The notes under the pieces are model-generated. The model ran no database searches, had not been told where the DNA came from, and saw only the letters and a program-made list of their open reading frames with translations. The position numbers and the translations under genes were made by a program. From positions 19,416,372 to 19,480,371 of the forward strand of contig JAJEKV010000017.1 in NCBI GenBank assembly GCA_021234155.1: a DNA stretch of 64,000 nucleotides, in the 5' to 3' direction. Position 1 is the stretch's first letter. Every line of letters begins with the position of its first letter. This stretch comes from Isoetes taiwanensis. Taxonomy: Eukaryota; Streptophyta; Lycopodiopsida; Isoetales; Isoetaceae. Of this stretch, positions 1 to 64,000 are shown piece by piece.

Positions 1-2569
1 CACGAGACCTTTGTTAAATTTACGTGGCGAAAATTCCTTGGGTATTCTATCAAGAACACCCATATCAATAAGCCTTTCTATAACCTGGTCCTCATTTGCT
101 ACACACTCCAAACACCACATAGATTGGCCCCAAATGATGTTCTATCGTCTTCTCCAAAAATGGACCGCCTTCGGGGTACCACTTCCATTTCTGAAGTTTC
201 TGTGGGAGGGCACTTTCAAGCCCTCATCCGTCATTACTTCCCTCCCACACCACCAAATTCTCATAATTCCACTCAGCGCTCCCTTCCAATCAATCACCAA
301 GTTGGCACATCACGCCCATCTTCCCACGGTCATGACCACGTCCACACTCATGTCTTTGTCTCTTCCTCCGCTACACCATCCACTTCACACCATTTTTCCC
401 GGACCTCCCAAACCGGGCAGCGGCCGGTTCCACCACCACAACACCCTCGTCGGTTGTTGTATCGATTATCGCCGAGGATGCTCAAGCCGCTGCTATTAAG
501 TTCAAAAAGAATCCCAAGGCGGCTCTTATGAGCGGGGTTCAACGGGCACTCGAGGCCCTCGATGCGGTACACCAAGACCTTCAAAGGCGCAAGCGCCCAA
601 GTTGCAACTTTGGGAGGCCAAACTTCAAGACAAGCATGAAGCTCTCTTACGGGCTCATGCGGATCTCAAAAGTACACAAGCTCAAGTCAGCCAACTCTGA
701 GATCGGCGGGGCTCGGCTCGGTCGAGAAATTCAGACTTTATTGGAGCACAACAAGTCCAAAGCAGCTCTCCACGAGTACCAAGGACGCAGATATTGCTAA
801 ACTCAATGCCTTGTACTTTCGGGCGTGGTGAAAATTTCAGCACTCAAGTTGAGAATCTTTCAGCCCGGGGCGCTCAAGTTGCCTCCTTGACGGCTCGGCT
901 TTCTACCACAGACCTCTCGGCTCACCTCTCTTCAAGATCGGCTTACGAGGAGGTGCGAGAAGCAGAAAATACTTGATGGCCGGAGATTGCCGTGCCCGTC
1001 TCAATACACCCGGAAATCTTCCTCCAGGTCAATCCTTCTCGAAGCGGGTCCGTGACCGATCACGCCTGCTACTCGAAAAGGACAATCGGATCCGTGATCT
1101 CGAACAACAGCTGCAACAAGCTATTCAGTCTGCTGAGGAGGCTCAAGCAAAACTTGACGACCAGGCTGCAATTCTTCACAGAATGCCAGTTGACTTCCCG
1201 GCTCCCTCCCGCTATCATGATTATGTGGTTGCTCGGCGCCACCTCTTCCTTTCAAAGTGGCACGGCGGTGATGGCCCTGTGGATATCCTTTGGCGGTGCT
1301 GATTTTTCTCGGATTTGGCCAGAACTCTCCATTGAAGACAAAGGGTTGTGCTGTGCCCTTGTTGTCTTTGATCTCATACACTGTGCCGATCCCGACTTTC
1401 TCACCTTCCGAGTGGTTCAGCCCATGGCTTATATCTTTCATGATTTCTACGGGTGATACACGGAAAACTTTGGAAATGGGCCACGCCCGACTTTTTCGGG
1501 GTGACCCCCACGGTGCCTTTGGGTGCTTCGGGATAACAATCCATATCTTGCGGATCCCCGCCGGACCAAACTCTTCATCGAGTACATGCACGAGCTTGCC
1601 AATCATTTATCTCTACGGCAAGCGGAAGCGCTACAACAAATTAGGAAGTATCTCCGGACATCCAGAAGATCTTCCCTATGCACAAATTTATATGCGGCAC
1701 CTTCTTTGGTTACAATCGATTACAAGCTCGTTGGATAGCAAGGCGGTCCCCACGGGATGGGATAGCCCTCTGTCAACTCTCGACTCTACGCTTCTCTTTG
1801 GGATCGTTGGTGTCGGGCACTTGATCCGGATCTTGTCGATCAATTGGGGGATGCTTTCGGCAACCCACGCATACGGGCATGGTTCCTTCTCCCTATGCTT
1901 CACTGGCGTACCTCCCGCCCGGGTTCTGACTTCTGATTGGCCTTCCTTTTTGGACCAAGGTCATGGATGGTCATGCGGGCTGGACACCACCTCGGATCTC
2001 GACGGATCTCGGTGGGATCCACGTTTTGTTTAGCCGCTCACATTGGGAAGAAGGTGCCACTCTGGACAACACCACCAATTGGATTTACATTGCTAATGGC
2101 GTGGTTGGCAATAGCGGCGGATCGCTTCATGGTCTCAACACCTTCTTGCGGCATGCCTCCACCTTACACGATCCTTACGTCCATCTTCAAGCGGGGATTT
2201 TTGCGCTGCCCTCAAATGCATTTTGCTAAGCTCCTTAAATCGGGCGTCCCATTTTTTTCTTTGCAATCCAAATGCCGTCCCGGTGCCTTTGGCCTTCGGA
2301 CTGTCTCCTCATGGAATGTGGTACATTTCTTGGGCACGCCCGGCGCGCACTTGAAGACATGGTGCGCTCTCATTTTCTTATTGATCTTTGATCCACGCCC
2401 TTGGCCAAAACACACCTCAAGCTCTTCAATCACGCCAAGATCTCATCGGCCCAGTACCATAATGGTGCCCGTCCTCACTCCCGTGAGGATCACTTTCAGG
2501 CCCGATGGCTTCCCGCCCTCCAAAAGCGCTTCCTCCTTTTCTTCACTCGAGTGTCGTTTGGTGGGGGAG
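1..2569 (+). pseudogene. Internal 3' region of an LTR retrotransposon, decayed
   Basis: This stretch lies directly upstream of a polypurine tract and an LTR, so it is the 3' internal part of a plus-strand LTR retrotransposon cut by the window edge. Open frames switch every few hundred bases. The best preserved piece (about 973-1302) has a heptad-like run (LLLEKDNRIRDLEQQLQQAI) suggesting a coiled coil. An earlier piece (about 480-780) is also helical, around KNPKAALMSGVQRALEALDA. I saw no reverse transcriptase, RNase H or integrase motifs, so this is either an extra 3' ORF or the body of a non-autonomous element. The product is not recognised. Confidence 0.5.
2560..2569 (+). other. Polypurine tract
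   Basis: GGTGGGGGAG lies immediately before TGTTAATCTG, the LTR start. This is the usual place for the plus-strand primer of an LTR retrotransposon and fixes the element orientation as plus. Confidence 0.65.
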
Positions 2570-3146
2570 TGTTAATCTGTGCCTCTGGTACAGGACTATT
2601 CATGCATCGTCAGACCGAGGTCAAGCTCAAGGATCCTCGGTCAACCACGGGTCGGACATCCAAGGCTCCCATGAAGACTAAGCGGCCAGGCCAGCGATCA
2701 AAGCCTTTGGTCACGTCAACAAGAGGCGCCGCTCGGACAAGTGATGACCCGTCACCGCCAGCGTCGGCGTCGGCGTGATTCTAGGCACTTCAAGAGGCAC
2801 CGCCAACATTCCCAAATCAGGCCTCCTTCCGAGTCGGCACCGAGATCGGTCAGTGTCTATATTGGGCCCAAGGCCATTGTACTATATATATGAGTAGAGT
2901 TAGCTCATAAGTTTTTTAGATGAGTTTTGAGTCTTGTCTCCTTGATTTTCTCTCTATTGCGAGAGCTCATGTATTTTCATCATTGATATCAAGGAAGCTT
3001 ATCATCTTTCTCTCATTTGTTCTTTCTTTTTTTTTTTTTCTTCTTTTCGGCAAAATCCGCGTGACATAGTCCCCGGACTCTCTGTTAGATCCACGGGTCC
3101 TCCACGGAGGGCTGTCTTCCAGGAGTTCGAACCCGGACCCCAAACA
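2570..3146 (+). repeat. 3' LTR of a Ty3-type retrotransposon
   Basis: The segment starts TGTTAATCTGTGCC after a polypurine tract and ends CCCGGACCCCAAACA. A TATA-like stretch (TACTATATATATGAGT, about 2880) lies inside, followed by T-rich sequence. The end CCCGGACCCCAAACA is shared with the LTR of the minus-strand Ty3-type element at 38441-44972, so the two are related families. The 5' LTR is outside the window, so the target duplication (perhaps ACAAG at 3147) cannot be confirmed. Confidence 0.6.
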
Positions 3147-3995
3147 ACAAGGATTTAGATCGAGAATATGGAGTAGAATGCCACAAGAACAAGGGTTCTA
3201 GGTGGAGGGCGCAATAAATCTTTGGTTTCTACACTAAAGCCCTCCTCGGTTTGTAACTAAGCGGGCTGGGATGATTATTTGATAAATGAGTCCTATCAAT
3301 GGGTAGAAAACAAAGTAGTTTTCAACCAATATTGCCTTTATGGCGAGTGCCTTAAAAAGGCCCTTGTTGAGGCTGGTGTAGGCCCCGATAATGGCTTCAC
3401 ATATGACCATGTTCAAGGCACCAAGATCGGAGGTACTATTTTTTTTTGAGTGGCAAAAGGCATCTTTGTTGTTTGATTTGCTAGAGTATGTTGTGCCTGA
3501 AAATATAGAGGTGTTGATTCATGCAACTGCGCACTGAATTCTGTTCCATTCTAATCAAGGTATATGGTTTGTAAATGCTGTTAGTATTACGGTACTGAAT
3601 CTTCTAAGTTCATGCATTGCATTGTAGAATGTTCCTTGTATGTTTGTCCAGACAAGTTAATCTCTGTAGGAATGTGTGGGAGAGGCACCAGTTCTCTACC
3701 ATGAACTGTTGAAGCAGGATATTCATTGGCCATTGCAATTTCCGGAGGAGGTTGGATTTGCTTCACATTCTGTATTGTATTCACTATCTATTTTGAACAC
3801 CATCAGTTTCTTCATGGGCCATCATTTCTTCTAGCCTATTATCAGTCATATGGGGGCTAACATTGAGATCCTTATGTTCATTTATGAGTTGTTTGCTTGA
3901 ATCCTCTTGGGCTATAAAATATATCTTTCTTGTAGATTATGAAGCCCTTTCTTGTAGGTTCTGAAGCCCACAAATTTGGCAAAGAAATGTAGAAG
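3147..3995. other. No gene seen
   Basis: Mixed-composition DNA between the LTR and the CACTA element. Short frames here show no recognisable domain, and the codon pattern gives no support for a gene. Confidence 0.5.
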
Positions 3996-4059
3996 TTGCA
4001 CTACAAGAGGATAGCCATTTTTCATCACTTTAATATCACCTAAATTTTCAAAAAGCATT

Positions 4060-4520
4060 AAGTGATATAAATAATGATATTCAAGGTATGTGGCGCTATC
4101 AATGACAAGATTCTATCATCTATAGCATCATCAACATCGTCAAAAATTTGGTCAACAATTATAACAGTATTAATTAATGACAATATATGTGTTATTAATA
4201 GCGTCATTAATAATATCATATATCGCATCAACTTTACCATCATTTATTGCTCCAATAATGTTAATGACAATATAAGCGTTATAGCTTATGCCAGTTATAA
4301 TATCACATATAGCTTCATGTATAATATCAAGTATTGACAATATTACATTAGTGCTAGCATATGACGCTATATGTGTCGATAATAGCATCATGGATAATAT
4401 CACGACTTACATCACTCTTACTATCAATACTTGCAATTTTGATAATAATAATAATACAAGTGTTAATGCTTATGACAATTGTAATATCATTTGTAATGGC
4501 ACTACCTTGTTCAAACTCCC
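4060..4520. repeat. AT-rich subterminal repeats of the CACTA element
   Basis: Degenerate short units of the type ATAATATCA, CATCAATA and TATGACAAT recur in both orientations and give meaningless open frames on both strands. Arrays of this kind near CACTA ends are commonly binding regions for the transposition protein; that role is inferred here. Confidence 0.5.
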
Positions 4521-7370
4521 ATAGAGAGCGTATACAAAATGATATTATTTGAGAAAAAGATTCTACAAACTCCCGACAAAGTACACAAAATGATATTCTT
4601 AGAACACGAAAGAAAAACATTATTTCTTGCATAATAGGCCAAAGGTTCAAGTTGGGTAGGAGACCATCCAATTTTCGTACTTGACCATGGTTTTTATTGA
4701 TTTGACACCTACATATCATATTCACTTGTGCCAAAGTGCTTATATATTTCCCACTCTAAAATAACTATGTACTAGATAATCTTTAGGGGAAGGCCTGCGA
4801 GTGCGCCGCCGAGTCTGGCTGCACCGCCGGTCCCTTTGCACGCATAATGGCCTCCTCCTCAAGATTATAGGACGTAATACTATTTGGTGAAATTACGTCC
4901 GCTCATACAATAACACATGGCATTGGCTATGGCGGAGGAGTTTCGTTGTAGGAGCTATGGCGGTTGCAGCAAAAGTTCTAAGCAAAACAAATAGCTGCAG
5001 CAACTGCAATTAGAAATGTTGCCGCACTTGAGCCGGAAAAAGAAGGGGCGGCCTACAAAACTATGGCTATGGTGAAAGGAAATAGATAAAGCAAAGGATT
5101 AAAGCTTGAACAAGGGCTGGGTCTACGCCTGTCTCCTTCAATCCTTCTAAAGATCCTGTTTGCGGCCATTTATCAAAGCTAATGAAGGAATATTTCAAAA
5201 ACCCCATAGCAAAAGTCCGGTGGCAAAAGCCCAATGCATGTCTGAGATGGAAAAACATAATGATCAAGAATCCGGCTTGGAAATTTCGGTCATTCTAGAT
5301 TGCAACAAGAGAATCGGGCAAACCAAAGGAAAATTGCCACTCTATGCTGTGGATTTTTTTCCCCTTTCCAGACTATTCGATGCTATATTGTGCGATGGCT
5401 ATGGTGGAAAGGAAAGCCCACTCTATAGTGTGCTTGAGAAACAGAGTTTAGCTAAAGTTATCTAAGCACTAAGATTTATGTAAGGTTAATATGGGTGCGG
5501 AATATAGTAGGTTGCCTTTTGTGGTGGCCAAAATTTACTAAGTAAAAACAGGGTAGGAGCAATTCTGCAGTGTGCACCAGTCATGCGCTGACATGTGGCA
5601 TGTCTTCTTTCAAAAGAATGTTGGATGCCTTTTTTTTTTTTTAAAATGGGCCGGTGGTGTTTTTTGTGCGGTCGCACATAAACACGATTTTTCACTGACG
5701 AGTGCGTTCAACCACGACTTTCATTTTTCACTGCGCAGATTGCGCCTACACCTTTTTCACGTTTCAAGAAACACTCAGGGGCTTAAATTCGGGGTTGCCC
5801 GCCGCCGAGGGCAGAATTTAATTCCACCCGAATTTAAGCCTTGGGGTGTTTCTGATATCTGGAAATAAATGTTAATACATTGGAATTGTCGATATTTGTG
5901 GACAAATAAATGATAATACATAACACCTTTTTGGTAAGTAATTTTTGGGATTTGTCACTCTGCTTTCGGAAGGTATGGCGCCAAACGGCCGCCCGATTTG
6001 TAAGCCGGTTTTGAACCAAGCGATCTGAGAGATCCCTTCGTGGGATCAATATTTTCTGACCGGTGATCACAAGTACCGGCGATCTGGTCTTTCACTAGTG
6101 CTTCTAAAACCCAAAAAATGGTTTTTGAAGATGCCTTATATAGTGGATATGCTGGTCGTAGCAGGGGGGTCGGATGATCTGAGTTTAAATGCTCTGATGG
6201 CCGATTTGCTCCTATAGATCTTATGATCATCTGCTTAAGGTATGCAATGACCTATCTGTCTATTTATTTCAGGCTTTAACACAACCCTAAAAAATTCGGT
6301 GCTATCCTATGCCCTAGCCAGAAGATGCCTTAGCCTTTTTTATATATATATCAGATTTGCTGGTGTCTTTTGCTTTTTGCTTCTTGCCTTATAAGACACT
6401 CAAGATGAATGATGGTTGTAAAGGTTTTTGACTGTGAATAATACAGGAAGCATGAATCGATGTGTATATCTTTCCATGGCCTTGGCCGTGAAACCCTGTA
6501 TGGTCAAAGCAGGGAGTTAAGATCAAGATCCAGTAGGTTCGAATGCAAAATAGGAGCTTGCACCTTTCTACAAAAGATTTTTGGATTGCAAGCTGGGGTG
6601 TTCTTGGCCGCTGCAGCCTTCCTGGATTGGCTTGTAGCAGGTGGATTTATGACTCCAGGTGCTGTGTTGATGCTGCTTACCAAATCTAGCAAAAAGTTTG
6701 ACACATATGGAGACGTCTGATACATATGGCATGCTAGAGCCAGTGAGGTTTTCCAACTTCTACTTCGATCCTTGTTGCAAGCTCTGGTAAATGCTTAATT
6801 ATGATCAAGGAGCAACTTATATTCTATGCTGGAAGAATATGTCATGGCGTGCTACACAACAATATCAGAATTCTAAAATGGTGTGGCTTTGTGATCTGTT
6901 GAGCCGTTATGATAGGGCGGTGATATGGCAGTACAAGCTCTCTGAAGCTAAACAGATATTGCTAAGGTTTGAATCATTGTTTTAGATTTTATATGGATAT
7001 GAATAGTCCACCAAATGATTGATATCTAGGACTACGTGATGCCTAGTTCTTCCTATCTCATGCATCCATAATTTTCTTTATGCTGCCATAGCTTCTTAGA
7101 TAGCCAAGGATGAACATAAGTTCTGGTTATGTGGAAATAGGCTTTGAGACAGTTCTAAGTCATGGATGGAACTTATACTTTTCTCTATATCGTATGTTCA
7201 AGGAGTATGAGATGCCTTTCGAGAAATGTTTATCTGGAATATTTGAATCTTTTTAATACAATTTTTTTTCTTCAGCAATAACTTTTTGTTTTATAAATCA
7301 AAAGATTTTTGTACTTATTATTTTTATTTGCAATATAATATTATAGAAATAACGAATAATGCAACTCAGG
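4521..7370. other. CACTA interior, no gene recognised
   Basis: Interior of the CACTA element. Frames up to about 100 codons occur (for example 5160-5465), but none has a recognisable motif or a consistent reading frame. A small fold-back sequence at 5768-5853 is annotated separately. Confidence 0.45.
5768..5853. repeat. Fold-back (MITE-like) inverted repeat
   Basis: The left arm GAAACACTCAGGGGCTTAAA continues into TTCGGGGT. It pairs imperfectly with a right arm ACCCGAATTTAAGCC continuing into TTGGGGTGTTTC, leaving a GC-rich loop of about 30 bases. It could be a tiny MITE or a structured RNA source inside the CACTA element. Confidence 0.45.
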
Positions 7371-7373
7371 TAC

Positions 7374-7715
7374 AAAATGTTATTGGAGGTGAAAATGTTA
7401 TTGGAGGTGAAATTCTCGTTGACATTATTTGTGACTTATGATACTACGATTGACACTATAAGTTTAGGGACTAACTTATAGATAGTAGTATAGTAAGTTT
7501 AGGGACTAACTTATAGATAGTAGTATAGGTGGTGGAAAACGTGAAATTATTTATGGTCTAATTTGTAACAAATTTGTAACAATACGTAATATTATACTTG
7601 ATGTTAATAATGATACAATCATAACCTTCACGTGATATTAATAATGATACAATCATAACCTTCACGTGATATTATACTTGATGTTAATAATGATACAATC
7701 ATAACCTCTACGTGG
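7374..7715. repeat. Short tandem duplications
   Basis: Three local duplications lie in a row: GTTATTGGAGGTGAAA twice (about 7380-7410), AGTTTAGGGACTAACTTATA twice (about 7465-7530), and a unit containing AATGATACAATCATAACC three times (about 7605-7705). These sit toward the right subterminal side of the CACTA element. Confidence 0.65.
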
Positions 7716-8190
7716 TATTATATATAGCATTGTCGATGATGCTACATCTGATACTAATCATGTTAGAAAGGATGATACAAAAGATGACGCTCGTGTTGAT
7801 ATTATGAGTCATTTAATTATAGCGGTATAGGTGATACTATAGCTGACACTATTATAGCATTCGTGGTGACATTATGAATGATTCAACTATAGCAATACAC
7901 GTGATCCTATAGCTGGCACTAGTATAGCACCACAAAAACAAAATGCATGATATTATAACTACAGCTATATATGATGCTACAAATAGTGCTATTATGCCAC
8001 TACAATGCTGTAAACTATGATACTACAACTATTGTTATTGGTGATGCTACAAGTGACGATATAGATGACGCGATTTCATCAACAACTACCGTCACTTATT
8101 GTATCAAAATTTAAAAAATTTGAAAGTCCAATTTTAGCCAAATAAATGATGAAACTAGTGACTTAGATTGCGTATTCTCTTGTAGTGTTG

Positions 8191-9378
8191 CCATGTAGAA
8201 GACAAAAGCAAAGATAACTTTAGGTGCTGCAAGAAATTTGCCATTTGGTTCAGCCGACTATATATGGATCATCATTGCTCAGTCTGTCATGTTCCTTTCT
8301 CGGTAATCAATTGTACGGTTCAGCCATTACTTATCTAGCCTCACATTTACACTTTCCTCTGCCATTAAAAGGTCCCCTTTGTCTAGCTAAAATATATTTA
8401 GATTCAAATGAGCATTGAGCTATTAAGCTCATCGAGGATAATCAAGCATGAGCTTCTTGTACCATGAATTTCTAAAGTTCCATTACCACCAGTCAAGACC
8501 TTAAATAAGGCAACTGTTTATTGTTTTTACTTATGTCTGCTAGGGCAGAAGCATTGGTTACAGAGTTCCATGCTTGCAAATGAGGCACAAATGATGGTTT
8601 GTGCAGCATATAGGTAGGTTCAGGGACCAACAAGCATGCATATAACAGGTAGATTAAGATGGATAACTCGACAAAATTTGGCATTGAAATATTATAACAT
8701 CCTTAGCCTTTTATAGCACAGATGCCCATCACATCAAATGCTACTGCAGCTAACTTTTTATGCAAAGATTATTAATTATGCTTCCTATGCTTGACTTTTT
8801 TGGGGTGTAGATTGCACCCTTATCTGGCCTGGAAAGAGTTGCTGCCTACGTGACAAAGTCCATAGCTAGAATAGTTTGTTTCTTTGTTCTATTATTTATT
8901 TATCATAATCACATTTGCAATTGAATAAAGCTCATCTTTTTGCAATACTCATCATTTACAGTGGAGGAAAGATATTGCTTTTATTTTCTCTACCTTTCTA
9001 GACCCAAAGGAGATAGCAAATCAATGCCGTCCAAGTCTTTTTTGTGCAATGCCTTGCATTTTTATTTATGTCTTGGATGTTTTGCATGCAAAAGCCTTAT
9101 TTAACTTTGGTCTACTTTTATCACACATTTCCACAGTTTTGCACTCGATTTGTAATATTATTTGAGGCTTCAAACATAGTACATAGCACCTTATTGCAGC
9201 CTCAATCAAGGATATTATTGCTTTAAGTTTATTTTGATACATGGAATGTGCGAGTATGATTGTGGTAAAATCGAGTACACCGTTGCTTGAAGAATATATT
9301 GACAAACTTAAAAACCCTAAATCCATTGGAGGTTGTCAACTATGCATCTATTAATTTTTTAATTTAATCCCGACAGAA
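8191..9378. other. No gene seen (probably Helitron body)
   Basis: AT-rich DNA between the CACTA element and a Helitron 3' end. Short frames only. It probably belongs at least partly to the Helitron ending at 9406, but I could not place the 5' TC terminus. Confidence 0.35.
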
Positions 9379-9406
9379 GCCCAGCAACGCTGGGCACTTT
9401 TTCTAG
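9379..9406 (+). mobile_element. Helitron 3' terminus
   Basis: The hairpin GCCCAGCAACGCTGGGC is followed by ACTTTTTCTAG and then T. A short GC-rich hairpin just before a terminal CTRR (here CTAG) followed by T is the standard Helitron 3' end. The same terminal sequence is found inverted at 32658-32685, so both belong to one family. Confidence 0.75.
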
Positions 9407-9479
9407 TCTTTTAATAAAAGAAATATATATGTGTCTTATTTGAGTTAAGTGTGGATATGTGACGTGCTCATTTATTGAT

Positions 9480-10075
9480 AAAGTGTTTGCTTTTTGAAAA
9501 AGGCTAATAACTTTATGTACTACTAGAGTTGGTAAAGTATTTTAGATGCAAATAGGATGCTTGATGTGATCCTTCTTAAAAAAAGATATGCTCTTTGAAA
9601 AGGACTAATAACTTTATGCACTTAGGGTGGTAAAGCATTAAATGAGAAGGGGTACTTGTGTTTAATTTTAATTTGACAACAAATAAGAAAGTGGATCACA
9701 CGATGCGAATTTAGTGTGTTCCATTTTTGTTGCATATGTACTATTCGCTTGGTGTGATCCTTCTTGAAAAATAATATGCTCTTTGAAAAGGGATAATGAC
9801 TTATGTACTTAAGAGTGGTAAAGCATTTTAGATACAAATAGGAATGAGTACTTGTGTTTAATTTTAATTTGACAACAAATAAGAAAGTGGATCACACCAT
9901 GCGAATTTAGTGTGTCCCTTTTTTTTTTGCATATGTATTATTCGCTTGGTGTGATCCATCTTGAAAAAAAATAGCTTTTGGTTTATTAAAATACTATTTG
10001 TTTACGCTAAGTTGTAAGTTCAATATTTGTGTTTCTATTTACTTTTTTACGCAAGGATCACACCAAGCGAATTTC
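9480..10075. repeat. Tandem array of about 180-bp units with hairpins (unit I)
   Basis: About three related units carry phrases such as GCTCTTTGAAAAGG, TTGACAACAAATAAGAAAG and GATCACACGATGCGAA followed about 35 bases later by TTCGCTTGGTGTGATCC. Hairpin arms lie near 9694-9709/9744-9760 and 9890-9905/9941-9957, with a further single arm at 10056-10073. An inverted copy of one unit is at 15360-15535. The arm sequence is a variant of the motif repeated at 18.9-23.3 kb. Confidence 0.65.
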
Positions 10076-10466
10076 TTATATGCAATTACTTCTGCGCATG
10101 AAGATTTAGCATCATATGATCCTCTTTAAACAAGGATGGCTTTGACCTTCAATGTTCATAAATTTTATGAATGTTTGCATATAAGAATGTCACATATCAT
10201 ATTTTCTTAAAAAATGGTCATCAAATGGATAACTAGCCAAAGAGTTCTTCTACTACTTAAAGAGTTTCAAGACTCATTTTTGCTATAATTTAAATAGCAA
10301 TAGATTTTTAAAGGAATCTATTGTGAAAAGTAGTCAAAGACTTCTTGTATTAGAGGTATCTAAACACAAACACCATAACCTTTGTACTTCAAGAATGTAT
10401 AAACCCTTCGCATTGCAAAGTATAATGTCATTTATTAGCGTCTTCACCGACATTTTCCCTTCCTTA

Positions 10467-10796
10467 TCAAAAGCAGCCCATGTCAAGGAACTGTATTCGA
10501 TTTTGAATGCCTTCATCCTCTCTCAATCTCTCACAATATCCCAGGAAGCCAGAGTTACCGTCACCACAAAATCGGACTAAACTTGAAACGTCCCGAAATG
10601 ACGGTTTCTTGCCATTCAACGGATCTAATGGATATAAACTGCCATCCGCCCAGATGTCGACACTTTTTGAGCCTGCAAGATGCAACATGTCGAGGTCTAA
10701 GTTCTTATTTTTTAGACCTCCTTTTTTGCGATTGAAGACTGGAGCATATTTGTGAGTCAGTTGGATCCTTATCCACACATCATTTGGAGCTTCCAT
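10467..10796 (-). pseudogene. 5' fragment of the unit I transposase gene (copy A)
   Basis: An intact 109-codon start of the same gene found at 16277 on the other strand. It begins MEAPNDVWIRIQ and contains WADGSLYPLDPL, KPSFRDVSSLVRFCG and GYCERLREDEGI, nearly identical to the plus-strand copy. It stops after the MGCF that corresponds to MSCF in the longer copy, where the homology ends, so this is a truncated duplicate. It is useful because it preserves the likely true N-terminus, which the longer copy has lost through an inverted duplication (16313-16362). Confidence 0.65.
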
Positions 10797-11613
10797 ACTG
10801 TGTGGATCGCACGGCGCAAAATGAAGGTGTACAATTTGTATGCCCCAGCACAATTCGCTTCGTGTGAGCCGAACGTCCGTACTAACCTCGTTTTTGAAAT
10901 TTGCAACGTGCATATGGAAATCGAAAAGTCCATTCTCCTACAATCCATGCTTTTATACATTAAGCAAATTCAAATTTTGAATTGTAGGGAGCGGGAAGCC
11001 TGTATTGGGATGAAGTAAAGATCCCGGTTAATGCTGGGTTCACATGGACGAACTGCGAAGCGCTGGCTTAGAACCTGCTGAACTTGGGCTGAGGCAAAAA
11101 AATTCAGACCCGTTTTGGAAAATCAACCCTCGAAAGATCCAACTTGCGTAGCTGATGCAGCGCTGAATTTTTTAATCAGTGCTGACTCCGCTAGAACTCA
11201 GCGGAGGGCCTAAACTTCTCCATGTGAACCACCCATAAGGCGCAGCCGCAGCGCCTCGAAATGAAAGTCTGATGCAAAGCTTTAACCTACACATTCAAAT
11301 TTTGAAATGTGGAAGGCGGGAAGCTTGTATGGCCATGGCCTCTAAATGAAAATAGCGCAAGAATCGGTGACGCGCACGCTTGGTATCTAACAAACCAAGA
11401 GACACGTGTTGCATCAGTCTATCTGACAACCAACAGAATTAAATACATATAGCGCCATGAATGCGCGATCCCCCTTATTCCGGGAGAATATTCCAAGTAA
11501 ATCTGTAATGATGAGATTTTGGTATCCTAGGTGGCATGGGAAAAAAGGAGCGGAAAGATGACATGGAATGGCTGATAGGAGGCCATTTTGAGACCCCAAA
11601 TCCGCCCTAATGG
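10797..11613 (-). repeat. Terminal/promoter region of unit I, copy A
   Basis: On the minus strand the segment begins CCATTAGGGCGGATTTGGGG at 11613 and runs into the truncated transposase start. It matches copies B (13651) and C (15599) on the plus strand. It includes the phrases GGCCTCCTATCAGCCATTCC, CTTGGTTTGTTAGATACCAAG and a block ending in ATGCACGTTGCAAATTTC. Confidence 0.65.
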
Positions 11614-13029
11614 CTTTGATTCTTGTAAGTTTATTCTGAATTACATCTGGTTGTTCTAGATATTATTCTAGCTAAAGTATTGAGTTATATTCCCAATAGG
11701 ATCTAGTTGTCGATATTCTAGAAAAGAGAAGGAAGATTAAAAGAAGAAAAGAAAGTCTCTAATGTAATCATCCGTATTACGAGTGGTTCTGCAAATCCTT
11801 TTTTGTTCTGTGTGGTCTACATCAATTTAGTTTGTCCATGTTAATTGTGTTCGGAAAGAGATTCATATTTAAATTTATTCTTTTTCATTCACATGAAAAA
11901 ACATAGATAATATCTTAGAAGATCCTATGACTTATTTTGGAGAAAGAGATACATGAAGAAACAGGCGAGAGAGTAGAATTTGTGTAGCAATGTCATGCAC
12001 AAGCATGAGGTTATTTAACTTGCTCTAATAATTGCAATTTTTCCTTTTGTTTACAGGCAAAGGATAGTGAAGGGCAGCAAGGTGGGCAATGGAGGCAAAT
12101 TTATATTAATACTCGATTTGTATGTGCTTAAAAAGTTATTATCTTGTATGAATCTACAAATGTACTTACAAAATTTCTTCTTTATAGTATGACATCTATG
12201 ATTGAACTACTCCATCTGAAGAGGAATCTCATCTTAACCATACTCTCAACTTTTATGAAATGAAGAGACATCTAGCAAGGCATGGCATTTGGCCATCAGA
12301 TAGGGGTGACATCAAAAGGTACAAGTTTTGTAAATAATCAAATTAATAACTGATTACTAATTTAACTTCAAGTTAGATTTTTTGTTTAGGCTGTTGAGCG
12401 ACTGTTCCTTTGGATGAAATGGAAGTAGAAGATGATCAAGAAGATTCATCTCATATATTGTTGAGCAAGATGATATTTATGCAAACAAAAATTATAGTGA
12501 TGCAGCAGGTACCTATGCTTGCCGAAACAATATTGTATTTCTTTTGAACCAATACATTTTTTTTATTTTTTTTTTGTATGCTCTATTTTTGTTATATCAA
12601 GAGAATCTTTGTACGTGTTTAAAAATTTCCAAAATCTAATAATTATTTTTTTTGACACTTTATGCATTTGCAACACATTGCAATTTCTTTTGTTTTTTTA
12701 TTTCTTTAATTACTATATATTTGAAATGCATTTTTGATTTGAAACGCGTATCTATTTAAAAAAGTTGAAACATGTTACAACTTTGTTATGCGTTTGAATA
12801 TTGTTATACGTTACAATTATGTTACACGTTTCAATTGACCTTATCAATCGTGACGCGTTTCAAATCGGCTTTGTAATGCTCTTTTTAAATCCAAAATTTT
12901 ATGTTGCATGGTGGATTCGAACCTAGGTCAAGCCCCCAACACCCCCAAATTCCAACTATTAAGCCAAGCATTGCTTCTTCAATAAATAATGCGGCTCAAA
13001 TATAGTTAAGGTCGGTGCCCCAGGCCATG
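11614..13029. other. Spacer between copies A and B; possible exon only
   Basis: AT-rich DNA. Around 12200-12320 an open stretch (protein-like HTLNFYEMKRHLARHGIW) after a T-rich, AG-ended tract might be a decayed exon, but nothing links it to a gene. No other feature is supported. Confidence 0.3.
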
Positions 13030-13372
13030 TGCATGTCTCCCATGCCTATCAAAGGCTAGAATGTTGCCACATGGCACGATCTTGGCCGTTGACAAGTGCA
13101 TCCATCCAAAAATAGCAACTTTTCAAACATGTGACAGAGAAACAGTTCTAGAAGCTCATGGGAAAGCACTTCAATCTAGAATGTTGTAGGTGCTCATCTC
13201 CCATGCCTATCAAAGGCTAGGATGTTGCCAAGTGGCACGATCTTGGCCGTTGACAAGTGCATGCATCCAAAAATAGCAACTTTTTAAACATGTGACATAG
13301 AGACAGTTGTAGAAGCTCTAAAACTTTGGAAAAACTCAAAATAGAATATTCTAGAATGATCCAGATGCTCTT
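13030..13372. repeat. Tandem duplication of about 165 bp
   Basis: Two consecutive copies share TCTCCCATGCCTATCAAAGG, GGCACGATCTTGGCCGTTGA and CATCCAAAAATAGCAACTTT with minor differences. Confidence 0.7.
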
Positions 13373-13394
13373 GAGCAATCACCTCAATCTAAAG

Positions 13395-13555
13395 ATAGAA
13401 AGTTTTTTGAAACTTTGCAAACACTCAAAATAGAATGTTCTAGAATGTTCAAGATGCTAGGGATGCTCTAGGATGTTCTAGGATGTTCTAGATGGCTCTA
13501 GAATCTTCTAGAATGTCCTAGAATCTTCTAGAGTCTTCTAGAATGTCTAAAAATA
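13395..13555. promoter_or_regulatory. TTCTAGAA-rich array, heat-shock-element-like
   Basis: A dense run of TTCTAGAATGTTCTAGAATG-type sequence gives alternating GAA and TTC units spaced two bases apart, with variants TTCTAGGATG and TTCTAGAGTC. This spacing is the known binding pattern of heat shock factor. It lies about 100 bp before the terminus of unit I copy B. It may equally be a simple minisatellite, so the regulatory role is inference. Confidence 0.4.
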
Positions 13556-13650
13556 GAATTTTTTCGAAACTTTACAAATACTCAAAATATAATGTTTAGG
13601 AATGTTTCAAATGCTTGCGGATACGCACTTCAGTCTAAAAATAGAAAGTA

Positions 13651-14290
13651 CCATTAGGGCGGATTTGGGGTCTGAAAATGGCCTCCTATCAGCCATTCCA
13701 CGTCATATTTCCGCTCCCTTTTTCCCATGCCACCTAGGATACCAAACTCTCATAATTACAGATTTGCTTGGAATATTCTTCCGGAATAAGGGGGATTGCA
13801 CATTCATGGCGCCATATGTATTTAATTCTGTTGGTTGTCAGACGGACTGATGCAACACGTGGCGCTTCTAAAATGCCACTTGCATTATAGCATACCGGCA
13901 ACTCATGACGGTGTCTCTTGGTTTGTCAGATACCAAGCGTGCGCGTCACCGCCTTCTACATTTCAAAATTTGAATGTGTAGGTTGAAGCTTTGTATCAGA
14001 TCAGACTTTCATTTCGAAGGCCGCGTAACGCGAACCGATCTTCACTTCATCCTAATCTGGGGCTTCCCGCCCCTACAATTCGAAATTTGAATTTGCTTAA
14101 TGTATAAAAGCATGGATTGTAGGAGAATGGACTTTTCGATTTCCATATGCACGTTGCAAATTTCAAAAACGAAGTTAGTACCACGGATGTTAGGCTCACC
14201 ACACGGTTTAATTGTGTTGGGGCATAAAAATACCACACCTTCATTTCATACCGCGGCGATCTACACAGTATGGAAGTTGCTTGTTGTCAA
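13651..14290 (+). repeat. Terminal/promoter region of unit I, copy B
   Basis: Starts CCATTAGGGCGGATTTGGGG and follows copy A (inverted) and copy C (direct) for about 640 bp. It then breaks off before the transposase start and continues with TTGTTGTCAAATTAAA, a phrase from the 9.5-kb array. Confidence 0.65.
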
Positions 14291-14396
14291 ATTAAACTTA
14301 AACACAAGTGAGAATTCGGCACTGAGAGGGTTTACGTGGTTTTCTCGAGGAGGGTTTATATCGATTGTTCATTTTCGGGTTAAACTCAAATCATAT

Positions 14397-14508
14397 AGGT
14401 TTAGAAATAAGGTTAAAAAGGAAGATATTGGATATTTAGGAATAAGGTTAAAAAGGAAGATATTGGATATTTAGGTATAAGGTTAAAAAGGAAGATATTG
14501 GATATGGC
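14397..14508 (+). repeat. Three tandem copies of about 36 bp
   Basis: The unit contains AATAAGGTTAAAAAGGAAGA followed by TATTGGATATTTA, three times in direct order, upstream of the small gene at 14689. Confidence 0.8.
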
Positions 14509-14688
14509 TCAAATTTGAGATATGCACATAATGGCATGTAATGATGGTTGATAGGACTGGAATAATCATTCCTACGATTTTCACGCCTAATCCAGCCTAT
14601 ATCTATTCCAGCCTAGATTGGCGCCCATTCTCCCCAATCTCGCCCAATCTTCGCTAGATCCTCCGCCCAATTTCTCTAGTCCATCGCT

Positions 14689-15111
14689 ATGAAGAAATCA
14701 GCTACGGAAGAGCCGGAGGTGTCCTCCAAGAGGCGCCTATTACGGCTGGAAGAGGTGTTCCCTCCGCAGTTCCCTCCGCTGCCCACGGTTCTTGCTCACG
14801 AATGCCTCGATTCCTCCGATTCCTTTGACGAGGAATCGAAGAATGAGGAATCGAGAGGAAATTTTGAGCAGGAGTTCATCACAGGTGTTCTTGAAGGCTG
14901 GATAGGAGATTCTTCAGAGAATGAGTGGTCTACCCAAGGAGAAGAAGCCGAAGATGATGAAGAAGATGAAGAAGTTGAAGACGAATCCGCTGACTTCGAG
15001 GAGCTCATGGCGTTAGTTCATGGTACATGCATGTTTTCTTTCTTTTCTTACGCATTCAACTAACGGTTTTTTTTTTTTTTTTTTTTTGCAGATGGTGAAG
15101 TAGATGAATGA
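14689..15111 (+). CDS. Small acidic protein with one intron
   Basis: Two exons, 14689-15022 and 15092-15111, give an open frame of 117 residues. The intron begins GTACAT and ends in a long T tract with TTTGCAG, and splicing yields a short C-terminus HDGEVDE before the stop. The N-terminus is basic (KKSATEEPEVSSKRRLLRLE) and a proline-rich patch follows (FPPQFPPLP). The last third is strongly acidic (EEAEDDEEDEEVEDE). No known domain is recognised. The intact frame and clean splice sites stand out among broken neighbours and suggest recent function or recent origin. It sits between terminal copies B and C of unit I and may be an accessory gene of that element. Confidence 0.55.
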
Positions 15112-15359
15112 AATTTGTTAGAGCAGAGCACCTCTTATTTTTTTTCCTTGTTCTTAGCCTCCAGCTTGCCTCCAGCTTCTTACCATATGACTGCAAGCCT
15201 CCGGGCTTTTTTGTTGTGAATAGTTGAAGCCTCCGGGCATTTAAATTTACAAAATGATGTTCTGATGTAAAGCCATACGGCCATAAAAAATTTTGAATGT
15301 AAAAGTTTTTGCTTCTAATTCCATTTGAATACCTAACTTGTTTTTTTCGTACACATGTG

Positions 15360-15535
15360 TTACCACTCTTAAGTACATAAGTCATTATCCCTTTTCAAAG
15401 AGCATATTATTTTTCAAGAAGGATCACACCAAGCGAATAGTACATATGCAACAAAAATAGAACACACTAAATTCGCATCGTGTGATCCACTTTCTTATTT
15501 GTTGTCAAATTAAAATTAAACACAAGTCCCTCATC
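15360..15535. repeat. Inverted copy of the 9.5-kb array unit, with hairpin
   Basis: Matches 9660-9840 in reverse orientation, including GATCACACCAAGCGAA (15422-15437) and TTCGCATCGTGTGATCC (about 15472-15488), which form imperfect hairpin arms. Confidence 0.7.
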
Positions 15536-15598
15536 AATAGTCTCCCATTTGCATATAAAATATCTATCATTCCAAGTTATATTATGTTTTATGAACTA

Positions 15599-16276
15599 AA
15601 ATGGCCTCCTATCAGCCATTCCATGTCATATTTCCGCTCCTTGGGATTTGGGGTCTCAAAATGGCCTCCTATCAGCCATTCCACGTCATATTTCCGCTCC
15701 TTTTTTCCTGTCAGATTTGCTTGGAATATTCTCCTGGAATAAGGGGGATTGCACATTTATGGCGCCATATGTATTTAATTACATTTGGTTGTCGACAGTT
15801 GACGCGAACACGTGGCGCTTCTAAAAGCCACTTGCATTATAGCATACCGCAACTCATGACGGTGTCTCTTGGTTTGTCAGATACCAAGCATGCGCATCAC
15901 CGATTCTTGTCTTGCCCTATTTTCATTTAGAGTCCATGGCCATACAAGCTTCCCGCCTTCTACATTTCAAAATTTGAATGTGTAGGTTGAAGCTTTGTAT
16001 CAGACTTTCGTTCGAGGCCAAGCGATTGCGCCTTTAAAAGTTCAGAAGGGATCTTTACTTCATCCCAATACAAAGCTTCCGCCCCTACAATTCGAATTTT
16101 GAATTTGCTTTTGTATAAAAGCATGGATTGTAGGAGAATGGACTTTTCGATTTCCATATGCACGTTGCAAATTTCAAAAGCGAGGTTAGTACCGGACGTT
16201 CGCTCAAACGAAGTTTAATTGTCTTTGGGGCATACAAATTGTACACCTTGATTTCGCGCCGTGCGATTCACGCGGT
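15599..16276 (+). repeat. Terminal/promoter region of unit I, copy C
   Basis: The third copy of the unit I end region, leading directly into the long transposase remnant at 16277. A 30-bp block with GGCCTCCTATCAGCCATTCC is duplicated at its start. This is the copy still joined to the longest coding remnant. Confidence 0.65.
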
Positions 16277-18920
16277 ATGGAAGCTCCAAATGATGTGTGG
16301 ATAAGGATCCAACTGGAGCATATCCACGTGTGGATAAGGATCCACACGTGGATATGCTCCAGTCTTCAATCGCAAAAAAGGAGGTCTAAAAAATAAGAAC
16401 TTAGACCTCGACATGTACATCTGGGCAGATGGCAGTTTATATCCATTGGATCCGTTGAGTGGCAAGAAACCGTCATTTCGGGACGTTTCAAGTTTAGTCC
16501 GATTTTGTGGTGACAGTAACTCTGGGCTCTTGGGATATTGTGAGAGATTGAGAGAGGATGAAGGCATTCGGAATCGAATACAGTTCCTTGAGATGAGCTG
16601 CTTCCGATTGTCACAAGAGAATTATAACTTAAACCAGCAGCTCTTTTTTCTCTCGCTTCATTACTCCACTGTGATGAAGGAAAGGAATGACGGCTTGGGG
16701 AGGGAAACTTCTTTGAGATACGAAGTGGACAAGTCCAAATTGGTGATAGGGCAGCTGCAAGAAAAGATCCAAGAGCTTGAAAGAGCAAACTTTGGGCTTC
16801 AATATAAGTTAAAGAATTTGAAGAAAACACCCCTTGGCTTGCGAGAAAGGAAGAAGCACTATCGACCGATAGAGGAACTGAAGTTTGGATCAGGTGCATT
16901 CAGACGCAGGGTCACGGCCACAAGGTCCGTTTACAACACTAGCAAAGGCCAATTAAGATCTGGGGAAACTAGAAGCAATCTTGGTTACGTAGTGAAGAAC
17001 CTAGCGACGAACAGGGAGATAGTGGACATGATTTGTCAGCCCTACAACTCTCCTCTCAAGAAGATGGTATTGGAAATGGTACTAGAAGAGATCTACAAGA
17101 AGTTAGAAGTTGACGGATGTCTGATTTGTTTGTGATGATGTAGGCATCGATGAGGCTTGGTTATCGTTCTCTATTCAAGCCATTCCACGAAGCGTTGAAA
17201 AGAATGGGCACAAAAAAAGTATTCGCTCCACGTCCACAAATTGTCGAGAATACAAGGGTTACTAGGACAAAGATGGTGTATGCCATATTAGGAGAGATGC
17301 ACCACGTTGAATGTGCTGGTCCTGCCATAGCCATAAAAGATAAGAATGGCAAGGATTGTTGTGATATAGTTGGAATGAATGAACGCAATAATCTTTGGGT
17401 TGACCTGGTTACTCTCTTACAATTCCTTGTCAAATATTATGACTTAACGATTGCAGAAACTAATGGTGAGATTGAAGTTTGCATAAAATTGGATGAAATG
17501 GGCCCGACCAAGTTTGAGAAGTATGAGAGGGTATCCGTTGTCATCATGAATAGAGCAATTGAGAATGCAATTGCACATGCTAAATCAAAGAGCAACAAGA
17601 ATAATAAAAAGATGTAGAGGTGACGGACGAGGAGAAGAAGCGTGCGAAAAATGGTTCTCATGTCAATCAAGATGACACACGGTGGTTAGGTCTCTTTAAA
17701 GTTGAGAAAGAAACCCACGAGGTATTGAAATGGGTGTTCAATCAAATTGACATCCCGAAGTCTAATATCTAGATTCGAGGGGCGGGAAAAATTGCAAGTA
17801 TATCACTATGGATCTTACAAAGTAATTTTTCACTTGGCGCTGATTTAAAACCGAGAAAGCAATGTACAACATAAGTGGAGGAGGACAAGGAACATGCAAA
17901 AGTTGTGCAGACTGCAATCATGCAAGGAAGTCAAGTACTGGGAAGACGGTTTCAACCTTGTCCCTTAACCAAGCAAATGCTCCTAATAGAGGAGAAGAAG
18001 ATCCCAAGTTTCATGGCATTTTCCCCATTCCATTAGAGAGGGTTCATATCCGCACTTTGCGGCTTTTGTGAGAATCATCGACAAGATGATATTTTTGAGC
18101 TGCAGCATTCGTGTGGAACATTTCGGACAAGAAGAGAAGAGAGGAAGGAATTCGTAGAGAGTTGAACATGTTCTATCGCGAGTTTGCATGGTGGCAATGT
18201 AAGATTAGAGCTCGATGAGAAACGGGCGGGAAGAACAAGTGTGCCTCGTAAGGTGTCAATTGGAGGGTGAAAGCTCGATGCTTCATAAAGAATCATAGAG
18301 AGGCTCGAAGCGGAAACCAGATGGGAGAAAAGGTCTATGAATTCGGAAAATTCTTTGGTTGATGCGGGCAGGACCGCCTGAGATGGCGTTCGTTCGGCAT
18401 TGAGGAAAAAAACCTTGGGATGCATTGTCGAATTGTTCCCATACATTCGAGAGAATGGACCTCACAAGAGAAGATGCAGAAATGTTCGTGCAAGCGAATA
18501 ACAAATTTATTAAAGCTTTCATAGACGCATGGGAAGAGAGTAAAGTCACGCACTACTTGCACATCTTTTGGGCTCATGCACCTTGGTTTTTTAGGAAGTA
18601 TGGAAGCCTAGTAGTGTGGAGTGCACAAGGCATGGAGAAGTCGCATAAACAAGCTAAAATAGCCTTTCATCGTGACACTCAAAGAGGGGGTGGAAATGTG
18701 GGAACCAACCCTCTAAGACAGATGACATAGTGGTTTTATAGAAGGGCGATGGCTAAATACGACAAGAAGGTCGCTTTAAGGAGCAACCCAGAAGTCGTAA
18801 ACACCATTGGCATAATGCTGAAGAGAAAACGAAAAGTTGCTTGGCAAAATTCTAGGGCCCCACTAGCATCGCAACAGTGGAGATCTAAGAGACAAAGAAT
18901 CGGTAAAGTATACTTGTAAT
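16277..18920 (+). pseudogene. Unit I transposase-like gene, frameshifted
   Basis: Pieces in shifting frames read in order as one large protein. The N-terminal part (16413-17135) contains WADGSLYPLDPL and a coiled-coil stretch (KLVIGQLQEKIQELERANFG). The second part (17150-17617) contains GMNERNNLWVDLVTLLQF and VCIKLDEMGP, whose Asp may be catalytic. The third part (17862-18071) has a Cys cluster CKSCADCNHARKS followed by FPIPLERVHI. The C-terminal part (18425-18918) has LHIFWAHAPWFFRKYGSLVV and SAQGMEKSHKQAK, ending at TAA 18918-18920. I recognise this layout from uncharacterised transposon-encoded proteins of eukaryotes but cannot name the family with confidence. Several frameshifts, an internal stop and a broken start make it inactive. 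Confidence 0.55.
16313..16362. repeat. Perfect 23-bp inverted duplication
   Basis: The arm CTGGAGCATATCCACGTGTG plus GAT is followed by a 4-base loop AAGG and its exact reverse complement. It lies inside the N-terminal coding region and breaks the frame. The equivalent place in copy A (minus strand near 10740-10775) lacks it. Confidence 0.85.
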
Positions 18921-18930
18921 GTGTAGCATG

Positions 18931-18996
18931 TTCACACGACGCGAAGTACTTGCCTCCAACCTTGTTTGCACAACTGTAGCTTCGCGTCGTGTGATC
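18931..18996. repeat. Hairpin with GATCACACGACGCGAA-type arms
   Basis: TTCACACGACGCGAAG and, after about 33 bases, CTTCGCGTCGTGTGATC. It starts about ten bases after the transposase stop codon. Other hairpins of this set lie downstream of the coiled-coil genes, so a 3'-end or boundary role is possible. Confidence 0.7.
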
Positions 18997-19003
18997 TTAT
19001 TTG

Positions 19004-20473
19004 TATCATACGGCGCGTCAGCAGATTATTAACCAGTTCGCCGATGACACTTTTCTCTTCTTGGTGGCAGAAGAGAGGAATTTGCGGAATGGGGGCTTAG
19101 CCATTCTGGATTTGGCACTGCATAGTAAGGTGTTGGTCTCTAAGTTTATTTGGAGCATTCTGCAGGATGGAGCATCTTCTCCTGGTGCGGCATTATTGTG
19201 GCAATCTCTTCGCCATTGTGTGGCATTTGGAAAGTCGTCTGTGCATGTAGAGTTGCCCTGGGCACTGTTGTATGGTCTCCGGCCTTTCCCACATGCATCC
19301 CCTTTTCTCACGGGGGTGTTGCGGGCTTGGGATCACGTGCGTGTGCTCTTCCAGCTAGATTATGCCTCGGTTTATCACCACTCTTCTCCTTTCTTGTGGG
19401 TTCCTTTACCTCCTGGCGTACTTGCCCTTGGGTCGCCAGCGCGTGCATGCTCCGGGCCTTGAGTTGTTGGGAGGCGAGCTCTTTGTGCTCACCTTGGAGG
19501 ATTGGTATTGGGATGGTCGACTAGCCGTGGGAGTTCTTTCGAGCTCGCTTTTCGCTGAAGGGCGGTGGAGGGCTATCACGGGAACAAGTGGCGGGGAGTA
19601 TTCCGCTACACATACCTATAGTCCCTCGGGGTGATGTGGTGGTGCAGGTTTGGAAGGTTCATCCGGATGTTGTATCTTCTTGTTTTGTGCGGTCTTGTTA
19701 CCGGGTGTTGGCTATTCATGACACTCGCCTTGCCGGGCAAGTGGTCTCTGCGGCTTCAGGGTTCTCGATGGCTTCGGTTTGGACATGGACATGGAGCTCA
19801 CTTCCCCACCCAGAAGGTTCGGGTGCTTATGTGGCGGTGGTGCATCACATTTGTATCGAGGTGAATGTCCTTGTGAGTCGGTTTTAGGCGGGTGTGAGCC
19901 CTCTTTGCCCTTGTTGTGGCCTTCATCGTGAGGCCCTGTGGAGCATTGTGCGGTTTTATGCCCTCATTTGCAGGTTGCACAGGATTGGGTCGGGCTCTGT
20001 TTCAGGTGAGATTGAATAGCCAACAATTCTTTGCTTCATGTGTATCTGGTGCTTGGCGCTCGTCAGGCGGCAAGCCTTGCATCTGTCGCGTGGCTTGGTT
20101 GGTGTGGTTGATTTGGAAGCGGCGGCGGTTGTGGATCTTTCGGGGGATTCGGCGACTGCGGCCTCTCGATTCCCTCGACTTCGAGGTACAAGCTATTTCA
20201 AAGCTTTTGGTGTTCGAGATTAGTAGGCGGAAGTTTTCCATTTGGCGGGACTTCTTGGGTGTGGTAGATGGTGATGGTCAGTTTGTACAGCAGTAGAGTT
20301 GCAGTTGTTGTGGAGTGTCGAGGTATCACTGTCTCTTTGGGGCAGTTCTCCTTCCTCCTCACTTGCTTTGTAACATTACCATTCTTTTAATATATTGCTG
20401 ACACAGTTCTTCAAAAAAAAAAATAGTGGAGTTCGCTATTGCTTGCATTTATGTGGCTTCGCGTCGTGTGAAG
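19004..20473. repeat. Hairpin of the same set split by a LINE
   Basis: The left arm (ATCATACGGCGCG, about 19006-19018) and right arm (CTTCGCGTCGTGTGAAG, 20457-20473) are separated by a 1.4-kb LINE. Without the LINE, the arms would be about 35 bases apart as in the other hairpins, so the LINE landed in the loop. Confidence 0.55.
19018..20423 (+). mobile_element. 5'-truncated LINE with internal deletion
   Basis: It begins inside the reverse transcriptase at the catalytic box (QFADDTFLF), then jumps from ERNLRN straight to GGLAILDLALHSKVLVSKFI. It therefore lacks the roughly 130 residues that the related copy at 49877-50461 still has. The C-terminal region runs to LEVQ/ISRRK-like sequence near 20240. 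The 3' untranslated region ends in an A-tract at about 20411-20423 after TTCTTTTAATATATTGCTGA. Several frameshifts make it inactive. Confidence 0.7.
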
Positions 20474-20554
20474 CTTTACAAGATAATAATAAAAAAGGGT
20501 TACTTTTGATTAAAGTTGTGAAAGATGTTACATTGAAAAACAAAATACAACGAC

Positions 20555-21022
20555 TCATTGTTGCTCCAGTGCAAGCTCTTCTTCATTATCTTCATCATCA
20601 TCATCAGCTCCGTCCTCGTCTTCGTCTTCATCTCTTCTCCTCAAGCGAGCAATCACCCTATCCAAACGTTCCTCCAATCTGTCCACCATCTCTTTGTACA
20701 TGTCCCGCTCCTCGTCCCAATAGCACAACGTGTTCTTCGCTGAATTAGCAACCTCGTTTGCGTCATAACCACCTCCGGTCGCGGTTGTTGGGGCATGTCA
20801 TCTGTCGACCTTCTATTCAACCGCTGATTTGCCTCTCGGCTACTGAAGCATGAGAAGGTTGAATTCATTCTCTTCTTCTTCTGGCTGAATTGTAACGGCA
20901 TTTTCCTTTAGAAGATCATCTTGCTCCTTCAACCTCTTCATTAGAACACCCAACACAATGTCAGAAGGGAGTTCTATCCTCTTGCATTTTCCTTTATCAG
21001 CGGTTGAGGATGTGGAGGCCAT
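20555..21022 (-). pseudogene. Small coiled-coil protein, paralogue a (frameshifted)
   Basis: The start MASTSSTADKGKCKRIELPS continues DIVLGVLMKRLKEQ, matching the MAS...ELPxDIxLxVxxKRxKE signature of paralogue d at 23399. After two probable frameshifts, a second block reads GYDANEVANSAKNTLCYWDE, then a helical part (MVDRLEERLDRVIARL) and a strongly acidic tail (DEDEDEDGADDDDEDNEEE) to a TGA at 20555. Intact it would be about 155 residues. A TATA-like box (TATAAA, minus strand, about 21110-21116) precedes it. The unit I hairpin arm at 20457-20473 lies just past its stop. Function unknown; the repeated N-terminal signature suggests a shared partner. Confidence 0.5.
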
Positions 21023-21253
21023 AGATGACAAATGGGAGGGACGTTAAGATTATAGAAGTGAGGAGCAAAGACTCTAACCGGGCGGAAGGAGCACAATGCA
21101 AGGACCTCAATTTATACATATTGGCGCTTGAACATATTAAACACGATTGAACTTTGCCGCGACGTGTCGGCGGATTCGCCGGTTGTCCGCTAGAACACAC
21201 ATTAATAATGGTACCGTCATTTGGAACACATTAATAACTATTCTAACTACATT

Positions 21254-21321
21254 GTATCACACCACGCTGAAATGCAGACACGAGCTTTAAAACCCTATGA
21301 AGGGTTTCGCCGTGTGTGATC
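21254..21321. repeat. Hairpin of the unit I set
   Basis: GTATCACACCACGCTGAA and TTTCGCCGTGTGTGATCG, imperfectly complementary, with about 32 bases between. It lies downstream of paralogue b. Confidence 0.5.
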
Positions 21322-21439
21322 GTCTTGTCATTCTCTCTACCACGGATATTGAAAATTAAAAATAGGAACGTAATATTTGGCACATTTGTCAAAAACTTTT
21401 CCAATTGAGAAATAAAACCATTACAAACATTAAAAAAAG

Positions 21440-21876
21440 CGCCCCTCTAGGAGCCCGATGCCTATGATTGCCGGGCAAGCTCTTCACGGAGGGCGGTGAT
21501 AATTTTTTTACGCTCCTCCAACATGATTTCCTGCCCGCAACCATGTTCTCATATTCCGCAACCTTATCTTTCCGCTCATCGAGTTGAGCTCGGGCAGCCT
21601 CTCCGCCGATTTGCGCCCTAAGCCCCTCTTGTAGGTTATATCTGCGTGGCGCGCAATTCGCGGTCTAAGGCGCCAGCTGATTATCAAGCACTAAAATCAC
21701 CTTCCTATAGAAGGCGGCCTTCTCCTCTGCCGCTTAACCCGGCTTGGCGGCGTCTTCATCATTCTTTTCTTTTAGAAGGCGGATCCGTTCCTCTCCGCAA
21801 AGAATAATTTCTCAATTTCCTTGACCAAAACTTGAGACAAGATCTCGGCAGGGATGGAACTGGAGCTGGAGGCCAT
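21440..21876 (-). pseudogene. Small coiled-coil protein, paralogue b (broken)
   Basis: Starts MASSSSSIPAEILSQVLVKE and continues IEKLFFAE before a frameshift. The following frame gives ERIRLLKEKNDEDAAKPG, a stop, then AAEEKAAFYRKVILVLDNQL. The start and helical character match paralogues a, c and d. A TATA-like box (TATATAAAA, minus strand) lies at about 21966-21974. Confidence 0.4.
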
Positions 21877-22339
21877 TGAAAGTGATGGGAGAACAGGAGA
21901 GATGGCTGAGGGCGGATGTGGTAGAACAGGAGATGGCGGATAGGAGAAGACAAAGGCCTCCGACGTTTTATATAGAAACTAGAGATACGTTGGAATCTAC
22001 GGTTGCGAGTACCGATAAAGTTGTGTAATAATCCTACGAGGCAAAATTATAGCATGCAATTAGGCAACGGTAGCCTATGTTCGCATCATGGGATCCGTCA
22101 TATCCTAGCCGTACTGTATGCAGGCCGTACAAAAGACAGTGTTATTGTGGCAGCGCATGCCACGTCCTTGGCATGACGTTGTCATCCACATGCCACGTAT
22201 GTGAATAGACGTTGTCATCCACATGCAAATTCGCATTTACCTGCAAGTTATCACATAATCTAGCTAGATATTTGCGTTACATATACTTTTCCATTAATAA
22301 ATTAGGAATTTATACATACAACGAGGTGTACGTTGTGGA

Positions 22340-22404
22340 GATCATACGACGAAATCCATTGATTGCTACCTAATTGCAAGAATGGCATTTCGCGTCGTGT
22401 GATC
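22340..22404. repeat. Hairpin of the unit I set
   Basis: GATCATACGACGAAATCC and CATTTCGCGTCGTGTGATC around a loop with ATTGATTGCTACCTAATTGC, nearly the same loop as the hairpin at 23190-23256. It lies downstream of paralogue c. Confidence 0.7.
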
Positions 22405-22509
22405 TTTTAATAAAACAAAACAAGAGAACAGATAGAAGCAAGAAATAGAGCAAATTTTTCTTTGAAACAAAAAATATATATACAATGGCTAGGGATCTTC
22501 ATGATCACG

Positions 22510-22841
22510 TAGGTGGCAAATAAAGCTGCGTTCTCATCCTCGCGCTTCGTAGCTTCTTCTCCATATCTTCTAGCGCGTGAAATATTGTGTGCGATTAAAG
22601 CGCCTCGACCCTCTACGGCTATTGGCCTCTCGGTACACTGGTTAATGTTGCCTTGAGCTCAAGATATCGCCTCATCAGCAACCCCTCATGAATTCTAACA
22701 CGTCCACCGCCTCCATCTTTCGGCACGAGGCGGTTGTTTTCGTCGTGAACCTCTCTTGAATCTCTTCATCACCACAGCAAGAGTGATGTCGCGGGCAGCT
22801 CACGGGCGATGTCGCTCTTCGGAGGAGGATGAAGATGCCAT
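22510..22841 (-). pseudogene. Small coiled-coil protein, paralogue c (broken)
   Basis: A near copy of paralogue d at the nucleotide level. The ATG at 22841 opens MASSSSSEERHRP and then hits TGA because of a small deletion. The next frame resumes DITLAVVMKRFK. Further single-base losses disturb the rest. The TATA box (TATAAATA, minus strand, about 22936-22943) and the flanking hairpins are kept. Confidence 0.55.
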
Positions 22842-22967
22842 CGGAGGAGAAGGCGGAAGGCGAAAGGTGGAGAAGATGAGCAGAAGGCGGAAGGCGGAAG
22901 AGGATCGAAGGTCGAAGGCAAGATAGAAGGTCTTCTATTTATAACAGGGATTTCGTAGTAGCTTGAG

Positions 22968-23027
22968 TCACACGACGTGAAGGATGCCGTCGGTCAGAAA
23001 ATGGACCGTTACTTCTCGCGTCGTGTG
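22968..23027. repeat. Hairpin of the unit I set, upstream of paralogue c
   Basis: TCACACGACGTGAAG and TCTCGCGTCGTGTGA flank about 30 bases. It sits just upstream of the TATA box of paralogue c, so this one is on the promoter side. Confidence 0.65.
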
Positions 23028-23189
23028 AGGAAAAAGGACCGTTACTTCTTCTAACGTCTTTTCTTCCAGAGAAAGCTCGTGTGATAATTTTTATTGATAA
23101 TTTCGGTGATACAATCTATACATAAGTAATTTTACTGATACATAACTAAAGATAGAACTTCTCATTGAAGCAAAATAGAACGGCATGGA

Positions 23190-23256
23190 GATCACACGAC
23201 GCGAAATCCATTGATTGCTACCTAATTGCAAGCAAGGCATTTCGCGTCGTGTGATA
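23190..23256. repeat. Hairpin of the unit I set, best preserved
   Basis: GATCACACGACGCGAAAT and ATTTCGCGTCGTGTGAT form near-perfect arms of about 17-18 bp with a loop of about 31 bases. It lies downstream of paralogue d. Confidence 0.8.
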
Positions 23257-23398
23257 TTTAAATAAAACAGAACATACATTGGAACAAGAGGATAGATAGA
23301 AGCAAAACATAGAGAAAACTTTTCTTTGAAGCAAAAAATAGATAGATACAATGGCTAGGGATCTTCATGATCCTCTAGCTGATTTTCATGTCCTGCAG

Positions 23399-23752
23399 CT
23401 AAAGCCGTAAGGCTGCGTTCTCATCCTCCGCAGCTCGGAGCTTCTTCTCCATATCTTCTAAAGCCTGCGAAATACTGTGAGCAGTTTCAACTGCCTCGGC
23501 CCTGCGGCTCGTCGCCTCTTGGTACATGGCGAATGTTTCCGCGAGCTCAATGTCTCGCTCGTCTAGCAGCTCCCTCGTGAAGGCTAATCTGTCGACCGCC
23601 TCCATATTCTCGGCGATGAGACGGTTGTTTTCATCATGGATCTCCTTGAATCTCTTCACCACCACTGCAAGGGTGATGTCCACGGGCAGCTCTGGGCGCT
23701 GGGGAGTTCTATCTTGGCGTGGTCGCTTGCTAGAGGAAGATGATGATGCCAT
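23399..23752 (-). CDS. Small coiled-coil protein, paralogue d (intact)
   Basis: An uninterrupted frame of 117 residues. It starts MASSSSSSKRPRQDRTPQRP, a Ser-rich and basic start, then ELPVDITLAVVVKRFKEIHD. The rest is a heptad-like helix containing RLAFTRELLDERDIELAETF and SISQALEDMEKKLRAAEDEN. No known domain is recognised; a dimerising coiled coil with a nuclear-type basic start is the most that can be said. A TATAAATA box lies about 90 bp upstream and hairpin 23190-23256 lies downstream. It is the only intact member of four tandem paralogues, so it may be the active copy of a unit I accessory gene. Confidence 0.6.
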   Translation of the reverse strand: MASSSSSSKRPRQDRTPQRPELPVDITLAVVVKRFKEIHDENNRLIAENMEAVDRLAFTRELLDERDIELAETFAMYQEATSRRAEAVETAHSISQALEDMEKKLRAAEDENAALRL

Positions 23753-23840
23753 CGGAGCAGAAGGTGGAAGGCGGAAGCCGGAAGTAGAAGATGAGCAGAA
23801 GGCAGAAGGCGATCGGAGGTCAGAGTGGACATCGGTCTTC

Positions 23841-23848
23841 TATTTATA
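23841..23848 (-). promoter_or_regulatory. TATA box of paralogue d
   Basis: TATAAATA on the minus strand, about 90 bp before the ATG. The same element is kept in front of paralogue c, which supports a core promoter role. Confidence 0.5.
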
Positions 23849-23849
23849 A

Positions 23850-26330
23850 CATGATGTGTTGGACCATGACTTATCGCCAGCTCTAGAAATAGCTGCCCAG
23901 TGCATCATGTACTTGGCAATAGAAGCTCTTAATGCACCTATATCTTTCAAGCTCCCATATGGCTGCAGGACCTTAGGTGACCCTCTCGGAATCATAGGTA
24001 AACCTTGGGCATCGTCCTTCCACATTCTCGATTCCCTTTTAGGGGAGCCACTCCCTATGCCCCGGCCTCATCTTGTAGAACATTAGTGGCCATCCATCCT
24101 TCATCTTGAGAACTTGAAGAGTAGAGGTTCCAAGTGACCACATAAGCGGTCCTTCTTATCGGGGATGAAACCTTTCAATTCCTTCCAATGGGGAACCTGT
24201 CACAAGGTAAGGTGAAGGAGCCTTTGAACTACACTTTGCACTGAAGAGTTGCATAAGCTCAGGAATAGTCAATGCATCGATCTTCTCATTAGAGTAGAGT
24301 AGTTTCCAAATAGGGCATCTATGTCATCGTGGGTGTGTCCAACCATCATGAATCCCAGCTGCACTTGATCAAATACACCTAGCCAAACCAAGTATGACAA
24401 GTAAGAGAAAATCTGACCTGAGCAATTATCTAGTTGCAAGTAAAGCCTCCTAGGCAACTTGTTTGCTACCATGGGGCCTTTGATGGGAGGCATAAAATCA
24501 TTTCTACTGCCATTCATCATTTTTGTCCTAAGGTTATATGTGTTTAAAATTGCTGCACCCCAGCTGCTTTCAGGACGATCAGTATCTCTCAAATGGCCCC
24601 AATTATCCTCAGATTTATTCTCCAGTGTCTTCAAGGTATGATTCAAGGATCCCACATGAAAATTAAAATCATCGGGCCGAGGTCCGGTGAGAAGTGGCCC
24701 AAGGCACCTATACCATGGCCGTGCATGAGAGCACCTGCTTGACGACCTTCGGTCGTTCACCCCTCCATCTGAGACTTTGCTAGCTTCTCTAAAGCGAGGG
24801 ACCATGGTCTTATTCTGATCCATCTTATCATGTATAATGGTTAAAGCGTGCTCAGAGATCTATCGACAAAGCTCTCCGGGACCGTAAAGGCCCTGCATGA
24901 AATCTGTGCCGTCATATGTGATTTTCTCTCTATTGCAAGTACCCTTCTTTCGTTTGGATCTCTGGTCTTAGCAAGCTTTTCCTTTATGACAATACAGGTG
25001 TTACACTTGGAAAATGCTATCCTCTTAGCTATTGATACCTCTGAATGATTCTCTTTCCAAGCAGACAGAAATGACGAAGGAGAATTATGCTTGCCCTCAT
25101 CATCTCGTAGCGGAAATATCTACTTCTTGGTGTATATCCTTCTTAGTCAAGACCGAAGGTAGCCTCTTAACATTTTGTGCGCTACCCGCCGTAATTTTCG
25201 GCGGTGTGGCATCGTCTCTGCGTTTTCATCTATGAACATGGACAGTACAGCATTGCCAGCCAAAGTATGAGACCTTGGCTTCTTAGACCCAGTATTTCCG
25301 TGCTCAGCAATTCTGTGGCCATCATTGAAGAGCTTCTTCCACTTGTAAAAAGTGGAAATGGGAATGCCATAGGCTTTATGCCATGCTTTCACGCACACCT
25401 GTTTGTTATTCAACATCAGTTTGCGGACTACACCATTTTCAGAGCAAAGATCTAGCATGTTATATGCAAAAGTTGTGCGCTCCGAGGACTTCATGTTCCA
25501 GTAAAAGGTTCTCATGCAAGCTATCTCCTGGGATGTAAAATTTGCACAGCATCGTTTCATGCAGCACAGTGATGACCTGAAGTCTAGAATAGCCTCAGCA
25601 CTAGTTTTTCTTTCACATTTAGTCTGTGCTGGGCGTGTTCTGGGTCTCCGATTGACCATGCTGTAAGGTCTCTTTTTGGTGATGCCAATTTCGGGTCTAA
25701 TGGAGTAAGGTTCATTCTCCACATCCTTCTCCTTCACCGCAACCACAAAAGTAGAAACTGGAATGTTATCAACGAGCACGAGGGCTATGGGCCATCTCAC
25801 AAGGTCATGGAGTTGGGGCATTTCTGCACAGGCCTGGCAGCGCATAGAGATCTTTTCAGGCATTGGAAAAATGTTCATGATAGTAGCGACTATCGAGCCT
25901 TCCCCTAACTTCACGTCCGACCGCGGCATGGTTTGGATTAAAAAAACGATAACACCATAGGCATAAGCCATGTAGCAGCATTCATGCATGAATGTGCACG
26001 CCTTCTCAACTAACTCATCTCTAGAAAGCCCTTGCACATGATTCGTCTCATTAGTGGCTAACCCCTCATTCCCTCTGTCCTGCCAGTCTATGCTTTTTAT
26101 CTGACCTGGTGGGGTGCAAGCTTCCTCATGTCTATCTAGTTGAGCAGCAATGTCCTTCTTGTACCACAACACAAAAGTCCCCACAGCTTCACCCATTTTT
26201 TCTATTTCCAATTCGGGAATTGGTAGCGGTAACTGTCCATCCAGAACATTCACAATTGAAACGACAACCATACCCTCCGGGACCCGAATTGTGATGGGCT
26301 CGAAATTGTGGACTCTTCCTTCGCCACCTT
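23850..26330 (-). pseudogene. Unit II transposase-like gene (RNase H-like fold, GHTH motif)
   Basis: Read leftward from about 26330. The N-terminal part has VNVLDGQLPLPIPELEIEKM and GEAVGTFVLWYKKDI, which resembles a domain found in plant transposase-associated proteins (I believe DUF8039). A Cys-containing block follows (CMKRCCANFTSQEIACMRTF), then an HTH-like stretch (GIPISTFYKWKKLFNDG). The core (24823-24269) has LYLQLDNCSGQIFSYLSYLV and VGHTHDDIDALFG, the Asp-rich motifs of a eukaryotic transposase-like family (I believe DUF7869). The C-terminal part continues in broken frames to about 23850 (for example IGALRASIAKYMMHWAAISR). It is homologous in layout to the unit III transposase. Frameshifts make this copy inactive. 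Confidence 0.6.
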
Positions 26331-26398
26331 TTTCCCCAAGAGATAGAATCTGGCCGGAATTACATCAGCCATCCCGCAAACAAGAGGTCGCGGAATAA

Positions 26399-28130
26399 GC
26401 GGCCGCGATCCTCGTGAGCGTAAAAGCAATCGTGATCATAAACCACTACAAAAATAGGAGGGCGAAAAATAAAATGGTCGGGACTATCGCCACCGCGATC
26501 TTATCGAAAGCATGGGTAAGAACGCTGGCGCTTTTTAAAGCATTCACACTAGCTGTTTCAATAAGAACTCGTGCAAATCAAATTTCGAGGCTAGCTAGTG
26601 GGTTCAACTCAAAGTTATCGATATCCGGGAGTTCTTTTGGTCAATAGCAAGTGTAGATGGTTGAAGGTATCGCGACCGCGATCTCGTGGAGCACCAAAGT
26701 TAAACGATTGACTTACAGAATAAGGCATTACTCATACCTCACAGAATACGGTGGCGTCAACGTCAACTTGTAGCCGAGGACCCGTCAGAAGCTGCAGTGT
26801 CATAAAAACAGTGTTTAGTTTCATCCACATGGAGAAAGAAAGCATATACTTGAAACACGTTTACATTGTATAATAAACACACCAGAGTGCACAGTTTTGC
26901 TTAGAACATCTATTTTTACATAGTTGCAACAAAGTATCAGGAGGTATCTTATCAATCCATGCAATACATAGTGAATGTTAGTGCAGAGACTCGGAGGTTG
27001 CAGTTATAATTGAAATTCAGTGCATTACTGATACGTTGAGTTCACTTCAGTGAGGGATATGCATCAGAATAGGCCCTTTACCTCGGCAGAAACCCTGAAT
27101 TCAATGCAGTTGCAGAATTCCGAATGTGTAGTGGCGGATTGCAAGCGGATTATCGGCGCCCTCGTCGGCGCCTTCAATGGATGCGAATTTCTGCGGCAAA
27201 TCCTTGCCGAACTTGGCCCGGCTTAATTTAGCGACTCCGGCGCCTCGAAGATCTTGCAAAACAATGAAATTTGAATTGGCTTTTTCCGCTTTCGAATTGG
27301 TTTGTTCTCGAATTCAAATTTTGCGCATTGTCCAGTCAAAAGAACCCGGATATTTTTGAGGCATTTATGGGTGGATAAAGTGTCAGGTCGAAATTACGAC
27401 CGAAATTGAGCGCGGACGTCAAGTGGATAAAGACCTTTCAGACGCGGTTCGCGGCCCTTCGGACGGGTATATTCGACGCGACCGCATTAATGTCGGGGGA
27501 ATAAATACAGGCGGCCGGGTAATTATGCTTTGCCGCGACGACGCCATTATGGTCGCACGTTTTTCATCAGCGCCATTATGAGGGGGGCAATTAATTTCAT
27601 GCCACGTTCTATAAATTGAAACTCAAAACATTCAAAAACTAATTTCGACTCAGCGATTTCTTTGGTAGCCTAAGCGCCGACCTCGGCGCCTCCTCGACCC
27701 ACTCCAAAAAAACTTCGTATTTATTTACTTACTCGGCCAGTAGCGATCCATGGCACCTAAGGACTCCCTCGGAGAAGGTATTTTCTAACATTTCAGCTCA
27801 AAGAACATCGCGGGCCGCGATCTTGCCTACTAGAACTTCTATTGTTTTCATAAGTATAGCTTTTCGGCAAGATCGCGACCAGCGGTCTTGCTTGATAGGT
27901 TTTATAATTTCTAGATAGCGGTCTTCATAAGTGTAGCTGCTCATCAAGATCGCGGCCGCGGTCTGGCTGAGCATAGATTTTCTTTCTTGCGATGTTCATG
28001 AGTACTAGTGTAGTAGGTCATTAGGTTCGCGACAAAATATGTTTTCTTGCCGTGCTTAAGTGCTACACAACGTCGGCGCATTGATTGTGTGGAGTTCTAT
28101 TTTAGCCGCTTGGCGGGGATCGCGGTCGCG
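26399..28130. repeat. Unit II palindrome cluster between divergent genes
   Basis: Seven copies or part-copies of GATCGCGRCCGCGATC lie between the divergent unit II genes: about 26399, 26486, 26669 (ATCGCGACCGCGAT), 27806, 27868, 27946 (AAGATCGCGGCCGCGGTCT) and 28118. Two further copies are at 29781 (intron, just before an acceptor) and 31961 (after the plus-strand gene). At 27849-27964 the palindrome is part of a duplicated unit with CATAAGTGTAGCT. Apart from this cluster I see no gene in 26.4-28.2 kb. Confidence 0.7.
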
Positions 28131-28209
28131 TTTTCTCTGATAGTTTAAACCTTTTCATTGCACCACATTATGCGACCTACGGGCACTCACTCTGAGCTTT
28201 TGTTTACAG

Positions 28210-29048
28210 CACTTGCTCTCTTCCGAGGACGGATGTCGAGCCCGTCCAGATTATAACCCCTTCCAATGAAAGGAAATGGTGTATTGAGATTGCATGGGCT
28301 ATACCGCACATTAAGGGTGATCGCAGAAAAGGACACATTGCCTTTGTTTTCGCATGGAAAAAAGTCGAGGACGTTGAACAAGTTGGCATAGTGGTGGCAA
28401 TGTGGGAAGGCACGAAGAACAATGTGCAAGATGCTATCATATCGCATTGAGGACACACAAGCATTGCGGTTCACGGAGTACATTTTGAAATGGCGCAATT
28501 ATGACCCGCCTATGATAACGACCCGACAAAATGAACAAGCCACCACGAGGAAAAACGTCCCCATGTCGACTAAGGGTTATGGCTGGTTGTTGCCATCCTA
28601 TGAATCTCTCTCTTTGTCAGGTATAAAGGGAAACAGAGACATATTGCTCGGGTTCTCGGCATGCAGAAATGGTTTGTCTACAGACAAGAAGCCTCCGAGT
28701 TGTGCCTTGAAAGCGGTTCGGGACGAGAAGATGCCCTCCGTGATGGACACCAATTGGCTAAGAGCCGTGGCCAAGAAAAAGAGTGTGAAGCCTATTGCTA
28801 CTTTGGGAGAGACATCAGCACCAAAAGAAATTGCTCAAGAACCACAATCCACCATAAACCCCTCCGGTATTGTTAACCCTACTCTTCCTATTGCTATGAA
28901 GGCCCCAGATAGCTCTACATCTGGTGGATTTATTCCAAAAAAACTCCCTCCTTTCAGAATTAGCCTTAAGAATCTGACACCTAATGAAGATAGCCCGCAG
29001 CCCGGCCAGGTTCTCAAATCCCCGATACGAATGCCTCCTCTAGACTAG
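28210..29048 (+). pseudogene. Unit II ParB-like gene, N-terminal region
   Basis: An acceptor (TTTGTTTACAG) precedes an open stretch with ERKWCIEIAWAIPHIKGDRR and VEDVEQVGIVVAMWEG. After a shift it continues as TEYILKWRNYDPPMITTRQN. From about 28620 a Lys/Pro-rich linker follows (KKKSVKPIATLGETSAPKEI, then FIPKKLPPFRISLKNLTPNE). The order (small N-terminal domain, basic linker, ParB-like part) parallels the unit III gene at 35588-37880. Function of the N-terminal domain is unknown. Confidence 0.4.
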
Positions 29049-29050
29049 CA

Positions 29051-29660
29051 TTGACATGGCCCCACGACTTTTGCCATTCGGTCGAGTTGAAGTTCAATCC
29101 CGAAGAGGAACGCAAGATGGCAGAGCAAACCACTCAGAAGCTTGAGCAGTTCAAAAGGTTCTACCCCTTAGGGGTTAATTGGTTTACAAAGATTTCTATT
29201 TTTGATTGTGAACCTGCACCAGCAAACTTGACACCACGAATGCGGTCAAATGACCATGTTCAAACTCGGTTAAAAGCTTCAAGACATACCCGACAGAGGT
29301 CCTCACCCCCTCCGACGTCGTCCGCTTTGACCCTATTACCGTGTAACTAATTCTTTATCTTTTGGACACTCGTTATGTAGATTTGACGACGGTTGTCTAT
29401 CTTTCAGAGGAGGGTGACATGGAGCAATCTTAAGATTTGAAGGGCAAGAAATTTTATATTATTTTCGGCAACCACGGTATTTGTCTTTGCACAACTCCTT
29501 TGTTTATTGTCGGGCGAAGTTCGAGCAAACAATGAGAATTTGCCAAAGTATATGCTAGAAGAAGATCGAGGGTGCTCAAAGCGAAATCTTACAGACAAGG
29601 AATATATAGAGTTGAGTATTCAATGCAACGGTAATTGCAAACACCGTGTCTGAGAGCCAC
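29051..29660 (+). pseudogene. Unit II ParB-like domain, frameshifted
   Basis: Pieces in successive frames give FNPEEERKMAEQTTQKLEQF, then VLTPSDVVRFDPITV, TRYVDLTTVVYLSEEGDMEQ and KGKKFYIIFGNHG. The last resembles the GxH(R/S) box that the unit III ParB-like protein has as YVLGGNHSFKARRQL. After it come LPKYMLEEDRGCSKRNLTDK and EYIELSIQCNGNC, comparable to the DEEAKIVANTHNADNE region. The assignment is by order and motif, not by strong identity. Several small indels interrupt it. Confidence 0.4.
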
Positions 29661-29822
29661 CGATTGAAAACCGCAACAACTTCGTCATCAGCACAAGGCT
29701 TATGGTTGCCCTCCACAAGGACCTATAGGGACAGCTAAAACTTCAGCTTGGAAGGTATTTATTTGTTTTCTACTCGCCAAGTTCGCGGCCGCGATCTTGA
29801 TGACCTTGAAATTGCTTCTGCA

Positions 29823-30495
29823 GGATTTCCATGAAATTGCAACGACCCCCTTGAAAGTGCAGGAGCTTAAGGATGAAAAGCAATTCATTTTTATGGATGA
29901 GAAGGTTTTCAAGAAGTTAATGGAAGTTGCCGGTATGTGGGTGAGTCGTAAACTAAGTGACGACCATGGTGACTTTCCAGACAAGCCATCAAAAGACTTC
30001 TTTAACAAGACCTGGCTCCGGTTGCTACGAGATATGTCGAATGCAGAGGTGTCACAGCTGCTCGATGAGATTATAGAAGGCAAGACCTATTTAAAGGTGC
30101 AGCCAGGTTATAGCGGGAGATTTGATTGCAAACAACGGGCAACTGACATCAGAACCCTCACTTTTATGAGGCGAGAAATTTTATCTTATGCCAATAATTT
30201 GCTGCAAAAGGATTTCTATAGCTGGGACGAATTGTTTCAGGCTTTTCCTGATTTGAGCGAACAGAGAATACTGGATATATCAGATACTGATACAGAATAC
30301 GTAAAGGCTAACTATAACAAGGATCATACACTTGGTAACCTACCTGTAGCCTTTCTGGAGCCAGTCAGGAACATTCTAAAGCCAGAGGAGGCTAGAAAAA
30401 GAAAGGAAAAGAGAAATATTGTCATAGCAGTGACAAAGGATGGCATCCCTACTTCCTCCCAAGTGTCGAGAATGCGATTAATCGATATTTATTGA
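29823..30495 (+). CDS. Exon of the unit II gene, unknown domain
   Basis: A long intact stretch of about 223 codons after an acceptor (CTTCTGCAG, 29822), ending at TGA 30493-30495. It contains FMDEKVFKKLMEVAGMWVSR, DKPSKDFFNKTWLRLLRDMS and DELFQAFPDLSEQRILDISD. It looks like an all-helical domain with no family I recognise. It lies where the C-terminal part of the unit III ParB-like protein would be. The unit II palindrome TTCGCGGCCGCGATCTTGA lies about 25-40 bases before the acceptor, so it is intronic. The frame is the best preserved part of this gene. Confidence 0.5.
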
Positions 30496-30899
30496 CATCC
30501 GAGGGATAAACAAGGTATGGGATTGCAAGAAATACACGAGATCTATTTACAAGGATAGCTACCATGACGAATGCCAAAGTTTATCACTTGGTTATTATCA
30601 TGCGCCAAAGTTGAATTTGCCCAATTGCTTGCAGTCAAATGGCAAATTCAGTATGTGGCTACCTATCTTTAGGTTCCTATGAAGAAATGGGATGGGAGAG
30701 CAAACGAAGGGTGAAAGAACATCAAGATTTTATTAGTCATATGTGCATTAACAGGAGTGATGTTCGTAGCACCTGTGGCAACCCGAGTTGAGCTTCACCT
30801 ATCTCCACATGGCAAGGCTCCTAAGTCAACACCATTGCCTCCAATGCCGCTAATGTAATGAGGATGCCGACGAGAAGATAAAAAGAAATATCAGACTCT

Positions 30900-31740
30900 T
30901 TTTACAGGCAAACCAAGATTCAAATGGGCTGCAATGGAAGGAGATCTTGTATTGAAATGCCGGTGAAAACCTCCTATGCCTACCATATTGTTGAACAGTG
31001 GTGCCGAATCGATGGTTGTGTTCGGATTTCTTTTTCTACCGAGACGGCTTCGTGTTGCTCTTATGCAAGGCAAAAGAGCGTGGCTTTCGAAAAGTCAGGT
31101 AAAGTGTGCCGCTTTCACGAGGGCGTTCTTTGAAACGCTTGATAAAATGGCCAATCCAAGTGCCGATGGGTTTGAGGAAGAGCCGAAAAGAGAATGTTGA
31201 GCCCGATCCAGCTCAACCCGACATCAAGATCACCCAAAACACGAGATCTATCAAAGTTGGATTCCATTTTGGAAAACCTCGATGCTAAGTCCTACGAAGA
31301 GAGAATGCAAGAAACAAAGCGCTTTGCTTGAAGAGACGGAAAAAGGTATAGAAGCCCCCGAGCCCACTTTTTAAAAAATTGAATGCACTTAATGAGAAGC
31401 TTGATGGGTACATGCCTTTCTTGACAGCGAACATAAGTTTGAATACGTGGGAGAACACATGGAAACAGACCCAAAGCACATGGAAGCGCACTAACAAAGA
31501 CATGGAGATTGACCAAGATGAGGTTCTTGGGTCACGGGAGCATCAGGTACACAAGAAGAAGCGAAGCTCTCTCATCCACGAGAATGCTACCGACGGAGCT
31601 GCGCAAAAGGAACTTATAGCGGGGAGCAAAGGCAAAGGTGGGCGATGTGAAGAATGGGAGCCTCGATTCACATCTCATAGGCAAGATCGCAAAAAGGCCA
31701 TGGGTGTTGTAGTTCCGAGATCACGGGTTATTTGAGATGG
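30900..31740 (+). pseudogene. Unit II C-terminal part, possible methyltransferase remnant
   Basis: An acceptor-like TTTTTACAG (30908) precedes GKPRFKWAAMEGDLVLKC. Then, in a shifted frame, comes ESMVVFGFLFLPRRLRVALM followed by QGKRAWLSKSQVK and FTRAFFETLDKMAN. The spacing is reminiscent of motifs X and I of DNA methyltransferases, but the glycine-rich loop is absent, so this is weak. A helical, basic part follows (31379-31735, with NTWENTWKQTQSTWKRTNKD). Position after a ParB-like part matches unit III. Low confidence on function. Confidence 0.3.
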
Positions 31741-32655
31741 ACACAACACAAGCTATGGAATTGGGTAGAGAGCATGTCAATCGCATGGCCAATGAAATGG
31801 GTGTGATACCCGATCAAGTATCCGAAACACAATCAGAATAATTATCTCCTTCAATCAAGAATTATGTTGTATATTACTTCCTTCAATGGAAATTTTTGTT
31901 TGAAAACTTTGGTTTTGTCTTTACCCATATCTTTTACCATATGTTTAATGCTAAAAATAATCGCGACCGCGATCCTCTGTAGCAATTATATGGCTTTAAA
32001 TACTGAATTTTGTATGATATTCTAGCTCCTCGGTGCCTTCTTTTAACATAATGCTCTCATATGGTTTTAATAAAAGGCACATTATTTAAATCTCCTTTTC
32101 AGTGCGAAACATCGCGTCAAAGCGCTTCTTTGTAGAAGTTTTAACACTCCCTCCTACTACGTTATACTCGCGGTGAACCTTTGCATTAGCAGTAAAAACT
32201 ATATTTCCGAATAAGACTGAAGCATTTGCAGAATTTGTGCAAAAAAACGCCAACTTTTACTCAATTGGTAGTAGTTTTTGCACTATATGGCTACCCGCTA
32301 ACCTATTTCATGCTAAACGAGAATTCCAAATTTCTCTAATTAATGAATTCGTGCTTATTGCTGCCGGATCTAGACCACGGTGTAGATTGAGGCTTCACAG
32401 AAGACATCCCAACCCACGACCTTATTACCAGCGCGCGCCTTTTCCTATTACCAGAGCGCGCCTTTTCCAAAGAAGTAACCGGCAAATCTAATGGTGCAGA
32501 ATAAATTAACAAAAATCGAACGGCATCGTATTGACCTAGCCAAAAAAATAAAATAAAATAATAATTATTAAACGGCCGAAAATGAAAGTCATAAAACATA
32601 ACAAAATTAACGGGCAAGATCGCGCACAAACTATCCTAAAACGCCTTTATTATTA
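31741..32655. other. No gene seen; end of unit II
   Basis: AT-rich DNA with one unit II palindrome (ATCGCGACCGCGATC, 31961-31975) shortly after the gene end, and a partial one (CAAGATCGCGC) near 32614. The duplicated block TTTTCCTATTACCAGAGCGC near 32440 is a short tandem repeat. Confidence 0.4.
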
Positions 32656-32657
32656 TA

Positions 32658-32685
32658 CTAGAAAAAGTGCCCAGCGTTGCTGGGC
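32658..32685 (-). mobile_element. Helitron 3' terminus
   Basis: On the minus strand GCCCAGCAACGCTGGGC is followed by ACTTTTTCTAG and T, identical to the terminus at 9379-9406 in opposite orientation. The element body would extend rightward to an unplaced 5' end. Confidence 0.75.
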
Positions 32686-32689
32686 TTTT

Positions 32690-33381
32690 TGTCAAGTGTA
32701 AGTTGACAAAAAGTGTAAGTTAAAAATTAATTGAATGTAGTAGATTTAAGTTGAGAACATCTAAAGAGCAACATGCAGTTGAGAATGCGAAGCAAGGGGA
32801 ACTGACGGAATGGAGTTTGGACCTGTACTCCTCCCGTTGTGGCAGTTAGAAGTCAAGGCCCGCTTTTGCAGTAGCAAGACATTCGTAAATTCGTAATTAA
32901 TGCATAGTACGGACTTAAATTCTGATTTTTTGTCAGCTAGCTTGTTGAGATAAACTACATCTTCGCATGTTGGTAGGGTATTAGTTCTCATAGCAGGGGA
33001 CAAAATTAAAAAAATATATATATGTCGTCGTAACAAGCGAACACGTAGCTACATATACTATTGGTGGAAACCTAACCTTTTTAAATCTAACAAAATAAAA
33101 TTTTAAGATAAACTACATCTTTGCATGTTGGTAAGGTATTAGTTATCGTAGCAGGTAAGGTATTACTAGTTATCATCATCGTATTATATACCTCATAGCT
33201 CAACGGATGTACCACAAAACATTGAACATTTTCATGGTGGTATATTTCATAACTTTAACGGGTGTAGCAAGTCAAATAAACCCCTATCCAGTTAAATAAA
33301 CCCATGTATCAAGTGTACATGCATTCTATACTATTATTTTTTTTTTTTTTTATTTTTTTTTTGTCGTCGTCGTAAAAAAAA
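32690..33381. other. No gene seen
   Basis: AT-rich DNA with an internal duplication (AAACTACATCTTTGCATGTT near 32951 and 33111) and a long T tract at 33330-33362. Probably part of the Helitron on the minus strand. Confidence 0.4.
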
Positions 33382-33445
33382 AACGTCGAACACGATTGCA
33401 AATTAAACGGGAGTGTTGCAGCACTCCCGTTTCAAAGATTCCCTT
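33382..33445 (+). repeat. Left terminal inverted repeat of unit III
   Basis: Contains ACACGATTGCAAATTAAACG, a hairpin with 11-bp arms (AAACGGGAGTG / CACTCCCGTTT, 33405-33432) and CAAAGATTCCCTT. It matches the reverse complement of 48265-48340 in the same order, with differences in the middle. Confidence 0.6.
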
Positions 33446-33856
33446 GAAAAAAACAGCCTGATCTAGAAAATGACACTTTTTTCCTTCTAATTGGGAATTC
33501 CAATAGGCTTAATTTTTTTTTACCTCATTTTTGGCCCCCTAGTGTAAAATAACTTGGAATTTGCCAAAACCAACACTTGAAAAGGGAAGAATTTAGACAT
33601 GCTTTTGTATTCTCAAAAAGTACTATCTTGAAAACACCAGAATGTAGTGAATAAAATAATTATTATATAATGAAGAGTGTTTCAATGATACAATTTGTAA
33701 CATCACATGGTGGTCGTAAGATTAATGTTTTTGGAAAAGACAGACTAAAGGTCCAAATCAAAGTCTTCATCATGCTTTTTGCTTGTTTCTGCTGTGCCAG
33801 ATTCTGTAGTCTGATCCTTTTCTTGTGCCTTACCCTTGTCTACATCTGCAGTGTCT

Positions 33857-34789
33857 TCAGGAATGGTAGCTAGTGCCAGTAGCTTCATCCTCTAAAGAGC
33901 TAGTGAATGGAGGTTGTATCTCAGAAGAGGTCAGCTTGGCAAAATCGGATGAGGATCTGGCACCTAACTCTTGGTGCTCATCTGGTAGGGTAGGCAAGGC
34001 TGCCAGTCTCATCTTGATGAATTGCACAGCTTCTTTATCAATGTCCACTGCTACACAATTCCGGCCCTTCCTAAGTGCACAAGCTATTGTTGTACCAGAG
34101 CCAGAGAAGGCATCAAGCACCCAATCTCCTGGACGTGAAAACATGTCTAGGAGATGGTTGATTAGCTTTTGAGGCTTCTGGTAGTGATTAACAATTCTAC
34201 CTTGTGCACTAGGGTCCTGTAGCTTTTGAAGCACAGCTGGAAATTCCAACACATTAGAAAAATTCTGGCATGCTGCTGTGTTAAAATGCTCCATGGTGCG
34301 TTTTCCATCGAAACTCCAGTAAGCAACATGGAGGTATTCAACCTTACTCAGCAATCTCGGCCCGCCGCCATGGTAGTTTATATTTGTTTTGTACCTGTAG
34401 AAATGAGTAGTGTCACTAACGAAAACAGAACAAGAAACAAACAAAGAGAACAAGTGAAAGGCAATTATATTCTGGAATAGAAAACTAAAACAAAAAGAAG
34501 AAACAAGCCCAACGTATTCCAGAATAAAGTACTCACCAAACCAAATTCTCATAACCAAATTTTGCACCGGGATCCGGGTGAGTTTTAAACGTGGACTCCA
34601 CAAGGCCAGATTGCATGCTCGAGTGAAACACGACAAGACGCCAGTGCTTGGCCGTTGTGACTTGTTTGATGCCGTCGACGAAAGCGTTAAACTCTGAAAA
34701 TTTAAAAGGCTGGTCGTCGTAACGGCTGTCCTTTAGTTTAAAGCCATAAGGAAGGTCCGCAATCACCAAAGCAGGAAATCTTGTGGCTT
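33857..34789 (-). CDS. DNA methyltransferase (N4-cytosine/N6-adenine type), two exons
   Basis: Exons about 34789-34537 and 34394-33857 with an intron 34536-34395 (GTGAGT ... CTACAG) that joins in frame across a Trp codon. The first exon carries FPALVIADLPYGF, the DPPY-type catalytic motif IV with Leu in the second position. The second carries PGDWVLDAFSGSGTTIACAL (motif I, AdoMet binding) and GRNCVAVDIDKEAVQFIKMR (motif II). The order IV then I marks a beta-class amino-methyltransferase of the N6_N4_Mtase family, common in bacteria and phages. A Ser/Glu-rich tail ends TGTSYHS. The base methylated cannot be told from sequence. Upstream exon limits are uncertain (an in-frame TAA lies at about 34801), and it may be the C-terminal half of the ParB-like gene. 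The intron holds two half-copies of the unit III palindrome. Confidence 0.75.
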
Positions 34790-35253
34790 TCTTGTCCCAA
34801 CCAAATTAGTGCCCCCCCGTGAATGATGGAAAACAAATTATTTTGGTCAAATAAATTAAACTTTTCATAATCGAAGGCTCCACATCTAGAGTTCTCTCCT
34901 CTCCGCCGGTGTGTTCTTCTTCGTGCGCCCCGACAAGGTGCATAAAACCTTCCGCGGGTCCTTATTTTTCTTCTTGTTCCGCAAACAAAGGGGAGATTGA
35001 GGCAGAGACAAGTAAAGTATGACGTGTTTAGTCAGTGCACCCATCCTTCAAAATTTGCGCGATCGGAAGCATTTTTCGCCGGATGTAGCTATGGGATAAA
35101 GCTCCTTGCACCTCTCCCACGTCTCCACGTTGAGTTGCTCCATCGACATGTGCGGCGGTGATAACATTTTTTTGGCTAGAAAGAAAAACACAACCTTTTT
35201 AGCAGTTGGAAAGAGAAAACGCGAAGTAAACTATCTTCCTGCCACCTAAAGTT
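34790..35253 (-). other. Intron or linker between ParB-like and methyltransferase exons
   Basis: No clear gene. A possible exon near 35150-35050 reads MSMEQLNVETWERCKELYPI followed by ATSGEKC, which could bridge the two domains, but its splice sites are not convincing. Confidence 0.3.
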
Positions 35254-35486
35254 ATTCTAGAATACAAGCGCTGTAATCAATATTTTTCTTGTTGCAGAAG
35301 TGTATTCCAGAATACACTTTAACTGCAAAGAAGAAGCGAAAGTGTATTCTGGAATACACTTCTACAACGCAACAAGTTAGAGTGTGTATTCCAGAATACG
35401 TTTTCGCTGACTCAAAGGAGTAAAAGTGTATTCTGGAATACACTTTTACACTACAAGAAGAGAGAACGTGTATTCTGGAATACACT
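35254..35486. repeat. Six unit III palindromes in an intron
   Basis: GTGTATTCCAGAATACAC (35300-35317) and GTGTATTCTGGAATACAC (35342-35359, 35426-35443, 35468-35485) are exact 18-mers. Degenerate copies are at about 35254 (TTATTCTAGAATACA) and 35384 (GTGTATTCCAGAATACG). They follow the donor GTAAGC of the exon ending at 35588. Central CTGG/CCAG versus CCGG elsewhere fits C-to-T change at a CpG. Confidence 0.85.
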
Positions 35487-35587
35487 CTCGTTCCATCGAG
35501 GGTGCGAAAGCATTTCCAGGACCACTAAATTGCTGTTATCTGGACAGAATTCTACAAGTGAAAAGGCAGCAATGATTGTATGCTTAC

Positions 35588-37880
35588 TTGTGCAACTCCT
35601 TCGACATTTCTTCGAGTGTGAACTCCTTGTCCACCACCTTTTGCAGAAGCTGTTCTAGTAATTCTGTGTCAGTGAACCCCTGCATCTCCCTCCAGACAGT
35701 GATGGTCATTTCCTTCTTTGGAACGTCGCTGCCTTTCTTCTTCTCCGACACCTTTCCCTTACTTTTTAGCTCACCGCGCTCAAACATATTAAATATTTCG
35801 TTCTGAAGCTCCCAGATCTGCAAACAAATTAAAAAACTTAGAAGCTAGTTGCACACCAAATCTTATTCTGGAATACGCTTGTAACCTTACCCGGCCATCC
35901 CTGAACGCTAGCTGAAACCAATTGTCATGACCAATGAGTGATGCCCGTTTGTTCGCCTCGTCGTATTTAAGGCAACACTCAATGGCACAAGCTTCTTTAA
36001 GTTCAAGGGAGTACTGTGGCTTTTTGAGATCCTCTCCATATTTTTCCTTGAAGATAACATATTCTCTGTGCATGAATCTGATTTTGTCGACAAAGCTCAT
36101 TTTTAACTTGTACTCGTTGTCAGCGTTGTGAGTGTTGGCAACGATTTTAGCTTCCTCGTCGGTCAAACCACAGTAGACAGCACAGAGAACAGACAAGTAC
36201 CTAGGATTCTTTTTTTCCTTGTATAGTTGCCTCCTTGCCTTAAAGCTGTGGTTCCCACCCAAAACATAATGCGTATATGTGTCCGCATTTTCTCTATCGT
36301 ACTCTGCAGGAGTTGTGCACTGCTCTCTATCAACAAGAACAACAATTGGAGCTACATGTGCATTGGGATTGCTCCGGATTCTGTCCTTGAGGTTCCTTAG
36401 GTGGTCTGCATATATCTTTCGAACCTGCAGTGGTCGTTCTCCAGCTTCATTTTTTGGAGGAAGCTTCATAGTTGTGACCGGCAAATAAATGACACCTTGC
36501 ACAAATTTGTGCAGGTTTATTTCTTCCATTTTCTCTGCTGTTTTATCAACTTTTTTTTCTTTGATGGCAACGCCAGGTGCTTTGCCTTTCCCCTTCTTCT
36601 TCTTGTGTGCATCCTCAGGAGCATCTTCTGTTTCAATGATAGCCGTTTTTCTTTTCTTAGGCTCTTTAGCAGCTATGGTTTGCCTCTCTTCTTTCTTTGG
36701 TGGTGGAGGTGGTCGCTCCCAACCTGATGTACTCACGGATGGGCTCATGAGACCGTGATGGACTCCCCGATGGATTCCCCGGATCTTCCTCTTCCCCTTG
36801 TTCGACTTTGTAGGGGAAGTCCCTCGTTATTAGCGAGCGTAATTAATGATGGCAGAGAGCGACCTCTTGTTCACGTAGTGAGAAACATACTTATAAAGAG
36901 GATGTGGATTTACCTTCACAAGTCTAAGGTAGGATTCATCAACATGAATAAAGCCTTGAGATGTCTGAAAAGACAATCTCCCTCCCTTACCGGTCTGCCC
37001 AGCTACCTCACTCACGGACAGGATGGTGCCCATGCAGACAAATTCCCTGTCATCGTACCTTTTGGTTCCAGGGCTCCGACAGACATGCAGAAAAGTCAGG
37101 GTGCTGTACTTTCCAGAAGTACCCCTTGTAAAAAACCATTGAGTTTGGAAGTTTTCGTAAATAGCGGGCGCATCCGACTCCTCAACCCTTCTCTGTGGGT
37201 GCGGTTTCTGTACGATTTTAAGAGGCTTCTTCTGTTGTTTCTTGCTGCCGTCATGTCTGCAGGTAAATTGTGTAAAACACGACCTTGTTAGAAAAAAAGC
37301 AAAGGGCAAAAGAACTATTCCAGAATACAAAATGGCTTACAAAAAGGGAAAAAAGAGGGCAAAAAGAGGACAAAAATGTCAAAAAAGCACTGCAATCTTG
37401 GCAAAAAAAGTGGTCTAAACAAGCTAAAAAATGCAGCAAGAATGCCTAAATTAACTAAAAAACGGAAGGAAAAGTAACTTCTAAAACCTAAAAACACGAA
37501 AGTGTATTCCGGAATACACTTTCGCCGAAAGTGGAGGGCTAAGTGTATTCGAATACACTTTAAGCTTTGGAGGTGGCGAAAGTGTATTCCGAATACACTT
37601 TCGCCGAAAGTGGAGGCGAAGTGTATTCGAATACACTTCGCTCGGGGAAAGCGGAGGCTTAAAAGTGTATTCCGGAATACACTTTTGCCTCCACTTAGTG
37701 TAGAGTTGAATACACTGCGCCATATCCTGGGCTAAAGTGTATTCCGAATACACTTCGCCCACCGGGCTAGTAGAGTATTCGAATACACTTTAAGCCGAAA
37801 GTGGAGGCGAAAGTGTATTCCGGAATAAGAAACAGACATGCAAATGATTGTACGTTGTACTTTCTCACTGACCTGTCCAT
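35588..37880 (-). CDS. ParB-like domain protein, four exons; probable N-terminal half of a ParB-methyltransferase gene
   Basis: A tiny first exon ATGGACAG (37880-37873, donor GTCAGT) joins in frame to exon 2 (37256-36891), giving MDRHDGSKKQQKKP and then a domain of unknown type (QTQWFFTRGTSGKYSTLTFL). Exon 3 (about 36796-35891) has a basic, nuclear-signal-like linker (AAKEPKKRKTAI, AHKKKKGKGKAP), then the ParB-like part: YLPVTTMKLPPKNEAGERPL, VAPIVVLVDREQCTT, the box YVLGGNHSFKARRQL and GLTDEEAKIVANTHNADNE. Exon 4 (35817-35588) follows a 73-bp intron 35890-35818. GxH(R/S) boxes and the N-E-A tail are typical of ParB/Srx-fold proteins. In bacteria and phages this domain is often fused ahead of an N6_N4_Mtase, as the next exons suggest here. 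Spliceosomal introns exclude bacterial contamination. Palindromes occupy introns 1, 3 and 4. Confidence 0.65.
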
Positions 37881-38160
37881 GGTTTCTCTATGTGAATCGG
37901 AATACAGTCTCTGAATATAATAATCGAGCAGCTCGGCGCTGCTTAACTTGAGCTCGTGAGATCGAATACGTGAAAGGCGGCAAATTTCCTTTTAAAGGTA
38001 TCATTTTCGTCTTGCTCTTTTTCTATGTGATCCGGAATACGTTCAGCTTTACTATCCTACTCTTGTGTATTCCGAATAGCTTTTATTTTGACTTTCACTT
38101 GATTAGTCTTTCGAACTTCTACTTGTACTTCGCGGGCGTATTCGAATAAGAAAAGCTCGC
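37502..38160. repeat. Array of unit III palindromes in intron 1 and the divergent promoter region
   Basis: Exact GTGTATTCCGGAATACAC at 37502-37519 and 37665-37682. Shortened forms GTGTATTCCGAATACAC (37582, 37737) and GTGTATTCGAATACAC (37543, 37621) lack central bases. Degenerate forms occur at 37699, 37772, 37813, 37891, 38029, 38065 and 38140, and a single imperfect copy at 37316. From 37.5 to 37.8 kb the spacing is about 40 bp and the spacer CGCCGAAAGTGGAGGCGAAA also recurs. The last copies lie between the two divergent start codons. Confidence 0.85.
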
Positions 38161-38206
38161 ATTACGAAAGTTTCTCAAATCTCTTTACTATTTTGCGGTT
38201 GTCAAG

Positions 38207-38440
38207 ATGACGAACCGCCGTGAACAAGCTTCCACCACCTTTTGTTGTCTCAAGCTCAAATGCGGTTCCGAGGACACGCTTTGGGAACAACGTCATTTCT
38301 AGTGAAGACCAGGCATTCTCCGGCTCCTACCTCTGCTTCATCGTTGTTGCTTCTAAGACACACCGAGTCCAAAGCACAAAACAGACTTCCACCACCCTTC
38401 CAACCGTCACCAAGTCCGTGAGACAAAGCACAATCGGCAT
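38207..38440 (+). pseudogene. Unit III transposase, 5' part (split by retrotransposon)
   Basis: An ATG at 38207 and a long open frame from 38220 encode a Ser/Thr-rich N-terminus with repeated STTLPT-like phrases (for example KQTSTTLPTVTKSVRQST). The frame is cut at 38440 by the LTR of a Ty3-type element. The ATG at 38207 is one base out of frame with the longer ORF, so a small indel or an upstream start is likely. The continuation starts at 44978. Confidence 0.45.
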
Positions 38441-39039
38441 TGTTTGGGGTCCGGGCACCGGATCGCTCGAGGGGCAGATCTCCGTGAGATCCTTGAAGTC
38501 CGGCAGGCGAATCCTGAGACACTCTTGTCACGCGGGATTTTTGCTAACAGAGGAAAGAACAAGAAAAACTCAGATAAAACAGCAATTGCAATACACAATG
38601 AAACACACAAGACACTTGTGGAGAACACGGCAATCCATTGATCAAAACAAGTGTACAATGAAGGCTCAAAAGAGCGCTATAACAAAGCGACAAAGATGTC
38701 TCGCTCTCAGAGTGACACAAAAGAAACACTGAACCCCCCGGCGAGCAAAATGCTACAATATATAGGAACACGGGAGTGGCCTACGGGCCTGAATCTGATC
38801 CTCATCATGACAACGCGTGCTCCACTACTTTGGGCACTCGAACAGAATTGAGGCCGTCCGGCCGTGCTAACAGACAAGTAGTGGCCCGCACAGGTCCTAC
38901 CTTTGGGTCTTCTCGCTTGGAGGAGCTTTGACCACGGAAGGGCCTCTTTGTGGATCCCTTCTTGGACACCGCGGGGTGGGGCCTGCGCCCTCATGCAGCA
39001 AGTATAGACCTGTGTGTCTGCCAGGCACAGGGGCTAACC
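38441..39039 (-). repeat. 3' LTR of the Ty3-type element
   Basis: On the minus strand it ends CCCGGACCCCAAACA. It aligns along its length with 44367-44972, with many small indels at G/C-rich spots. The outer edge abuts GGCAT. Confidence 0.75.
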
Positions 39040-39289
39040 TCCCCCTACCAAACTACACTTATTGGCTAGAAAAGGGGCATGAATTCGGGGTGGGAATCCT
39101 CGCTCATCTTTCTCGATCTTGAATATAGAGATGAGGGAGGCTCACCATCAGATTCATTGTGATTCGCCCGAGGTGATCAACTCAGCCGAGTGGTCGCGGT
39201 ACGTGGGGCTTCCGCATCCTCCGAAAGTGGAGTGCCCCCGCAGTAAAGGGCTATAGCAAACATGATAGGGGTTTTCCCAATTTTGTTTT

Positions 39290-40640
39290 AGTTTAGGACT
39301 TTTCGGTGAAAAATCCCCAAATAATTGTAGCATCTGGGCAATTTTGTACATAATAGAAAAGTGTTTCTCATAAATTTGTACAAGTGGTATCTTGTTGTAA
39401 ATTTTGTTCTTGAGCTAAGGATGTCGCAGTTAGGGGTTTGAAATTTCTTGAGTCGAAATCCATTGACTAATGTAGGAAATGGAGTGCCATCCAATTCTTG
39501 TAATTGTAAAACCTGGGGATGTGGTATCTCGGAAATTTTGTATGGTCCCAAACCTATCCGAGCTTGAGTTTGCCGGATGTTGTTGATATCTCGAGTCGAA
39601 AGAAGAACTAAGTCGCCAATTTGAAAAGTTTTGTTTTGATGTGTTTGTCATGCCATTGTTTTTGTAGTTGTTTGCCTTGTTGAAGTCTAAGAAAAGCATC
39701 TCTTCAAGTTCATCCGCTTGTTCCAGCTTGATAAACTCGTTCTTGCAAAGCTGCTGATGGATTATGTTACATTGCTAACTGAAATTTGAGTGAGGGTAAA
39801 ATGAACTCAAAAGGCATAAGAGCCTCTTGGCCATACACAAGTCGGAAAAGGTGTTTGACCGGTTGCTACTTTGTATGTTGTATTGTAAGCCCATAAAACC
39901 GTAGGTAACTTATCTTGCCAATCTTTTCTTGTAGGATCACAAATCTTCTTCGTGAATGTGGATAAGCACCTTGTTTGTGCTTTCAGCCGCCATTACCACG
40001 AGGGATAGTAAGGCGTGCTTTTTCTCGTGATGAATGTGCGAGATAGTTAGTGAGTTCAGCAATAGTGTGATTGATGAAATGAACTCCACGATCACTAACT
40101 AATTCTAAGGGACATCCAAATCGCGTGATGATGTTCTTTGTAGAGAACCTTAGCTGTACTAGCAGCCGCGTTGTTGTCGTAGAGCACACTTCAGCCCATT
40201 GGTTGCATAGTCCGTGAAGACTAGAATGTAGCGTGCCCTAGTGTTGATTGCGGTGTGGGTCCATGGGACCAACAAAATCCATACCCCATTTGGCAAAGGG
40301 GAGAGGCGTGGCTATTGGCGTGAGCGGCAGAGGCGTCACGGGGCGTGGGTCTACTAAGCCTCGACAAACATCACACGCGGCGCGGTGTATTTGTGAGCAT
40401 CTTTGAAAAGCGTGGCCAGTAATACCCAAAGAAGGAGGAGTTTTGCCGTGGTTGTTCCGCTGAAATGACCAACGCCAAGTCCTTCGTGGGCTTGTTTGAC
40501 TAGATCGGGGACTTCGCGGAGGAAGAACACATCGCGAGGAGCACATTGTCTTTGCCACATTTATAGAGATGGCCAGCAACCATCGATAATCTCGCACTTC
40601 GCTAAGGAATTGTTGTTTATGCGTAAGTTGTCTTTCTCGA
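39290..40640 (-). pseudogene. Integrase region of the Ty3-type element
   Basis: Read leftward. A zinc-binding part (VKQAHEGLGVGHFSGTTTAK, then TLFKDAHKYTA) leads to the core (PFAKWGMDFVGPMDP and ITRFGCPLELVSDRGVHFIN). It ends with a GPY/F-type C-terminal module (GPYKISEIPHPQVLQLQELD). These are the HHCC, catalytic and C-terminal parts of a retroviral-type integrase that inserts the cDNA. Many frameshifts and lost bases show that it is dead. Confidence 0.7.
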
Positions 40641-41060
40641 GAGAGCGCGGGTCACTTGACGGGAGTGCTCCCGTGAGGAGAAAGCGCTGATAGTCGTGGG
40701 TACCAATGAGGCGCGATGAGGACTGTTGACCAGAACAGCTTGAGCATCCGGAAGGGCATCGAACTCCTTCCGAGGGATCATCCGCGGTGTATGCGTGAAA
40801 GATAGCGGGGACCGTGAGTAGCGTCCTTGTGAATAATTTCAAAAGGGGCAAACTCTTGCAATATCAATATCCATCGAGCAATTCGCCCGTGGGGTTTGGC
40901 TTTATTGATTAAATATAGAAGAGCTTGATGATCCACATAAAAGTTTAATTTTTCCATTATGTTTGAGGGCAATAACAATAGGACTTACCCATTCTGAATG
41001 TTTGACCTCAGAGATAAGTCCAAAGTCATTCAAAAGCTTATCAATTTCGGCTTTAACCTT
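40641..41060 (-). pseudogene. Reverse transcriptase/RNase H junction with deletion
   Basis: The minus strand near 41050-40950 reads LLNDFGLISEVKHSEWVSPI followed by VIALKHNGKI, the N-terminal finger region of a Ty3-type reverse transcriptase. It passes directly into NFYVDHQALLYLINKAKPHG, the late RNase H connection region. The YxDD catalytic core between these points is absent. The element therefore cannot make its own reverse transcriptase. Confidence 0.65.
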
Positions 41061-41775
41061 TTCACGGTAGTTTGGGTTTGCAGTCTTGATTGATCGCTAG
41101 ATGGGTCTAGCATCCGGGTTTGGTGGGAATCGAGAGTTGTCCCAATTCTTTCTTGATACCTCTGAGGTCTTTGTAGCTCCAAGCAAAGATGTGCTTGAAA
41201 CGCTTGAATAGCGCAATGGCTTGCTCCCCGAAGGTGGGCGGGAGGTTGGCGTGCCAATCGGATTGGTTGATTTGTTCCAATATCAATTATGTCTACCGCA
41301 GGAGTTTGAATGTGTGGAATGACTTGATCATCCCGAACAGTGTGGGCTGGCTCACGAGTACGGCAGGATGTTCATGTTGACCAATTTTTGAAAAATAGTG
41401 GCGTGCCACTAGGAGTTGGTGTGGTGTCTTCTTGAACAGGAGGAGGAGCCGGGGGTACCGCCTCCTCATGTGGAACCAATGTGACGCTGTGACAAGGTGT
41501 CAAATAGGGGTCAACCAGCTATGCCTTTATCAATATCCATGTCTTCCCATGGTTGATTGTATTCGGTAAGCCGTGAGTGGCAAACCCTTGGCTTGTAACC
41601 GATAGGTGTTGCAAACTTGTTCGTGAGTCACCGTCCGATTCAGCGTGATCTACAAAAATGATCTGGCCCGTGGGTCAGATCCATCGTGGGCGTTGAGCTT
41701 GCCATCCGTGATAACAAGTTGATCCGCGGGCCCAAGAGTGAATGCTTTTAGCTTGTCTCAAAAAGGGTCGTCCTA
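41061..41775 (-). other. Decayed pol segment between protease and reverse transcriptase
   Basis: Minus-strand frames are short and interrupted. By position it should encode the link between protease and reverse transcriptase, but I recognise no motif. Confidence 0.35.
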
Positions 41776-42310
41776 CTAACATTTCATAATCTCGGGATCT
41801 TCTCTCGCCTCCAAACACCGAATTCCATGGTAAATTGTAGATCTCCAATATTGATTGGTATTGGTTGTGTAACTCCTTGTGGTCAGTGATATGGCCATTC
41901 GCAAGCTTGATGTCATAAGGGGCAGATGGAGCTCCCCTTTATGCCCAATTGTCGTCCCGAGATTATCCGTAATAAGATTGACCGCTACCGCCACCATCGA
42001 CCAACATGGTGAACCTTTTTGGCCCACGCGCGGTGCATGCACCGCGGGTGTTGATGTGGCTTAATCGCATTAACGTAATACAGGTTTTGTAAAATGTGCT
42101 CGTAGTGGCCGGACATAGTTGTAGGATAGTCGTGAAGGCTGAGAGGAATTTTGATTTTAGCAAGTTCTTGTTGAAGTTCGGGAGGGATTGCGGTAGTTGT
42201 GGTGGATCCGTGGGTTGTTGTTGCTCAAGAATAGATGTCGCTACATTGTTGAGGAGGTCGACTTCAGCAAAGCAATGTTGAGTGGTGGTGTTGCGTGATG
42301 TCGCGGGCAT
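41776..42310 (-). pseudogene. Aspartic protease region of the Ty3-type element
   Basis: The minus strand carries GPKRFTMLVDGGGSG followed in the next frame by NLITDNLGTTIGHKGELHLP. LVDGG followed by S-x-NLI is the active-site region of a pepsin-like retrotransposon protease (usual form VDGGSxxNLI). A frameshift occurs within it. Confidence 0.6.
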
Positions 42311-42359
42311 TCGTGGTCGTGGCTCCCGATCGCGGTGGTAGCATTGACAGACTTTAGTG

Positions 42360-44335
42360 CCTTACCTTCTCGCCGACGCTCGATGAGTTGAAGCAGACTT
42401 TTGCGAAGTTTAGGTTGAACATGAGGAAGTAGTTGATCCGCATTGGGTGCAAAATGAACAGATTTGGTGGATGGCTCACCGGTACGAATCGGCTGCAAAA
42501 ACTTGGTGCACGGGGGTGCTTATGGCGTGGGGAATGAGGGAGAACCTCAATCCAGGTTGGAGGATTCAAGGCTGGTGTTGATTGCATGGTAAATTTCTTC
42601 TTGGAGTTGATCATCCAATTGTTTTTGAGTTGTTTGTTGTTGGCGTGGTTGTTGTTGTGGTGGCCGTGGTGGCCGTTTGATAATCGGGCGTGGGCCTTGC
42701 CTTCCCTTGGCTTCCCATACTTGAAAAGGTGTAAGACGACCGCCGTGGGTTTGATTGGTGCCGTGAATTTGTATTTGAACTTGAGGAAGTTGAGGACAAC
42801 CGCAGACCGATGACCCCATTGGTCACAAATTGAAACATTGGGACTTGCTTGGATCAAAAAGTGGAACGAGGAGGTCCACGCTGTGGTTGCCGCTTGTTGC
42901 CGGGTTGTTGTTGTTGTCGGGTGGCGGCTCGTGTCCGTGGTTGAGTTTGCGTGGGTACCTTCGCGACTTGGTGAACAAGACGATGTCGATACGGATTTGG
43001 TCGTGGATTTGTACATTCTTCGCTGGTGTGGTTCGCATGTTGCGCGGCGTTTTGCAATGGATCATGCTATCCACGAGTTACACTCATTCGCCCGATGTCC
43101 CGAAAATCGCAAATAGTACACCAAATGTTATTTTTGGGGAACCGTGGAGGCGTCCGAGGTGCGTGGGTGTAGCCGAGGGAAATGGGAGTATCGTGGTTTG
43201 ATCACCGCGTGAGGAAACATGAACAGAAAGGATTGACTAATTCAATGGCTTCTTGTAATGTCTTGGGGCGCAAATACTGATCATAAATCGGATGTGAGAG
43301 GGTAAGCCTTGAAGAAACCACACTAGAATTTGGCTTTGGGTTGGAAATTCCTTCAACTTGTTGACTAAGATCCGCAATCGGCCTCAAGAAAGTCTGAAGC
43401 TGATTCTCCCCGGGTTCCGCTTTTGAGTGTGTTGAGGTCGTTCAGCAGCTTGTTGATCATCCGCAAGGGTGCCGTAATGGGAAAGAAAAGAGGTCTTCAT
43501 GTGTATCCAATCTTGTTTCCAAAGTGGCTTTGTTTGCCATCAGCCATTCGTGGGGTGCTCCACGCAGGTCGTCGAAAAGATGTGGAATTTTAGTTTTGGA
43601 TCGGAGTGACCATTGAGATCCTGCAAGTGACTCAAATTCATCCATGTGAGCCCGAAAGCACTCTGGTCTATGTGTTTACCTTTATCATTTCCAAAGAGTG
43701 GATATTGGAGTTTTAAAGCATGTGTAGGAGTCTCATGCATGAATGGGTGTTTGCATTTGTGGAAAAGAAAAGACAAGAGGGTGTTGGTTCGATAGGTACC
43801 GTGCAAACCGGCATAGGTTGTGTGAGATTAGTAAAAGAGGTAATCGAAGCGGTTGTAGTGGGGAACAAAGGTTGTGACAGCATGAACAAATGCGGCGGGG
43901 GGGAAAGATTAAAGGAAACGAGACGGTAGGGGAATTGACAAAGGTGGAACATCAAAACCGGTTCCTAAAGAAAGATTACCAATAGAGAAAACATTTTGCG
44001 ATGTTCCGCAGAAAATTGGCGGTGGTTCCGCTTGATCTTGAGTTGGGGATTCCTAGGGTGGAGTAAAATTCAAGGGGCACGGTCGCTTCCTCTCGCATGA
44101 TGTGGCTTAACTTGGAACGGAACAATGTTTTAACCTTCCACGGGGAGGTCGGTCTGAAAGTTGTCGTGGTGTAGGTGGAACAGATTAGCGCCTCGCACAC
44201 GCGAGAAGAGACAATCAACCGAAAGTGTATGTGGACATATTCGCGAGGCGCCGCTACAAAGCTCATGGCGACGCGCCTTGACTCCATCCGTGTTGAATAT
44301 CGCCGGAGTAAAGAAGGGATTGAACATGGTATCAA
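42360..44335 (-). pseudogene. gag region of the Ty3-type element
   Basis: It starts near the primer site and runs through LKLQYPLFGNDKGKHIDQSA, FDDLRGAPHEWLMANKATLE and LRPKTLQEAIELVNPF, a typical plant Ty3 gag order. A zinc-knuckle remnant (CFNLCDQWGHRS, combining two frames) and Gln/Pro-rich stretches follow near 42.6-42.85 kb. The frame is broken many times. Confidence 0.6.
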
Positions 44336-44341
44336 TACGCT

Positions 44342-44366
44342 TTATGAGCCCTTGAACAGCGCCAGG
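44342..44366 (-). other. Primer binding site of the Ty3-type element
   Basis: Directly after the 5' LTR, the minus strand reads CCTGGCGCTGTTCAAGGGCT. TGGCGCxGTT is the usual start of tRNA-complementary sites in plant Ty3-type elements. It confirms the minus orientation. Confidence 0.6.
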
Positions 44367-44972
44367 TGTTTGGGGTCCGCGCGGATCGCCGAGGGACGGA
44401 TCTCCGTGAGATCCTTGAAGTCCGGCAGGGCTTAATCCCCGAGACACTCTTGTCACGCAGCGGGATTTTTGCTAACAGAGGAAAGAACAAGAAAACTCGT
44501 GATAAAACAGAATTGCAATACACAATGAAACACACAAGACACTTGTGGAGAACACGGCAATCCATTGATCAAAAACAAGTGTACAATGAAGGCTCAAAGA
44601 GCTATATTAACAGGCGACCAAAGATGTCCGCCTCAGAGTGACACAAAAGAACACTCACGAACCTCCCAAGGAGCAAAATGCTACAATATATAGGAACACG
44701 GAGTGGCCTACGGGCCTGAATCTGATCCTCATCATGACAACGCGTGCTCCACTACTTGGGCACTCGAACAGGAATCTGAGCTGTCCGCGGCCGTGCTAAC
44801 AGACAAGTAGTGGCCCGCCGTGGGTCCTACCTTTGGGTCTTCTGCTTCTTGGAGGAGCTTTGACCCGCCGTGGGCCTTGTGGATCCCTCTTCTTGGACAC
44901 CGTGGGCGGTGGGGCCCTCGCCCTCATGCGGCAAGTATAGACTGTGTGGTGCCGGGCAGCGCGGGGCTAATG
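44367..44972 (-). repeat. 5' LTR of the Ty3-type element
   Basis: Begins (minus strand, at 44972) CATTAGCCCCGCGC, where TG would be expected at the very end, and finishes GACCCCAAACA next to the primer site. The outer edge is followed by the GGCAT duplication. Confidence 0.75.
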
Positions 44973-44977
44973 GGCAT

Positions 44978-47900
44978 CTCCTTCCAAAGAATCACCACCA
45001 GTTCGGAGCAGGTTGCCACCACCCTTTGTTCCATCCCCGGGACCTACAGAAGCTCCACAACAAAGGGTGCTCAAGAACAAGCTACCCCCCCCTTTTGTAG
45101 TTTCGCCCCCTTCGTGCAAACATACAAGGAACACAGAAAACACGTAAGACCGCGGAGATTCGCACAATTTCTCTCACCAGGACTTCACTACAAATGAGGA
45201 CGACGCCCAAAGATGCACTCCTCTTCACACAACAACGGTTGTGACACATGGATTTGCAGAAATTCAGTCCGCTCTAAAGGAGATGTTTGCAAGAACTCCT
45301 TTTCAAGATGGTACAAGAACGGTGATGCCACAACCTCTTATGGGCCATCACCATCCTTTAAACTGCACCCCGCCTATTCCGGGAACAACTTCACGTGGTC
45401 ATTTTTCCTCTACAAGCACACCAAAAGATGAGGAAGTCACCCCCAGAGTAGAAGTTTCATCAGAAGATGAAGACACCAACGAGGAACAAAGAGATTACAT
45501 GTTCTCAAGCCAATCTTCAAAGAAATTCAAGGTGGATTTTGGTTTGAGGGCGTGCTCTCAAGAAGAAGAAGAAATCTTATGGATGAACACAAAATGAGGA
45601 GACTTTTGAGAACTAAATGCTGCTCATTGGGTTGCATCAACAGATTTAATATGGCTAAATTACGAGCAGTTAGAGACAACTACAGTTCCATGACATTGGC
45701 GCGCACTGAATGCCTACTTAGCTTATCATGTAAGACCAGACCGCAACACCTTCTTGCACTACATTAACCGTCAAGAAGTTTGCCAGAAATGCTTTATGGT
45801 TGTCCACCGTTTAGGGTCCACCAGAATGTCTAGAATACACAAAAGACTGGACAAAAATCCAAAGAATCGATGATCATTGTGGACCAAGAAGAGTTGTAAC
45901 CATGCATGCCCCTTCTGCTGTGTCATGGATGGAGAAATATTTTAGAGAAACATGTGAGAAGCTACCTAACAGCAACATGTATCATTTAACTGATAACATC
46001 ACCAAAAAAGATGTTTTTAATGAGTACAAAGAGACTTGCACTCAGCTTCAGCACATCTCTTACTCACACTTCACCAGACTGTGGAAAAGTGAATTCGGCC
46101 TTGTGAAAATTCCTAGAAAACATAGAATGTCTGTTTGCTCGAGGTGTGCAGAATTAAAGAGTCAACGAGAAACTGCAAAGACAGAGGTCGAAAGAAGTAA
46201 GCTCATGTTCTCCAATCTCTCACTTGTTTCAGAGAAAATGTTTTGACCTGATTTCTTCTACAGATATTGTGCAACAGAACCTTGCCAGACATCGTGAACA
46301 ACAAGCAGCAGAGAGAAGAAAGCTTGCCAAGCATAGAAAAAAAGCTCTTGAACGTCCACTGCAATACATGTCTATTGTGATTGATGGAATGGACCAAAAA
46401 AAAACAACTCTACCACATTTCTTGAACATTCCTAAGGATGTGCCAGAGGAATGTTTTGTTAAGGTCCACCTTGTAGGAGCTATGGTCTTCAAAGGAAGTC
46501 TAAAGTGCAAAGTATTTTTGACGTATCCAAACTTGCATGGTGACCGAACCTCACAATTACAATTCTTAACAAGGTCCCGGCGAAAGCAAGAGCAATTACC
46601 ACCGATTGCTTTATCGCAACTTGACAATACTACAAGGGAGAACAAGAATCAAACACTCTTTGCGTACTGTGCCATGTTAGTGGAGCTAGGGATCTTTAGA
46701 AAAGTGAAGCTTGGTTTCTTACTTGTAGGCCACACTCATGATCAGATTGACCAAATGTTCAGCAGATTTTCTGTGCGCCTTAGAAGGAAGAAGGCTTTCT
46801 GTCTTCCTTCTTTAGTTCGAATTATTGAAGATTCTTACACTCCTACTCCGATTGGTCGACCTTCTTAAAGAGACTGCTGATTTTAGAGAGTTTGTTTTCT
46901 CTCAACGTTCAAACAGAGAACAAGCTGTGAACAAGTTGAATGATCTCACCTTTCAGCATCATATCAAGTTCTACTTGAAGGATGGCCAAAGCTTCTTACA
47001 GGGGAAGAAGTATACCACAACTAAGGACTGGAGTCCACCAGAGGGATTACGCTTCCTTAAATACATTCCAGACACTTCCTTCATAGAGCGTGCTGAACAA
47101 CTTCCTCTCAAAAATCCTAAGGAGTCCAAGCAGAAGAAAAGTACCCCAGAGTCATCCTTAAAAGCCATTGAAAATGGAATTTCCTCAGGCTTTAAGTACT
47201 TCTTAGAAGAAGATCGGATGTGGTGGAGTAATTTCTTTCTCGAACAGAAAATTGTTGTACAACATATAGCTCTAAGACAGTTGCAAGAACCATTTCAATG
47301 GCCTAACACCTTCCATCAACCCCAGCACCAAGCAGGTCCAAGCAGTGCTACATTTGCACCTGCAGTAGAAGACGAGGAGGACCGAGTCATGTACCTCGGA
47401 CCAAGACGCAGGAATGAGCCTCAAGGTAATATCACAGAAATTACCAAAGGTATGCTAATTGCTCTTCCGACTGAGGAGGATGACAAAGGTCGACCGTTCT
47501 GGATAGCAAAAGTGCTTGACACAGTCAAGGAGGAAGGCTTAGTCACTAAACTCAAGATTCATTGGCTTGCAACACGCCGTAAAATGCTTTTGAAGGTAGA
47601 TATGAGTTAGAAATGAGAAGCCAAGGAAAAGGGAGAAAGTCCAAGAAGGTGGGTTGTAGGGACGAGCTAAACCTTAATGACGTGACTATTTTGTGCTATG
47701 ATTTTAAATTGAAATCTGACAATCGCGTCACGCCGTAAGACTATCAATTTGCTTAAAAAAGCTTGTAATTACGAAGAAGATGATGAAGAAGGTGGTGACA
47801 ATGCTTCACCGTCTTTGTTGATAGTGATGAGGAAGATAACTCAAGCACTTCCTCGGATGACGTTGAAAGAAGTGAAGGTGATGACGATGGCATAAATGAA

Positions 47901-48017
47901 TATGAAGACGCCCCGGATCCCTCTCTCATCACTCCTCACACTTTTGCACATAAGCGAGTCTTAGAAAAAGATCAGAATTTTGCATGTGAATATGAAGATT
48001 CTATCTTCAAATTTTGA
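44978..48017 (+). pseudogene. Unit III transposase, main part (RNase H-like fold, GHTH motif)
   Basis: It continues the frame cut at 38440 (SFQRITTSSEQVATTLCSIP). A spacer with acidic/Ser patches leads to a Cys block (LLRTKCCSLGCINRFNMAKL), VCQKCFMVVHRLGSTRMSRI (CxxC and HTH-like) and LTDNITKKDVFNEYKETC. The core has LQYMSIVIDGMDQKKTTLPH, QLDNTTRENKNQTLFAY and LLVGHTHDQIDQMFSRFSVR, three Asp-containing motifs spaced as in RNase H-fold transposases (I believe DUF7869). Then come GFKYFLEEDRMWWSNFF and an SH3- or chromo-like part (ITEITKGMLIALPTEEDDKG). A TAG at 47608 looks premature, since a shifted frame runs on to an acidic tail (DSDEEDNSSSTSSDDVE) and a TGA at 48015. Frameshifts near 45.2, 45.6, 45.8, 46.2 and 46.86 kb make it inactive. 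The unit II copy is a distant relative. Confidence 0.65.
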
Positions 48018-48264
48018 GAATACTACATTTTGAGCCATGAGACTTACTTCAATTTTTGTTAAATATTTTATCCTCCTGAAATTAGAGTTTCTCTCTTTAA
48101 ACATACTTGAAGAACATTCTATTTGCTAAGAAAAGTGACACTTTAAAAAGTCAATTCTTTTCGTTGCAAAAAAAAAAAAATTAGTCATTTGGGGGGGGTC
48201 AAAATAGAATTTCATGCATCTTTTTTTTTTTTAACCTCGTTTTACCCCCTTTTTGTAAAAAAAA

Positions 48265-48340
48265 AAGGGAATCTTTGAGGAATATTCCTTTTGCTCTCGT
48301 TTCAATGATTTGCTCCCGTTTAATACGCAATCTTGTTGTC
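48265..48340 (-). repeat. Right terminal inverted repeat of unit III
   Basis: Contains AAGGGAATCTTTGA and TCCCGTTTAATACGCAATCT, matching the left end in reverse. A 33-base stretch of it (48305-48337) occurs again exactly at 52350-52382. Confidence 0.65.
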
Positions 48341-49876
48341 GTTACAAACGTCGTTACAAACGTCATTCAACGACGTTTTTGTCGTCGTTTAACGGCGTCA
48401 CGACGTCGTTAAACGGCGACTGTGATTTAAATCGAAAACAGGCGGCAATCCCGCCGCTTATTTTCGAGCAAGCAAAGCTTATGGAGGAGCATTTTTTGAG
48501 GCGATTTTCGGCGCAGATCTACTTTGGGGTCTATTCTAAGTGTAAGACAAGCTTCATAAGGTATGTGCACGGATCAACCAACTCGTTTTTTGAATCTAAA
48601 CTTGTTTTTGGGTAGATTTAGGGTTTTTTGTATTTGTTGTTTGTTCTTCCTTCAACCTTCATTCTTCTTCTTCCATTCTTGCATCCTTCTTCCATACATA
48701 TTCTTCCATTCCCTTTGTCATCTTCTTCTTCGATTCTTCCTCCTCTTATACTACTTCTTCCTCCTGTTATTCAAATTCTTACTCTTAATCCTCCTCTTGC
48801 GCTTCATCTTCTTCGTATTCTTCCTCCCCATTTTGGGTTCCTCCTCTTCTTCTTAGCCTTTTTTCTTCTTGAACTTCTTCCATTCTTCTTCTAATTTTTT
48901 TTCCCATCTAAGAAGACGCGTCTTTAAAAGGCGAGACCCTTCTTCTTTCCAAAAATTTTTCCTTATTAGTTGTTTTATACTATTTCTTTCTAATCATTGA
49001 ATTTTTGTTTTGCATGTACACTCCTAGCAAAATGTGTTGTTCTTGCAAAACAAGTTGGCACCTCTTTCGTGTAAGGATTTTTTTTTTTCAATACGCTATT
49101 ATTAATAAAATACTAATGCTTTATTTAGGTTAAATTGTTATCCAAGAAGGGGACGTCATTGAAACCACCCCTCCCCCATTGATTTTCCATATATTTTTTT
49201 TCCTTTAAGTTGTTTAATTATACTAATATTCTACTAATCATTGAATTTATTGTTTTGCATGTACACTCCTAGCAAATGCGTTTTTTGTGCAAAACAACTT
49301 TGCCACCTTGTACCAGGTAAGCATTTAATTTTCAATATGCTTAATGTATTGATTAATGTATTTAGCTTAATTTATTGATTAATGTATTTAGCTAAAAAAA
49401 TTGGGGATTCATTTATTTTTGTATTTTTTTAATATATTTAAGCGACATCATTTAATGACGTTAAAATCTTATATTTCTTTATTGGTTAAATTCATTTTAT
49501 AGGCTTTAAATTAAATGTATTAACTTCATTCATAATAAATGTATTATTATTTTTTTCAATTTATAAAAAAAAAAATTAAAAAAAAAATTAATACACGTAA
49601 GCAACGTCGTTAAACGACATTGCTTACGTGGCTGCCACGTCAGCAACCCGCTCGTCGACGCCACGCTGGCCGCCCGGCCACGTGGCAGCCACGTGTACGT
49701 GGCGTCGTTGAACGATGTCACGTCATCGCTTTAAGACGACGCCGTTGCGACCGTATAGCGACGCGTCCGCGTCGTAAAAACGACGTGCAGACGTCGTTAT
49801 AGGCGTCGTTCATCGACGTTCAAACGACGTCTGGACGTCGTAATAGACGTCGTAACAGGGCAATTTTTTTGTAGTG
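48341..49876. mobile_element. Right part of a CACTA element
   Basis: The right edge, read on the minus strand, is CACTACAAAAAAATTGCCCT, ending at 49876 inside a LINE. The inner flank (49595-49856) is packed with ACGTCGT/ACGACGTC motifs in both orientations, a typical CACTA subterminal array, and a second cluster lies at 48335-48420. Between them are a C/T-rich tract (48640-48900) and small exon-like pieces. The matching left end is not identified; it may have been displaced by unit III. Confidence 0.55.
48481..49320 (+). pseudogene. Small Cys-containing exon-like pieces inside the CACTA part
   Basis: An ATG at 48481 reads MEEHFLRRFSAQIYFGVYSK followed by CKTSFIR and a donor GTATGT. Two later pieces (about 49013-49070 and 49255-49317) start MYTPSK and contain CCSCKTSWHLFR and CVFCAKQLCHLVP, each ending at GTAAG donors. 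The last two are a duplication with the surrounding 240 bp. They could be exons of a CxxC-type protein, but no full gene can be assembled. Confidence 0.3.
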
Positions 49877-50461
49877 CTTCCACCAGGCTACTTTCACCAC
49901 TGCTCCTTCTGCAGTCCCTCCCCAAACAGAGTTACGGACAATTCTGTCCAATTCCTGAACCTTGCATTCTGGAGCTAACATAACAGACGTTGTGTATACG
50001 TGGGTGCTACAGAGCACTGACTTAGCTACAGTAATCCTGCCTGCCATCGACAACTTACTACCCTTCCACCAATTCAGGTGCTTCTGTAGTCCCTGCAAAA
50101 TCTCATCCCAGACACAGCCCATAGAGATATCACCCTCAAAAGGAATGCCTAGAAGTCTGGTACATGCATTCACTGGGAGTACCTTCCAAGGGAAGAGAAA
50201 CAAACAAGGTGGAGGCGGCGTCTCCAAAGCCCACAGAGCCGAACACTTTCCCCAATTAAGAAGACAACCAGAAGCCAAGGAAAATGTATCCAGCAAACCC
50301 TTAACATTACGCAAATTGCTTTCTTCTGCTGCCACAAAGAGAAAAGTGTCATCTGCAAACTGATTGCAAATCTGCTGACTGCTGTTCTGCATCCGAAGAC
50401 CCTCTACCACTCCCTCATCTACTGCAGTCAAGAGCAATTGTGATAATGCCTCCGCCACCAT
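49877..50461 (-). pseudogene. LINE reverse transcriptase fragment
   Basis: An open frame of about 195 codons with ICNQFADDTFLFVAAEESNL (catalytic FADD box), GCLLNWGKCSALWAL and LNWWKGSKLSMAGRITVAKS, the thumb/connection part of a plant LINE reverse transcriptase. It is cut at its 3' side by the CACTA terminus at 49876 and lacks everything upstream of the FADD region, so it is 5'-truncated. It is related to the LINE at 19018-20423, where the portion kept here is deleted. Confidence 0.75.
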
Positions 50462-50469
50462 GGTAATAG

Positions 50470-53400
50470 TGTTGCAGAAGGTATTTATGAAGGTATAGTG
50501 TCAGGTATTATATAGTCTTATGCAATGACATTGCTGATGGTGTGATGGTCGTGGTTGCTCATTACAACTTTCTCAAAGATATGATCCGAAGCAATAGACA
50601 GTATTGCCTTGATCTAGCAAGATGCTTTTTGTCCTACTTTTCTAATTCAAAATCGTTTTGTCTCCATTGGAGCATTCTTTCAGGAATCTTTTCAGCCATA
50701 TTTTTGTTCTAGTTTATGTTTTGAAAATTTTAGCATAATGTTCTATTTGTATTCAACAATAGTGACGTGGTTTGGGTTAAATATATTCTAATATTCTTGT
50801 GTCATATTCGTATTTAACATCGGTGTTATATTGGTGTTAATAGTGTATATTTCTGACAATTCAAATTTTATATGTAATGTTTTTTTTCTGTTTATCTATT
50901 TTGTCTTTTTAGGTGCTGCAGAATCTATGGTGTTGCTTACAAATGTTAGTGGTTTATCTTAATGAAGAGAATGCTGCTTAGATACATTTCAACATATTTG
51001 ATCTTCACATTTAATATAATAGCATTTGCTTATGATTCAAGTCTTATGCAGAAGCATTGAGGTGTAGAGAGAATTCTCTTTTACATTTTTGGACGACGAC
51101 AAAGTTCATCGATTTATTAAAAATAACAAGTTCTGTTATATTCGATTGTTATATTACTGTCATGATACACTACTTATAACATTCATATCCCTACTTTGTT
51201 TCATGTTTATAGAAAAATATGTGGTTCTCTTCCTAATATTTTTGCCACAAATGTCAAACTTCTCATAGTTTGCAGTACTGGAGATGTTTTCAATGACCAT
51301 CTTCTGTGATATTTGCCCAATACTTTCAAACAGGCAAATTCTGGCACAGTTATTTTCAGCAAACACTTGGGTTCTTCATCGAAATTTTTCCTCCTGTGCT
51401 ACATTATCAACATATCCATCCTCTGTTCTCTAAGCAGCCATATTTGCACACATTCCTCACGAATCTTCTATTTGGGTGCTGGCGGAGTCCTTCAAGAATT
51501 CAGTACCAAACCTTATTAACTCAAAAGAGGCACACCAATTATTATTATGTCATTCTGGATTCGCAACATTACTTTCTGTTGTTTGTGCCCAACGGACAAG
51601 CAACTCCACTTTTATCCCCGATGCAGATCCTTTTACTTGCTCAAAACAAGAAACAACAAATTGATTGTGCCTTGGCACAGTCCTGTCCACCAATAATTTG
51701 AGGTCTGCGAACAGACAAAGCTTTTGGGCTGATCTTTTTACATTGAAACAAAGTTGCAGACTCTGTATCCAGCTGCATACGACTAGAAGTGCCCGGATCT
51801 TTAGAAGGAGGACCCTTGATCACAGAGAATGGACATGAATCCAATATTGGCATCAATCTTCCTCGGTCTCCATCCGCAATTTTTGTTTGAAACAGCTGCA
51901 TCCACCATTTGTCTTTGAAGCAGATGCACATACTGTATACCTGTGATGGCCAAAAGCACAATATCGAACAATTCTAGCTGCAAGATGCAGCGGTCTATCA
52001 TGATTCCCCAAATTCACTCCAACGGATCTTCCTATCTCACAAGCTTCTATGCTCTGCCTTGGAGCTTTTTGTGCACAGACGGTGCCATGGGCACTTAGCC
52101 CTTTTTGTTCAACCGGAGACCAGGGCTGTTCTTGCCCTCTTATTGCAACGATTCCTCACTCATTCTTCAGGGAACATCAGGCAACGCTCTCCCCTTTGTG
52201 GCTCGAACAACCTCCAGTCATGCAGACATCTCTTTTCGCAAGCATTTGAAGCGCAAATAAATCTTTCAGGCACATATACCGCTCCGTGCTTCATCGACCT
52301 TCAAAAAATTGCGCAAATCAAAGTCCTCGAGTCACAGTCCTTCGTTTTGATGATTTGCTCCCGTTTAATACGCAATCTTGTTTTTCTTGCCTTTGCAGAG
52401 TTTAAACAGGGCCAAATCCCTAGATATAGTGGCGCCCATTTTGGTAGCTCGTTGGAGCAATGCGGTTGCAAATATCTGAGCAGTGGAGCTTGCCTTGCCT
52501 GGCCACCGATTGAATACATGGAGCTCATGTTTTCGGCCGGATTGGAATGCCAATACGTATTAGAACAAGATATTTTTTCTCATGTTTTTGCATTATGTTC
52601 GCAGATTTGAGAAAGTTTAGTTAGGGAAACATCTCCTGCTCTGACAAAATGAAGGTTTGCTCTAATGAAGCTCAAGCTGCAACGGAGCTTCTGTCGGCCA
52701 TGGCTCTTCTCCGAGATACACTATAATCATCTAGTTTTGCGAGCTCCAGGTATTTTGAAGTCCCATAAATTGGCAGACAGGGGATATGAAATGCAGGGGA
52801 TATGAAAAACAGAGTATATATTTATATGCTCCTGCTTCTGCTGAATCTGATCAGAAACAACACAACTGCTTTAAACAATGGCGCCCACAGGAAGAATAAA
52901 AATTTCTTTGGCTGTAGAATTTGGGGAAAGGGATCCATCTTCACCAACGATTAATTGATGAATTCGGTCAGTACTCAGATCTGAAACAAACACAAACCTA
53001 CCAGATGGATCGGTGATAATCTAGTGAAGATGGGTCGTTTTTGCCTGTCCAAATTGGGGCCAGATCCTACTAGAGATAGGAAGAGATCCGTCAGAAGATC
53101 CTCCTGCAAGAAAAATTGGCAAGCCATCTCTGATAATGCAGTTGTGTCAGCGTCAAATCTAACGTCAACGTCACGAAATATTCGAGGTTATTAATGGCCC
53201 CAATAAATGCCCTATAATCAACGAGTGCACACAATACACGTGCCATGTTTTAAGAATTTTTAAGGAACAAAATAAGGGAGAACAGAAATTGGACACTGCA
53301 TTACGTAGGAAGGATAGTGTGTGTTTGATAATTATAATGTGCGTTTATATGTAGTTTGCATTATGAAAGCTATGAGAATTGTCAAGAATAAGTTTGTGTA

Positions 53401-53940
53401 ATATCAATATGTTTGTACTTTAATTAATGATGTGATATGAAGTATAATAGTACTTACTTTTATGTCATTGGGTAATCCAATCAGTTGTGTTGTGTGGTAA
53501 GAATTATCTGAATGTTATGATATACTCGAGGTTGTGAAGCATCTTCTTTTTTATTTTTGGATGGCTTTGAAATTTGCGCCCGGAACGCCGCATGTAACGC
53601 CGCATGCGGCGTTCCCTCTCCCCCTGCGGCACTGTTACCGTCCTATACGTCTATGGTGTTCCTCTCCTACCGACCTCTGCTATTGAATGCGAGCGGGAAG
53701 GAGTAAAGTTGGACATATTTTTTAAATCGGCCATAGCCACTTTGTTCTAAGAGGTTAATTTTTGAAAAAGGCCTCCAGTATTTGAGTCGTCACCAACGAG
53801 AAGCAGTGAGGATGAATGAGGATCATGGCAGGGGAGGATGAGAATGGGATTTGGATCTGGATCGTCGATGGTTTCATATGGTTGAATCCGGAGCTGGAGT
53901 TTTGCATCCTTACCTCAGGTATGCCTGTACATGCGCAAGA
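50470..53940. other. No gene recognised
   Basis: Mixed host-like DNA with frames up to about 180 codons (for example 52059-52610) but no domain motif. Minus-strand peptide phrases around 51.2-51.36 kb (ESIGQISQKM) recur near 59.7 kb (ENIGQISKEI), pointing to a diverged dispersed repeat. A 33-base unit III TIR copy lies at 52350. Confidence 0.4.
52350..52382. repeat. Solo copy of the unit III terminal repeat
   Basis: Identical over 33 bases to 48305-48337 (TGATTTGCTCCCGTTTAATA then CGCAATCTTGTT). No second end or transposase was found nearby. Confidence 0.7.
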
Positions 53941-53946
53941 AGAACA

Positions 53947-54277
53947 TGTTGAATAAACAAAAGAATGAACAAAGTAGATCATCGAATGGATAATAGATGA
54001 GTAAGAATATTGAACATAGAACAGAAGTACATCGTGGTCATGTCCCGATCAAGAGCTCGGGACCACACTCTTCATGAAGGAAATATGAACATGATAAGAA
54101 GAAGAAGAAGGGCGCAGAAAGAACTGTTGTGATCGAGTGATCCAAATGGTCTTGTGTCCTGTATATATAGCAAGATCAGGTCGGTGGAGATGCAACGGCT
54201 ATCTCTAAATATGGGTGATCATCATAGCAGGAGTTGGGATGGAGCTCCGAGATTCTAGCCGACCCAATATTCCAACA
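53947..54277 (-). repeat. LTR (3' with respect to the element)
   Basis: 331 bp, TGTTGAATAAAC to TTCCAACA on the plus strand. It differs from the other LTR at only a few positions (for example GATAAGAAG versus GCTAAGAAG). Confidence 0.85.
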
Positions 54278-54291
54278 CCCCCACTCAAAAG
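54278..54291 (-). other. Polypurine tract
   Basis: On the minus strand CTTTTGAGTGGGGG runs directly into TGTTGGAATATT of the LTR. A second copy of this phrase sits at about 54410-54430 inside the element. Confidence 0.6.
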
Positions 54292-54779
54292 GATGCCGTA
54301 ATAAAATGAAGGTTCCTTTTGCAAGTTGGCAGCTATGGAATCTCGCAACTGTCACCTCCAATCTAGAAAGGAAGTTATTTTTTGTGGAACTCCAACTCAT
54401 AAAGCTGCAACACCCCCACTCAAAAGGATACCGAAATGGAATAGAGGGCTCTCTTCTCCACAACCTTCACAAATGTTAAGACACCACTTGAAGAGATGTG
54501 TACCACCAGGCTGAGCAAATAGGTCCGATTCACATCTTACTTTCTGGGGCTTATCACAGGATTATACAAGTGATTCTTAATGCCCTTGCTTACTTGCAAT
54601 GACTCAGAAAACAGGGAGTATCCCCAAGCTTTAACTGGTGTGATACCCTGCACAAAAGACATCAAAACAATCCACACACACTGGCAGGAACAATTAACAA
54701 GGAAGCAGTCCAAGCTTGGCACAAGTGAGAGGTCATCACCAAACGCCCACTACCGTTCTTGGCACTGCCATTCACAATC

Positions 54780-55215
54780 AGGATGCCATCCAGACTCATA
54801 TACTAGCATGGACATCCTTACACAAGTCAAAAAATGTCACCCAGACTCATACTGGCGTGGACATCCTTCACACAAGTCAGGAAATGTCACCCAGACTCAT
54901 ACTGGCGTGGACATCCTCTGAAACAACATAATTGAACCAGAAACTAGTGCAATTGCCACCCATTGGCAAATCCATACACTACAACCACAAGTCTTGGAGG
55001 TTTTCCCAGCAAGTGAGGAATAGTGTGGCAACCAACAAATCTACCAACAAATCTATAGCACAGGTGTGTTCCCCAGACTCGGCAAGACAGTACCACATGC
55101 TCGGCTTGCTTACTGGCGCTAACATCACAACACAAATCACTACTACCACAGGTATGTTCCCCAGACTCGGCAAGAGAGTAGTACCACATGCTCAGCTTGC
55201 TTACTGGCGCTAACA
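54780..55215. repeat. Tandem repeats inside the LTR element
   Basis: About 54789-54920: three copies of a 50-bp unit with CACCCAGACTCATACTGG and GTGGACATCCT. About 55068-55215: two copies of a unit of about 85-90 bp with TTCCCCAGACTCGGCAAGA and CTTGCTTACTGGCGCTAACA. Confidence 0.75.
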
Positions 55216-56886
55216 TCCCAACATAAATCAGAGGTGTCTTCCAGACTTGTCCCTTGGCAAGAACACTCAAAACAAAACACAAGGTGTCATCCTTCAATAT
55301 TAACTTCAGCAAGATTCTGAATAGGCTAACTGCTGCACATGCCCAACAAGCTATGTGACAAGTCTTCAGCACCACCAGCCATATATATCAACCACCTTTG
55401 CGTCCTGATTTCAGCAATCCTTACTAACCTCTTGTCCAAGTCTAGCAATACATCCTTTTGATCCAAGCATAGGAATTCCAGTGTTGATTTTACATCTGAT
55501 AATATTCTCCCCTTTTCACTTCATGTGCTTCATCCTCATTAGCATGCAAAGCAAATATCAATCATTTTCAACTCCAGTTACATGATCTGAAATTACATAC
55601 GACCTCAAAGATTGCACGCTGACCCTTCTTGATTCTCAAATGCAAGAGGTCATCACTACTGGCACCTACCATGTGACATTGAACACCAAAATCGACAGCC
55701 AGGCCTGAACCCATTTTGCTTTCTCACTGGCACCCTACTCCATAATATCAAGATTATGTCACCAAGACTACACAGATGATTCTCCTTCCCGTGCTTACTT
55801 GTACACCAGTGATGTATAAATCAAGGAATACCTCAAGCTCCACACAAAATGTATCTGAACAAGAGGTCCTCCAGTCCAGTCATATACTGGCAAGAACATT
55901 CAACAGCATGGAGTCTAGTCTTAGCATAAATGAGAAGCCATCACCATGCCCCCAATAGCATTCCTGGCACAACGTCCACACCAGCTGAGGCTTTAAATCA
56001 CAACAAGCCAATGATCCCATTTTTTTAGGATTCTATTAAGACTCATGAAGGTTTTCCAGATACTACAACAGCTGCATATCCCACAGATGAGCGTAAAATA
56101 GCCATATTTCCAAATACTTTATAGGCTTCATGGTGATCTGCAAAAGAAGGGACCAGACTGCAAAGGGTCTCGACATAGTTTCTCAATAACATATGGATTA
56201 AAACAAGGGATAAGATGATAATGTAAGCAAATTTGAGCTTTATAGCAAAAGGCAGAAAAAGATAAAGAAAGAAAGCTTTCCAAAGGAAATCTGAAGCAGC
56301 AAACAAGTAAAGAAGGTGAGAGGCTCTAAAGTTAGCATAGCATTTGCACACAAGTAATGCTAATAAGGAGCGAGTAGCAAAACGAAAGCAGGACACAAGA
56401 CATAGGGACTAGGAGCAAGACACAGGGTGGGAATGGAAAAGAACTGGAACAAGGAAGTGGTTCAAGAAGATAAGACCAGTTAAGCATGACAGGGATTGGC
56501 ATGAGACGACAAGAAACTCCGTAAAATCGCATCTGCCATGCTTAGCATTTAGCGCACATTCCGGTGTTTGCTGCATCCAGGATGAGAATTTGAAATTTGG
56601 TGAATGGAACATAATGGCATCTTAAGTACAGACGAAGGTAACGCTGCAGCTTCAATCAAGAGGAAAAACCAAGGATCGAAGGCGGGAGCTTGTTTGACAG
56701 AATGTGAATCAAAGGTCAAAGGCTAAGGGAATCAAAGCAACGAGATGCCACTTAGGCGATTGCAGGCAAGCATGGGCAGAGATATAAAGAAATAAGCCAG
56801 AAGAATCCATTTGATTCTAAGAAGATAAATTGACGGTGAATCCAAGCTTCTAGAGTGCGGCTTAGGCGATTACAGTACATGCGATT

Positions 56887-56900
56887 GTGGGCCCATAACC
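56887..56900 (-). other. Primer binding site matching the initiator tRNA-Met anticodon arm
   Basis: The plus strand reads GTGGGCCCATAACC right before the LTR. From memory, this equals the anticodon stem-loop of plant initiator tRNA-Met (CAT anticodon inside). The site is therefore complementary to an internal part of the tRNA, as in Drosophila copia, rather than to its 3' CCA end. Confidence 0.7.
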
Positions 56901-57231
56901 TGTTGAATAAACAAAAGAATGAACAAAGTAGATCATCGAATGGATAATAGATGAGTAAGAATATTGAACATAGAACAGAAGTACATCGTGGTCATGTCCC
57001 GATCAAGAGCTCGGGACCACACTCTTCATGAAGGAAATATGAACATGCTAAGAAGAAGAAGAAGGGCGCAGAAAGAACTGTTGTGATCGAGTGATCCAAA
57101 TGGTCTTGTGTCCTGTATATATAGCAAGATCAGGTCGGTGGAGATGCAACGGCTATCTCTAAATATGGGTGATCATCATAACAAGAGTTGGGATGGAGCT
57201 CCGAGATTCTAGCCGACCCAATATTCCAACA
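56901..57231 (-). repeat. LTR (5' with respect to the element)
   Basis: 331 bp, the partner of 53947-54277, directly followed by the GAACA duplication. Confidence 0.85.
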
Positions 57232-57236
57232 GAACA

Positions 57237-60200
57237 TAGTCGATGCTTTCATTTCCTCTTTAATTTTTTTTCTGATGGAATAGGTTATGCGACAAAAACC
57301 CAGCCTTGGCAAAAACGATTTGGATCAAACAAGCTCGGCCATATTTTTCTCTATTAGCCATTTTGTTCCTAATGATCCAACTCGGGTTTCGAGCAATCTC
57401 CAGGTGATTATTTACTGTGAATCATTCCAAGATGGATCTTTTTTCTTAATCTTAACGCAGTTTAGATGCATGTCTACTACAAACAAGGCATTAATGAAGC
57501 TCGAAAGGCAGCCATTGAGACCGTAGCAACTCAAATTTAAAAATAATATCACCAGGTTGTGCTTCATCTATTATTCATTGTTACATCTCTTTCTTCTTTT
57601 TTCTCTTGAATATGCAGTTACATTATGAGATATCTATCCAAATACTCTTTGGTCTGTTTCTGTAATTAGTATGAAGTTTGAAGCTCTTAGTACGAAGTTT
57701 GAAGCTTTGATTTGTATGTGTTGTTCTGGTTTTTGCAGAGATTGGTGGCCAGCCGATTCTTGATTTGGAGCTTATCTTGAAAGATAGATAAGTTTGGAGG
57801 TTTGGATACACTGGTTTTAGGCATTTATAAGAACTCCTTGAGGCCACCTGCAACTTGGTATGAGTGGGCCATCTTCTAACTTGGATTCACTAAGATATTG
57901 CTGTGCAGCCATCTTTCCAGCACCATCTTCTAAGATATTACTGTGCAACCATCTTCCCAATGCAGCTTATATTTGCAAGGTGATTCAAATTTCCAACGTG
58001 ACTGGGGTGAGGATTTTATCAAACATCTGGTCAAACAAGTGAGCTCTTTGCAACTGGAGACGTGAATAAATTCCTGAAGGGGAGCATTCATCAAAAATTT
58101 ATTCCCTGTTAAAGTAGGCAGCCATCTAGCCATAGTTTCCTGTACTTTTATTAAAGCTCAAGACTGAAAGCATACGAAACTAGAGGACTGCCTGCCATCA
58201 TTAGAATTCAGTTCTCACCATTTAGACAGATTCTATAGTCATTCTATAGTCATTCTACTGCTCTACATAGAAAAGCTTGACCATAAACCCTGAGAGAAAG
58301 TACTTTGCAGCAAAGCATAAATCTTAGGCACTTTTCAGCTGTATTGTTAACTGCAGCTCTCTCCAGCCTTCATGACATGTATCCTTTCATTCATCCTACA
58401 GGGACTAGCTCATTCAATTTATATAAGCCAATGCTAAATGCTAATCTTCTTTTTTATTTTGGGCCTCGGCAGATTCTCGGCAGATTCTCCTCCATCTCAT
58501 TTGCCAGTCTCATTTCGCATTAAGCTTGATCGATACTAAACGTGAGTAGATTTGCAGGTAAAGCACAGCATTAGGACGACTGAACTTGGTGGGATCAGGC
58601 AAAAAAACTAGATATCATTTTTTTCTCAGGTTTTTCAGGATACCCAATTGAAGTTTAAGATAAATCTTAGCTCTGTAGCCAAGGAAAGAGTGTTGCATTC
58701 TTATTTGGAAGCTTAAGAGTGTTGCATTTTTACTGATCAGGTCGGTCGTTAGAGTGGTGCTTCTACTTGATGCTTTCTGTTAGTCTTGAGCTTCAATAAG
58801 TTATCGATACATGTTCCAGCTTTTTTATATTTTCACATGCAGGATCCTACAAACAAGTGTTTTGAAATAATTCTGGTGGATCCATTCCACATTGATGCAA
58901 GAACATTCGTCAGCCAGTCCATAAACACCCATAAACACCGTAAGTTGATTCCTTTTTTTTATATGTTGAGATGTGGTCGCTGTGGTTGCGCTTCTACTTG
59001 ATGCTTCTACGGTACTTTGATGTTTCTTAAAGTTGTATCTTCTGCTATAATTTTTAAGATTTTGTGAGCTTAGAGATAGAGATAAAGATCGTCCTCATTT
59101 ATGCTTCTTGAATATGCCTCCATTGAATAACTTTGCTACTGTATAAGAAATCTACTTATGGGACATCCTTGGGTTTTACTATAAAGACGTAGCCAATCTT
59201 CACATCGCTGTTTAGTATTGGTGTGCCATTACTGTTTAGTAATAGCATACTATGAGAAATACCTCCAGGTTTAACTTCTGAAGTGCTATGCTGACATTTC
59301 ATCAAAATTGATTACAAAATTGATTAGATGCTTATGGAGTTCAATATTTCCCAGCTTGAGAGCTATCAGAATCAGAGATGTGCATTTTGTTCCTATATTG
59401 GGTAGCTGCATAAATATTTGCATACCCAATTAGGACACTTGAGACCTAAGAAGGTCGGATTTGCATCAGCGGAGAACCACGATGCACAAGTTTTCCTGCT
59501 CTTTCTTGCACAAATCGTTTGGGTCTATGAATGCAGGAAAAGGTAATATTATTTGCATAATATATGTTCCACGTATTCAACAGCTGACTGGTCATTTTTT
59601 TCAATGGTTTCTGTGGCCTTTGGTGCAGTCTTGCATGGCATCAGGTTTAACTGGAAAGAGAGAAAAGTTAAGCAATGTTTTTCTTTCTGTAATATCTCTT
59701 TTGAGATTTGGCCAATGTTCTCAAAGATTCTTCCTTCGCATCTCTTCATGAAATAGATGAAATGGGTCAGCAATTATATATAACCCTGAGATTCTGCAGC
59801 TAATGGCAACTATTTTTATTGCAGATTAGGTGTTGGCATTTCTCATATAATGTTCTGTTTTATAGCCATGAGAGAAATTTTCCATCGCACATGAGGTACA
59901 TATTTGCCTCTGTTTCAAATCATGTGCCTTATTATCTCTGAGATTGTAATATATATTGTATTTATATTCTTAGCATGTTGTTCCTATTGCAGGCAGGTCT
60001 ATTGTCATTCAGTAGAATTAAAGCTGCACAAGGGTTTTCCAACAGGACAAAATTCCTTGATTCAAGCACCAAGCTTCTTTTGTTTCTTCGAATGTCCTGC
60101 CATTGTAATTGCTTCATCAACTGAAACACACCACTGCCGTAGTAAACTTCAAGCTTCTTCTTTCATGCCAATGTAAACTCGATGTGCCAAATGTAAACTC

Positions 60201-61580
60201 GAGGCCTAATGTAAATTCAAATGTGTTTGTGCTTCATATTTCCAACTTTGCTTATGTGATGTAGCTACATGGACTGCAATCATAACAGGATTTAATTTGG
60301 TTAATTCTGGAAGAAAATGCAACTTGCTTGATAAGTTGAACTATAGAGCATTATAAATTGCAAGTATTTGAAAAGCTATGATTGATTCATTCGCTGACCA
60401 GTTTAAAATAACATATAAAATCCACATAATTGAATTGGGCATTATGATTACTTTAAGCCCAAATTTATGCCTATGGCTTCATTTATTTTTGTTAAAGTTA
60501 GATTAGACATGGGTATTCTTCTTTGCCGGAGGCAACATTGTGCTTTTTATTTGTCACATAGTGCAAGGTCGAATTATGAGGTTAACTTATAATTTTCTTA
60601 TTGGAGGGTGATATTAGTATAAAACGGCAAAAAAGTCCACCACCAATATTAAATGTTGTCACACCTAGATTTAAGCATATGTGGAGGCAAAAAATGCCAC
60701 CGCCAATATTAAGTGTTATCACACCTAGACTTAAACAAATGTGGAGCAATCATGAGCTATACATTGCTAATATTTGGGGTTCACAAATTTAGATTTAGGT
60801 TGTGGCGCATGTGACAATGTCAATAGCATACCATTCAATCCTTTGGATGTTGCAAATTTGTCAGAGACCACAAATATGTACTATGAAGGGTTTCTATCGT
60901 ATCCACCTATGCATCCTATCCTATTCCACTCCAGAATTCTATTTTGCCACATATATGTACTATAAAGGTTTGTATCGTATCCACCTATGTAAAACCTATC
61001 CTATTCCACTCAAGCATTCTATTCTATCACACATGTTCTTATATCTACACATTCTATTTAAGCATTCTCTTACATCTACATAATCTATTAATATAACCAT
61101 TTAATTCCACCTAAGCACTCCATTCATTTCATATAATTTACGCACCTCCACCTAAGCACTCCATTCATTTCATTCAATTTATGCACCTCCATTCTGGATG
61201 CCCAAACTGCACACCATGACTACACATTCAAGCTCGCCACCATAGGCACGACGGGAGGAGTTTCTATACCAATCAGCCTCACAAGTGAGCTTCACATCGA
61301 GCCGACAGATGTTCCTAGAGTTCTTTGGGATAGGTTCTTCATAATGTGGATCCATTGAGGTTGATGAACATAACCTCTATTTGCACCAAAAATATTTTGT
61401 ATTTGTGTGTAGACCCTTATTTGTTTAAGATTTTGTTTGAACTTCATATTATGTGTACACTTTAAAAGTAAAATTTGTTCCCTATCCATATGTGTCTATT
61501 GCACCTAAACATATATTGTGCACATTCATGACACAACCATGACTAACGCACATAAATGCTTTCACATGTCTATGACTAAT
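57237..61580. other. No gene recognised
   Basis: Host-like DNA, moderately AT-rich, with short frames only. Several T-rich tracts ending in CAG could be splice acceptors (for example near 57618), but no exon chain was found. The last part probably belongs to the Helitron ending at 61609. Confidence 0.4.
60605..60742 (+). repeat. Tandem duplication of about 64 bp
   Basis: Two copies of a unit with CACCAATATTAAATGTTGTC / CGCCAATATTAAGTGTTATC followed by ACACCTAGA and TTAA. A second local duplication, GTATCGTATCCACCTATG, lies at about 60893-60990. Confidence 0.7.
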
Positions 61581-61609
61581 GCCCGGCATCGCCGGGCATA
61601 CGTTTCTAG
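61581..61609 (+). mobile_element. Helitron 3' terminus, second family
   Basis: The hairpin GCCCGGCATCGCCGGGC is followed by ATACGTTTCTAG and T. Structure as at 9379-9406 but with a different stem sequence, so a related yet distinct family. Confidence 0.7.
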
Positions 61610-61956
61610 TCTATAAGGTTTTGAGAGCACAGTCTTGGTCATGATTCTGGTTATGCTTCTGATATTTATAGAAGGCATTGAGCATAGTTATAGTATGGTT
61701 CGTGTTTATGATAATATTTTGATTTATGCAGATTCAGGTTTTCATGTGGTTCCAGTATTATTTAAATTTCCTTGGTTATGACAAAGTTTTATTAGTGTTA
61801 TTGAACATGATTGCACTCATGGTAATTGTATTAGTCTCTCAATGGTTGGCCATTTAGAAGCATTGGTCATTTCTTTTGTGTATTTGAACATGCATTTTGT
61901 CGTTTGTTGGCCACATGTGAATGTAGTAGTTATAACATAGTGAAGCTTGCTGGTAA

Positions 61957-62100
61957 CACTACAAGAGAAGGGGTCCATTAGTGTCATTGATTGTGTCAAT
62001 TTTGGGGCTAAAATTGCAACTCCAATTTTTTTTATCACTGACGTTATGGATGACACAACCAGGTGACACAAATATGGCATTTAGAATGTCATATATAATG
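61957..62100 (+). mobile_element. CACTA left terminus
   Basis: CACTACAAGAGAAGGGGTCC followed by GGCTAAAATTG and TATCACTGACG, phrases shared with the right subterminal region of the element at 3999-8187 (GGCTAAAATTGGAC, AAGTGACGG on the minus strand). The partner end is not seen before the window edge, so this may be a solo or broken end. Confidence 0.55.
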
Positions 62101-63809
62101 TTATGATCATATATATATCCTATATAATAATGTTTTAGCGTGTTCCATCACGCCCTAGATCAGACGGCTTAGATCTAGGGCAGGCTTGATCCAAAGGCCG
62201 AAGGTTATCCGTAGCTGGTTTTAGGTCATCGTTCAAGGTTTACTCCCGCTCTTAAAATTTGTGAGCACAGTTTGGCCCGATCGAGACCAGCAGTTGGTTG
62301 CACCGAATCCTTGAAGACTGCAGGGTTAATTTCGGGGATCTGCAAGCATCCCTTGCAATTCTCAGTGCAAACTATGCACTGTAACAAAACCCAGATCCAT
62401 CATTTTTAGGTTTTTTCAAATATTGTTTCCCTCCCTTCTTTCGGCCAATCCGCATAGCATGGTGTGGACTGGGGGACCCTGTGTTTATCTTCGGTTTAGA
62501 CAGAAAAGAAGAAAGGGAAGGAAAAGATGGATGGAGCTGGAGGCCATTGGAGCTTGGAGTAAGGTAAGCCATTTTCTTTTTCCTTTCCTTACATGTTCCT
62601 TTTGCATGTCAGGCTATAGCTCATTCTGGGATGGTGTGCAAGCATAGCTATGGTTTATGGCAGTTCGCGTGGCTATAGCAGCGAATATCATCAAAGCAGA
62701 TGGTTTGTTTTCTTCCACAGGGGTAGTAAGCAGATCAAAGGCAGGATTCGGCTTCTTTTGAACGCGGATCTGGCGACGGGAATCAGGGCAGCTTTCAAGA
62801 CATTAGAAAATATTATGTAGATCAGAGGGCACATTGGGTAAGATTTGTGTCATTATACAAATTTAGGGAAGAGGAAGAACCAGTTATTGATCCTGGTTGG
62901 CCGTATTTGCAGTTCGTATATGAATTTCTTTTTGGTTTGTTGTAGGGTTCTTGGATAGCTGTGGTTGCAATTTTGACCAGGGATAGGTTGATATGGTATT
63001 TTGACCAGAACATTCATAAGATATTAGCAAGCTTGATGAGGTGTTTTCATTTTATTGCTCAGGGTCAGGGTCTTATTCAACAGACCGAGCTGCAAGAAAT
63101 CGCGGTGCACCAAAGATTAATTTTGGGATCAAACTATTACTGGATACAAAATCAGGGACCTCTGACACTCGCACATATTCAATAAACTCAAGAGTAGATG
63201 GATCTGCATATGGTTTGCTCTGCAAAACATGGTGAAATCATGGTTTATGGTTCAAAGGCATATGATATTGATGACGAAGCTATGCAGGCAGAATGTGGAA
63301 AAAATAGCTTGAAATAAACCTTACGACATATAGGTTGTGGCAGATGCATATTTTTCAGGCGTTGGAGGTCTGTGCCTGATGCAACTTAATCTTTTCTGTT
63401 TATTGTTGGATGAGTATAGTCAAGGTACCTTCAAGGCAGATTCTAAACATCCGCTCAACAAACTCTCTATGGTATAATCGTAAAGATGTGCACTTATTAA
63501 ATTCTACATATTTCTTTTCGGTAATCCCTTATGGCAGGATATTTAATGCAGTATTTTTTTTTGCCAAAGGCCTTGATAAATTCTTTCCACCCTCAAGCTT
63601 TGCATTTGATCTACATTTTATTGAGCGTCTTTCAGCTTGATGTATATTACAGGGTGGTTTCTTTTCTTTAGGCTATTGTTCTTTAGGGCTTTGGTCTGAG
63701 GAGATAAACTCTTGATGCAACACATTCTGTATGGTATGAGCAGGCTAGAGCGTTTTGATGGTTGCACTTATTGTGTCTGTGATAGAAGGGCTACACTCAC
63801 TGCAGTTAG
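62101..63809. other. No gene recognised; possible Helitron 5' end at 62118
   Basis: TCCTATATAATAATGTTTTA at 62118 follows an A and resembles plant Helitron 5' starts (TCTATATAATAA-type). This is weak evidence on its own. The rest shows short frames without motifs. Confidence 0.3.
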
Positions 63810-64000
63810 GGAATCAGGACTTTACTTTCTCTGGCAGTTCATCTATTGTCTTGGCTGATGGATGAAGGTCTTTTGAGTGGATGCCTCCATCTAAAGCAAA
63901 TTCTACACCTGAGTGGTTCAATTGAAGGAAAAATTCAAGATGTGGAGAGGATTGCTCTTAGAAAAGCATTTCAAGAAGCCTCAAAAGAGTGTGAAAAGCT
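63810..64000 (+). CDS. Possible exon of a host gene, running off the window
   Basis: A frame open from 63810 to the edge reads, from an ATG at 63858, MDEGLLSGCLHLKQILHLSG and then GKIQDVERIALRKAFQEASK. It is amphipathic and protein-like, with an AG acceptor candidate (CTCTGGCAG, 63837). No domain is recognised and the downstream part is outside the window. Confidence 0.3.

Follow-up and report, generated by a model that had tools for sequence, protein, structure and literature searches.

Control of host chromatin by a selfish element can be studied, as a rare natural experiment, in transposons with genes for DNA-modifying enzymes. The VANC anti-silencing proteins of Arabidopsis VANDAL transposons cause loss of DNA methylation and bind the motif YAGTATTAY (PMC5735166, in the part consulted). 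Dinoflagellate and charophyte retrotransposons have captured C5-methyltransferases, and DIRS retrotransposons encode Dam-like N6-adenine methylases (both from the consulted part of PMC5890265); in fungi, DNA transposons carry TET/JBP dioxygenases as cargo, oxidizing methylcytosine in a supposed escape from silencing (PMC12730594, likewise in part).

Here we describe an element from a 64,000-nt stretch of the genome of the lycophyte Isoetes taiwanensis (the window, to which all positions refer). Its sequence suggests that it may recognize and chemically mark its own copies. An amino-methyltransferase of bacterial type, a ParB-like region and an element palindrome repeated thousands of times have not been reported together in a land plant in the literature searched.

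The element and its family

The element in the window is a cut-and-paste DNA transposon, one copy of a repeated and amplified family (Table 1). Its terminal inverted repeats (TIRs) are 88% complementary, and other copies aligned to the window start mostly at 33388-33389 on the left and stop at 48337-48340 on the right. The target site duplication (TSD) of the window copy is weak taken alone, since its flanks are rich in GTCG; across the family, a 4-bp TSD is present in 11 of the 12 copies having both ends (window counted), L025 being the exception and L015 showing it only after the element end is shifted by one base. TIRs, common ends and a TSD of fixed length underlie the class assignment. 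A 4-bp TSD is also found in the Sola superfamily. Full-length copies (n = 11) measure 7.5-8.8 kb. Three diverged subfamilies are apparent by eye, with the ParB-methyltransferase gene kept in them. A possible modular exchange of methyltransferase and transposase halves was also considered; their identities differ in both directions (76.8 vs. 91.2% for L016-L023, 86.7 vs. 82.1% for L011-L014), many pairs having no value for one half under the position filter.

Between the TIRs, as the preliminary description had it, a transposase lies divergent to a spliced minus-strand gene; TIRs, TSD and a DUF7869 match (PF25273 in Pfam, E = 2.5e-39) bear this out. No mention of the term DUF7869 was found in the literature searched. 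Across 32 sequences, D156 and D198 are invariant and D76, D79, and E161 nearly so; these may include the acidic triad of a transposase with an RNase H-like fold. Parts of the transposase have pN/pS values of 0.101-0.203 (4-7 copies). A programmed frameshift was considered for a frame break that several copies have upstream of the DUF7869 core; the break is compatible with a short GT-AG intron, but in L112 and L113 the corresponding stretch is open.

All 20 copies fetched by their methyltransferase have the methyltransferase exon, 19 have the ParB exon at least in part, and 15 have transposase sequence, 14 of them in divergent orientation and one (L028) rearranged. Both copies picked by transposase (L112 and L113) have the ParB-methyltransferase gene, L112 its 5′ part only. 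Among these 20 and two copies we saw nothing to suggest that the gene lives outside the element, though in five of the 20 the 9.9 kb read per copy did not match the transposase core. Among the 150 + 150 matches listed, at least 39 transposase places lie within 12.4 kb of a methyltransferase place, and all 39 pairs are head-to-head, with the window counted as one pair, rows with a partner chosen by eye and orientation not a criterion. The association is more than chance, which by our own arithmetic would give about 0.3 such pairs.

The window copy itself is decayed, with several frame breaks and an LTR retrotransposon nested in its transposase, probably within the 5′ coding part. By eye this retrotransposon is of the Gypsy type; its LTRs are identical at 549 of 624 positions (88%).

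Table 1. Features of the window copy and its surroundings.
Feature	Position	Strand	Remarks
Element, window copy	33389-48337		TIRs and 4-bp TSD GTCG
TSD, left copy (GTCG)	33385..33388	.
Left TIR, AACACGATTGCAAATTAAACGGGAG	33389..33413	+	inverted-repeat comparison, alignment to other copies
E5, last exon: motif I (DAFSGSGTT), C-terminus	33745..34394	-	end placed via homology to other copies
Intron E4-E5	34395..34536	-	two palindrome cores (34468, 34515)
E4: methylase N-terminal part, motif IV DLPYGF	34537..34976	-	extent by homology
Intron E3-E4	34977..35587	-	six palindrome cores (35253-35482), five spaced 42 bp
E3	35588..35817	-	76 aa and two bases
Intron E2-E3	35818..35890	-	one palindrome core (35864)
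Exon A: conserved N-terminal region (NFQTQW..TSQG), basic linker, ParB-like region (YVLGGNHSFKARRQL, THNADNEYK)	35891..37256	-
Intron 1	37257..37872	-	palindrome arrays; exact cores 37316, 37505, 37668, 37816 and shortened variants
First coding exon ATGGACAG, then GT donor	37873..37880	-	putative
Transposase, 5′ coding part (MTNR..VNKLPPPFV), reaching nested LTR element	38207..38440	+
Nested LTR retrotransposon	38441..44970	-	limits are the aligned LTRs; foreign to original element
Transposase, remainder: Cys-rich part, DUF7869 core (46158-46868), C-terminal part	44971..47610	+	frame breaks
Right TIR	48313..48337	-	inverted-repeat comparison, alignment to other copies
TSD, right copy (GTCG)	48338..48341	.

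A spliced gene with methyltransferase and ParB-like halves

Of 20 copies, nine have a start matching the first exon (eight exactly ATGGACAG, one ATGGAGAG). Exon A, E3, E4, and E5 are all open in L024, and also in L023, where the C-terminal end comes early; the first exon was located in neither. In the window, frames are broken in exon A (near 36830-36890), in E4, which has an altered splice acceptor as well, and in E5 (near 33868). The break in exon A had been taken for an intron separating 37256-36891 from 36796-35891, but other aligned copies read through that interval or lack it, and the two are really one exon. The fourth exon had likewise been truncated: it starts near 34976, rather than at 34789, and contains the beginning of the methylase domain (FDQNN..IVHGDCTKL).

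The encoded protein is a predicted beta-class amino-methyltransferase (N6_N4_Mtase), in agreement with the preliminary description. PF01555 is matched at 8.3e-18 (65.6 bits) and, in a second search, at 4.3e-18 (66.5 bits), against a curated cut-off of 26.7; other relatives are phrog_67 (8.4e-27) and the CcrM structure 6pbd (2.3e-11). Motif IV (D[L/I]PYGF, in E4) lies ahead of motif I (FSGSGTT, in E5), which is the beta-class order, and each was located in 20 of 22 copies. The usual motif IV of amino-methyltransferases is (D/N/S)PP(Y/F), also given as (D/N/S)PP(Y/F/W). All 20 copies in which it was located have the non-canonical D[L/I]PY, and because of this departure methyltransferase activity is not assured.

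Where coding exons are open, they are strongly constrained, with high synonymous divergence and few amino-acid changes: pN/pS, calculated from open-frame copies only and so biased downwards, is 0.065 in the last methyltransferase exon (E5, 12 copies), 0.080 in the ParB core (6 copies), 0.085 in E3 (12 copies), 0.183 in E4 (14 copies), and 0.240 in the N-terminal part (9 copies). Another reading is a gene captured once and carried as a passenger, without benefit to the element. Many copies are broken, that of the window included; the scarcity of amino-acid changes (in open copies, with the bias just given) and the retention of the gene in the three subfamilies distinguished by eye and in both transposase-selected copies make a passenger very improbable. 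The earlier idea of a cargo is supported, with this conserved ParB-like and methyltransferase gene being integral to the amplified transposon.

The other half of the protein had been described as containing a ParB/Srx-like box. The order PIVVLVD - YVLGGNHS - VLCAVYCGL - EEAKIVANTHNADN seems to recall ParB boxes I/II, and the bacterial ParB model TIGR03764 matches the spliced window protein (E = 1e-3), the window exon alone (E = 2.4e-4, 20.8 bits, where the curated cut-off is 143.75) and three of five alignment members (best 2e-4); DUF6551 matches 5 of 14 (best 0.0026). ParBc itself gave no Pfam match in three profile scans of the protein sequences. HHalign comparison with bacterial Spo0J-type ParBs (80 sequences, 39 left below 85% identity) returned a probability of 1.2% (P = 0.046 across 34 columns within E3, where reversing the sequence as a control gave P = 0.17) from a shallow element-side alignment (Neff 1.9), and is not counted as support. 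AlphaFold models of this half had a mean pLDDT of 38.7 (3 sequences) and 43.2 (13 sequences) and were not used; the 13-sequence model gave 53 Foldseek matches at E ≤ 10, the best at 0.58 and none at E ≤ 0.001.

Searches for bacterial or viral relatives of the ParB-like half gave 29 pattern matches and no relative in genome contigs, nothing at E ≤ 1 in plasmids, a single locus in viral contigs, matching methyltransferase residues 525-589 only, and nothing in a PDB profile search with the profile A3, which contained the ParB part only. Six phage records at E 3 were all tail-protein genes and were taken as chance.

ParB proteins have a CTP-binding GERR-type motif, and ParB/Srx proteins usually have an arginine there. 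In the element this position is occupied by GGNHS in all copies with a readable motif, 16 out of 22, and it is also GGNHS in most metagenome homologues covering it. Together with the missing Pfam ParBc and HHalign matches and the lack of a confident structure, this would suit a lineage-specific domain without a ParB/Srx fold, the protein being an amino-methyltransferase with its own target-recognition region. We regard that as possible though rather unlikely, given the TIGR03764 and DUF6551 matches and the apparent order of ParB-like boxes, and hold the ParB identity of the N-terminal region with moderate confidence. A lineage-specific domain would be compatible with self-marking as well.

ParB-parS systems are partition systems, and a segregation role had also been put forward for the element. 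This is not borne out: no ParA-like gene was recognized in the element among the frames examined, where besides the LTR element there are just the transposase and the ParB-methyltransferase gene.

Palindrome arrays in the non-coding parts

Absent from the preliminary description is a 24-bp palindrome with the consensus AAAGTGTATTCCGGAATACACTTT. Eleven elements totalling 88.7 kb contain 128 copies of its 12-bp core, where a Markov model expects 0.0, and 20.2 kb of their flanks contain none; the window has 13 cores, against 0.03 expected, and the transposase-picked copies L112 and L113 have 5 and 10. All 128 belong to non-coding sequence of the element: 59 lie upstream of exon A, and introns E2-E3, E3-E4, and E4-E5 hold 9, 42, and 18, respectively, with none in aligned exons. 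Of 30 own-genome loci, 27 contain the palindrome 18-mer, whereas none of 83 other loci does; genome-wide it occurs 4,367 times (reversed control 0), some of these having been checked for lying within an element. Among 73 core spacings below 200 bp, 43 are of 41-42 bp, which may be mere tandem duplication. The dinucleotide at the centre (256 strand-sites: CG 130, CA/TG 124, TA 2) is in line with 5mC decay; since CpG is scarce throughout the elements (o/e 0.54-0.69), nothing special is claimed for the central CpG.

The palindrome could serve the ParB-methyltransferase protein, the transposase, or a host factor, and its link to this protein is one that we infer. Binding to internal repeats is common among transposases, and host Dam times the transposition of some bacterial transposons. 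By analogy, the arrays might dock the transposase, with the methyltransferase separately timing transposition by methylating the promoter or ends; the 59 cores that lie upstream of exon A, on the side of the shared divergent promoter, would fit. The cores are found, however, at 0.12-0.62 of the element length in the 11 elements, which leaves the regions near the ends and the distal half of the transposase free of them, and 69 of the 128 are within introns of the methylase gene, so that we think docking unlikely.

Less likely still is a role in RNA, in which transcribed introns would form long hairpins feeding small-RNA or RNA-processing pathways and the methyltransferase would be unrelated. 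Arrays of four elements do have far greater folding stability than their dinucleotide shuffles (z = -25.0, -14.6, -23.9, and -11.7), and spacer arms (n = 36) are complementary at 3.89 of 7 positions vs. 3.26 of 7 when cross-paired, a value reached by 1 of 2000 shuffles. Any tandem palindrome array yields such z-scores, though, and single sites are kept too (in intron E2-E3 of 9 of 11 elements and intron E4-E5 of all 11), with the sequence itself conserved, beyond its symmetry. The palindrome as a direct 6mA target is likewise kept as a possible reading.

Possible self-marking and known systems

Our best explanation, which we put forward tentatively and as not quite an even call, is that this DNA transposon family (DUF7869, 4-bp TSD) carries a self-recognizing DNA-modification protein, palindrome-binding and amino-methylating. 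It starts from observed features, namely the element, its ends, the gene and its constraint, and the palindrome arrays; the binding, the methylation, and the benefit are putative. The N-terminal half (the ParB-like region with the helical stretch that follows) would bind AAAGTGTATTCCGGAATACACTTT in the introns and divergent promoter, and the fused beta-class methyltransferase would then write an amino-methyl mark on the element's own DNA, more likely on N6-adenine than on N4-cytosine. The likeliest benefit would be a promoter and gene kept transcribable against host silencing; alternatively, element DNA might be made recognizable to its own transposase. The idea that the element could mark its own copies had been raised before, and the arrays inside the element favor it circumstantially. 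We are more doubtful of a specific version, in which a ParB-type self-recognition module was recruited, fused to a methyltransferase, and would load on parS-like arrays to write 6mA/4mC on every copy.

If that version is true, the element would have an epigenetic address of its own, written at thousands of places in a single plant genome; if the protein does bind the palindrome, it would be a compact, sequence-specific epigenome-editing enzyme. The question of directed 6mA/4mC in land plants, and of its writer, becomes testable at defined sites; Nanopore reads went into the published Isoetes taiwanensis assembly.

The element resembles ParB-parS systems in matching one ParB model (TIGR03764) and in having palindromes clustered on its own DNA, but it has no recognized ParA or GERR-type motif, and binding is only putative. 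CcrM/MboII/RsrI-type and phage phrog_67 methylases have a like catalytic domain with motif IV before motif I, whereas here the gene is eukaryotic and spliced, has D[L/I]PY, and has a ParB-like half upstream. As in the captured C5-methyltransferases, a DNA methyltransferase is encoded by a transposable element in many copies; those are C5 enzymes in retrotransposons (PMC5890265, in the part consulted), and this is a bacterial-type amino-methyltransferase that has a ParB-like region and belongs to a cut-and-paste element with palindrome arrays. DIRS elements also provide an amino-methyltransferase from a eukaryotic transposable element, but are of another class, and a ParB-like half is unmentioned in that part of the source (PMC5890265). 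The TET/JBP elements likewise have a DNA-modification enzyme as DNA-transposon cargo with a supposed escape from silencing; they oxidize methylcytosine, in fungal hosts, and the part of the source consulted does not mention methyltransferase cargo (PMC12730594). On our best reading the module would be VANC-like in logic: a protein encoded by a transposable element, and a short motif repeated, often in tandem, in the element's own introns and intergenic parts. It differs from VANC, as far as the part consulted describes it (PMC5735166), in encoding an amino-methyltransferase, in having a long palindrome as its motif, and in its DUF7869 transposase.

The window element and its family

The arrangement proposed in the preliminary description, a divergent transposase and a spliced minus-strand methyltransferase gene between inverted repeats, is borne out: in profile searches the plus-strand transposase matches PF25273 (DUF7869, 2.5e-39), and the minus-strand gene encodes a beta-class methyltransferase (PF01555, 8.3e-18). 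This copy is decayed, with frame breaks in three exons of the ParB-MTase gene (A, E4, and E5), an altered E4 acceptor, and frame breaks in the transposase as well. One break, ahead of the DUF7869 core, recurs at the same place in five other copies (L010, L012, L013, L017, and L022) and would fit a short GT-AG intron; the same stretch is open in L112 and L113, copies picked by their transposase.

Features of the window element and its surroundings
Feature	Position	Strand	Remarks
Inverted repeats	33389-33413 and 48313-48337		88% complementary
Variant palindromes	37500-37830		shorter by one or two bases at the centre (GTATTCCGAATAC, GTATTCGAATAC), next to complete palindromes; may reflect decay or an assembly error
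Nested LTR retrotransposon	38441-44970	-	in transposase 5′ coding part; LTRs 549/624 identical (88%); gag/pol-like frames, integrase motifs by eye
Recurring frame break	46200-46270		ahead of DUF7869 core
Frame just outside element	49820-50500	-	resembles non-LTR reverse transcriptase by eye

The window element is a member of a transposon family. In the assembly searched (1,658,258,908 bases, 1110 contigs; 150 of 1442 PF01555 candidates and 150 of 9834 transposase candidates scored), at least 39 of the transposase places listed have a listed methyltransferase place no more than 12.4 kb away, and all 39 are head-to-head; these pairs were picked out by eye and give a lower bound. Twenty copies were fetched via their methyltransferase: all have the last MTase exon, 19 have at least part of the ParB exon, and 15 have the transposase (14 divergent; L028 is rearranged). 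Both ends were found in 12 copies (11 fetched, plus the window's), with a 4-bp target duplication in 11; it is absent in L025, and L015 requires a one-base shift of its end. Full-length copies span 7,472-8,817 bp. The ParB-MTase gene is also present in two further copies that were picked for their long transposase frames, in one of them only as its 5′ part. Named transposase relatives are mostly from the liverwort Riccia sorocarpa, with others from one fern (Adiantum nelumboides), lancelets, and a coral.

When full-length copies are compared pair by pair, sometimes the MTase halves are the more alike and sometimes the transposase halves, as an exchange of halves would produce; for many pairs only one half yielded a figure.

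The ParB-like/MTase gene

Comparison of copies gives a short first exon (ATGGACAG; matched in 9 of 20 copies, 8 exactly), then a long exon A, in which a basic linker separates a conserved N-terminal region from the ParB-like region, followed by E3, E4 (the methylase N-terminal part, with D[L/I]PYGF), and E5 (with FSGSGTT). None of the other copies aligned has the intron initially drawn between the first two exons, and E4 had been drawn without its 5′ part. Exons A and E3 to E5 are all open in L024, where the first exon was not located, and in L023, which has an early C-terminal end.

Among open-frame copies, pN/pS is 0.065 for E5 (12 copies), 0.080 for the ParB core (6), 0.085 for E3 (12), 0.183 for E4 (14), and 0.240 for the N-terminal part (9), vs. 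0.101-0.203 for three transposase parts (4-7). This is how a working gene looks, with constraint at least equal to the transposase's, subject to the sampling of open copies only, near-saturation of synonymous sites, and non-independence of pairs.

The best relatives of the methyltransferase part are PF01555, the phage family phrog_67 (8.4e-27), and the CcrM structure 6pbd (2.3e-11). By tblastn 460 phage records match, and the best 15 of 460 all cover the methylase part only. Motif IV precedes motif I, as in the beta class, and reads D[L/I]PY in every copy where it was located (20 of 22), departing from the usual DPPY. N6-adenine is our guess for the predicted methylated base, because most of the closest enzymes with solved structures methylate adenine.

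A ParB/Srx origin for the other half is probable, if well short of certain. The bacterial ParB model TIGR03764 matches three of five alignment members (best 2e-4, far under its curated cut-off), and DUF6551 matches 5 of 14 (best 0.0026). On the other side, Pfam ParBc gave no match, HHalign against 39 Spo0J-type ParBs gave a probability of 1.2%, AlphaFold models had pLDDT of 38.7 and 43.2, and Foldseek returned no match. Homologues in metagenome collections number 18 proteins at E<=0.01, two seeds included (P0001-P0002 and P0017-P0032, P0002 standing for 60 member sequences); none was found in the genome contigs, plasmids, phages, and viral contigs searched. Several of the metagenome proteins resemble exon pieces of plant transposons.

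Palindrome arrays and their possible reader

The element's introns and upstream region carry a repeated palindrome (consensus AAAGTGTATTCCGGAATACACTTT). The window contains 13 copies of its 12-bp core, TATTCYRGAATA (0.03 expected), all of them within the element. Eleven full-length copies have 128 cores (Markov expectation 0.0), and their flanks have none in 20.2 kb. Of the 128, 59 lie upstream of exon A, and 9, 42, and 18 in the E2-E3, E3-E4, and E4-E5 introns, with none in aligned exons. An 18-mer, GTGTATTCYRGAATACAC, is present in 27 of 30 own-genome loci and 0 of 83 others; it occurs 4,367 times genome-wide, counted irrespective of the element, and its reversed pattern 0 times. Copies that have diverged at about 70% of the synonymous sites in their methylase genes still keep the palindrome sites.

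Of 73 core spacings under 200 bp, 43 measure 41-42 bp, which is close to four turns of the DNA helix; tandem duplication alone could also produce this spacing. The 17-19 bp spacers in the 11 copies are themselves imperfect palindromes (GGCTT..AAGCC, TGCTT..AAGCA), with arms matching better within a spacer than between spacers.

The arrays keep to non-coding stretches of a single element and lie beside its gene for a protein with a methylase and a ParB-like region. This suggests that the ParB-MTase protein may recognize its own element through them and then methylate it, adding an amino-methyl mark. We infer which half would read the palindrome, the base marked, and the effect of the mark. The palindromes might instead be docking sites for the transposase, or act in introns as RNA hairpins (folding z -11.7 to -25.0).

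DNA-modification enzymes are already known as cargo of transposable elements. PMC5890265 describes C5-methyltransferases carried by retrotransposons of dinoflagellates and charophytes, as well as Dam-like enzymes of DIRS elements; PMC12730594 describes TET/JBP enzymes carried by DNA transposons of fungi. 4mC has reportedly been seen in bdelloid rotifers. Searches of openly licensed papers returned no account of DUF7869, nor of a transposon that combines a ParB-like region with an amino-methyltransferase. In Arabidopsis, the VANC proteins encoded by VANDAL transposons bind a motif that recurs in the introns and intergenic parts of their own elements, leading to loss of methylation there (PMC5735166). 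The proposed logic would be similar, pairing an element protein with a motif repeated in its own non-coding parts, but where VANC proteins cause methylation to be lost, the predicted output of the ParB-MTase protein would add it.
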